Below, piece after piece: positions 1 through 37,386 of a stretch of DNA of 37,386 nucleotides. The stretch is taken from contig JAOUCS010000022.1 in NCBI GenBank assembly GCA_029859645.1, positions 1 to 37,386 on the forward strand, in the 5' to 3' direction. A model generated the notes under the pieces. The model was not told where the DNA came from. It made no database searches and saw nothing but the letters and a program-made list of their open reading frames with translations. Numbering within the stretch: position 1 is the stretch's first letter; the number at the start of each line of letters is the position of its first letter. The position numbers and the translations under genes are program-made. This stretch comes from Lysobacterales bacterium. GTDB lineage: Bacteria; Pseudomonadota; Gammaproteobacteria; Xanthomonadales; SZUA-36.

Positions 1-827
1 CCGATTTTCCCTATATCGCCCTCGGGCAGGCCGCTGGTCAGTTTTTTCCAGCTGACGCCTGCATCGGATGATTTGTAGATACCCCCGTTCGGCCCGCCGG
101 CCATGAACCCCCACACGTGGCGGCGGCGCTGATAGGCGGCAGCGTAGATGACATCCGGGTTGGATGGATGAAATTCGATGTCAGTGACGCCGGTGTTCTC
201 ATCGATATCGAGAACCTTTTGCCAGGAGGCACCGCCGTCTGTTGTCTTGAAAAGACCCCGGTCTCCACCCGCTGCCCACAGGGGACCTTCCGAGGCGACA
301 TAAACCACGTTGCCGTCGCGCGGGTCGACCAGGATTTTCCCGATGTGCTCGGATTTTTCCAGGCCCATGGGGGTCCAGCTTTTCCCTGCATCGAGACTCT
401 TGTAGACACCATCGCCCCAGCCCACGTGGCGGCCGCTGACATTTTCACCCGTGCCGACCCAAACGACGTCCGGATTGTTGGGATCGATGGTTACGTCACC
501 AATGGAGTAGGATTTTTGTTCGTCAAAAACCGGGGTCCAGGTGACGCCGGCATTTTCCGTTTTCCACACTCCCCCCGAGCCCACGGCGACATACCAGGTA
601 TTACCTTGCTGCGGATGTACGGCGATATCGGCGATGCGGCCGCCCATCAGGGCAGGGCCGATACTGCGGAGCTGCAGACCCTGTGCTGCTGCAGTGACAG
701 GTTTCGGGTCAGCAGCGTCCAGCGGTTGACAGGCAATGGTCAGGGCCGCGGTTGCGGCGAAGATAAAATAGGTTAAAGTTGAGCCTGCTTTGGTGAGGAG
801 GTTGGAGGTCCTGCTTTGATCACTCAT
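1..827 (-). CDS. BNR/sortilin-type beta-propeller exported protein (5' part, runs off left edge)
   Basis: The frame is open from an ATG at 827 down to base 1, giving about 275 residues; the C-terminus lies outside the window. The start MSDQSR leads into a hydrophobic stretch and a cysteine (TIACQPLD), consistent with an export signal and perhaps a lipoprotein, although threonine at -3 makes the lipobox weak. The mature part has repeated motifs of the type VWKTENAGVTW, VYKSLDAGKSW, LFKTTDGGASW and IYKSSDAGVSW alternating with hxhDPxxPxVVWVGTGE segments. These are the Asp-box (BNR) blades of VPS10/sortilin-like and YCF48-like beta-propellers. Such proteins are usually secreted and often annotated as glycosyl hydrolases without proven activity. 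At least four blades are visible, and full family members commonly reach 900-1000 residues. Substrate is unknown. Confidence 0.88.
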   Translation of the reverse strand, partial: MSDQSRTSNLLTKAGSTLTYFIFAATAALTIACQPLDAADPKPVTAAAQGLQLRSIGPALMGGRIADIAVHPQQGNTWYVAVGSGGVWKTENAGVTWTPVFDEQKSYSIGDVTIDPNNPDVVWVGTGENVSGRHVGWGDGVYKSLDAGKSWTPMGLEKSEHIGKILVDPRDGNVVYVASEGPLWAAGGDRGLFKTTDGGASWQKVLDIDENTGVTDIEFHPSNPDVIYAAAYQRRRHVWGFMAGGPNGGIYKSSDAGVSWKKLTSGLPEGDIGKI

Positions 828-864
828 CGATGTCCCCTGTCCTTTTATGAGGGAAGTTTATTGG

Positions 865-883
865 AAGCGGCTGTCAGCCGCTT
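865..883. promoter_or_regulatory. 19-bp perfect palindrome between divergent genes
   Basis: AAGCGGCTG-T-CAGCCGCTT is a perfect inverted repeat with one central base. It lies 38 bp from the start of the BNR gene and 23 bp from the start of the small membrane protein gene. It may be an operator for both or a short RNA hairpin (7-bp stem, 5-nt loop). No U-tract follows on either strand, so a terminator is unlikely. Confidence 0.45.
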
Positions 884-905
884 GAAAGAATTATCATAGC
901 CTGTA

Positions 906-1346
906 ATGAACGAACTGACTTACAAGAGAACCCAATCGGCACACATTCTGGTAAGCATTTTGCTGGTTTCCGTACTCGGTGGATTGTTTTTAGCTGGCAT
1001 ATCCATGCCGCAGTTTTGGGTAATAGGAATAATACTGGCTTTGATAGGCTTCCTGTTCTCATCACTCACAGTAATCGTCGATAAAACGGCGGTGTACTGG
1101 TATTTTGGCCCCGGCTTTTGGCGCAAAACCATAGCGCTGGATGAGATCATCCGTGTTCGCAGTGTCCGAAACAAGTGGTGGTACGGCTGGGGCATACGCT
1201 ACACACCGCATGGCTGGCTTTATAATGTCTACGGCTTAGGTGCAGTGGAATTGCACCTGGCCGATGGAAAAAAGCTGCGAGTGGGAACTGATGAACCCGA
1301 CAGCCTGCGGCGAACGATTGAATCAGAATGCGCAAGATCCCATTGA
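906..1346 (+). CDS. small membrane protein, two N-terminal TM helices and a PH-like soluble part
   Basis: This 146-residue protein has two hydrophobic segments at about residues 14-33 and 37-58, then a soluble C-terminal part rich in beta-type sequence. The segments KTAVYWYFGPGFW, IALDEIIRVRSVRNKWWYGWGIRYTP and LHLADGKKLRVGTDEPDSL fit the bacterial PH-like (bPH/YdbT-like) layout, where a helix hairpin is followed by a small beta sandwich. That family link rests on pattern only. The ATG has no clear Shine-Dalgarno sequence. It is divergent from the BNR protein gene and ends 82 bp before tRNA-Lys. Function unknown. Confidence 0.75.
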   Translation: MNELTYKRTQSAHILVSILLVSVLGGLFLAGISMPQFWVIGIILALIGFLFSSLTVIVDKTAVYWYFGPGFWRKTIALDEIIRVRSVRNKWWYGWGIRYTPHGWLYNVYGLGAVELHLADGKKLRVGTDEPDSLRRTIESECARSH

Positions 1347-1384
1347 CTGCCGCGTTTTGGACCGACAATTTATCGTTAATCCCC

Positions 1385-1413
1385 TTGAGCCGAAAGGCAT
1401 TTTCCCCTACAAT
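1385..1413 (+). promoter_or_regulatory. promoter of tRNA-Lys
   Basis: TTGAGC (1385-1390) and TACAAT (1408-1413) are separated by exactly 17 bp. A GC-rich discriminator, TCCGCCTCCCCC, follows before the tRNA. Near-consensus hexamers with a GC-rich discriminator are typical of stable-RNA promoters under stringent control. This stretch overlaps no convincing gene. Confidence 0.75.
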
Positions 1414-1428
1414 TCCGCCTCCCCCAGT

Positions 1429-1504
1429 GGGTCGTTAGCTCAGTTGGTAGAGCACCGGACTTTTAATCCGATGGTCGTAGGTTCGAATCCTACACGACCC
1501 ACCA
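1429..1504 (+). tRNA. tRNA-Lys (anticodon UUU)
   Basis: The sequence folds into a standard 76-nt cloverleaf. The acceptor arms are GGGTCGT and ACGACCC, followed by an encoded ACCA end. The D arm is GCTC/GAGC, the anticodon loop CTTTTAA has TTT at positions 34-36, and the T arm contains GGTTCGAATCC. The 27-43 pair at the base of the anticodon stem is a C-A mismatch. It is very close to the E. coli tRNA-Lys. A run of seven T immediately downstream probably helps termination. Confidence 0.98.
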
Positions 1505-1576
1505 TTTTTTTCAGTAACTTCCATCTATCCCTTTAATTTCTAAAACTTTCTTTGCGTGAGTTTTGCGTACAAAGCG

Positions 1577-2440
1577 TCATCTTTCTGCGGCTAGAAAATG
1601 CAGCGGGTCTCTGAGATTTTGAAGCGCCCGGTAGTAAAAGAGCCGGTTGGGTCGTCTGGTCTTGAACCTGAGATTCTTCAGAAACTCGAGTTCATCATCG
1701 GAAACGTCGTTACTGAGCAAGGAATCCTGCAGAAAGTCGATGAGTCCCGGTTCATCCTTGCCTCGACGGTCATGGTCCTTCTCAAGGAATGCGAACTTCT
1801 TAGGTTCGCTTGGGGCGAGCCTTTCGTTAAGCCTGATTTCCATATCGAAGGTCGAGAGGTCGATGTCCCAGTAAGCAATTAATGGGTCCAGAAAAGAAAT
1901 ACAGTCTTCGTTTGAAATATTGAAGATATCTGTATCGAGAAACTCAAGAACCATGACGCGCATTTGCTCATTGCTTTTGTTACCAAGCCGACCTATCTCG
2001 TGGAGCCAAGCTTGATTATCCAGCTCAGATCGGGCGACCCGGCTGACAACGTCGAGCAGTTTCTGCGTCACCAGCCGTTCGAGTTCACCAAAGGGTTGCC
2101 TCTCGAAAATCGACCGAACATCCTGCTGTCTGGGGGCTGCGCATTTGCGCAGGATCAGTTTTCGGGTTTGCTTCAGAAGGGCGCCCCGGGGTTTCTCATA
2201 ATTACGCTTCAGTGCATCCAGGCGCTGCGCGAGTGCCAATTTTGCCAGTTCTCCTTTCGGCAGCTTCAGAACTTTTTCCAGTTTCTCGTAGATGTCCGTA
2301 CGATCTGGCGCCGGCGGCAGCTTCTTTCGTGTCAATAGCTGCGATATATAGGATTCCGTCACACCAGCGGCTGTCGCCAGATTCTTCTGCTCGAGTCCCA
2401 GTTCCTCAAGGCGCGTCTTAATGACAAGACATACATCCAT
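1577..2440 (-). CDS. XRE-family transcriptional regulator
   Basis: 287 residues. Residues about 6-62 form a Cro/CI-type helix-turn-helix: TRLEELGLEQKNLATAAGV, then TESYISQLLTRKKLPP, the usual XRE recognition-helix pattern. The remaining 220 residues are charged and mostly helical, with no enzyme motif I recognise, so this may be a sensor or oligomerisation domain. The ATG is preceded by GGAG with 6-nt spacing. It is divergent from the hflK operon, and the shared gap carries several TTGGTTA-type half sites. The likely role is autoregulation plus control of that operon; this is inferred from arrangement. It converges on the tRNA-Lys. Confidence 0.88.
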   Translation of the reverse strand: MDVCLVIKTRLEELGLEQKNLATAAGVTESYISQLLTRKKLPPAPDRTDIYEKLEKVLKLPKGELAKLALAQRLDALKRNYEKPRGALLKQTRKLILRKCAAPRQQDVRSIFERQPFGELERLVTQKLLDVVSRVARSELDNQAWLHEIGRLGNKSNEQMRVMVLEFLDTDIFNISNEDCISFLDPLIAYWDIDLSTFDMEIRLNERLAPSEPKKFAFLEKDHDRRGKDEPGLIDFLQDSLLSNDVSDDELEFLKNLRFKTRRPNRLFYYRALQNLRDPLHFLAAER

Positions 2441-2464
2441 TAGCTGCTCCAGGGGTTTACTCCG

Positions 2465-2598
2465 ATTGGTTAAGCAGTCTGATAATCTCAGATAACACTT
2501 GACTATTCAACTTAATTAACCGAAAATGGTTAATGAGATAAAAGGCCTTCAGACTGTCTCAACCAAATTGGTTATTTAAATCTCCATTTTTACCAATC
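2465..2598. promoter_or_regulatory. divergent promoter region with TTGGTTA-type operators
   Basis: The gap between the regulator and hflK holds related motifs: ATTGGTTAA (2465-2473), inverted repeat ATTAACC-6-GGTTAAT (2515-2521/2528-2534), perfect palindrome AACCAAATTGGTT (2561-2573) and TACCAATC (2591-2598). A plus-strand promoter candidate is TTGACT (2499-2504), 17 bp, GAAAAT (2522-2527); its -10 sits inside the inverted repeat. A minus-strand candidate is TTGAAT (2510-2505), 17 bp, GATTAT (2487-2482), placing the regulator start near the first half site. This is the expected layout for XRE control of both genes. The binding protein is inferred. Confidence 0.6.
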
Positions 2599-2716
2599 AC
2601 AAACGCAAAATCCTGTTGAAGCTGGTTCAGGGCTCACCATGGGTGAGAACCTTCGAGATTGCCAGCTCCACGTTTCACCAAATAGCGACGAAGCTAAATC
2701 AGAGGACACTATCCGC

Positions 2717-3772
2717 ATGTCATCACAAACTGGCAATGGCAAATGGGGCAGCCCTTCAGGGCGCGGCGTCAACCCAGGTTCCGAACTTGAGCAGCTTATT
2801 GAACAAGGTCAGGAACGGCTCAAGCAAGTCATGCCGGACGGCAGCTCGAGCAAAGTCATCGTAATCGTAGTAGTGGCACTTCTCATCGGAGCATGGACTG
2901 CTTATTACACGGTTCCGAGCGATTCTGTCGCGGTTGTTCAGCGGTTTGGCAAGTATGTCAAAGAAGTGCAACCTGGATTGCATTTCAAGCTTCCCTTGGG
3001 GATAGATACGGCGACAATCGTTCCGGTAAAACGTCAATTGAAGCAGGAGTTTGGCTTCACAACCCCGGGCGCATCGGACCCATACCAGAGCCCTGTCGCT
3101 GGAAAACGGGAAACTGAGATGGTTACCGGTGACCTCAATGCAGCACTGGTGGAGTGGGTCGTTCAGTATCGAATTTCGGACCCGGTGAAGTTTTTGTTTG
3201 AAGTCAGGGAGCCGGGCGCAACCCTGCGATACGTGTCCGAGTCGGTCATGCGGGAAGTCGTCGGTGATCGCACCGTGGATGAGGTGATCACGATTGGGCG
3301 CCAGGAAATCGAATCTGAGGCCCTGACGAAGATGCAGGCGCTATCAACCAAGTATGCGATGGGAATCAGCATCGATCAGGTGCAGTTAAAAAACATCAAT
3401 CCTCCGGAACCGGTGCAGGAGTCATTCAACGAGGTGAACCAGGCACAGCAGGAGAAAGAAAAATTAATTAACGAAGCCCGCCGCGATTATAACAAGGTGA
3501 TTCCCCTCGCCGAGGGCGAAAAGGATCAACGAATCCGCGAGGCCGACGGGTACAGGCTCAAACGAATCAATGAAGCCGAAGGCGATGTCGCCAGATTCAG
3601 CGCATTGCTGGTTGAGTACACGAAGGCCCCTGAAGTCACGCGTCGTCGCATCTACGTCGAGACCTTGCAGGCCGTCTTACCGGGTATCCGCTCCAAGATC
3701 ATTGTCGATGATCAGACAAATAACATCTTGCCGCTGATGAACCTCAATGCTGCAAACGGTGAACAACCATGA
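2717..3772 (+). CDS. hflK: HflK-like SPFH/band-7 membrane protein
   Basis: 351 residues from the ATG at 2717, which has GAGGA ten bases upstream. An in-frame ATG at 2639 lacks a ribosome site. Like HflK, it starts with a Gly/Asn/Trp/Pro-rich cytoplasmic tail (NGKWGSPSGRG), then one TM helix (about residues 46-66) and a band-7/SPFH domain (VPSDSVAVVQRFGKYVKEVQPGLHFKLP). A long charged helix follows (FNEVNQAQQEKEKLINEARRD). In E. coli, HflK and HflC form a periplasm-facing cage around FtsH. It shares an ATGA overlap with hflC. The companions are not the usual hfq-hflX-hflK-hflC-purA order, so this may be a second, specialised HflKC copy. Confidence 0.9.
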   Translation: MSSQTGNGKWGSPSGRGVNPGSELEQLIEQGQERLKQVMPDGSSSKVIVIVVVALLIGAWTAYYTVPSDSVAVVQRFGKYVKEVQPGLHFKLPLGIDTATIVPVKRQLKQEFGFTTPGASDPYQSPVAGKRETEMVTGDLNAALVEWVVQYRISDPVKFLFEVREPGATLRYVSESVMREVVGDRTVDEVITIGRQEIESEALTKMQALSTKYAMGISIDQVQLKNINPPEPVQESFNEVNQAQQEKEKLINEARRDYNKVIPLAEGEKDQRIREADGYRLKRINEAEGDVARFSALLVEYTKAPEVTRRRIYVETLQAVLPGIRSKIIVDDQTNNILPLMNLNAANGEQP

Positions 3773-4743
3773 ATAAGCTGATTACTCTAATGGTGATGCT
3801 GGGCGTTGCCGCCTTTGTCCTGATCAGTTCAATTTACACGGTCAGCGAAGTTGAGCAAATGATTATCACCCAGTTCGGCAAGCCGGTCGGTGAGCCGGTG
3901 ACCACAGCGGGCCTAAAAATTAAGATTCCATTCATCCAGCAGGTCAACCCGATCGAAAAGCGGGTGCTGGAGTGGGACGGAAATCCCTCGGACATGCCGA
4001 CCAAGGACAAGCTCTACATCTCTGTCGATTTGTTCGCCCGTTGGCGGATTACTGATCCGCTGCAATATTTTCTGAGACTTCGTGACGAACGCAGTGCTCA
4101 GTCGCGTCTCGACGATATTCTGGGCAGCGAGACTCGCAATGCCGTTGCCAAACATGAACTGATCGAGATCATCCGCACGACCAGGGACCGCGAGCCATTA
4201 CGTGACACGCTTTTAACGGATGCGGAACGAGACCTCAACATGGGATCATTAGTGCCGATCCAGAAGGGGCGCAAGCTGGTCGAGCAGGAAATATTTGCCG
4301 CGGCCGCGGAAAAGGTCGAGGTATTCGGTATCGAGCTGCTTGACATTCGCTTCAAACGAATTAATTACAACGAGAGTGTTCGCCCGAAGATTTATGATCG
4401 AATGATCAGCGAGCGGCGGCAAATCGCTGAGCGGTTCCTTTCGGAAGGAAACGGCGAAGCGGCGAGAATTCGGGGCAACCGTGTTCGCGATCTCAACAAG
4501 ATTCAATCCGAAGCATACCGCCAGGTTGAGGAGATTCGCGGTCTGGCCGACGCGAAAGCAACCGAAATCTACGCAAGGGCGTACAACCAGAACGCTGAGG
4601 CAGTTGCTTTCTACGAATTCACTCGGACGATGGAGTCCTACAAGTTCATCATCGCTGAAAATACGACACTCGTCCTGTCAACCGACAGCGAGTTATTCAA
4701 ATTTTTGAAGGGCATGAATCCCGATATTGGAGAGAATCAGTGA
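3769..4743 (+). CDS. hflC: HflC-like SPFH/band-7 membrane protein
   Basis: 324 residues. An N-terminal TM anchor (about residues 5-24) leads straight into the SPFH domain (YTVSEVEQMIITQFGKPVGEPVTTAGLKIKIPF). HflC-specific blocks follow: RVLEWDGNPSDMPTKDKLYI, ARWRITDPLQYFL and FGIELLDIRFKRINYNESVRPKIYDRMISERRQIAERFLSEGNGEA (shown in parts of the domain near residues 185-235). The start overlaps the hflK stop by four bases (ATGA). The stop overlaps the next gene's GTG (GTGA), so translation is probably coupled. Expected role: obligate partner of HflK in a membrane complex that restrains or recruits FtsH. Confidence 0.92.
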   Translation: MNKLITLMVMLGVAAFVLISSIYTVSEVEQMIITQFGKPVGEPVTTAGLKIKIPFIQQVNPIEKRVLEWDGNPSDMPTKDKLYISVDLFARWRITDPLQYFLRLRDERSAQSRLDDILGSETRNAVAKHELIEIIRTTRDREPLRDTLLTDAERDLNMGSLVPIQKGRKLVEQEIFAAAAEKVEVFGIELLDIRFKRINYNESVRPKIYDRMISERRQIAERFLSEGNGEAARIRGNRVRDLNKIQSEAYRQVEEIRGLADAKATEIYARAYNQNAEAVAFYEFTRTMESYKFIIAENTTLVLSTDSELFKFLKGMNPDIGENQ

Positions 4744-5537
4744 ACACGAAGCGCTCGAAACTCGGCGTAATCAAATACGCATTGATATATTTAGTGGTAT
4801 TTGCTGTACCTGCGGAACTCGCGTTGGCACAAGAAGGTAAAGCCGCGATACCCGCAAATGCGACTGCGAAGGCCTATGGTAGCGGCTGGAAATGCGACAG
4901 GGGTTACCGCAAGAATGCTGGCTCCTGCATTGCCGTGACATTACCGGAAAATGCATACCTGACAGACTCAAGCTATGGAGTTGGTTGGGCGTGCCAGCAT
5001 GGCTATGAGCAGGATGAAGATAACTGCTTGCCGCTTGCGCTGCCGGCCAATGCTTATGTCAGTGGCCTTTCAGGCGATACGTGGTCATGCAACAGAGGCT
5101 TTCGAAAACTCGGCAATACCTGTGAAGCCATACCGGTGCCGATGAACGGATATCTCGCGCAGAGTTCCTCGGGGCCGGGCTGGACCTGCGAGCGTGGATA
5201 TCGTGCGGTGGCTGATGCTTGTGTTGCAATCGTGTTGCCGGAAAATGCCTACCTGACGGCCAATACTTATGACTCAGGCTGGGAGTGCGATCGCGGCTAT
5301 CAGGAAATCAAAGGTGCCTGCGATAGCATCAAAGTACCCGCGAACGGACACCTGTCCGAGCGGGATTATGGGCAGGGTTGGGAATGTGATCGCGGATATC
5401 GAAAAACCCAGGCGACTTGCGTCGCCGTGGTGCTGCCTGAGAATGCACATCTGGATTTCGCCGGGCACGATTGGAACTGTAATAAGCCCTACCACAAGCG
5501 CAAACAAGCTTGTACATTGGCTGACCGTAATGACTAA
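4740..5537 (+). CDS. exported protein with seven Cys-pair repeats (C-x10-C)
   Basis: 265 residues from a GTG that overlaps the hflC stop. A signal peptide ends near ALAQEG (about residue 31). The mature protein is seven tandem repeats of about 32 residues with the pattern [IVL]PxNAYL...YGxGWxCDRGYRK...C. Each unit has two cysteines exactly ten residues apart, giving 14 mature cysteines in all, plus an invariant Trp two residues before the first Cys. The last unit is degenerate (CNKPYHKRKQAC). Even cysteine numbers suggest periplasmic disulfides, one per repeat. I recognise the repeat style from other gammaproteobacterial exported proteins but know no function. Its position suggests a periplasmic partner of the HflKC cage; that is inference. 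Confidence 0.85.
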   Translation: MNTKRSKLGVIKYALIYLVVFAVPAELALAQEGKAAIPANATAKAYGSGWKCDRGYRKNAGSCIAVTLPENAYLTDSSYGVGWACQHGYEQDEDNCLPLALPANAYVSGLSGDTWSCNRGFRKLGNTCEAIPVPMNGYLAQSSSGPGWTCERGYRAVADACVAIVLPENAYLTANTYDSGWECDRGYQEIKGACDSIKVPANGHLSERDYGQGWECDRGYRKTQATCVAVVLPENAHLDFAGHDWNCNKPYHKRKQACTLADRND

Positions 5538-6696
5538 GAAAGAGAAGCAAACCAAGGATGCCCGCAGTATCCCGAACGTGTCCCTGGTCAAACCCATTCC
5601 CTCTATGGGCAAACGCACCGCGACAGCCATTGTTTATTGCGAAGCAAATTTTGGCGCGATCGATGGCAAAACCGCGAACGGGCTTGTCCGACACTCAGAG
5701 CGATACGAAATACTGTCGGTCATTGATAGTGAAAAGGCGGGCCTTGATGCGGGCATGGTACTGGACGGCATACTCAATGCGATTCCGATTTGCCGCGATC
5801 TCGCGGAATCTCTGGAGAAGGCCGTCACGGTACCTGACTACTTTATATTTGGCATGGCGCCGTCCAGTGGCATGCTTTCCCTGCATGAGCGGGGCCTGGT
5901 GCTTGAGGCTTTGAGCCACGGGATGAACATCGTCAATGGCCTGCATGAATTTCTGGGTGATGATCCTGTATTCAAAGCAGCGTGCGCGGTGAGCGATGTC
6001 GAGATCATCGACGTGCGCAAACCCGCAGATAAAAAAGACCTGCACATGTTCACGGGTGAAATTGCCCAGGTCACCTGTCCGGTCATTGCTGTGCTTGGTA
6101 CCGACTGCGCGATCGGTAAACGAACGACCGCGACGATACTGAGCCAGGCGCTCAACGATCGCGGCGTGAAAACAGTCATGATTGGAACGGGTCAGACAGG
6201 GCTGATCCAAGGCAACCGCTATGGTGTCGCGCTCGACGCCATACCGTCGCAATTTTGTGCCGGCGAACTTGAGGCGATGATCATCAAAGCATTCAGGGTT
6301 GAAAGCCCCGACGTCATCCTTATCGAAGGGCAGGGGGCTCTGAGCCACCCGGCCTTTTCTACATCGTCGTTTATCCTTCGTGGCGCCTGTCCCGATGGCG
6401 TTGTATTGCAGCATGCGCCGGGGCGTAAGGCTCGCTGCGATTTCCCGGAGATGGTCATGCCAACGCCGGCTGCGGAGATCAATCTCATCGAAACGTTTGC
6501 CAGGACCACGGTCATTGGCGTAACGATAAATCATGAGAATATGAGCGATGCCGAAGTCAGTTCGGCCATCCTGCGCTATGAGAACGAGCTCGGTATCCCG
6601 ACAACGGACGCACTTAGCCGTTCTCCCGAGCACCTGGTGGAAATGGTTCTTGGCGCCTTCCCAAAACTCGTGCTGAAGCCGCCCGTAGCGGCGTGA
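5530..6696 (+). CDS. DUF1611 family P-loop protein (DgcN-like, D-glutamate N-acetyltransferase family)
   Basis: 388 residues from ATG 5530, which overlaps the preceding gene's end by 8 bases. The frame is open far upstream, but that part lies over the Cys-repeat gene. The C-terminal domain has a P-loop-like motif, VLGTDCAIGKRTTA (about residues 188-201). Further blocks are MIGTGQTGLIQG, ILIEGQGALSHPAFS and LQHAPGRKARCDFP, all typical of DUF1611. An N-terminal Rossmann-like part contains YCEANFGAIDGKTANGLVRH. Family members have been reported as D-glutamate N-acetyltransferases (DgcN) in marine bacteria; I recall this and did not check it. The next gene encodes a racemase-fold enzyme, which fits D-amino-acid metabolism. 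Confidence 0.85.
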   Translation: MTKKEKQTKDARSIPNVSLVKPIPSMGKRTATAIVYCEANFGAIDGKTANGLVRHSERYEILSVIDSEKAGLDAGMVLDGILNAIPICRDLAESLEKAVTVPDYFIFGMAPSSGMLSLHERGLVLEALSHGMNIVNGLHEFLGDDPVFKAACAVSDVEIIDVRKPADKKDLHMFTGEIAQVTCPVIAVLGTDCAIGKRTTATILSQALNDRGVKTVMIGTGQTGLIQGNRYGVALDAIPSQFCAGELEAMIIKAFRVESPDVILIEGQGALSHPAFSTSSFILRGACPDGVVLQHAPGRKARCDFPEMVMPTPAAEINLIETFARTTVIGVTINHENMSDAEVSSAILRYENELGIPTTDALSRSPEHLVEMVLGAFPKLVLKPPVAA

Positions 6697-7787
6697 TTTC
6701 CGCACCACGCCTCGAGATAGACCTGGGCAAGATTCAGCACAATGCCCGCACGCTTGTCGAACGACTGGCCAGGCGTGGTATTTCGGTGACCGGAGTGACC
6801 AAGGCGTCGCTCGGTTCAACCGAGATTGCCCACGAATTGCGGCTGGCCGGTGTGAGTGGCTTGGGCGACTCACGCATTGAAAACATCGAAGCCATGCGCC
6901 ATTCGCACCTGTCCGCACGACTGTCCCTGATTCGATCACCGATGCTCAGCCAGGCGAAACGCGTGGTCGCAAGCGCCGATATCAGTTTTAACACCGAGCT
7001 TGAGGTCATCAGACGGCTATCATTCGAAGCGGTCAAAATGGGTCGAACGCATGCTGTCGTTCTCATGGTAGAGCTTGGCGATTTGCGCGAGGGTCTTATG
7101 CCGGACGATCTGGTGGCCGTCGTGCGCGAGACACTGAGTTTACCGAACATTGTGTTCAAGGGGCTTGGTACCAACCTGGCTTGTCAAAGCGGAGTCTCGC
7201 CTGATGACGCGAATATGGGAGAATTATCGAGACTCGTGGCGTTGGTCGAATCGACGTTTGATATTTCGATAGAGATTGTGTCTGGCGGGAATTCGGCCAA
7301 TCTGGACTGGGCGTTCAGCAGTAAGTGCACCGGACGAATCAACAATCTGCGCCTCGGGGAATCGATCCTGCTGGGTCGCGAAGCACTTCATCGGAATGCC
7401 ATAGACGGCTTGCACACCGATGCAATTACGCTGGTCGCCGAAGTGATCGAGTCCAAGCTTAAACCAACGAAGCCCACTGGCAAGCTGGCCCAGAATGCGT
7501 TTGGAAATTGCCCTGACATCGTTGATCGCGGCACGGTCGCTCAGGCTATCCTGGCAATAGGCGTGCAGGATGTCGACCTGGGTGGATTGCAGCCTAGCAA
7601 AGGTATCAAGATCCTCGGAGGCAGCAGCGACCACCTTGTTGTAACTTCAGACGCCAATCCAGCTGTCGGCGCAGAGATAACCTTCCAGATGGACTACAGC
7701 GCGCTGCTTCGTGCGATGACGTCGCCATTCGTGGGGAAGTCTTACCAATATACAGACAATGTCTCCAGACTTCGCCAGATTGCCTGA
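6693..7787 (+). CDS. PLP-dependent amino-acid racemase (ornithine racemase/alanine racemase-N fold)
   Basis: 364 residues from a GTG overlapping the previous stop (GTGA). The start PRLEIDLGKIQHNARTL, the likely PLP lysine K37 in VTGVTKASLG, and later blocks LGDLREGLMPDDL, ISGGNSANLDWA-like (SGGNSANLDWA) and RLGESILLGRE match the fold-III racemase family that includes clostridial ornithine racemase and YhfX. The partner of the first-barrel lysine in alanine racemases, a C-terminal tyrosine domain, is absent as in Orr. Substrate cannot be read from sequence; ornithine, lysine or glutamate are options. It is the last gene of the hflK operon. No clear terminator follows. Confidence 0.87.
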   Translation: MISAPRLEIDLGKIQHNARTLVERLARRGISVTGVTKASLGSTEIAHELRLAGVSGLGDSRIENIEAMRHSHLSARLSLIRSPMLSQAKRVVASADISFNTELEVIRRLSFEAVKMGRTHAVVLMVELGDLREGLMPDDLVAVVRETLSLPNIVFKGLGTNLACQSGVSPDDANMGELSRLVALVESTFDISIEIVSGGNSANLDWAFSSKCTGRINNLRLGESILLGREALHRNAIDGLHTDAITLVAEVIESKLKPTKPTGKLAQNAFGNCPDIVDRGTVAQAILAIGVQDVDLGGLQPSKGIKILGGSSDHLVVTSDANPAVGAEITFQMDYSALLRAMTSPFVGKSYQYTDNVSRLRQIA

Positions 7788-7885
7788 TCCAGCCTGGTGA
7801 TTGCGGACTTTTCATCCGGGCGTCAGCTTCACTTTGCTAGCCCACATTTAGCCTTTTCAGCACCACTGACCTGGAAGATTTGTTT

Positions 7886-8248
7886 ATGGGGTACGAGGAA
7901 GGCGGCAAATCGGAAAAACTTGTGAGATTACGCCGCCAGGCCGTGGCACGGGAATATTTGAATGGACCAGCAGCCAATGCATATCTGGACAAACACTTAT
8001 CGAGATCTTGGAATATTGATGTGCTATGGATGGATTATACTGGGTATCCAGTGTATAGACAGTCACATTGCCAGCCTTTCTTCCACGAGGTGAGCGTTAT
8101 GGACTTGATATTCGTTGAAGGAGTTAACGGGGCCAGAAAGCACATGTTGAGTTTTGGCGCCAAACCCAGTGTACGTCGTCAAAGCATATGGCACCGCTTG
8201 AGCTATTTTCTAAGAGATACTTTTCTGCCCATACTTTCTCCAGTCTAG
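7886..8248 (+). CDS. unrecognised small protein, 3' end altered by IS insertion
   Basis: The ATG at 7886 has GGAAG eight bases upstream; an in-frame TTG at 7880 is too close to it. It encodes 120 residues with no family I recognise: basic N-terminus (SEKLVRLRRQAVAREYLNG), then WNIDVLWMDYTGYPVYRQ and FFHEVSVMDLIFVEG. The last dozen codons (after SIWHRLSYF, about 8208) lie inside the IS end, so the native C-terminus is lost. Joining the two GCTATT hexamers that flank the IS (8202-8207 and 9641-9646) would restore a frame ending LSYLVSR then TAG. The ORF itself is uncertain; only the ribosome site and length support it. Confidence 0.45.
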   Translation: MGYEEGGKSEKLVRLRRQAVAREYLNGPAANAYLDKHLSRSWNIDVLWMDYTGYPVYRQSHCQPFFHEVSVMDLIFVEGVNGARKHMLSFGAKPSVRRQSIWHRLSYFLRDTFLPILSPV

Positions 8249-9222
8249 CCTGCTAACCGCAGGTTTTGTACTTTCCTCTGCGTCAACGTCCTGGATTTGA
8301 TCATGGAACGTCGGTCCAGAATGTCGTTTCTTCTTCCGTTATACACATCAGCCGGCGTCACGTTATCCAATGATTCGTGATAGCGCTCATGGTTGTAATG
8401 TGTCACCCACTCAGCAATGGCATTTTCCAGTTCCCAGGGGAAGTAATAATGCTCCAGCTTGACCACGTTCTTCATGGATCGGTGGTAGCGCTCGATCTTG
8501 CCCTGGGTCATCGGGTGGTAGGGCGCACCACGAGTATGCTTCATGTCTTGGTCCTGCATCCATTCCCGGAGTTCTTTTGAGATATAACAAGGGCCGTTAT
8601 CGGACAGCGACCTGGGCTTGTGGTGCACCCGGGCTTCGGTGAGCCCGGTGGCTTTGAGGGCGTCTTCCAGTGTGGCAGTGACATCACTGGCCGCCATCGT
8701 GGTCGTCAGGCGCCAACTGATAATGTAACGGGAGTAATCATCCAGCACCGTGGACAGGAAGTACCAGCCCCAGCCCACCACCCGGAAGCAGGTAAAATCG
8801 GTCTGCCACAGCTCATGGACACGCCGCGTTGGGTGCTGGAACGCATCGGCCGCGCTCATCACCATAAACTGTGGGCTGGTGACCAGGTCATGGGCCTTCA
8901 AAATCCGGTACACGCTGGATTCCGAGATAAAGTACTCGTGGCTATCGGTGAGATGCCAGGCCAGCTCACGGGGTGTCAGCTCCGGCTGGTCCAGGGCAAT
9001 GTCCACGACCAGTTCCCGGACCGAATCAGGTATTCGATTCCAGTGCTGGCGTGACGCCCTGCTGTGGTTGTGTAATCCATCAGGGCCCTCGCGTTCATAG
9101 GCTCGATACCAGCGGTAAAAACTGCTGCGAATGATGTTTATCTCAGCCAGGGTCCGGCGTACGGATAACTCGGAGTCTTCCACCAGACGGATAATGGCCA
9201 GCTTCTCAGAGGCGCTGTACAT
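8245..9222 (-). CDS. IS3-family transposase OrfB (DDE integrase domain)
   Basis: 325 residues. An N-terminal helix-turn-helix (SVRRTLAEINIIRSSFYRWYRAYE) and HTH_21-like part precede the rve integrase core. The DDE triad is visible as WQTDFTCF (first Asp), LSDNGPCY (second Asp) and GKIERYHRSMKN (Glu). The C-terminus is the standard YNHERYHESLDNVTPADVY. The ATG overlaps the OrfA stop by one base (TGATG), and this frame is -1 relative to OrfA. It is probably mostly expressed as an OrfAB fusion by frameshifting at a run of seven A upstream. Confidence 0.96.
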   Translation of the reverse strand: MYSASEKLAIIRLVEDSELSVRRTLAEINIIRSSFYRWYRAYEREGPDGLHNHSRASRQHWNRIPDSVRELVVDIALDQPELTPRELAWHLTDSHEYFISESSVYRILKAHDLVTSPQFMVMSAADAFQHPTRRVHELWQTDFTCFRVVGWGWYFLSTVLDDYSRYIISWRLTTTMAASDVTATLEDALKATGLTEARVHHKPRSLSDNGPCYISKELREWMQDQDMKHTRGAPYHPMTQGKIERYHRSMKNVVKLEHYYFPWELENAIAEWVTHYNHERYHESLDNVTPADVYNGRRNDILDRRSMIKSRTLTQRKVQNLRLAG

Positions 9223-9584
9223 CAGTCGTCGTCCAATGTCATACCCTGCCCAGTCAGACTTTTTTTAAGCCAGTCATTGCGCAGGTACAACTCGGCAACC
9301 GCTTGTTTGAGGTCTTGATTTTCCTTCTTCAGACCCGCGACCTCATCGCTATTGGCTTCCCGGACGGTATCACCTGCCAGGCGCCTTTTGCCGGCTTCCA
9401 GGAAGTCCTTGCTCCAGCGATAATACAGATTGCTGTTGATGCCTTCGCGACGACACAGCTCGGCGATTGAGCACTCGCCGCGCAGTCCTTCCAGCACAAT
9501 GCGGATCTTTTCCTCGGACGAGAATTTGCGACGGGTTTTACGGCGGATCTCCTTGACCCGTTTGGTGATATTTGAAACGCTCAT
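9222..9584 (-). CDS. IS3-family transposase OrfA
   Basis: 120 residues with the IS3 OrfA HTH (RRKFSSEEKIRIVLEGLRGECSIAELCRREGINSNLYYRWSKDF, residues about 17-60) and a leucine-zipper-like segment (EVAGLKKENQDLKQAVAELYL). The coding strand has AAAAAAAG at 9266-9259. A -1 slip there opens a stop-free path into OrfB (K-S-D-W-A-G-Y-D-I-G-R-R-L-M), which is the usual way IS3 elements make the active OrfAB transposase. Confidence 0.95.
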   Translation of the reverse strand: MSVSNITKRVKEIRRKTRRKFSSEEKIRIVLEGLRGECSIAELCRREGINSNLYYRWSKDFLEAGKRRLAGDTVREANSDEVAGLKKENQDLKQAVAELYLRNDWLKKSLTGQGMTLDDD

Positions 9585-9750
9585 TTTAAAACTCCTCTGC
9601 TTCAGGTTAAAAATAGCAGAAGTGTCTCTTAGTAAATGGGGCTATTTGGTGTCACGTTAGCTGACGCCGCACATGCCAATTTCAAGGGTTTCAGTTGTTG
9701 GGTGTCTGGCGTAATATGACCCATATCGTGAACATTGGAGCAAGAATATC

Positions 9751-10803
9751 GTGCGCCATGTACTCCTAACTTTTCTGCTGCTTCTGTCGCTTCCGGCATG
9801 GGCTATTGAGACCAACGAGGATGCCACCCAAGCTCCTGCCAGTGTGGATGAAACGGCACTGGATGAGCTTTTGGACGAAGCCGATGAAGAGGCCGATATC
9901 GACCCTGGAAATGAACCATGGGTAGATACTCACAAGGAATACGTGGATACACGGATCGAAAAGGCTACGCTGTGGGTGGATGGTTTCTTTAACGATCCGA
10001 ATTACGAAGCGGAAGCTGCCTACAGCCAGATCCGGCTGCGCCCGGAGTATTATTACCGCAAAGAACAGGGTTCAAAAGGAAAGTTCCGGTTCAGAGCCCG
10101 AATAAATCTTCCCAACCTGGGCCGCCGTGCCAGTCTGATCGCGGGTGCCGAAGACGAGGACAGTTTTGACGATTCGGCAGATGATTCATCGACTGATGGA
10201 GTGCTCGGCCTGCAGTTTTTCATGAAAGAGTCATCCCGCTGGAATACCAGTTTTACCTTGGGTATGAAGTTCAATGACTTCGCATTTTTCCTTGGTCCAA
10301 GGTTTCGCTTCAAGGATACTGTGGGTGAAAAAGGATCGTACCGATTCACCCAGACGATACGCTGGCAGACCAACAATTACTGGCAATTCAATTCCCGCCT
10401 GGACCTGAACCGGCTGATTTCCGACAGACTCTATTTTCGCCAGACCTTTGATGGGCGCTGGCGCGGTGAGGAAGCTGACGAGAAAGGATACCGCACCCGG
10501 GTCAGCAGTTACCTGACGCAGAACCTGACGCCGGCGAGCGGAATACAGTACCAATTCTCGACGATCTTCCACACCGAGCCGGATACCCACGTCTACAAGT
10601 ACGTTGTCGAACTGCGTTACCGAAAACAGACCAGCCGTCAATGGCTTTACTACGAAATCGTACCACTGGTTTCGTTCGATAAAGAGTACGACTATAAGTT
10701 TAATCCTGGTATTCGCCTGCGCCTGGAGTTTTTCTTTGGCAAATCGGCGGCACGGCAGTTCTGGCGCGGGGAAGCTGAGGATAGCGAGAATTTCAGGTGG
10801 TAA
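9751..10803 (+). CDS. exported beta-strand-rich protein, probable outer-membrane barrel
   Basis: 350 residues from a GTG with GGAG ten bases upstream. A signal peptide ends at AWAIE (about residue 18). A very acidic linker follows (ETALDELLDEADEEADIDPG). The rest has many alternating hydrophobic/polar strands with aromatic girdles, such as RLRPEYYYRKEQ, KFRFRARINLP, FAFFLGPRFRFKD and PGIRLRLEFFFGK, the last lying near the C-terminus. This suggests an outer-membrane barrel of roughly 12-14 strands, without a named family. The stop overlaps the next gene's GTG by seven bases. It starts about 110 bp from the IS end; TAATAT (9712-9717) could be its -10. Confidence 0.75.
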   Translation: MRHVLLTFLLLLSLPAWAIETNEDATQAPASVDETALDELLDEADEEADIDPGNEPWVDTHKEYVDTRIEKATLWVDGFFNDPNYEAEAAYSQIRLRPEYYYRKEQGSKGKFRFRARINLPNLGRRASLIAGAEDEDSFDDSADDSSTDGVLGLQFFMKESSRWNTSFTLGMKFNDFAFFLGPRFRFKDTVGEKGSYRFTQTIRWQTNNYWQFNSRLDLNRLISDRLYFRQTFDGRWRGEEADEKGYRTRVSSYLTQNLTPASGIQYQFSTIFHTEPDTHVYKYVVELRYRKQTSRQWLYYEIVPLVSFDKEYDYKFNPGIRLRLEFFFGKSAARQFWRGEAEDSENFRW

Positions 10804-11351
10804 AACACGAAGCTCGGTGGAACTTGCCGGCATTGCGCCTTTTCCTCTGTCTTACAATCCTGGTTATCGGCGGGTGTACCGCGCCGCAAACGAAACATGC
10901 ACCGCCCCCATTGGTGGGTTTGAGCCTCGACCATAACCCTGCCGAGGTGACGAGTGACGTAATTGCTACGGCAGACCAGTCCGTAGCTGCCCTGGTTTAT
11001 AAATTTGATAACAAGACAATTTTGAAGGCCATTGAGCAGGCTGTAGCGCGAGGCGTAACGGTGCGTTTACTCGTTGATGGCAGTGAGGCTGGGCGAAAAA
11101 GGAGTAAAGCTCAGGATGCCCAGAAGGCAGGAGCTGAAGTGCGACGATGGAGGCCCAAAAAAGGTAAGCTGCATGCAAAATGCTTGATTATCGACGGAAG
11201 CCGGGTACTGACAGGATCTTTCAACTGGACCGACTCCGCATCGGAGTCGAACGTGGAATTATTGCTCTTATCTGATGACGCCCTGGTTGCCCAGGAATTC
11301 CAGAAAATTTTCGAGCGACTCTGGGAAGAAGGCAAACCGTTGAAGGATTAG
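10797..11351 (+). CDS. PLD/HKD-motif lipoprotein, single-domain phospholipase D-like
   Basis: 184 residues from GTG 10797, inside the end of the barrel gene. A lipobox LVIGGC (Cys about residue 27) marks a lipoprotein. One HKD motif is complete: HAKCLIIDGSRVLTGSFNW, that is HxK-x4-D then GSxN. PLD enzymes need two HKD motifs, so a single-motif protein should act as a homodimer, like Nuc-type endonucleases and bacterial Zuc-like proteins. The start of the domain reads DVIATADQSVAALVYKFDNKTILKAI. The substrate could be phospholipid or nucleic acid; the lipoprotein anchor puts it in the envelope. Overlap with the barrel gene suggests a shared task. Confidence 0.88.
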   Translation: MVKHEARWNLPALRLFLCLTILVIGGCTAPQTKHAPPPLVGLSLDHNPAEVTSDVIATADQSVAALVYKFDNKTILKAIEQAVARGVTVRLLVDGSEAGRKRSKAQDAQKAGAEVRRWRPKKGKLHAKCLIIDGSRVLTGSFNWTDSASESNVELLLLSDDALVAQEFQKIFERLWEEGKPLKD

Positions 11352-11387
11352 ACGCGATTGTTGATGATAAGTCCCGGTAGTTCGGGC

Positions 11388-12401
11388 TCATTCGAGCCGC
11401 ATCTCAGCGACAATCCTGTCGAATTCACCGTTTTTCTTCATCGCCTCGAATTCATCGGTCATTGATCGGGCCGCTTCCTCATTTGCGGCCGCCAGCGCAA
11501 ACCCCAGCGGTTCATCTCTTGGCGTCGCCGAATCCGCCAGCTCAAATCCGTTTTTGCGGATCAGGTCCTTGAGGCTGTCTACGTATTCCTGCCCTCGTTC
11601 TGAGTAGCTGATCAGTCCGTCAGCCAGGGTGAGCGAGTTCAGCGGTTTACCGCCTTTTCTCAGCTCTGCGCGCAGCTTCCTGAAGTCTTCATAAGCGGGG
11701 TGTGTGCTCAGATTCAGAAAGTAGCCTCTCACACTGTCAAACGGCCACGTAAATGCGGCAATTTTATGATCTCCCAGCTCCTTACGTTGCTGCCTGGGCG
11801 CCATGCCTTCACCGCCATAGGTCCATTGCCCAAACAGGGCGTTGCCCTCGACGGTGAACCTTGAAGTACCCCAGCCGCTCTCATAAGCTGCCTGTCCGAT
11901 CGCCAGGCCGGCAGGAATTTCGTCCAGTCGATAGAGTAATTCGCCAATGATTTTCAACCACTCCGCCGAATCAGTTATTTCACCGGCTTCCTGCTCATTC
12001 TTCACTCGGAGCGCAACGGCAAATAGCCGCAGGTTCTCCAGGTTTTCGCCCTGGGGAGCCTGGCCATTTGTCATCTCGGCCGCTCTTTCTTCGAGCCATG
12101 CCCTGCGCTGTCGAACCAGCCAATTGGCATGCGTTACAAGCGGCAACAGGCAACGGTAGAAAAACTCCTTCTTCACGTCAACCGGCATTTGCGCAGCGTT
12201 TTCCCGCCAGGCGGGTGAGATGGCTATCAGAAGCGTTCGTGGAACCTGCATCTGGTCAGCACGAAGTTCCTTTCCCCACCAGCCAATCGATTCCATCCAG
12301 GCAATCGATTGCTCATAGCCCGCAAATACCCGCACATCCTGGGCGTGGACATCGAAAGAGGAAAAAAGTAAAAGAATTGAGCAAATCAATATTTTTTTCA
12401 T
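11388..12401 (-). CDS. Bax-like exported glucosaminidase-domain protein
   Basis: 337 residues from ATG 12401 (MKKILICSILLLFSSFDVHAQ); the frame runs 46 codons further upstream, but the signal peptide fixes this start, helped by AAGG about 11 bases upstream. The mannosyl-glycoprotein glucosaminidase domain lies at about residues 165-290: IPAGLAIGQAAYESGWGTSRF with the probable catalytic Glu in AAYESGWG, then GNALFGQWTYGG and AYEDFRKLR. This is the arrangement of E. coli Bax. Likely role: peptidoglycan beta-N-acetylglucosaminidase in the periplasm. It converges with the PLD lipoprotein gene. Confidence 0.88.
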   Translation of the reverse strand: MKKILICSILLLFSSFDVHAQDVRVFAGYEQSIAWMESIGWWGKELRADQMQVPRTLLIAISPAWRENAAQMPVDVKKEFFYRCLLPLVTHANWLVRQRRAWLEERAAEMTNGQAPQGENLENLRLFAVALRVKNEQEAGEITDSAEWLKIIGELLYRLDEIPAGLAIGQAAYESGWGTSRFTVEGNALFGQWTYGGEGMAPRQQRKELGDHKIAAFTWPFDSVRGYFLNLSTHPAYEDFRKLRAELRKGGKPLNSLTLADGLISYSERGQEYVDSLKDLIRKNGFELADSATPRDEPLGFALAAANEEAARSMTDEFEAMKKNGEFDRIVAEMRLE

Positions 12402-12486
12402 GACATTCACTACCTTACTGGAATTGCAAACAATAGCAGATCGTGGGCACTCAACAGGGCTCCCATTAACGGCGCGAGGCGCCCGG

Positions 12487-12771
12487 TCACGGTCCGGCTT
12501 CGGAATGACCGGAGTGATGACGATGTTCCAGCCAGTCAAGAATTTCCTTGCCCAGCTCCGCGAGCAATTCCGTGTATTCCTGCCGCCTTTCAGCGGCTAC
12601 GGCTGCATTGCTGGCCTGCCAGTTCTCCAGCGCGCGCTCGCAGACGGCATAATCCTGACACAGCGATCGAAAATCTTCACTCTCCTGGAAGGACTGCTCG
12701 ATACGGGTCTGCCAGCCCTCGAACTGTCTGATCACCCGTGCAACTGAATCCTGTTCCCGTTTGTTGCTCAT
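12487..12771 (-). CDS. small uncharacterised protein
   Basis: 94 residues from ATG 12771 (MSNKREQ), preceded by AAGG with eight-base spacing; a TTG nine codons upstream is less likely. It is hydrophilic and helical, with FEGWQTRIEQSFQESEDFRSLCQDYAVCERALENW and a His-rich end (EHRHHSGHSE). There is no signal or TM segment. No family recognised. It is divergent from the TPR regulator gene, and the 34-bp element of that gap is oriented toward this gene. Confidence 0.65.
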   Translation of the reverse strand: MSNKREQDSVARVIRQFEGWQTRIEQSFQESEDFRSLCQDYAVCERALENWQASNAAVAAERRQEYTELLAELGKEILDWLEHRHHSGHSEAGP

Positions 12772-12855
12772 GTGCTCCGCCTTGCAGTCCTTGCGCAACT
12801 TGTGCGCCCGGATAGCTTCTGATCTATCTGACCTTAGCTGGGTTAGTCCCTGAGG

Positions 12856-12889
12856 GTAAGGGTTATACTGTAATTTGCTGTAGGCTACA
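12856..12889 (-). promoter_or_regulatory. 34-bp repeated element, copy 1 (minus orientation)
   Basis: Read on the minus strand it begins TGTAGCCTACA, then six bases, then TACAGTA, and ends CCTTAC. It matches copy 2 at 25 of 34 positions with no gap. It lies in the gap between the small minus-strand protein (12771) and the TPR regulator (12933), 43 bp from the latter's start. Confidence 0.7.
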
Positions 12890-12932
12890 GGTACGAAGTC
12901 CGCCTATGCAGTCCGGGCGAAAGTAACTGCAC

Positions 12933-14546
12933 ATGAAAAAGAATAATCCAGGATTATCGTCGGTCGAGGCAGGCCCAGCTTGTCGCTGGTCCAGCGAGGC
13001 GATTCGTGCGCAGCTGAAGCGGATCCTCGGGCATGCCGAATTCCAGGCCACCGATAAAATGCATGATTTTCTGCGCTTCGTCGTCGAGGAGACGCTGGCG
13101 GGCCGCTCGCAAAACATCAAGGGCTTCACTATCGCGGTCGAGGTATACGGACGGGATGCCAACTTCGATGCCGCGCACGATCCGGTCGTGCGCATCCAGG
13201 CCGGCCGCTTGCGGCGTGCCATTGAGCGTTATTACCTGGTCTCGGGGGGGCAGGACCCGATCCGAATCGAAATTCCGAAGGGAAGTTACGTCCCGGTATT
13301 CTCTGAAGGCCCTGGCTGCGGGTCTTTTCCAGACCGCGTGGGCGCTCTGCCAATGGTGCAACGGTCGACGACATCGTGGCCAACCATACTGATCACGCCC
13401 TTCGACGACCTGACCGGGAATCCCGACCTGGCCTACCTTGGAGTGGGTCTGGCCACCGAGCTGTGTGTCGAACTCGGGCACTGCGAGGATCTGCGCGTCA
13501 TGCTCTATCGGGCAGGCCCACTGGACTTGCAGGAACTAAATGCCCGACCTGACTTCATAGTCAGCGGCAATGTGCGGTTCGACGGCTCAGCCATCAAGAT
13601 CGTTATGCAGTTGAGCGATGGCGCGACCGGCGAGCAGTATTGGGCGGACTCGATGAATTCGCCACTCGAAGCTGACAGTCTGATCACATTTCAGGAAAAA
13701 GCCGCCAACACAATAGCTGCGCATATTGCCTCGGTACACGGTGTCATCATGCGCACGATGACCATGCAGTTGGGCAGCAGGCTGGCGGACCTGACGACCT
13801 ACGAGGCGATCCTCAAAGGTTATGCCTACCACCATACAATAACCCCTGTTTCCTACATGCAGGCGTTAGATGCCTTGCAACAGATAAGGGTACGCGAGCC
13901 TGAGTGCGGGCTTGGCTGCACTCTGCTGGCGCTGCTATACATGGACAACGTCGCCTTTGAGTTCCTCGAGCCAGACCGCACGCCGCTGAACGAGGCCGTG
14001 CACATGGCCCGGGAGGGTGTCCTGATACTGCCGAACAATCAGTTCAGTCGCCTCGTGCTGGCCCGGGGGCATATGCTGGAGAATCAACTGGACCTGGCCC
14101 TCAGCGAGGTCAAGGCAGCGCTGGCCTTGCGCCCGGAATCGTTGTTGTTCATGGACGCGATCGGTTACATGTTGCTGCTGCTCGGGGAATGGGAACGGGG
14201 TGAGCAACTCGTCCGCGAGGCTATCCGCCAGAACCCGTTCTACGCTGTTTATGCCCGCTATGGCCTGTGGCTTAACGCAATCCGGCGGCAAGACTATGAG
14301 CGGGCGCTGGAGGAAACCGAGATTACCATCGAAATCGGGGATTTCTGGGGCCCGCTCAGCCGGGCGGCAACGCTGGGCCTGCTGGGCCGCTCCGCGGAAG
14401 GGCGTGATGTGGTCCAGCAATTGCTGCTCCTGAAACCGAATTTTCAGGAGCGCGGGCGGCTGCTGATCGGGCACTACGTCAAGTTCCCGGAAATCGTGGA
14501 TCAGCTCGTAGAAGGCCTTGCAATCGCCGGACTGACCATCGACTGA
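12933..14546 (+). CDS. TPR regulator with N-terminal winged-helix-like domain and TolB-like middle
   Basis: 537 residues, no signal peptide or TM helix. Residues about 20-115 carry a conserved block (FLRFVVEETLAGRS, IKGFTIAVEVYGRDANFD, DPVVRIQAGRLRRAIERYY, IRIEIPKGSYVPVF) found at the head of many adenylate-cyclase-like and TPR regulators; I infer DNA binding. About 148-270 resembles the FlgO/TolB-like domain (ILITPFDDLTGNPDLAYLGVGLATELCVEL, FIVSGNVRF, EQYWADS). The remainder is tetratricopeptide-like helices. A 34-bp element sits just upstream of it and again before the next gene and before the glycine-zipper gene, so this is the best candidate to bind that element. Confidence 0.82.
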   Translation: MKKNNPGLSSVEAGPACRWSSEAIRAQLKRILGHAEFQATDKMHDFLRFVVEETLAGRSQNIKGFTIAVEVYGRDANFDAAHDPVVRIQAGRLRRAIERYYLVSGGQDPIRIEIPKGSYVPVFSEGPGCGSFPDRVGALPMVQRSTTSWPTILITPFDDLTGNPDLAYLGVGLATELCVELGHCEDLRVMLYRAGPLDLQELNARPDFIVSGNVRFDGSAIKIVMQLSDGATGEQYWADSMNSPLEADSLITFQEKAANTIAAHIASVHGVIMRTMTMQLGSRLADLTTYEAILKGYAYHHTITPVSYMQALDALQQIRVREPECGLGCTLLALLYMDNVAFEFLEPDRTPLNEAVHMAREGVLILPNNQFSRLVLARGHMLENQLDLALSEVKAALALRPESLLFMDAIGYMLLLLGEWERGEQLVREAIRQNPFYAVYARYGLWLNAIRRQDYERALEETEITIEIGDFWGPLSRAATLGLLGRSAEGRDVVQQLLLLKPNFQERGRLLIGHYVKFPEIVDQLVEGLAIAGLTID

Positions 14547-14825
14547 CCTCTTTTTGAGGCAGGGGGCACAAACCTGTTTGCTCCGAATATGGCGACTGTA
14601 GCCTACAAGAACCTACCGTAAGCTCCTTACGTTCCGGGATCCAAACGTACAAAGTCAAACGATGTTACCCGCCAGCAGTGGCGCGCTCAGCAGTGAGAAA
14701 GGCAAAAAAGCGGTATGGGGCGATGTTATCGGGTGCTCATGCCGACCGACGACGCTTACCTTGGCGACGGGCCGACGATTCTGTTGATCCCGGTCGGTGA
14801 AGGGTCATAACAGGAGAACATGTCC
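14547..14825 (+). other. intergenic region with element and leader
   Basis: This 279-bp gap contains the second 34-bp element (14597-14630) and a possible -10 TACAAA (14648-14653). A short frame at 14739-14810 (MPTDDAYLGDGPTILLIP...) has no ribosome site and I do not call it. A good AGGAG site at 14812-14816 serves the next gene. No terminator hairpin with a U-tract was found. Confidence 0.5.
14597..14630 (+). promoter_or_regulatory. 34-bp repeated element, copy 2
   Basis: TGTAGCCTACA, six bases, TACCGTA, four bases, CCTTAC. It matches copy 3 at 28 of 34 positions with identical spacing. It contains the direct sub-repeats CCTAC at 14602 and 14612 (one helical turn apart). It lies about 195 bp upstream of the first DUF1254 gene start, just after the regulator gene. 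Confidence 0.75.
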
Positions 14826-16316
14826 ATGAAAAAACATCTAGCGCTAACAAGTCTGCTGTTCCTCCCCGTCCTGCTGCTATGCGGTTGCAACGAAAAGCCC
14901 GAATCGGGTGCCTCGCAGGGTGATCTCACCCCTGCAGAAGTGCAGGTCCTCGCCAAGGAAGCCTACGTCTTTGGCTTCCCGATGGTCATGAACTACAAGA
15001 CGATGTGGAACTATGTCCTGGACAAGGATGGCCCTGAATACAAGGGGCCCTTCAACACGATAAGTTGCGAGGCACGCCTCTACACTCCCGAGGACAAGGC
15101 GGTCGTAACCCCCAATGCCGACACGCCCTATTGCATGTTCTGGATGGACCTCCGCACCGAACCGTTGGTCTTGAGCGTGCCGAAGATGGAGGCGGACCGG
15201 TTTTACCACTTCCAGCTCATCGACCTCTACACGCACAATTTCGCCTACGTCGGCACGCTGACCACGGGCAATGACGCCGGCAACATTCTGCTGGCGGGCC
15301 CGGACTGGGAGGGCGAGATGCCGGAGGGGATCACGAAGGTCATTCGAAGTGAAACCCCCTTCATCTTCAACGTAACCCGGACCCAGGTCTTTGGCCCTGA
15401 GGATCTCATCAATGTGAAGAAGATCCAGGCCGACTATAGCCTCAGGCCCTTGAGCACCTTTCTTGACAGCGATTCCCCGGAAGCCTCGCCTGAAGTCGAT
15501 TTTCCGCAGTGGGAAGAGGGCGCCCAGTTCGACGAGCGCTTCTTTGCCTACCTCGACTTCATGATGGATCTGCTCGGCAGCCCCGGCGAAGGAGAGCAGG
15601 AACTCTGGGACCACCTCTCCCGCCTTGGCATCGGCCCCGGCAGCGACTTCAAGTTCGACGGCCTTCCAAAGGAGACGCAGGAAGCCATGAGAGCTGGAGT
15701 GAAGGAGGGATTCGGGGAAATCGAGGCCTTCCTCGAGAAGCACGCCAACGATCCGCTGGCAAGCGGCAAGATTTTCGGCACCCGGGAATTTCTCACCGAG
15801 AGCGCCCGCGAGAATTACGGCCTCGACAGCATCAATCTTCCGCGTTCCGCGGCTGCCCACCAGGGCCTCTACGGCAACTCCGCCGCCGAGGCGATCTACC
15901 CCACCTACTTTACCGATTCGGACGATGAACCACTCGATGCATCAAAACACAGCTACACGATGACCTTCGCCAAAGACGCACTGCCCCCGGCCAAGGCCTT
16001 CTGGTCGGTCTCGATGTACGACGGCAAGACCCAGCTCTTCCTCGACAACCCGCTCGATCGCTACCTGCTCAATTCGACCACCATGGACGATTACGTGCGC
16101 GGGGAGGATGAAGAGTTGGTGCTGCATATTTCGAAGAACTCTCCCAGCTCCGACCTGGAACCGAATTGGCTGCCGGCACCGGACGGAGCCTTCTACCTGG
16201 TGATGCGCCTCTACGGCCCGGAACAGGCGGTCCTCGAGGGTGAGTGGACGCCGCCGCCGCTCGTGAAGGCGGCAGCGCCATCGGCCGGCACGGCCACCGC
16301 CGCGGAACCGGACTAA
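14826..16316 (+). CDS. DUF1254/DUF1214 lipoprotein
   Basis: 496 residues. AGGAG lies nine bases before ATG 14826, while the ATG at 14820 is only three bases from it, so the second ATG is chosen. The lipobox LLLCGC gives a lipid-anchored N-terminus. The DUF1254 domain (about residues 40-165) has AYVFGFPMVMNYKTMWNY, VVTPNADTPYCMFWMDL and RFYHFQLIDLYTHNFAYVGT. A C-terminal DUF1214 domain has SYTMTFAKDALPPAKAFWSVSMYDGKTQLF and GAFYLVMRLYGPE. The Ala/Pro/Thr-rich tail is probably disordered. Biochemical function of this family is unknown. Another DUF1254-type gene follows 79 bp after the stop. Confidence 0.9.
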   Translation: MKKHLALTSLLFLPVLLLCGCNEKPESGASQGDLTPAEVQVLAKEAYVFGFPMVMNYKTMWNYVLDKDGPEYKGPFNTISCEARLYTPEDKAVVTPNADTPYCMFWMDLRTEPLVLSVPKMEADRFYHFQLIDLYTHNFAYVGTLTTGNDAGNILLAGPDWEGEMPEGITKVIRSETPFIFNVTRTQVFGPEDLINVKKIQADYSLRPLSTFLDSDSPEASPEVDFPQWEEGAQFDERFFAYLDFMMDLLGSPGEGEQELWDHLSRLGIGPGSDFKFDGLPKETQEAMRAGVKEGFGEIEAFLEKHANDPLASGKIFGTREFLTESARENYGLDSINLPRSAAAHQGLYGNSAAEAIYPTYFTDSDDEPLDASKHSYTMTFAKDALPPAKAFWSVSMYDGKTQLFLDNPLDRYLLNSTTMDDYVRGEDEELVLHISKNSPSSDLEPNWLPAPDGAFYLVMRLYGPEQAVLEGEWTPPPLVKAAAPSAGTATAAEPD

Positions 16317-16395
16317 GCAGGGGCGACGCCGATGCTCGACCACAGCGGGAAGTTCCCGGTCGTCGAACCGATCAACTGACTTTTAGGAGATGAAA

Positions 16396-17397
16396 ATGAG
16401 ACCTCTATTTTTGTCACTTGCACTCTGTATCACAACTGCCGCATTCGCCGAAGAAGTGAACGTCGAGAACTTCGTCCGAGCTGAATCCGACACGATGTTT
16501 CGAGTGAATATGGCTAGCGCCGGCGCAGATGTCGGCGAAGTTTTCCACCTTCGAGAGCCTACAACACCCGATAACCAGCCTGTTATCCGCATGAATCAGG
16601 ACACGCTATATACAGCTGTCTTTTTGGATCTGGCAGAGCCGGTAAAAATCTCGCTGCCCGAGATCGAAGGCAGGTATCAATCCATGCAGGTAGTCAATCA
16701 GGACCACTATATGTTTGTCGAGGCCACGCCTGGCACATACGACCTGACGGAAGAAAACGTTGGCACGCGGTTTGCTTATGTGACGATCCGAACTTTCGCC
16801 AATCCGACCGATCCCGAAGACCTCAAAAAAGCACACGAAGCTCAGGACGCCATCAAGGTTGAGGGTGGTGGCCAAGGCCCGTTCGACGCACCGGACTGGG
16901 ACCAGGACGCGCTCTCAGAAGGTCGAAAAGCGCTGAGTGATTTCGCTGCCGCGCTCGGTTTTGAAGCCTCCAGGGCCTTTGGCCGCAAAGACGAGATCGA
17001 GCCAACGGCATATCTGATCGGCGCAGCATCTGGCTGGGGCGGGCTGCCACGGAGCGCAGCGATGTATGTCATAGACAGCGTGGCTGCAAACGACGGAAAC
17101 ACACCTTATAAAGTGACGGTAAACGATGTGCCTGTAGACGGCTTCTGGTCGGTCACGGTCTACAATGCAGATGGCTACCTCGAAGCGAATGATCTGGGTG
17201 TAAACAACTACAACAATGTTACCGCTGAGCCGAATGATGACGGATCTGCAACGATCCACTTCGGCGGTTGCCAAGATGGCCGGATCAATTGTATTCCGAT
17301 TACACCTGGCTGGAACTTTGCCGTGCGGATGTATCAGCCGCGCGAGGAAATCCTGGACGGTTCATGGACATTCCCCGAGTTTGTCAAGGTCGAGTGA
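16396..17397 (+). CDS. DUF1254/DUF1214 secreted protein, shorter paralogue
   Basis: 333 residues from ATG 16396, six bases after AGGAG; the ATG at 16390 directly abuts the site. A signal peptide ends at AAFAEE. The DUF1254 part is shortened (RMNQDTLYTAVFLDLAEPVKISLPE, RYQSMQVVNQDHYMFVE). The DUF1214 part is complete (VPVDGFWSVTVYNADGYLE, CIPITPGWNFAVRMYQPREEILDGSW). It resembles the short DUF1254 proteins often found in pairs with long ones. No catalytic residues can be assigned. Probably co-transcribed with the preceding lipoprotein gene. Confidence 0.88.
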   Translation: MRPLFLSLALCITTAAFAEEVNVENFVRAESDTMFRVNMASAGADVGEVFHLREPTTPDNQPVIRMNQDTLYTAVFLDLAEPVKISLPEIEGRYQSMQVVNQDHYMFVEATPGTYDLTEENVGTRFAYVTIRTFANPTDPEDLKKAHEAQDAIKVEGGGQGPFDAPDWDQDALSEGRKALSDFAAALGFEASRAFGRKDEIEPTAYLIGAASGWGGLPRSAAMYVIDSVAANDGNTPYKVTVNDVPVDGFWSVTVYNADGYLEANDLGVNNYNNVTAEPNDDGSATIHFGGCQDGRINCIPITPGWNFAVRMYQPREEILDGSWTFPEFVKVE

Positions 17398-17410
17398 TCC
17401 GCCATCGATA

Positions 17411-17605
17411 GGATTAAGTTATGACGATGGTCAGAAAGCTTGTGTTACAGAGCAGCGTACTTCGGTACCCGCCGCCCATGCCGCGTCCGAAACTTTTGAC
17501 GTAGGTGTGGGCCTCGGTTCGCCCGTGTCACTGGACTACTACGATCGGGCGCCGTTCCGGTTTACTGGAGAAATCGAAAAGATCCACATCGGTTATATTG
17601 AATAG
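17411..17605 (+). pseudogene. arylsulfatase C-terminal remnant
   Basis: The frame gives DDGQKACVTEQRTSVPA, then SETFDVGVGLGSPVSLDYYD and RAPFRFTGEIEKIHIGYIE then stop. This is the usual C-terminal strand set of arylsulfatases, for example FDVGxDTGTPVSxDY and PFxFTGxIEKVxI. There is no start or ribosome site and the catalytic N-terminal 450 or so residues are absent. The sequence directly abuts the DUF1214 gene end, which indicates deletion of an ancestral sulfatase gene here. Confidence 0.75.
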
Positions 17606-17672
17606 GATGCGCAAATAAAGGGCCGGAATCAGTTTTCAGCAGACTTGTCCAGCCCCTTCAGCCTGATGTGAG

Positions 17673-17701
17673 TCCGCGGCCTGATCGTTCCAGGCCGCGG
17701 A
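17673..17701. terminator. strong GC hairpin between sulfatase remnant and phosphatase
   Basis: TCCGCGGCCTG (17673-17683) and CAGGCCGCGGA (17691-17701) pair perfectly over 11 bp with a 7-base loop. The tail ATTCTTGG is only weakly T-rich, so this is a candidate but not a textbook rho-independent terminator. It would separate the DUF1254 transcript from the phosphatase gene. Confidence 0.5.
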
Positions 17702-17751
17702 ATTCTTGGCATCGGCAACCGGAACCTGAGCGAGTCGAAGGGAAAAACATT

Positions 17752-19479
17752 ATGAAACTTAGCGTACGAAACCTAGTGGTCATTCCGTCCACGGCATGCC
17801 TCTGGGTCATCGCCAGCATTTTCTTGCTTTTCCAGAACACCGGGTTGGCGGAAACGGAAAAGCCACGCTTGATTCTCCAGATCACGGTCGACCAATTGCG
17901 CGGTGATTTGCCGGCACGGTTTCTCAATCGCATGGGTGAAGGCGGATTCCGTTATTTCCTGGAAGAGGGAATCGTCTACGGCAACGCCCACCACGCGCAC
18001 GCCAACACCGAGACCATCGTTGGCCACGCCACCCTCGCGACCGGCGCCCACCCCTCGGCGCACGGGATGATCGGCAACATCTGGTTCGACCGCGGTACCG
18101 GGTCCCTGACCTATAACATCGAGGATGATCGTTATGGGCTTTTGACCGAAGGCGCGGACGTCGACAAGCAAACGGAGATCGACCCCACCCAGAAGGTGGC
18201 CGGTACCGATGGCCGATCGCCTGCCGCGATGCTGGTTTCGACCTTCGGCGATGAGCTCTCGATCTACACCGCGGGAATAGCCAAGGTCTTTGGCGTCTCG
18301 ATCAAGGATCGCGGTGCAGTCTCGTTTGCGGGGCACGCCGGAAAGGCGTTCTGGTTCTCGAAGAGTGCCGGCGAATTCGTCACCAGCCGTTTCTATTACG
18401 ACAAATATCCCGAATGGGTGACCGCCTTTAACAAGGCCGGCCCGACCCGGCGCTTCGCAGACACGTCCTGGGAACTGCTCCAGGACCCATCGCGTTATCT
18501 GTTCGGTAACCGCGATGACCAGGCCTGGGAGCTGGACCTGCCACCTTTCGGCCGGACATTCCCGCACGCTTTCGGACCGGCGGACGGCAGGGGGTTCACA
18601 ACCTTTCTCACGGTGAGCCCGGCTGGCGACGAGCTGACCCTCGAATTTGCCAGGGCGTTGATCGAGAACGAAGCCCTTGGGACTGACCCGGTCACCGACT
18701 TCCTGTCCGTCAGTTTCTCCTCCACGGATTACGTCGGTCACCTCTTCGGACCCTCGAGCCTGGAGGCCGAGGACAACCTGCTGCGGCTCGATCGCACGCT
18801 TGCGGCGCTGCTCGCATATGTCGATGAGAAGGTTGGGCTGGATCACACCCTGGTGGTGCTCTCTGCCGACCATGGTGGTCCCGAAGCGCCGGCGGACCTG
18901 CAACAATATGGGTTCGAGGCCAACTACGTGGATCCGGACTCCTGGGAAAAGGAGGCGGGCTTCGCCGCCCTCAAGCAACGTTTCGGCATCGGCGAACAGC
19001 TGATCCGGCAATACGCCCACCCTTACCTCTACCTGAATCATGAAATCATCGCCGAAAATGGCTTGTCGCTTGGTGAAGTCGAGGAAGCGGTCGCCGCCGA
19101 ACTGGTCAAGTTCGAAGGCGTCGCCCTGGCCGTTTCCAGCACGGCGATGGCGCATGGCGAGATTCCCGACACCCCGCTGCTGCGCTCGGTCCTGAACAAC
19201 TACAATCCACGGCGCTCCGGCGATATCTATGTTGTCTTCCGGCCGAATTGGTTTATCAACGACTTCGACGGCCTCACGGTCGCGGCGACTCACGGATCGC
19301 CCTGGCGCTACGACACCTTCGTACCGGTCTTCTTCGCCGGGGCTGGAATTAATCCACAAAAAGTCTACCGGGAAATCCACACCATTGACGTGGCTCCTAC
19401 CCTGGCCGCCGTTGCGGGCACCAAGCCACCCTCCGGGACCCGTGGCAAGGTCCTCGTCGAGGTCCTGGAAGGTCGGTAA
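17752..19479 (+). CDS. PafA-type alkaline phosphatase-superfamily enzyme
   Basis: 575 residues from ATG 17752, with AAGGGA a few bases upstream; the frame is open 28 codons further but that stretch overlaps the hairpin. The signal sequence includes LWVIASIFLLFQNTGLAE. The metal Asp is in ITVDQLRGD, the nucleophile Thr in NTETIVGHATLATG, a PafA-like Asn in GNIWFDR, and Lys/Arg in SIKDRGAVSFAGH correspond to the phosphate-contacting KxR of PafA. SADHGG gives further metal ligands. These point to a periplasmic phosphate-monoester hydrolase with a Thr nucleophile. The sequence has the SAHGMIG block. It is flanked by the arylsulfatase remnant and by the third 34-bp element. Confidence 0.88.
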   Translation: MKLSVRNLVVIPSTACLWVIASIFLLFQNTGLAETEKPRLILQITVDQLRGDLPARFLNRMGEGGFRYFLEEGIVYGNAHHAHANTETIVGHATLATGAHPSAHGMIGNIWFDRGTGSLTYNIEDDRYGLLTEGADVDKQTEIDPTQKVAGTDGRSPAAMLVSTFGDELSIYTAGIAKVFGVSIKDRGAVSFAGHAGKAFWFSKSAGEFVTSRFYYDKYPEWVTAFNKAGPTRRFADTSWELLQDPSRYLFGNRDDQAWELDLPPFGRTFPHAFGPADGRGFTTFLTVSPAGDELTLEFARALIENEALGTDPVTDFLSVSFSSTDYVGHLFGPSSLEAEDNLLRLDRTLAALLAYVDEKVGLDHTLVVLSADHGGPEAPADLQQYGFEANYVDPDSWEKEAGFAALKQRFGIGEQLIRQYAHPYLYLNHEIIAENGLSLGEVEEAVAAELVKFEGVALAVSSTAMAHGEIPDTPLLRSVLNNYNPRRSGDIYVVFRPNWFINDFDGLTVAATHGSPWRYDTFVPVFFAGAGINPQKVYREIHTIDVAPTLAAVAGTKPPSGTRGKVLVEVLEGR

Positions 19480-19494
19480 CGTTGAAAGCTCATG

Positions 19495-19528
19495 TGTAGC
19501 CTACAAGAGGCTACGGTAGCTTCCTTAC
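19495..19528 (+). promoter_or_regulatory. 34-bp repeated element, copy 3
   Basis: TGTAGCCTACA, six bases, TACGGTA, four bases, CCTTAC: the same layout as copies 1 and 2. It lies between the phosphatase stop and the glycine-zipper gene (start 19619). TACAAT (19554-19559) downstream could be the -10 of an activator-dependent promoter with no good -35. Confidence 0.75.
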
Positions 19529-19553
19529 TTCCCGCAGCTTTTTTTGCTAAAAA

Positions 19554-19559
19554 TACAAT
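19554..19559 (+). promoter_or_regulatory. possible -10 of the glycine-zipper/HdeA-like/SYLF operon
   Basis: TACAAT in an AT-rich stretch after the third 34-bp element; no consensus -35 is found at 16-18 bp spacing. If real, the element would substitute for the -35. It lies 60 bp before the GTG start. Confidence 0.4.
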
Positions 19560-19618
19560 GACCTTTCAAGCACTTCCCAAAACAGGATAAGGCGCGCTAA
19601 CGCCTTGAAGGAGGACAC

Positions 19619-19981
19619 GTGGCTTTACGAGTTCAGAAATTGGTAGTACCCGCCTTACTCGCTCCGGTGATTTTCGCCTCGGCGATGTTCACCTTGGCGA
19701 CCACTTATTCAACCCCCGCGTATTCTCAATACTCAACCAGCTACTGCCGAGATTACGCAACCAGGGTGTCACGGCAGTACTCACGTGGCGGCGCCGTTGG
19801 CGGCGCTGTGCGCGGTGGCGTCGGCGGAGCGGCCGTGGGCGCCGTTGTAGGTGGTAAGAAGGGCGCCAAGAAGGGCGCCGCGATCGGTGCCGTTACCGCT
19901 GGAACCGCGCGGGGTGTCCAGCGTGGCGTGACCTACGATGCCCTCTATCGCGACTGCATGCGCGGAAGTTTGTATTACTGA
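19619..19981 (+). CDS. glycine-zipper exported protein
   Basis: 120 residues from GTG 19619; AAGGAGG lies four bases before. A signal-type hydrophobic segment is at about residues 8-28. After a Tyr/Ser-rich stretch comes a glycine zipper, GGAVGGAVRGGVGGAAVGAVVGGKKGAKKG (about residues 57-87), followed by AAIGAVTAGTARGVQRG. The tail has a Cys (YRDCMRGSLYY) and another Cys occurs near residue 43. Glycine zippers pack tightly in membranes and occur in stress-related envelope proteins. It heads a three-gene run with the HdeA-like and SYLF genes. Confidence 0.83.
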   Translation: MALRVQKLVVPALLAPVIFASAMFTLATTYSTPAYSQYSTSYCRDYATRVSRQYSRGGAVGGAVRGGVGGAAVGAVVGGKKGAKKGAAIGAVTAGTARGVQRGVTYDALYRDCMRGSLYY

Positions 19982-20032
19982 TAACTGCTTAATTAGCGGT
20001 TAATTGAATCAAAAGTACCAGGAGAAAACTGA

Positions 20033-20359
20033 ATGAAGACCACAAAAATTTTGTTTGCTGCAACAATGGCATTTTCCTTCCTGTTGTCTAATTCCGCTGT
20101 TGCGGCCGAAACGCCTGACGCTGTCCAGTCGGGGCTAAAAGTTAAGCTCAACGAGATGACCTGCGCGGAGATGTTGGTTCAAACCGGCAGCACACGGGAC
20201 TTCACCATGATTTACATGCATGGCGTCATCAATGGTTTACAGAAGGACTATCTGTTCGACGCCGTCAAGGTTAGCGAAGCCACCGACAAAATTTATGAAA
20301 TGTGCATCGCCGATACTAACGCCAACCTGCTGGAAATATTCAAAAAAGCGCGTGGTTAA
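20033..20359 (+). CDS. HdeA/HdeB-like periplasmic protein
   Basis: 108 residues with AGGAG nine bases before the ATG and a signal peptide ending AVAAETP (about residue 25). The mature part has LNEMTCAEMLVQTGSTRDF, YMHGVINGLQ and a second Cys in KIYEMCIADTNANLLEIFKKA. Two cysteines in this spacing and the TCxExL start are typical of HdeA/HdeB acid-stress chaperones. Expected role: periplasmic protection of unfolding proteins. This is a family-level call; an HdeA search would settle it. Confidence 0.7.
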   Translation: MKTTKILFAATMAFSFLLSNSAVAAETPDAVQSGLKVKLNEMTCAEMLVQTGSTRDFTMIYMHGVINGLQKDYLFDAVKVSEATDKIYEMCIADTNANLLEIFKKARG

Positions 20360-20371
20360 TGAGGAAGAAAC

Positions 20372-20941
20372 ATGAAACTTAAAATAATGGCTGTTGTGGC
20401 AGTCTTGTTCACCCTGATGAGTACATCCACCTACGCGGCCGCTACCAATGAGAAATGCCAGGCGACGTTTGCCAAGTTCAAGGAGCTCGGAAACGTTCCC
20501 CAGTTGTTGGCCCAATCCTACGGTTATGCCGTGCTGCCGACCATTGGCAAAGGTGCTGTTGGTATCGGCGGCGCCGGCGGCACCGGTTGTGTATACGCCG
20601 GTGGCGAGCATACCGGCAACGTATCCATGGGCCAGGTGACCATCGGTTTCCAGCTGGGTGGGCAGTCCTACAGCCAGCTGATCCTGTTTCAGAACGCGGA
20701 TACCTACAAGGAATTCACCAAAGGCAATTTCGAATTTGGCGCTGATGCAACGGCGGTGGCATTAACTTATGGCGCCCAGGCAGGCGCGACCACCAAGGGC
20801 GCATCTGCCAGCGCCGGTGATACCAAGGGCGCTGCCGCGTGGAAACGCGGTATGGCGGTGTACACGATTGCCAAGGGTGGCCTGATGTACGAAGCGTCGA
20901 TCGGTGGTCAGAAATTCAGTTTTAAACCATTGACGGACTAA
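20372..20941 (+). CDS. SYLF/Ysc84-domain exported lipid-binding protein
   Basis: 189 residues with GAGGAAG before the ATG and a signal peptide ending TYAAAT (about residue 24). The SYLF domain is clear: SYGYAVLPTIGKGAVGIGGAGGTGCVYAGG, TIGFQLGGQSYSQLILFQNADTYKEF (residues about 49-115), and a repetitive AGATTKGASASAGDTKGAAAW segment with KGGLMYEASIGGQKFSFKPL at the end. Such proteins bind phosphoinositide-like lipids in eukaryotes; in bacteria they are exported and of unknown role. The gene lies 12 bp after the HdeA-like gene. Confidence 0.9.
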   Translation: MKLKIMAVVAVLFTLMSTSTYAAATNEKCQATFAKFKELGNVPQLLAQSYGYAVLPTIGKGAVGIGGAGGTGCVYAGGEHTGNVSMGQVTIGFQLGGQSYSQLILFQNADTYKEFTKGNFEFGADATAVALTYGAQAGATTKGASASAGDTKGAAAWKRGMAVYTIAKGGLMYEASIGGQKFSFKPLTD

Positions 20942-20956
20942 ACACGGTTCCCGGTC

Positions 20957-20983
20957 AGCTGCGGTGGCCTTGCTGCCGCAGCT
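20957..20983. terminator. hairpin after the SYLF gene
   Basis: AGCTGCGG (20957-20964) and CCGCAGCT (20976-20983) form an 8-bp stem with an 11-base loop, 16 bp after the stop. It lacks a T-tract, so it may only stabilise the 3' end of the message. Confidence 0.4.
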
Positions 20984-21201
20984 AAAATCCGGGCTGTCCT
21001 CGAATTTCCTCGGCGAATGTCGGGAGGCAGGTGCGCAGGAAGCGATCGCATAACTTAAACCACAGCCAGCCCCAGCACAGCTACGCCGATTGCGAGACCC
21101 ATGCGGGCTGGTGTGTTGGCGAAGGGGCAGGGTTAAACTCTATATGGTTTTCTGCTTTTTGTTGCGTTGACCGGTTCAAACCGCACTTATTGGCCAGAAC
21201 A

Positions 21202-21813
21202 TCATGACCTGAAGACAAAAAGCCTCAGCAGAACAATCAAGACATTCAAAATAGTATCAAAGGTTTTTCCTTCTTCTGCGAAATCCTGGCTGGAACCCAG
21301 GGGCGATATAACGTGTTCATGTGCTGGTGAAGACAAAAATGCCCCTAACTTGCCCAGTGTCTCTGTACTGTTTGAATCACGATTCGATTCCAGAATTCTT
21401 TTTACTTCTTCTCCGAGCCTCTGGTCCTCAAGCGTTTTCTCTTTAGGGAGCATCAGTTTTTGACGAGTTTCCTGGTACCTGGTGAACTCACCACGGTTCA
21501 GCCAGAATCCCTGGCATTTCGGACAACGCGTTAAAATTAACTCCCTGGGAAAATTGGGGTCCTTATATAGAACAAGCGCCGTTCGGTCTCGGGGACACAG
21601 CAGCCTTGGGTCTTCAATGTCAGAAGGAGTCCGCAAGCGATCTGGATCCAATGATTCAATTTCCTGCGCCTCACCCAGCTTTACCCTGAACAGTTCAAAA
21701 GCGTCAAACCAGATTCCACCACACCCCTCGCACTGATCGATAATGACCTGCTGACCGTAATGAGACGGGACGCCAACCTGGTGCATTACGGCTTTTTCGT
21801 TTGGACAAAACAT
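21202..21813 (-). CDS. double zinc-ribbon protein (zf-TFIIB type) with C-terminal hydrophobic segment
   Basis: 203 residues. Two zinc ribbons: CPNEKAVMH with CEGCGGIWFDAFEL (about residues 3-42), and CPRDRTALV with CPKCQGFWLNRGEF (about 73-111). Each uses CPxD/N and CxxCxGxW(F/L)(D/N)xxE, the zf-TFIIB pattern. A charged linker follows, then a hydrophobic end (TILNVLIVLLRLFVF), possibly a membrane anchor. Function unknown; members often sit with membrane proteases or rhomboid-like proteins, none of which are seen here. Divergent from the next membrane protein gene. Confidence 0.85.
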   Translation of the reverse strand: MFCPNEKAVMHQVGVPSHYGQQVIIDQCEGCGGIWFDAFELFRVKLGEAQEIESLDPDRLRTPSDIEDPRLLCPRDRTALVLYKDPNFPRELILTRCPKCQGFWLNRGEFTRYQETRQKLMLPKEKTLEDQRLGEEVKRILESNRDSNSTETLGKLGAFLSSPAHEHVISPLGSSQDFAEEGKTFDTILNVLIVLLRLFVFRS

Positions 21814-21940
21814 GGATCAATCATTTTCCCTAAAGGGCTCACTACATGAATATGGATGTTAAGTTTCAGTGCGCTGCCTCGTTGAAACAATCCATCGACA
21901 AGAGCGATACTGTAATGCAATTGGTCTTCCAGGCTCCACA

Positions 21941-22462
21941 ATGAATGCAGAGGCGTATTTTCAGGCAGTAGAGGCAATCGCACTGGTGATCGCCCTGGGT
22001 TTTGCGATTCTTCAGGTTCGCCAGTACCGTCGCGACAAGCACCGTGAAGCTGCGATGGAATTGCTGCATTCATTCCAGACCCCTTCATTCGCCCGCGCAT
22101 TGAACATCGTCTATGCAATGCCGGGCGGCCTGTCAAAGGAGGAGGTGGAACAATACTGCGGCAATGAATTTCACCTCGTGTACGCCATGACGACCACCTG
22201 GGAAAGCCTTGGCGTACTGGTGCACCGGGGTGAAATTGACCTGCAGCTTATCGATGATTTTTTCAGCGGCCCGATTCGGATCTCCTGGCAAAAACTGGAA
22301 AACCACGTCATGGGTGAGCGTGAGTGCACCGGCAGGGGGACCATCAACGAGTGGTTTCAGTGGCTTAACGAGCGACTGGTGGATATGGAAACTGTGGAAC
22401 AGCCCGTTCCCGCCCACCTTGAGCACAAAGATTGGCAACCCAAAAAACCTTGGTGGAGATAA
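21941..22462 (+). CDS. DUF4760-like membrane protein
   Basis: 173 residues from ATG 21941 (MNAEAYFQAVEAIALVIALGFAILQVRQYRRDKHREAAMELLHSFQ); upstream frame extension lies in the divergent promoter area. One TM helix at about residues 8-26 is followed by the QVRxYRRDKHREAAMELLHSF pattern common in DUF4760-type proteins. The rest is soluble helical (VYAMTTTWESLGVLVHRGEIDLQLIDDFFSGPI, NEWFQWLNERL). No catalytic motif. It is convergent with the large PPDK-like protein. Confidence 0.8.
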   Translation: MNAEAYFQAVEAIALVIALGFAILQVRQYRRDKHREAAMELLHSFQTPSFARALNIVYAMPGGLSKEEVEQYCGNEFHLVYAMTTTWESLGVLVHRGEIDLQLIDDFFSGPIRISWQKLENHVMGERECTGRGTINEWFQWLNERLVDMETVEQPVPAHLEHKDWQPKKPWWR

Positions 22463-22498
22463 TATTTTGCTTTCAGCGCCGGATGGCTTACGAAGCTT

Positions 22499-25399
22499 TT
22501 ACTGTGAATCGCTGTAGGGTCTGGCCTGCTTAAAATAGACTCTTCGCTCGCCCGTGCCGAGATCGTCCACCTTGTATTCAACATCTATCGCGAACAAGCT
22601 GTTCGTACGCCGAGGATCATCGAGTTGCTTGAAATGATCGTGCAGGGTACGTATCACGTTCACCATCAGATCGAGTTCGCCATCCAGGAACACAGGCTCT
22701 CTGATCCCGAGTTCCCTGTTCACCTTCGTTTCTGATGATCGTTTGATGTAGGCGCGTTCGGCGTATTTTGTGCTGAAATCATAGGCGGTCGTTGGATCAA
22801 AAAACACGATCATTTCTTCCGCCACAACGCCGGGTGAAGGGTTGGTTACACTGTATTCGCCATACTGGTTGTTGAAGTAGACCCCTGTTGACAACCCTGA
22901 CTGGCTTTTCACGCCGGTGATATTTCTTGAGATTGCAACGCCGTTGCCTTCTTCTTCCGGAAACCCTGGGTTCAATTGAATCGCGGCGAAAACGGTTTCG
23001 TGGTTGATGCCGTAAAACTCACGCTCGTCGAATGCTCTTCGGTTCCATACTGAAGCCCATACGGTTTTAACCGCCTTCTCGATACTGCTGCCCTTTTTGT
23101 CGTGATTGAACGAGGTTGAAGTGTACAGCCCCGCACCGCTGAAATCGGTCAAATCTTCAGAATTGGTCGAGCTTCGAAAGCGCATGCTTTCGGTTGGATA
23201 GTGGGTCTCGATTTTGGCCTTTACATCTGCGATCAACCGAGGGTCGATGGACGATTGCAAAAGCCTTTCCCGGAGCGCTGCAAGCAGTTTTTCTGTCTCA
23301 ACCGGGTCATTCTCCACACGAATGATTTCAATGGTGTCTTTGATGAATAAGTCGATCCCCGTTTCTTTTATGTGCGCATCATAGTATGCAAAGGGAATGG
23401 CAAAACCTGGCCGGACGATTTGATAATCAGCCTTGTCTTTCAGGAGATTATAAATCTCGGCATAGTTCGCAGCCTTGGCGCCCACCAGGTTAGCGTCTGT
23501 TGCGCCAATCTCGCTGTGGTCCAGCACTCTTTTCACATCCAGGCGAACCGCTGGCAGATTGCCGATCGCAGGTGGTCTGGATGACTGCCAATGTATCTCA
23601 GCCTCTTTTCTGTCTGCCACCTCAATGCTGACATCGTTGCCTTTTAAACTCATTTTGACCAGCGCGTTACCGTGAACCAGCTGCGCGTATTCTGAAGACA
23701 TGATATTGGGAAATACCATGTTGGGCGTATTGCGCTGTTTCGATTTCAGGTTTATGTGGTCGAGGTCGGTCTGTGCCTGTTCGGTGATCACACCTGCAAC
23801 CACGGTCAGGTCAAGCGGTAATGACTGAAACACCGGAATACTTTTCGTGTTCAGCGAGGTGTACACATCTGTGTTTCTGAGCATGTCGTCTTTCGAAATG
23901 TAGATCAGGTAGCCATAGGCGACGCCATCCCACATTACGCGCTTTTTGGCAGCGCCCTCCGCGGCCAATTTGATGTCGTTGGTCAGCCTGGCCAGGTCAA
24001 TCAACAATGACGCTTTCAAGGTATCGTCAACCACACCGCCCACGATGGGTTCTATGCTTTTCCAGGCTACAAGTTGTTCTCCATACATGCTCTCGATGTT
24101 GTCAGTCGCATAGTTGACGGCAACTGACACAAAGTCGGCTATTTTTAGCAGGCGTTCAAGATCCCGGCCTTCGACAGAATAGTTAAAATCGCGAATATCC
24201 GTAAGGAGCTTTTTACGTTGTTTTTTCGTGATCAACCCGGAAGAAAATGCTGAGTTGATGGCAACGAACATGCGCGATTGAATATCGGAGTTCGAAGAGT
24301 TTGCGTCAACACCGCTATTCAATACATCAACCTGCAGGTATCGGTTGAGCTGGATAATAAATCGAATCGCTTCAAGCGGGTAGGAATCTGTTTGTTCCAT
24401 GCGCATCTTTAGTGCAGCCCCAATTTCTGAAAGCGCTTCGAGTTGGCTGATAGAGTTGTGGGTGTTTTTCAGCGAAGCGATAGTTGCGAGCTGTTGTTCA
24501 TTCAGTTTGGGTTCAAGCTTGTTTGCCGATTCCTTTAAAAAATCAACATTTACTGCAAAATAACTGTTGAGCGATTTCAGCAACTGTTCGATTTCAGCTT
24601 TATGCAAATCCGAACCGTCGTACTTCTGATAAAAGGCCTCCAGGATCGTAAGGGTATCCCGCGAAAGCGAGTTATGGATTCCATTGCGAATGGTTGAAAA
24701 TTCGCTTTTGTATTCTGGCTCGATACTTTGCGAAATGGCGTCCACCTCATTTCTCAGGGTGTTAATCGACACGCCGGAGGTGGAATTTAAGTCGTATCGG
24801 CTCAGAATTTGATACAGAGACAGATACTCATTGCGTTTCCGCATATGCCTCGCTACATACTCAGCGAGGTGATTCAGATATAAAACTTCATATTCCGAAC
24901 TCGCCGTTCCCCGCGCATAGAAGGTTCTTGCCATCTTTGTGTCGGGAAATTTGAGGTTGTAAAAGCGTTCCAGAATGGTGTGATTGAATACATTCAGCAC
25001 GTCTTCCATTGCCTGATCGTCGGCCATGAATTTTTCATGATCGATCTCAAAAGCGGTGCTGTCGGCATCGCCAACCACGTTTTTTGCGTACAAATAGTGA
25101 TAGTTGGTGGCGAAAACATTGGCAATATAGAAATCAAGCGCTGCCAGCTTCTGTGCACCTTCGTCACGAAAGGCTGAAAAAAACAGGGTTTCTCCCTTCT
25201 CACCGGGAAAGCCACCGCTCCTCCTGCAATACCTGCCCTCGGTAGTCTGCTTGGCATAGCAGCCGTATGGACCTTTCCACTGTTCATTGACCGATGCGGC
25301 AAAGAGCGATTGAATCGCTTCAAGATTTGTTTGATCCTGGGCGGAAAGTTCGCTACTTATTATCAGCAATAACAGTGCAATCAGGCTGGTTGTTCTCAT
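22499..25399 (-). CDS. large exported protein with C-terminal PPDK/PEP-synthase ATP-grasp domain
   Basis: 966 residues, signal peptide MRTTSLIALLLLIISSELSAQ. Residues about 25-560 are mainly helical with no recognised family; a CYAK...RYCRRSGGF pair near residues 47-58 may form a disulfide. About residues 640-960 form a PPDK_N-type nucleotide domain: GATDANLVGAKAANYAEI, MRFRSSTNSEDLTDFSGAGLYTS (about 742-765), AVKTVWASVWNRRAFDER and VFAAIQLNPGFPEEEGNGVAISR. No phosphohistidine or PEP-binding domain follows. An exported ATP-grasp domain is odd, since periplasmic ATP is scarce. No operon partners; no clear ribosome site. Confidence 0.82.
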   Translation of the reverse strand: MRTTSLIALLLLIISSELSAQDQTNLEAIQSLFAASVNEQWKGPYGCYAKQTTEGRYCRRSGGFPGEKGETLFFSAFRDEGAQKLAALDFYIANVFATNYHYLYAKNVVGDADSTAFEIDHEKFMADDQAMEDVLNVFNHTILERFYNLKFPDTKMARTFYARGTASSEYEVLYLNHLAEYVARHMRKRNEYLSLYQILSRYDLNSTSGVSINTLRNEVDAISQSIEPEYKSEFSTIRNGIHNSLSRDTLTILEAFYQKYDGSDLHKAEIEQLLKSLNSYFAVNVDFLKESANKLEPKLNEQQLATIASLKNTHNSISQLEALSEIGAALKMRMEQTDSYPLEAIRFIIQLNRYLQVDVLNSGVDANSSNSDIQSRMFVAINSAFSSGLITKKQRKKLLTDIRDFNYSVEGRDLERLLKIADFVSVAVNYATDNIESMYGEQLVAWKSIEPIVGGVVDDTLKASLLIDLARLTNDIKLAAEGAAKKRVMWDGVAYGYLIYISKDDMLRNTDVYTSLNTKSIPVFQSLPLDLTVVAGVITEQAQTDLDHINLKSKQRNTPNMVFPNIMSSEYAQLVHGNALVKMSLKGNDVSIEVADRKEAEIHWQSSRPPAIGNLPAVRLDVKRVLDHSEIGATDANLVGAKAANYAEIYNLLKDKADYQIVRPGFAIPFAYYDAHIKETGIDLFIKDTIEIIRVENDPVETEKLLAALRERLLQSSIDPRLIADVKAKIETHYPTESMRFRSSTNSEDLTDFSGAGLYTSTSFNHDKKGSSIEKAVKTVWASVWNRRAFDEREFYGINHETVFAAIQLNPGFPEEEGNGVAISRNITGVKSQSGLSTGVYFNNQYGEYSVTNPSPGVVAEEMIVFFDPTTAYDFSTKYAERAYIKRSSETKVNRELGIREPVFLDGELDLMVNVIRTLHDHFKQLDDPRRTNSLFAIDVEYKVDDLGTGERRVYFKQARPYSDSQ

Positions 25400-25802
25400 G
25401 CTGTCTATTCAAGGGTATCGGCAATTCAAATGCTATATTGCCAGAATTACCGGAACATGGGACAACCATTGATATCGGGTCTTCAGCCAGGTAGCCACTT
25501 AATCTGGACCATACTGGCTGATAATCTTTCTGTTCACAGCTCGAAATTGCCTCGTCTAAAGCCGATTCGATTTGAACGCAGAGTAGTGAGTGGTCATGCG
25601 TCCAGGTCGATGCCCCAACGGGTCCTATCGATTCTCAAGACCCACACCAGTCGCGCGCAACCTGCGTCGGAACGTGTACTATCGGCTAAGAGCACCAAGA
25701 GATCACTTCACCTATAAGAATCGTTAACTGAAATACCCTCCAAGCTTGGTGATTGGAACAGATAAGGTTTAGATATATGGTTGGATATACCAGGAAAATG
25801 TC
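25400..25802. other. 403-bp gap between divergent genes
   Basis: I find no gene I can support. Two short plus-strand frames cover it (about 25430-25717 and a 43-codon frame ending at 25728) but neither has a ribosome site or recognisable motif. The last part is AT-rich, as expected for the sulfotransferase promoter. Confidence 0.5.
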
Positions 25803-26378
25803 ATGAAAATTGTTGGAATTGGATATCCCAGAACCGGCACCAAAACACTGGGCACCTGTTTCCGGACCTTGGGGATGCGCAACATGTCTTGGGATGGTGG
25901 GGCATATGAGAGGTTTGAAGCAGGTGACCGCCAGGGTTTAATGAATATTGCCGAACGCTTTGACTCTTTCGAGGACTTGCCCTGGTGTCATCTTTACCGG
26001 GAGTTTGATGACAGGTTTCCAGGCAGCAAATTCATTCTAACCTTACGAAACACCGAGCGGGCCTGGTTCGAAAGTTTCCGCAAGCACGATGTTCGTCTGA
26101 ATAATGATATTTATATTCCATCAAAGGGTCCTGAATTTGAAGAGACTATGGCTATCTACAGGGAACATAATGCTGCAGTCAGAGCGTACTTCAAGGATCG
26201 GCCAGGCGATTTCATGGAATTGTGTTGGGAGCATGGAGATGGCTGGCAGCAACTGTGTGAGTTTCTGGAACGCCCAATTCCGAGCAATCCATTTCCGCAC
26301 GTCAACAAGACCCCGAAAAAATCAACCTACAGGCTTTTTCGTTTGTACCTGAAGAGACTGACGGGGCGGGGAGATTGA
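25803..26378 (+). CDS. sulfotransferase-family protein
   Basis: 191 residues with CAGGAAAA before the ATG. The start KIVGIGYPRTGTKTLGTCF is the 5'-phosphosulfate-binding loop of PAPS sulfotransferases, and FPGSKFILTLRNTERAWFESFRKHD carries the 3'-phosphate-binding Arg...Ser pattern. The middle has WCHLYREFDDRFPGSKF. It is shorter than many sulfotransferases but typical for the Sulfotransfer_4/DUF-type group. Acceptor unknown. It faces the GT14/sulfotransferase/acyltransferase run. Confidence 0.87.
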   Translation: MKIVGIGYPRTGTKTLGTCFRTLGMRNMSWDGGAYERFEAGDRQGLMNIAERFDSFEDLPWCHLYREFDDRFPGSKFILTLRNTERAWFESFRKHDVRLNNDIYIPSKGPEFEETMAIYREHNAAVRAYFKDRPGDFMELCWEHGDGWQQLCEFLERPIPSNPFPHVNKTPKKSTYRLFRLYLKRLTGRGD

Positions 26379-26462
26379 GTAAAGGCCTCTGGAAGAGGAC
26401 TTCAGTACTCGTGATCGCATAAAGCGCTGGGTATGAGAGATTAGCAATTGGACTCCTGACAA

Positions 26463-27461
26463 TTATGACAATGATGAATCAGTTATTGATTCATCCGATA
26501 ATCTTTTTTCGAGAAGATCTATCAAACCCATTGATTTTTCTTCGGTAAACTTGCAGGCAAAAAACTTATCAGAGTTGTCCAGGGCAGGTAAATCAGATTC
26601 ATCCAGTATTGCGGGATCTTCGCGCTCCGGGTTCCAGTCGATATAGTGCAGGTAAACTCTTTTTTCATCTGGCATGGCTTCACGCTTACCTTCAAAAATT
26701 TCTCGCGCAGCTGATTCATCAAAGGAAATGCAGTGCTTCTTGTGCTCTGAATTCAGTATTGCAGTCTGAAAAAATATTTCATCGGAGTTTGTCGCCAGAC
26801 GTAAATAAGTCCTTAGTTTTCGGCTTTGTTTGGACCTGATAAAATCTACCAGGAATTGCACGGCATCCCTGTTCAAACACCATCTTGACGAGCCGCTGTA
26901 GAAGTCGATCCAGGTCTTGTCCCTTGGCAACAAGTACCTGTTTGCCATGTTTTCAGCCTGGTTCACCATGGATGCCATGAATTTACTGATTCTCGATGTG
27001 TAGGACTCCTGCTCATCATGCCGGACGTCGACAAAACGCGCCTTCAGATCCATCAGCCTGTAGTTCCGTATGAGTCCGTATCCCCAGATGCCTGGAACGA
27101 GCGGGTAGTAGTTCAGGAAATTTACAGGGTGATGCCTGGCCAGAAAACCAGTGAAATGCCTGGAGTGCTTTATCGGAAAGTCAGTGCCGGCCAAATACAT
27201 GAAATAATCTGCATCCGAAACCTCGAGTCCATATTTAAGACATTTGCAAATGGTGCTCGTCAGGCTCCACCCACCCCAGTGGACCTTGTATCTCTTTTCA
27301 ACAAAGTGAACATTAGGGTGATCCGTAATTTCAAACTTCGCCAGATCACTCCGCTTATCGATATGGACAATAATGTCGGCGTTAAATCCTGCAAGGCGAT
27401 TGATAAGCTTGTGAAATATGCTTGGCTGATGATGAGCCAGGACAATGAAACAGATCTTCAT
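26463..27461 (-). CDS. GT14 glycosyltransferase (core-2/I-branching, xylosyltransferase-like)
   Basis: 332 residues with MKICFIVLAHHQPSIFHKLI, DIIVHIDKRSD, VHWGGWSLTSTICKCLKYGLE, YFMYLAGTDFPIK, SGSSRWCLNRDAVQFLVDF and TNSDEIFFQTAILNS, which are the ordered motifs of the Branch (GT14) family: beta-1,6-N-acetylglucosaminyl- or xylosyltransferases. No TM segment; likely cytoplasmic, acting on surface glycan precursors. It is the last gene of a minus-strand run with a sulfotransferase 44 bp upstream. Confidence 0.92.
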   Translation of the reverse strand: MKICFIVLAHHQPSIFHKLINRLAGFNADIIVHIDKRSDLAKFEITDHPNVHFVEKRYKVHWGGWSLTSTICKCLKYGLEVSDADYFMYLAGTDFPIKHSRHFTGFLARHHPVNFLNYYPLVPGIWGYGLIRNYRLMDLKARFVDVRHDEQESYTSRISKFMASMVNQAENMANRYLLPRDKTWIDFYSGSSRWCLNRDAVQFLVDFIRSKQSRKLRTYLRLATNSDEIFFQTAILNSEHKKHCISFDESAAREIFEGKREAMPDEKRVYLHYIDWNPEREDPAILDESDLPALDNSDKFFACKFTEEKSMGLIDLLEKRLSDESITDSSLS

Positions 27462-27505
27462 TTCAGCGTTTTACCCAGCGACAGGCGCATCGCGAATTGC
27501 AACCA

Positions 27506-28195
27506 CTATGGCTGTAACGAGTCATAAAGTTCCATTAATCCTGATCTTTCAATGGCGCTAATGTCCTGGGTTGAAACAACGCTCTTGTTTTCCTTTTCTC
27601 GCCTGACCGAGCTTGATTGCAATGCCTCGATATCTCCAAATTCAGCTTCCATTGGTTTTAATTTTGAAAAATTCATATCCAAGGTCTTCATTACCAGTGC
27701 CGGAGAGGCTATCAAGTCCTCATAACGTATCACCGCATCACCACAAAATTGCAGAATGGACCGATATGACTCAATGAATACGTCGACATCATGGGTCCAG
27801 TTTCCCCACCCCTGGGACTTCCACGAATTGAAGTTCTTAAGTGGTGAACGGACAATGCCGATGATCTTGTAGTTGTTGTTTTTATAGGTATTCAATAAAT
27901 CTCCGTTGAACAGGCCCCATTCCCTGAACGGTTCGGGTCTGAAAGTTTCTTTGAAAGCGGCAACTTCAAAGATCTCCTCCAATTTTGACATTGCAACGTC
28001 CAGCGGCATTTCGTGGTCAGCAAACATCTCAAGCTCTAAGTCGGATACTTTTTGATCCCTTAAGGTCCGGTATGTTCTCAACGACAGGGCCTCCAAGTGA
28101 GGTTCCGAAAGGCATATACAATTCTCAACAGAGTTGATCATTCTGCACAGCAGGGTGGAACCGGATCTCGGTATTCCAACCACAAGCGCTTTCAT
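27506..28195 (-). CDS. sulfotransferase-family protein
   Basis: 229 residues from ATG 28195, preceded by AGGAGAGG; a TTG seven codons upstream is not favoured. MKALVVGIPRSGSTLLCRMINS is the PAPS 5'-phosphosulfate loop and YKIIGIVRSPLKNFNSWKSQGWG the 3'-phosphate site. RYEDLIASPALVMKTL is the usual later motif. It lies between the acyltransferase (31 bp upstream) and the GT14 enzyme, suggesting sulfation of a surface glycan. Confidence 0.92.
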   Translation of the reverse strand: MKALVVGIPRSGSTLLCRMINSVENCICLSEPHLEALSLRTYRTLRDQKVSDLELEMFADHEMPLDVAMSKLEEIFEVAAFKETFRPEPFREWGLFNGDLLNTYKNNNYKIIGIVRSPLKNFNSWKSQGWGNWTHDVDVFIESYRSILQFCGDAVIRYEDLIASPALVMKTLDMNFSKLKPMEAEFGDIEALQSSSVRREKENKSVVSTQDISAIERSGLMELYDSLQP

Positions 28196-28226
28196 GTGTT
28201 GTCCTCTCCTCGACAATTGCTACCCG

Positions 28227-29345
28227 TTAACCCCATCCTCTTGCCTGTAATTTTAAGTGCAGAGCCTTGAGGAATGAGCGTATTGGAGGTTCAAAATATC
28301 TTGCAACCAAATAAGCGATTCCAATGACGATCGTTATCGGAATTACGGGCATCAGGATTGGTGGTACCCAGGGCAGCAAATGCCCGGATTTGATGATTAG
28401 CGAAACCATCATATTCTCATGCAAAAGATAGAGTGGGTAGCTGATGAAGCCAATGGTCAGCAGCAGCTTGTTGGCGAGAACTTTTTGGACCTTTTGGTTC
28501 AAAGCAGCAACCATAAAGATCAATGCAACAACGGTTGCTGCTAACGCTGGACGCCATTCATAGAGCATTTCCCCACGGCCGGCTTTACCTTCAACCAATG
28601 CCGCTGCCACTGCAGTTATTATTGCGGCTACCAGTAACCATTGTTTTTTCTCATTGAAGTGTCTGTAAAAAAGTGCACCGGCAGCAAACCAGCCACAGGG
28701 TCTGCCACTGAATGCATTCAAGAGCTGCTTTGCCTGGTGCCAACCATGTTCCTGAAAAACGGGACCCAGAAAGAGCACGATCGCTGCAACAAGAAACAAA
28801 CCTATCATCACCCAGATCATCCTCTGTCCCCCAATCAGGAAATAAAAGATGCCTGCCACCAGGTACAACTTGATCTCCACGTAGAGCGACCAGAATGCGC
28901 CTTCAAGTTCGCCCACGGGTGAACCAAGAATCAGTTGCCACCAATACGGTTCAATAAATGTCAGCCCCGGTAATAAGGCGCTAATCTCAGGGATTCCAGC
29001 GGGCCGCTCATAAAAAAACGACGTTGTTGAATAAATTATGAGAGAACAGATAAGCATGGCGGGGAACAGCCTGATCCATCTTCTGATCATGAATTCCGGA
29101 AAGTTTTTGGATCGCTCAAGTGACATGAAAATAACGAACCCGGAAATCATGAAAAAAAGCTGTACGCCAAACCGCCCATAGTGAAACAACGGAAAGTACC
29201 TTAGCTCGTCTCCATAGGGAACAATAGAGTGCCACCGTGAAAAAGCGTGGTAAAAAATGACCAAAAATATCGCAACACCCCTGAGGCCATCCAGATACTG
29301 AATTCGGGAAGGACTGTTTGGTTGGGTTATGTTTTCGAATGTCAT
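28227..29345 (-). CDS. membrane acyltransferase (Acyl_transf_3)
   Basis: 372 residues from ATG 29345 (MTFENITQPNSPSRIQYLDGLRG); no strong ribosome site is visible, so the start is moderate. About ten TM helices. The family signatures are RIQYLDGLRGVAIFLVIFYHAFSRW with the key His, FGVQLFFMISGFVIFMSLERS, and RRWIRLFPAMLICS. It would transfer O-acyl groups to surface polysaccharide or LPS at the inner membrane. First gene of the minus-strand glycan run. Confidence 0.92.
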   Translation of the reverse strand: MTFENITQPNSPSRIQYLDGLRGVAIFLVIFYHAFSRWHSIVPYGDELRYFPLFHYGRFGVQLFFMISGFVIFMSLERSKNFPEFMIRRWIRLFPAMLICSLIIYSTTSFFYERPAGIPEISALLPGLTFIEPYWWQLILGSPVGELEGAFWSLYVEIKLYLVAGIFYFLIGGQRMIWVMIGLFLVAAIVLFLGPVFQEHGWHQAKQLLNAFSGRPCGWFAAGALFYRHFNEKKQWLLVAAIITAVAAALVEGKAGRGEMLYEWRPALAATVVALIFMVAALNQKVQKVLANKLLLTIGFISYPLYLLHENMMVSLIIKSGHLLPWVPPILMPVIPITIVIGIAYLVARYFEPPIRSFLKALHLKLQARGWG

Positions 29346-29627
29346 ACAGATGACGAGTATAAGGAGAGCAATAGCCCTTTGCCATGAAAGCTGTATCAAT
29401 CTGGATGCCGCTGCATTATTGCAGCCAACGCAAGCCAGTAACCTTCGGCATTGCGCGGCAGCGCCTACCGTCAAAAATCGGATGAATCCACCAAGATTTT
29501 GTGGCGAAATGAGGGCCAGTTTACGTTTTGCTGATACGGATCAAGCTCCCGGCTGGCCCGCCTGCGTAAATTGAAAGGACCTTGCTGGATCCAATTCGCG
29601 AGAATGCCTCGCCTGGGTGGCTGGAAA

Positions 29628-32030
29628 ATGAAAGCACCAGATTTTCGCTTGCTGATTTTCATGTCAGTGCTGCTTTTGCCTGGGCTTTCCATACCCGCTG
29701 AAACGGTGCCGACGGAAGTCCAGTTACCGGGCACCCAGCCTCAGCAAGTCGGAAACATGGAATCGCCTGGCAAGTGTCAGAACTGTCATGCCGGGTACAA
29801 TGATCAAACAACTGCCGGCGCGGGTCAGGGTGAACCACAGGACGAGCCATGGACAGGCTGGTCGGGCGCCGGCATGGCCAACGCAGGCCGCGACCCCATT
29901 TTCTGGGCGACCCTGGCAATCGCTGAACAGGATTTCGACGGTGCGGGAGACCTTTGTATCCGCTGCCACAGCACCGCTGGCTGGTATGGAGGCAGGTCCA
30001 CTCCGACGGATGGGTCCGGCCTTCTCGCGAGTGATTCTGACGGCGTCGATTGCGATGCCTGCCACCTGATGACCAATGTGGACAATTCAGAGCACACAGG
30101 CGAAATGGTCTCGCCATTCTTTGCTAATTGCTCGAATGATCCAAATGTTCCCGACAAGCAATGCGGTTCTGACACGGAAGGCTTCTATGGCAGCGGAATG
30201 CTGTCCCTTTGGTCGGGCGATGAAAAACTGGGCCCTTACGAACAGACCGCGGCACGGCATAAATTCATGCAATCCGCGTTCCATCGCAGCGTCGATTTCT
30301 GTGGCTCCTGCCACGATGTTTCCAATTCGGTGGTCGGCGACCTGGCGCCCGGCAACGGCGCGCAGCCGGGTGCGCCGCATGTACTTTCCAGCCAGGATTA
30401 TAACGGCGGTGAACCTGACCTTGGCGGGCCAGTGGAAGAAAAAGCCGCGTTCAACAATCCTCCTTACGCCTATGGAATTGTCGAGCGCACCTTCAGCGAA
30501 TACAAATCGAGTGCTTTGCCGACCACGCTGGTTTCTCAATTCAATACACTGCCACCCGAGCTGAAGCTATCGGGTGGCTCGCTTGAAGTGACTTACAGGG
30601 CCGCACTGGAGGCCGGTACCGGTGGTAATTATCAGGACGGGAGCCCGCGATACTTCAGTTGCCAGTCCTGTCATATGCGCCCGACAACCAGTGCAGGTGC
30701 TGACAAGGCGGATGTGCTGATTCGTCAAGATCTCCCGGCACATGACCATGTGGGAGGTAACTACTGGTTGGCCGATATGATCAAGTACCAGGATGCGAAT
30801 GGCCTGTTGCGGCTTGGGGGTGGCCTGACTTCCACTCAACTAACAGCGCTCGAACTGGGGCAACAAAGGGCTATCGCTCATCTGCAGCAATCGGCTTCGC
30901 TTCAAATCGAGGGTGACGTGCTCAAGGTGATTAATTTGACCGGGCACAAACTGATCACCGGCTACCCGGAAGGAAGACGCATGTGGCTGAACATCAAATG
31001 GTACGACAACCAAGAACAGCTGGTGCGGGAAGACGGTGCTTATGGTCCGCTGGTTGATAGCGCCGATCAGCCGGTAATGATTGAAAACCCAGCCGGCGGC
31101 CCGGACGTGCAGGTGGAATCCATCATGGACCTGCATGACCCGAATACCCGTATCTACGAAGCGCACTATGCGATCACCAGCGAATGGGCAGCGACGCTTC
31201 TGGCGACCGGCAAACCCGCTGATTTCGCACTTAGCTACGACCGCTACACGGGTGAGGAGAGTATGGTCCTGGGCGACCTGGCCAGCCAGGGAGCAGGTAG
31301 CTTCCAGGAATCTTTTCATTTCGCTCTCAACAATGCAGTTTCATTTGACAACCGCATTCCTCCCTATGGAATGGCGTACGACGAGTCGAAAAAAAGGAAT
31401 GTACTGCCTCAACCGGAAGATCAGTACGGGGCGCCCGGCTCGGGAGGCGTCTACCAGCATTGGGACCAGTTGGACCTGCGTGAATTGAAACCCGATGGTG
31501 CGGTGTCAGCCCGAATAAACCTGCTCTATCAGGGAACCAGCTGGGAGTATATCCAGTTTCTCAAGGAGGCGAACGAGGGCACCGAGCCCACAGAGGGTGG
31601 TAACGAATTCCTCGGAGACGAAGGTGAAAATATGCTGAACACCTGGATCAATGCCGAGGTACCGGCTGCAATGGAAGTGGCTGGTGATCACAAAATGGTA
31701 CCTCCCGTACTGATGGCATCGATCAACTGGGGCGTGACCTACCTGACAATCGGCGGCACCGTCAGCGGTCTGGCAGGTTCGGGTCTCGTGTTGCAGAACA
31801 ACCAAAGCGATGACTATCCGGTTGACAGCAACGGCAGCTTTACCTTCGACACAGCCCTGACCAACGGCAGTGATTACCTGGTGGAAGTGTCAGTTCAGCC
31901 AAGCAATCCCAATCAAACCTGCAGCGTAACCAACGGCAATGGCACGCTATCGGGGCACAACATCAGCAATGTCAGTGTAAGTTGCGTTTACGATGCGATG
32001 ATCTTCAAGGACGGGTTTGAACAGCAATGA
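29628..32030 (+). CDS. exported five-heme cytochrome c-like protein with Ig-like C-terminal cassette
   Basis: 800 residues from ATG 29628, which starts the signal peptide MKAPDFRLLIFMSVLLLPG; a TTG at 29571 is in frame. Five CXXCH motifs: CQNCH (50), CIRCH (110), CDACH (142), CGSCH (225) and CQSCH (345). A non-heme stretch of about 350 residues follows (GHKLITGYPEGRRMWLNIKWYDN). Near residue 710 is a cassette, TVSGLAGSGLVLQNN, with a Cys in NPNQTCSVTNG, then NVSVSCVYDAMIFKDGFEQQ. The DGFE tail is one I associate with surface proteins of related gammaproteobacteria; anchoring is not established. Redox partner unknown. Confidence 0.87.
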   Translation: MKAPDFRLLIFMSVLLLPGLSIPAETVPTEVQLPGTQPQQVGNMESPGKCQNCHAGYNDQTTAGAGQGEPQDEPWTGWSGAGMANAGRDPIFWATLAIAEQDFDGAGDLCIRCHSTAGWYGGRSTPTDGSGLLASDSDGVDCDACHLMTNVDNSEHTGEMVSPFFANCSNDPNVPDKQCGSDTEGFYGSGMLSLWSGDEKLGPYEQTAARHKFMQSAFHRSVDFCGSCHDVSNSVVGDLAPGNGAQPGAPHVLSSQDYNGGEPDLGGPVEEKAAFNNPPYAYGIVERTFSEYKSSALPTTLVSQFNTLPPELKLSGGSLEVTYRAALEAGTGGNYQDGSPRYFSCQSCHMRPTTSAGADKADVLIRQDLPAHDHVGGNYWLADMIKYQDANGLLRLGGGLTSTQLTALELGQQRAIAHLQQSASLQIEGDVLKVINLTGHKLITGYPEGRRMWLNIKWYDNQEQLVREDGAYGPLVDSADQPVMIENPAGGPDVQVESIMDLHDPNTRIYEAHYAITSEWAATLLATGKPADFALSYDRYTGEESMVLGDLASQGAGSFQESFHFALNNAVSFDNRIPPYGMAYDESKKRNVLPQPEDQYGAPGSGGVYQHWDQLDLRELKPDGAVSARINLLYQGTSWEYIQFLKEANEGTEPTEGGNEFLGDEGENMLNTWINAEVPAAMEVAGDHKMVPPVLMASINWGVTYLTIGGTVSGLAGSGLVLQNNQSDDYPVDSNGSFTFDTALTNGSDYLVEVSVQPSNPNQTCSVTNGNGTLSGHNISNVSVSCVYDAMIFKDGFEQQ

Positions 32031-32236
32031 GAGACCAGTGGCTGTGCGCCTGTGTCCGGCTAGCCGATTGTGCGCCTGACCTGATGGGGCATCCTTTCTT
32101 ACTCGCCTTTTCTCATTTATAGATCGGTTTGTCGACAACTTGTAACTTTTCCTGTCTCAGTGACGTCCAACAGTCTGTAATACCAAATGCACTCGGAGAA
32201 TTGATCTTCGGGGCAATCGCAGCGGGGCTCGATAAG

Positions 32237-32725
32237 ATGAGACAAATGAGTAGACCTGGAACAGGTTCAAAACAGCGGTTTTTGCTGGCGACGTTTTGCT
32301 TTCTGTTTCCAACGGTATTGTTCGCTCAGGCAAGTGATAGCGAATTGGCGAATCCAGTTAAGATGCAAAAAACGAGTTCTCCTTTCGAAATCAGCAGGAA
32401 AAACGAGTTTCACTGTGCGGAGGTCGATAAACCGGTGATTGGCAGTCCGGTGAGTCATGAGATTACGGTAGATCCGAAAAGGGTTGAACGCTGTCTTTAC
32501 AAGCAGGTGGGCTCGCGATTAAACGAATGCAAGAAGCTTAAAATAGAAAACGCAACCGTTGATCAGAGAGGATTTGTCACGCTTGACACTGAACAAGGCC
32601 CCGTCGGTTTTAGCTTCCAGGAATTTCAAAGCGATGAAGAAGCGAAACCCAGAAGAGTACTGGTCTGGACGTGGCCTGATACGGACAAGAAGTATTTATG
32701 TACCGCATACAGCTCCAGGCGCTGA
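32237..32725 (+). CDS. uncharacterised exported protein with four cysteines
   Basis: 162 residues from ATG 32237 (or 32246); upstream frame is likely untranslated. Signal peptide about residues 12-30 (RFLLATFCFLFPTVLFAQAS). The mature part has Cys in NEFHCAEVDK, ERCLYKQVG, NECKKLK and KKYLCTAYSS, and no family I recognise. Mildly basic. It precedes the EF-hand gene by 52 bp. Confidence 0.6.
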   Translation: MRQMSRPGTGSKQRFLLATFCFLFPTVLFAQASDSELANPVKMQKTSSPFEISRKNEFHCAEVDKPVIGSPVSHEITVDPKRVERCLYKQVGSRLNECKKLKIENATVDQRGFVTLDTEQGPVGFSFQEFQSDEEAKPRRVLVWTWPDTDKKYLCTAYSSRR

Positions 32726-32737
32726 GGCGTGTTTTAA

Positions 32738-32767
32738 CTCCGTAGCGTAACGGAGAGGGCTCCGTTA
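32738..32767 (+). promoter_or_regulatory. two mutually exclusive hairpins in the EF-hand leader
   Basis: CTCCGT (32738-32743), ACGGAG (32750-32755) and CTCCGT (32760-32765) allow either 1:2 pairing (6 bp, 6-base loop) or 2:3 pairing, the latter extending to TAACGGAG/CTCCGTTA (8 bp, 4-base loop). GGAGAGG at 32752-32758 lies in the 2:3 hairpin. No T-tract, so it is unlikely to be a plain terminator. Confidence 0.4.
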
Positions 32768-32777
32768 AACTTGTTCA

Positions 32778-32996
32778 ATGAATATTGAACAGATGGTCGG
32801 CGAGTTATTTGATATTTTTGACGAGAACCAGGATGGCGTCATATCCAGGCGCGAGTTCATTGCGCTGGCAGAAAGCCTGTTGCATCAGAAAGGCATGAGT
32901 TTCAGCAGCGATATCTTCAATCACTTCGATACCAATCACGACAACGTGATATCCAGGGAAGAGTTAATCGACATGATTGTCGAGCTTGCCTTGTAA
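32778..32996 (+). CDS. small two-EF-hand protein
   Basis: 72 residues with two calcium-binding loops: DENQDGVISRRE (about 15-26) and DTNHDNVISREE (about 51-62), the second with Asn in place of the usual Gly. Flanking helices are predicted. No signal peptide, so it is probably cytosolic and calmodulin-like. The start codon has no local ribosome site; see the leader hairpins. It ends 9 bp from the convergent OYE gene. Confidence 0.85.
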   Translation: MNIEQMVGELFDIFDENQDGVISRREFIALAESLLHQKGMSFSSDIFNHFDTNHDNVISREELIDMIVELAL

Positions 32997-33005
32997 CCGA
33001 CGAAT

Positions 33006-34088
33006 CTAATGCTCGTCCCCTATGAATCCAGTCCAGTTGGACATGTAGTTCACGAAAGCTTCGCTCAGTCCCTGTGAGTGCAGGTATTCCCGGCTTACCG
33101 GGGTTTTCACCGGTTCAAAATCGGGGTTGGCAAATACCTGCAAAGGGAAATCATGATGCAGGATCGCCGCACGTCCCAGCAAAATGAAATCGGCACCGTC
33201 TTCAAGGCACTTCCTCGCATCATGAGGCGTATGAATTTTGCCGGCAATTCCCAGCCGCACTCCACCGCGGTCCAGTTCCGCGAAGTAGCTGAACAGAGAC
33301 CGGCCGTGGAACCGCTCCTCGACCGGTTCCTTGAAAACATCCCATAGAGAAACATCGAGAAAGTCGATGACGCCTTCTTCCAGCAAGCGGCTGGACACTT
33401 CAATCATCTCGCCGAGCTTCAGATCGAATCGCTCGGGCGACAGTCTCACGCCCAGCAAAAATCCGGGCCGGCAACGGTCGCGGATAGCTTCGATAATTTC
33501 AAAGACAAGGCGCGCGCGATTCTCCAGCGAGCCGCCGTACCTGTCGTTTCGCTGGTTGATGACGGGGCTCAGGAACTGGCAGAGGATGTAGCCATGCGCA
33601 CCGTGAATTTCCACGCCGTCGAAGCCCGCCTTTTCAGCCCGTTGGGCGGCGGTCACAAAATCTTCCCTGAGTTGCCGGACCTCTTCGAGTGCAAGGGCGC
33701 GCGCGCCGGTTTCTTCGTTATCGGAAGGGCACACCGGCTGGCCGCCGACCAGGTCTTCCGGTGATCGCATGCCTGCATGGTGTAATTGGATAACGGCAAG
33801 ACTATTTTCCGCCCTGATCGCCGAAGCCAGCCGCGAAAGCCCCGCAACATGGTCATTGGAGAAGCAGCCCAACTGCCCTGGAAAACCTTTGCCCACGGCC
33901 TGCACATGCGAGGCGCAGGTCATGGTCAGGCCGAATCCGCCTTTTGCCCGTAGGGTCAGCCAGCGGAACTCCTCGTCGGAAAGGCGCCCGTCATCAAAGC
34001 TTTGCAGATTGGTCATCGGCGCCAGCATGAAGCGGTTTTTCATCACGGCACCGTGCTTGAAGCTTAATGGTTGAAACAGGTTTTTCAT
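33006..34088 (-). CDS. NADH:flavin oxidoreductase, old yellow enzyme family
   Basis: 360 residues. FMN-barrel motifs in order: FKHGAVMKNRFMLAPMTNLQSFDDG, GLTMTCASHVQAVGKGFPGQLG, AVIQLHHAGMRSPEDLV, FDGVEIHGAHGYILCQFLSP (substrate His with second His/Asn position), RNDRYGGSLENRARLVFEII, and GADFILLGRAAILHHDFP. This is a single-domain OYE that reduces activated alkenes or related substrates with NAD(P)H. It begins 7 bp after the TspO gene end, so the two form an operon. Confidence 0.93.
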   Translation of the reverse strand: MKNLFQPLSFKHGAVMKNRFMLAPMTNLQSFDDGRLSDEEFRWLTLRAKGGFGLTMTCASHVQAVGKGFPGQLGCFSNDHVAGLSRLASAIRAENSLAVIQLHHAGMRSPEDLVGGQPVCPSDNEETGARALALEEVRQLREDFVTAAQRAEKAGFDGVEIHGAHGYILCQFLSPVINQRNDRYGGSLENRARLVFEIIEAIRDRCRPGFLLGVRLSPERFDLKLGEMIEVSSRLLEEGVIDFLDVSLWDVFKEPVEERFHGRSLFSYFAELDRGGVRLGIAGKIHTPHDARKCLEDGADFILLGRAAILHHDFPLQVFANPDFEPVKTPVSREYLHSQGLSEAFVNYMSNWTGFIGDEH

Positions 34089-34095
34089 TATTTCA

Positions 34096-34593
34096 CTAAC
34101 TCAATATCTGGGGGTTGAGCTGCCACAGGGCATAATTCAGGGCGGCCGCAAAACTGACCCACAGCAGGTAAGGGACGAGGAGCACGCCGGCCAGTGGACG
34201 AATACGCCAGAAGGACAGCAGGGTCGCAACAATGAGGGCCCATAGCAGAATGATGTCGGCGAACGCCCATGCGCCACTGTGCCACGCAAAAAATAGCCAG
34301 CTCCAGAGGGCATTGAATACGAGCTGCGCCATGAAAAAGGACAAGGCGAGGCGGTGGCTGTAAAAGCCGCCGCTGCGCCAGACCAGCCAGGCGGCGATGG
34401 CCATCAGGGCGAACAGTACAGTCCAGACCGGGCCGAACACCCAGGGCGGCGGAGCCCAGGCAGGTTGCACCAACTGGCCATAGAACGACTGCGCTTGTAT
34501 GGATGCCGCCGCACCGACAGCGGATGCTGCGAAGCTCAGAGCCAGCCAGCCGATAAGTCCAAGGACTTGTTTTTGCGTTGATATTGAAGCCAT
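34096..34593 (-). CDS. tspO: TspO/MBR family membrane protein
   Basis: 165 residues from ATG 34593, with AAGG eight bases upstream. Five hydrophobic helices; the family signature WAPPPWVFGPVWTVLFALMAIAAWLVWR is seen at about residues 45-72, and FNALWSWLFFAWHSGAWAFADI is the expected second block. TspO proteins bind porphyrins and may limit light- or oxygen-linked damage. Placed directly ahead of an OYE-type reductase. Well supported by sequence. Confidence 0.92.
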   Translation of the reverse strand: MASISTQKQVLGLIGWLALSFAASAVGAAASIQAQSFYGQLVQPAWAPPPWVFGPVWTVLFALMAIAAWLVWRSGGFYSHRLALSFFMAQLVFNALWSWLFFAWHSGAWAFADIILLWALIVATLLSFWRIRPLAGVLLVPYLLWVSFAAALNYALWQLNPQILS

Positions 34594-34719
34594 ATGGATT
34601 TCCTTAATCATTGTATGCGCATTTGCGCCCGTTGAAATCAACATTTCGAACTGTGCCTAATTATTCTAAGATAGATCGAATCCGCGATATGCATAGCCAA
34701 CAACAAGGAATCCGGGATC

Positions 34720-35229
34720 ATGAAAATTTCCTGTTCAAGCCGCCTCATCTTCTGCCCAGCTGTTGTCGTCCTGCTGTTGGCCGCGTCGCTTCAGGCCTCA
34801 GAGAAGGGGGTTGTGAGGCTATCCGACCCGGTTGAAACCACGAGCAGTTATGAACTTTACGGCGAACGGTTTCCCGAACCGGAGAAACCGCTGAACCTCG
34901 GTGAACTGGTTGAAAACAGTGACCAGCACCTGGATGGCAATGTCCTGGTTCACACCCGTATCGCCAAGGTTTGCCAGAAGAAGGGCTGCTTTTTCGTGGC
35001 TACTGATGGGGCGGCAACCGCTCGCATCACGTTCAAAGACTATGGCTTTTTCATTCCAACGGATTCGGGTGGCAAGCAAGCCACCCTGTACGGTGTCTTC
35101 AGCCGCCAGCCCGTGAGCGAAGCCGAAGCGGAGCATTACGCCGACGACCTGGGCGAAAGTGGCAAATTGAATGCTGAAGATTTCAGTTATTCCATCGTTG
35201 CGAAAGGCGTAAAGATTTTTAAAAGCTGA
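34720..35229 (+). CDS. DUF4920 exported protein
   Basis: 169 residues, AAGGA upstream of the ATG, signal peptide ending LQASEKG (about residue 27). The domain contains FGxxF-like YELYGERFPEPEKPLNLGELVEN, then TRIAKVCQKKGCFFVATDG with the conserved CQKKGC pair, ARITFKDYGFFIPTDSGGK, and VFSRQPVSEAEAEHYADD. It matches DUF4920, whose role is unknown; the CxxxxC may bind metal. Divergent from tspO. Confidence 0.88.
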   Translation: MKISCSSRLIFCPAVVVLLLAASLQASEKGVVRLSDPVETTSSYELYGERFPEPEKPLNLGELVENSDQHLDGNVLVHTRIAKVCQKKGCFFVATDGAATARITFKDYGFFIPTDSGGKQATLYGVFSRQPVSEAEAEHYADDLGESGKLNAEDFSYSIVAKGVKIFKS

Positions 35230-35265
35230 TACTGGCGCTACCAGGCGCCGGCTAAACAGCGCTGC

Positions 35266-35525
35266 TTATTCGCACTCCAGTCCAGCAACATTCACCAGTT
35301 GCTCCATCAACAGTTGCCCGGTGCCGAAATCCGGACCACCGTCCCACTCCACGAACAACAGGCCACAATCAGGAATGGAAACCGTCAGGGTGCCCCACAG
35401 GCCCCGTTTTGAGCCACGTTGAAATTGATTCCCTCACCACTTCGTGACGGCACGTAGTACCAGCCGCTCTGGTAGCCGGAAATGGGTTTTTGAGCATGGG
35501 TTGGCACCAGGGTAAGCTGCGATAG
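35266..35525 (-). pseudogene. remnant of a secreted-protein C-terminal domain
   Basis: On the minus strand one frame reads QKPISGYQSGWYYVPSRSGE then GINFNVAQNG, and after a shift near 35400 a second frame reads LWGTLTVSIPDCGLLFVEWD then FGTGQLLMEQLVNVAGLECE and stop. This is the pattern of a domain common at the ends of secreted gammaproteobacterial proteins, with the middle about 50 residues deleted and the start missing. A 6-bp hairpin GACCCA/TGGGTC with a short T-rich tail lies at 35533-35547; nothing else is seen in this gap. Confidence 0.6.
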
Positions 35526-35612
35526 GCTTTAAGACCCACTCTGGGTCGTGTTTCTCCCACAAGTGGTCAGCCTATGTAATTTGATCTGACTCTTTCCTAG
35601 ACTTTGGTCTTG

Positions 35613-35642
35613 TTGCGGCGTCAAACTGAGCGGGCGTATGAT
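35613..35642 (+). promoter_or_regulatory. possible promoter for the octaheme cytochrome gene
   Basis: TTGCGG (35613-35618), 18 bp, TATGAT (35637-35642). The -10 is close to consensus, the -35 weak. It lies about 55 bp before the chosen GTG start. Confidence 0.3.
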
Positions 35643-35696
35643 CGTAATGTTCAATTTCAGGATTTACCGGGTTCATTCATTCCAGGAGCGATCATC

Positions 35697-36974
35697 GTGA
35701 AACGTTCAATTATGAGACAGCTGCTGTCACCCGCTGCCCTTTTCCTGGTGCTGTTCTTTTCCAGCTCGTTACAGGCAGAATCCCTGGGTGCCGAAGCTCA
35801 GAAATGCGTTGATTGTCATGCCAAGAAAACGCCGGCGATGGTGACTGACTGGCAAAGCAGCAAACACGCCGAAAACGGTATTTCCTGTCTGGACTGTCAC
35901 GTGGTGGATGCAGACTCGCCCATGGGCACGAAGCATCCCGGCATCGATGCCAAGGTCTCCGTGCTGGTGCCGCCGACGGTGTGCGGTCAATGTCATGCGC
36001 CCCAGGTGGAGGAGTTCAATACCAGTGGTCATTTCCGTGCCTATCGGCAGCAGATTCCCAAGGACAGCCTGCATGCTTTGACCTCAATTCACGAGGGCCG
36101 GGAGCACCCCGAGTTTGGTGGCGCGCCGAATGAAACCGGCTGTATCCAGTGTCATGGCACTGAAATCAAGCTCGATGAAGATGGCCGCCCGACCCCCGAA
36201 ACATGGCCAAATTCAGGAATTGGCAACGTATATCCCGACGGCAGCACCGGCAGTTGTGGCGTTTGTCACACGCGGCATAAATTTTCCAATGCTGAGGCCC
36301 GCAAGCCTTACGCCTGCGCCTCATGTCATCTCGGTCCTGACCATCCGAACATAGAGATTTACGAGAACAGCAAGCATGGTCACATTTACCGGACCGAAGG
36401 CTTTACCTGGGACTTCGAAGGCAAGCCCGGGGAATGGCAGCCTGGTGAAGACTACCGTGCTCCTACCTGCGCCTCGTGTCACATGAGCCAGGTGGACGGC
36501 CTGGAAATGACCCACAACGTGAGCGAACGCCTTTACTGGGTGCAGTGGTCAAAGAGCTCACCGGTGCGCAATTCAGATGACGTGATGAGCCCGGTACTCG
36601 GCAACGGTCCGGAAGGACGCAAGAAGATGCGCCAGGTTTGTGAGTCATGCCACAGTTCAGACCACACCGACGGCTTTTTCACCCAGGCGGACAAGGCGGT
36701 GAACCTGTATAACGAAGGCTATTACAAGCCGGCCCTGAAAATGCTCAACGGGCTGAAGGAAAAAGGCCTGCTGCGTGATAATCCCTGGACCGACCCGTTT
36801 CAGGTGAAGTACTACTATCTGTGGCATCACGAGGGCCGGCGTGCCCGTATGGGAGCCACTCACGGTGCTCCCGATTATGCCCACTGGCATGGATTCTTCG
36901 AGTTGATGCAGGATCTGTACGAACTCGAAGGTATCTACGAGAAGCGCATGGCCAGCGGAAAAATCGAGGACTAG
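35697..36974 (+). CDS. octaheme cytochrome c, hydroxylamine oxidoreductase (HAO) family
   Basis: 425 residues from GTG 35697, eight bases after AGGAG; a TTG 31 codons upstream is disfavoured. Signal peptide ends LQAESLG. Eight CXXCH motifs at residues about 37, 64, 96, 149, 187, 207, 258 and 315. GPDHPNIEIYENSKHGHIYRTEGFTWDF and the C-terminal HHEGRRARMGATHGAPDYAHWHGFFEL are HAO-family blocks. It could oxidise hydroxylamine or reduce nitrite/hydroxylamine. Whether the heme-P460 cross-linking Tyr is present cannot be settled by eye. No quinone-reducing or cytochrome partner gene is adjacent. Confidence 0.9.
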   Translation: MKRSIMRQLLSPAALFLVLFFSSSLQAESLGAEAQKCVDCHAKKTPAMVTDWQSSKHAENGISCLDCHVVDADSPMGTKHPGIDAKVSVLVPPTVCGQCHAPQVEEFNTSGHFRAYRQQIPKDSLHALTSIHEGREHPEFGGAPNETGCIQCHGTEIKLDEDGRPTPETWPNSGIGNVYPDGSTGSCGVCHTRHKFSNAEARKPYACASCHLGPDHPNIEIYENSKHGHIYRTEGFTWDFEGKPGEWQPGEDYRAPTCASCHMSQVDGLEMTHNVSERLYWVQWSKSSPVRNSDDVMSPVLGNGPEGRKKMRQVCESCHSSDHTDGFFTQADKAVNLYNEGYYKPALKMLNGLKEKGLLRDNPWTDPFQVKYYYLWHHEGRRARMGATHGAPDYAHWHGFFELMQDLYELEGIYEKRMASGKIED

Positions 36975-36983
36975 AGATACCTG

Positions 36984-37386
36984 CTAAAGAATCGAATTCG
37001 GGTCTTCTGTCGTTCGCATCGGCTCAGCCGGCGCGAGCGCGGTGATACGGGCCATCTGCTCTTGGGTGAGAGAAAACCCGAAGAGGTCGAGATTCTGTGC
37101 GATCCGGTCCTTGTTACTGCTCTTGGGCAGGACCACGTGCCCCTGCTGCAGATGCCATTTCAGGATCACCTGGCCGGTTGACACATCCAGTTCCCCGGCA
37201 ATCCCGCTAATAACAGGGTCTTTAAGCAGACCGAAGGCACCGGAGGCGAAGGGCGCGTAGGCTTCTACTACAATACCGTGCTGTTTGCAGAATCCGGTCA
37301 GCCCGGGATCCTGGCAGTAAGGATGCAGTTCGGTCTGGTTTACCATGGGTACCGTGCGGCCCGCATCGATCAGGTCACTCAAGTGC
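36984..37386 (-). CDS. aldo/keto reductase (3' part, runs off right edge)
   Basis: About 134 C-terminal residues are present. HLSDLIDAG, VPMVNQTELHPYCQDPGLTGFCKQHGIVVEAYAPFASGAFGLL (with the NQxELHP motif), VILKWHLQQGHVVLPKSSNKDRIAQNLDLFGFSL (the NADPH-binding PKSxNxxRIxxN block) match the AKR superfamily. The catalytic Tyr and Lys lie outside the window. It is convergent with the octaheme cytochrome gene, 9 bp away. Confidence 0.9.
   Translation of the reverse strand, partial: HLSDLIDAGRTVPMVNQTELHPYCQDPGLTGFCKQHGIVVEAYAPFASGAFGLLKDPVISGIAGELDVSTGQVILKWHLQQGHVVLPKSSNKDRIAQNLDLFGFSLTQEQMARITALAPAEPMRTTEDPNSIL

Follow-up and report, generated by a model that had tools for sequence, protein, structure and literature searches.

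Three phased GTA/TAC elements as predicted operators of a TPR-type regulator with a distinctive N-terminal block in a Lysobacterales bacterium

A 34-bp element that occurs three times around a regulator gene (start at 12933) of a Lysobacterales bacterium is best explained as the predicted operator of that gene's product, a reading to which we assign a probability of about 0.8. The reading is favoured because a similar signal adjoins relatives of this regulator in distant bacteria. In particular, a motif derived from the homologs ranks the three copies best in the window (the whole analysed stretch of 37,386 nucleotides of contig JAOUCS010000022.1), and this comparison of sequences supports the target site that the preliminary description had predicted for the regulator.

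The gapped pattern TGTAGCCTACA-N6-TACNGTA-N4-CCTTAC matches the window with 0 mismatches at the three places listed in the table, so that the copies, positions and strands given in the preliminary description proved exact; a recount by eye likewise returned the same identities (28/34 between copies 2 and 3, 25/34 between copies 1 and 2). Allowing up to 3 mismatches revealed no further place in the window, and the element appeared in 0/100 dinucleotide shuffles of the window; together with the presence of only three places in the 3.84-Mb genome, this rules out a chance repeat. Comparison with the gene boundaries confirmed that all three copies are intergenic: copy 1 lies between the small minus-strand gene and the start of the regulator gene, copy 2 follows the regulator stop and precedes the first DUF1254 gene, and copy 3 sits between the phosphatase stop and the glycine-zipper gene. 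Mechanically called open reading frames at 12863-13222 (minus) and 19229-19519 (plus) reach into copies 1 and 3, and both overlap clear genes. The orientation towards a downstream gene is identical in all three copies, copy 1 being directed at the small gene, with the divergent regulator gene behind it.

Table. Copies of the element and genes of the locus (positions in the window)
Feature	Position	Strand	Remark
Copy 1	12856..12889	-	best 19-bp motif site 12870-12888, 11/12 bases
Copy 2	14597..14630	+	19-bp motif site 14598-14616, 10/12
Copy 3	19495..19528	+	19-bp motif site 19496-19514, 10/12
Small gene, 94 aa	12487..12771	-	divergent from regulator; putative first target of copy 1
Regulator gene, 537 aa	12933..14546	+	weak TPR matches in C-terminal half
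N-terminal block, 105 aa	12987..13301	+	proposed DNA-binding domain; no Pfam model
First DUF1254/DUF1214 gene	14820..16316	+	putative target of copy 2, from position
Second DUF1254/DUF1214 gene	16390..17397	+	after first DUF1254/DUF1214 gene
PafA-like phosphatase/phosphodiesterase gene	17752..19479	+	PF01663 over cut-off
Glycine-zipper-like gene	19619..19981	+	weak below-cut-off match; putative target of copy 3, from position
HdeA/HdeB-family gene	20033..20359	+	PF06411, E 2.7e-12
SYLF (Ysc84) gene	20372..20941	+	PF04366, E 1e-8

The label of an envelope regulon is a provisional one that rests on the Pfam and NCBIfam names of the neighbouring genes. The phosphatase scores 454 bits against the PafA model, under its cut-off of 650, and the small gene product has no Pfam match over the cut-off.

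The N-terminal block of the regulator is 41-49% identical to the six other rows of the family alignment (A1), which places the protein in the N-block regulator family. The block was found in 5/121 relatives, the window regulator counted, and occurs in Gamma- and Alphaproteobacteria and Acidobacteria, joined to different C-terminal parts; no relative was found on viral contigs. The Trans_reg_C model of Pfam (PF00486) has no match in the regulator and none in 7/7 N-blocks. At the level of profiles, 60 N-blocks compared by hhalign with eight Trans_reg_C domains of the same genome gave a score of 27.0 (P 1.6e-4, probability 50%, 36 columns) vs a maximum of 16.4 in 60 column-shuffled controls, and with seven N-blocks only the probability was 11%; this weak similarity sits around the presumed recognition helix. 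An AlphaFold2 model of the block, made from three sequences, is of low confidence (mean pLDDT 57, pTM 0.36). Profile searches of PDB sequences gave weak matches of no evident meaning for the block and only weak TPR-type matches for the full-length regulator. Among the open-access papers searched, nothing was noticed on the N-block or its target, and the motif words, sought as text in papers, were uninformative.

The motif was learned from the DNA upstream of N-block homologs, with the window left out. A palindrome with 10-bp periodicity had been spotted by eye in the alphaproteobacterial regions; the subsequent de novo search of 27 such regions yielded a 19-bp palindrome, GTAngtTACnGTAacnTAC, with a log-likelihood of 114.6 vs 29-38 in four shuffled sets. 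When the window is scanned with this motif, the three copies take ranks 1, 2 and 3; the choice of width 19 and of the palindromic form was made with the data in view and the window element known. The same top-three ranking recurred at widths 19-25 with the 27 regions and at widths 17, 19, 23 and 25 with 16 regions, reduced by N-block identity, and at width 15 one copy was lost in each region set. Runs free of the palindromic constraint were less uniform. Specifically, the alphaproteobacterial run with the highest likelihood (146.0) placed copy 1 third, copy 3 fifth and copy 2 outside the top five, a run on all 59 regions gave ranks 1, 2 and 4, and a second set of runs ranked the copies 1-3 with the 27 regions (143.7) and 10, 4 and 45 with the 16.

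The consensus GTANNNTACNGTANNNTAC, readable as 10-bp units GTANNNTACN, occurs at a level of at least 10/12 bases in 12/27 alphaproteobacterial upstream regions vs 0.03 expected; sites of this quality are absent from the other 15/27 and from 31/32 non-alphaproteobacterial regions. The window regulator shares the family trait of a GTANNNTACNGTANNNTAC-like site near the gene: copies 1-3, with scores of 11, 10 and 10, are the best three places in the window, the next ones scoring 9. Upstream regions of gammaproteobacterial homologs yield another, shorter core, GTtACnGTaAC, by which the window copies are not ranked. The host of the window is itself a relative of the gammaproteobacteria that gave this core, and the result tells against the operator reading, as do the upstream regions without a good site. 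Across homologs, the more the helix resembles that of the window regulator, the better the upstream site (Spearman 0.48, n=59, p 1.4e-4, relatedness ignored). Half-site counts were made on 44 homologs, 4/48 upstream regions having been removed as redundant, and TTACNGTAA, the first guessed motif, was found in 5/44 vs 0.12 expected (0/300 shuffles); in 15 new homologs it scored 0/15 and was rejected. In these new homologs GTTAC was not enriched (6/15 vs 4.73), and GTARNYTAC was present in 3/15 vs 0.14 (0/500 shuffles).

In the window copies, GTAGCCTACA, six bases, TAC plus one base, GTA and the CCTTAC end keep the 10-bp register: a complete GTA/TAC pair comes first, and the following helical turns carry single half-sites in phase. 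The element is better described by its phased GTA/TAC half-sites than by a fixed word of 34 bp.

On 13 annotated plasmid stretches, 16/16 sites are intergenic, in the sense of lying outside listed genes, since the plasmid gene tables are incomplete, and 11 of these 16 lie outside the 360 bp that precede the regulator; two loci, L113 and L106, overlap by ~3 kb and have no site in common. A scan of 10 plasmid records (11.1 Mb; L083, L092, L098 and L100 left out) placed 14 of 21 motif places inside the 101 kb of regulator loci. The nine regulator-upstream sites are not independent evidence, because the loci were mostly chosen for having such a site; among the 12 places not upstream of a regulator, five fall inside regulator loci. 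Two exact sites on an Azospirillum plasmid are far from the regulator, with no N-block gene in the 16 kb inspected. Part of the window layout recurs with rhizobial homologs, namely a small divergent gene with the site between, and in L106 and L107 a DUF1254 gene 44-45% identical to that of the window stands beside the regulator, again with the site between. Relatives of the small gene occur up to 900 bp upstream of 16/59 homologs. A tblastn search (E 1e-3) found no homologs of the phosphatase, glycine-zipper, HdeA and SYLF proteins in the homolog loci retrieved, and hence the third target is without counterpart elsewhere.

Within the host genome, the element is confined to its three intergenic places instead of being scattered; the 5' part alone, at up to 2 mismatches, adds two weak places, fewer than the reversed control. 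Among 398 genomes of the order, 17 carry the N-block, and the 397 besides that of the host lack the element except for one 3-mismatch match inside an open reading frame of G003. Hence, neither random scatter nor occurrence apart from the regulator, two of the three findings named beforehand as adverse to the proposal, was encountered. The four N-block relatives found first (L033-L036) have no element within 6 mismatches and differ from the window in gene neighbours; tblastn searches with the window's DUF1254, phosphatase, glycine-zipper, HdeA and SYLF proteins found no match in them.

The occurrence of three like copies inside a 7-kb stretch, and an insertion-sequence transposase pair at 8245-9584, might suggest that the element is a repeat, mobile or duplicated, or else an RNA element, and lacks regulatory meaning. 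We consider this highly improbable and in effect ruled out by the three-copy total in the genome, by the recovery of the copies with a motif learned from other species and by the lack of an Rfam match in 12300-21100; moreover, the likeness between copies is confined to the spaced bases. It is also unlikely, albeit less so, that a different protein encoded elsewhere, such as an OmpR-type regulator, binds the element and controls this cluster along with the N-block regulator genes of other species. The genome does encode 12 or more Trans_reg_C domains, and the direct repeats to which OmpR-type proteins bind are spaced by about one helical turn, PhoP using 7-bp repeats with a 4-bp spacer (PMC4832192). 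However, the motif accompanies the N-block gene from species to species, with few occurrences elsewhere on the plasmids, the window's genome has the element beside the N-block gene only, and the full element is intergenic in 0/397 other genomes of the order.

A sizeable minority share of likelihood goes to the possibility that the operator is the same and that the regulator represses all its targets, itself included. By eye, some Sinorhizobium upstream regions have a TATATT-like word upstream of the site, and in the window a TATACT-like word (12864-12869) adjoins copy 1 on the side facing the regulator; a sigma-70 scan of 12300-21100 found, however, no promoter above threshold. Activation of the three targets appears somewhat likelier than repression, because the copies are all oriented alike, their CCTTAC end lying nearest the gene.

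With the element taken as the operator of the 12933 regulator, the following mechanism can be envisaged. A one-component regulator would bind helically phased GTA/TAC half-sites through its N-terminal block, perhaps a divergent winged helix of the OmpR/PhoB type, with two or more subunits probably bound side by side, and its C-terminal half would presumably sense the signal. It would control the divergent intergenic region shared with the small gene (copy 1, which may act on the regulator gene too), the DUF1254/DUF1254/phosphatase run (copy 2) and the glycine-zipper/HdeA/SYLF run (copy 3). The regulator may have a partner in the small protein.

HilA recognises spaced hexamers and has a winged helix of the OmpR/ToxR kind. 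One-component regulators of the HilA/EilA type have in common with the window regulator a TPR-like C-terminal half, their model (NF009037) matching residues 204-447 weakly, at 21.4 bits where the cut-off is 589, which leaves the protein outside that family, and the N-terminal block is unmatched. The OmpR/PhoB-type domain may resemble the N-block, in view of half-sites about one helical turn apart and of the weak profile similarity; the N-block does not match its Pfam model and gave no reliable structure model. Also close are regulators on rhizobial and Azospirillum plasmids (such as L086 of Sinorhizobium meliloti LMB1 and L106 of Rhizobium ruizarguesonis), with N-block identity of up to 63%, the 19-bp motif upstream in 12/27, a small gene nearby in 14/27 and some DUF1254 neighbours. 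Unlike the window, their loci have other neighbours, such as mechanosensitive channel, ppk2, HlyD and alpha/beta hydrolase genes, and their sites are more nearly symmetrical.

We tentatively suggest that the N-block might be a distinct, widespread DNA-binding domain reading arrays of GTANNNTACN units spaced by one turn of the helix, which, with a small partner and DUF1254-type targets, might form a portable envelope-response module that moved between bacterial classes with its operators, its specificity being legible in the helix DPVVRIxAGRLRRxLERYY. The plasmid members of the family are annotated as 'hypothetical protein', 'adenylate cyclase' or 'tetratricopeptide repeat protein'. The analysis supplies a predicted DNA target for this family, the N-terminal block of which is not covered by Pfam, and places DUF1254 genes and, within the window, the HdeA-like gene in a putative regulatory context.

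The preliminary description had placed a 34-bp element at three positions around the gene of a TPR regulator and proposed it as the binding site of this regulator. The positions are borne out: the element is matched exactly at each of them and nowhere else in the window, and in 0 of 100 shuffles. Nor is the motif scattered over the host genome (3.84 Mb, 255 contigs, 95.7% complete), where a search with the 22-base element pattern, at 3 mismatches or fewer, returns copies 1-3 only. Allowing 2 mismatches at most, a search with the 5' part, GTAGNCTACA-N6-TACNGTA, recovers the three copies without mismatch plus two further places with 2 mismatches; the reversed control gives 5 places on one strand and 6 on the other. 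Across 398 genomes of the order, host included, the sole further element match, with 3 mismatches, sits within an ORF of another genome (G003). Each copy is oriented toward its downstream gene, and copy 1 sits between the regulator and a small gene on the minus strand.

Features of the window, and sites beside other genes in homolog loci (L numbers)
Feature	Location	Remark
Element copy 1	12856-12889 (-)	
Element copy 2	14597-14630 (+)	
Element copy 3	19495-19528 (+)	
Small divergent gene	12487..12771 (-)	94 aa
Regulator	12933..14546 (+)	537 aa
DUF1254/DUF1214 genes (two)	downstream, run from 14820	Pfam and NCBIfam names
Phosphodiesterase-superfamily protein resembling PafA	downstream	PafA model score under its cut-off
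Glycine-zipper protein	downstream, run from 19619	weak Pfam/NCBIfam match
HdeA/HdeB gene	downstream	Pfam/NCBIfam name
SYLF gene	downstream	Pfam/NCBIfam name
DUF1611 protein, then alanine-racemase-N protein	5269-7787	
Transposase pair (integrase core + HTH_Tnp_1)	8245-9584	3 kb from regulator; probably an IS3-like insertion sequence
Two multihaem cytochrome genes	29571-32030; 35604-36974	near right end of window
Site before alpha/beta hydrolase gene	L105	
Site before gene preceding HlyD gene	L086; L103	
Site before cysteine-rich-repeat/OmpA run	L113	

The role of the element as a putative operator of the regulator is supported by a target motif that could now be defined from independent sequences, namely, those upstream of homologs of the N-block, the N-terminal ~105 residues that form the putative DNA-binding domain. 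Up to 330 bp before the N-block were collected for 44 non-redundant homologs and, later, 15 more; the resulting 59 regions, from which the window was excluded throughout, comprise 27 taken from alphaproteobacterial plasmids, 30 belonging to the host's class and 2 acidobacterial ones. Enriched words include GTTACGG and TTACGGT. A palindromic expectation-maximization run of width 19 on the 27 alphaproteobacterial regions yielded GTAngtTACnGTAacnTAC with a log-likelihood of 114.6, versus 29-38 for four shuffled sets, and the copies are the best three distinct places of this motif in the window (12.9, 11.2 and 9.3), as they are after the palindromic run on all 59 regions.

The copies hold ranks 1-3 at palindromic widths 19, 21, 23 and 25 with the 27 regions, and at widths 17, 19, 23 and 25 with the 16 regions left upon reduction at 70% N-block identity. 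The exceptions are width 17 with 27 regions (copy 3 fourth), width 21 with 16 regions (copy 1 eighth) and width 15, where copy 3 falls to rank 25 with 27 regions and, with 16, copy 1 lies beyond about 50 and copy 2 is fifth. Without the palindromic constraint, the alphaproteobacterial run of top likelihood (146.0) placed copy 1 third, copy 3 fifth and copy 2 outside the top five; the run on all 59 regions ranked the copies 1, 2 and 4, and later runs ranked them 1-3 (27 regions, 143.7) and 10, 4 and 45 (16 regions). The 30 regions from the host's own class gave a shorter core, GTtACnGTaAC (59.7 versus 30-34), a motif under which the window copies do not rank.

A simple pattern with 12 fixed bases, GTANNNTACNGTANNNTAC, is matched at 10 or more of them in 12 of the 27 alphaproteobacterial regions (expected 0.03; never more than 1 over 100 shuffles) and in 1 of the other 32 (expected 0.17). 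The best three places in the window are copy 1, with 11 bases, and copies 2 and 3, with 10 each; of six places scoring 9, three are adjoining units within the same copies. Among the 59 homologs, with relatedness ignored, the upstream site tends to be better where the presumed recognition helix resembles that of the window regulator (Spearman 0.48). In L050, a short N-block protein from the host's order is preceded by two TTACGGTAA palindromes some 24 bp apart, perhaps a second specificity class.

Similar sites occur beside other genes on plasmids. Thirteen annotated stretches, covering 141 kb of which 14.6% is free of listed genes, contain 16 sites that match 10 or more of the 12 bases. None of the 16 lies in a listed gene, and 11 of them, two overlapping, fall outside the 360 bp that precede the regulator. 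Ten whole plasmids (11.1 Mb) contain 21 distinct places with up to 1 mismatch, three of them overlapping; the reversed control gave 14. Of the 21, 14 lie in the fetched regulator loci, which total 101 kb, and 9 of the 14 stand directly before a regulator gene; 7 of 10 exact places fall in these loci, whereas base counts alone predict about 0.7 over all 11.1 Mb. Since the records were mostly picked for having a site at the regulator, only the neighbour sites count as independent: 5 of the 12 places not upstream of the regulator fall in regulator loci, which make up 0.9% of the plasmid sequence. On an Azospirillum plasmid, two exact 19-bp sites lie 4.4 kb apart (L110 6002 and 10362; NZ_CP032322, 1812001 and 1816361), far from the plasmid's N-block gene and with no N-block gene in the surrounding 16 kb.

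Part of the gene neighbourhood is conserved as well. In L106 (Rhizobium ruizarguesonis) and L107, homologs of the first DUF1254 protein (44% and 45% identity) adjoin the regulator, with a site between the two genes (3732 and 3745, respectively); weaker homologs are found in L082, L087 and L093. L100 encodes a 47% homolog of the second DUF1254 protein, and a 10-of-12 site precedes its DUF1254 run. Of the 59 homologs, 16 (14 of them among the 27 alphaproteobacterial ones) have a relative of the small gene up to 900 bp upstream of the N-block, in 12 cases divergent and in 4 co-directional. The phosphatase, glycine-zipper, HdeA and SYLF proteins have no homolog in the fetched loci.

The regulator shows weak TPR matches and, at residues 204-447, a weak match to the HilA/EilA model, but falls far below the curated cut-off. 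No Pfam model matches the N-block, and its structure model is not reliable. Its profile shows weak similarity to the Trans_reg_C domains of the host genome (score 27, P 1.6e-4; at most 16.4 in 60 column-shuffled controls), with no curated match. By these tests, the regulator stands outside both Pfam Trans_reg_C and the HilA family. The N-block is also found on other C-terminal parts: in an Acidobacteria MAG protein with no TPRs recognisable by eye (L026 135-1508) and in a 1,100-aa Sphingobium protein annotated cyaI3 (L099 4046-7348).

The N-block occurs once in the host genome. Among 398 genomes from the order 17 carry it, as do 13 among 369 from the class, the host being counted both times. 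A protein search with the regulator gave hits in 460 plasmid records, most of them rhizobial; in 189 the match spans 80% or more of the regulator. A tree of N-blocks groups the window, with weak support (85/72), with rhizobial L102, L104, L106, L107 and L109 and own-class L034 and L067, all nested in a mostly alphaproteobacterial set, and horizontal transfer is suggested.

When the alphaproteobacterial sites and the window copies are divided into GTANNNTACN units that recur every 10 bp, they keep a common register; in each copy a full GTA/TAC pair is followed by TAC, by GTA and by the CCTTAC end. Such half-sites, spaced by one helical turn, suggest that regulator subunits would sit side by side on them, as do those of winged-helix regulators. 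Judging from the positions of the copies, the regulator would control the small gene, its own gene and the two runs headed by the DUF1254 and glycine-zipper genes, with activation somewhat favoured. The sequence comparisons support a system that would behave as a one-component TPR regulator acting through a phased putative operator.
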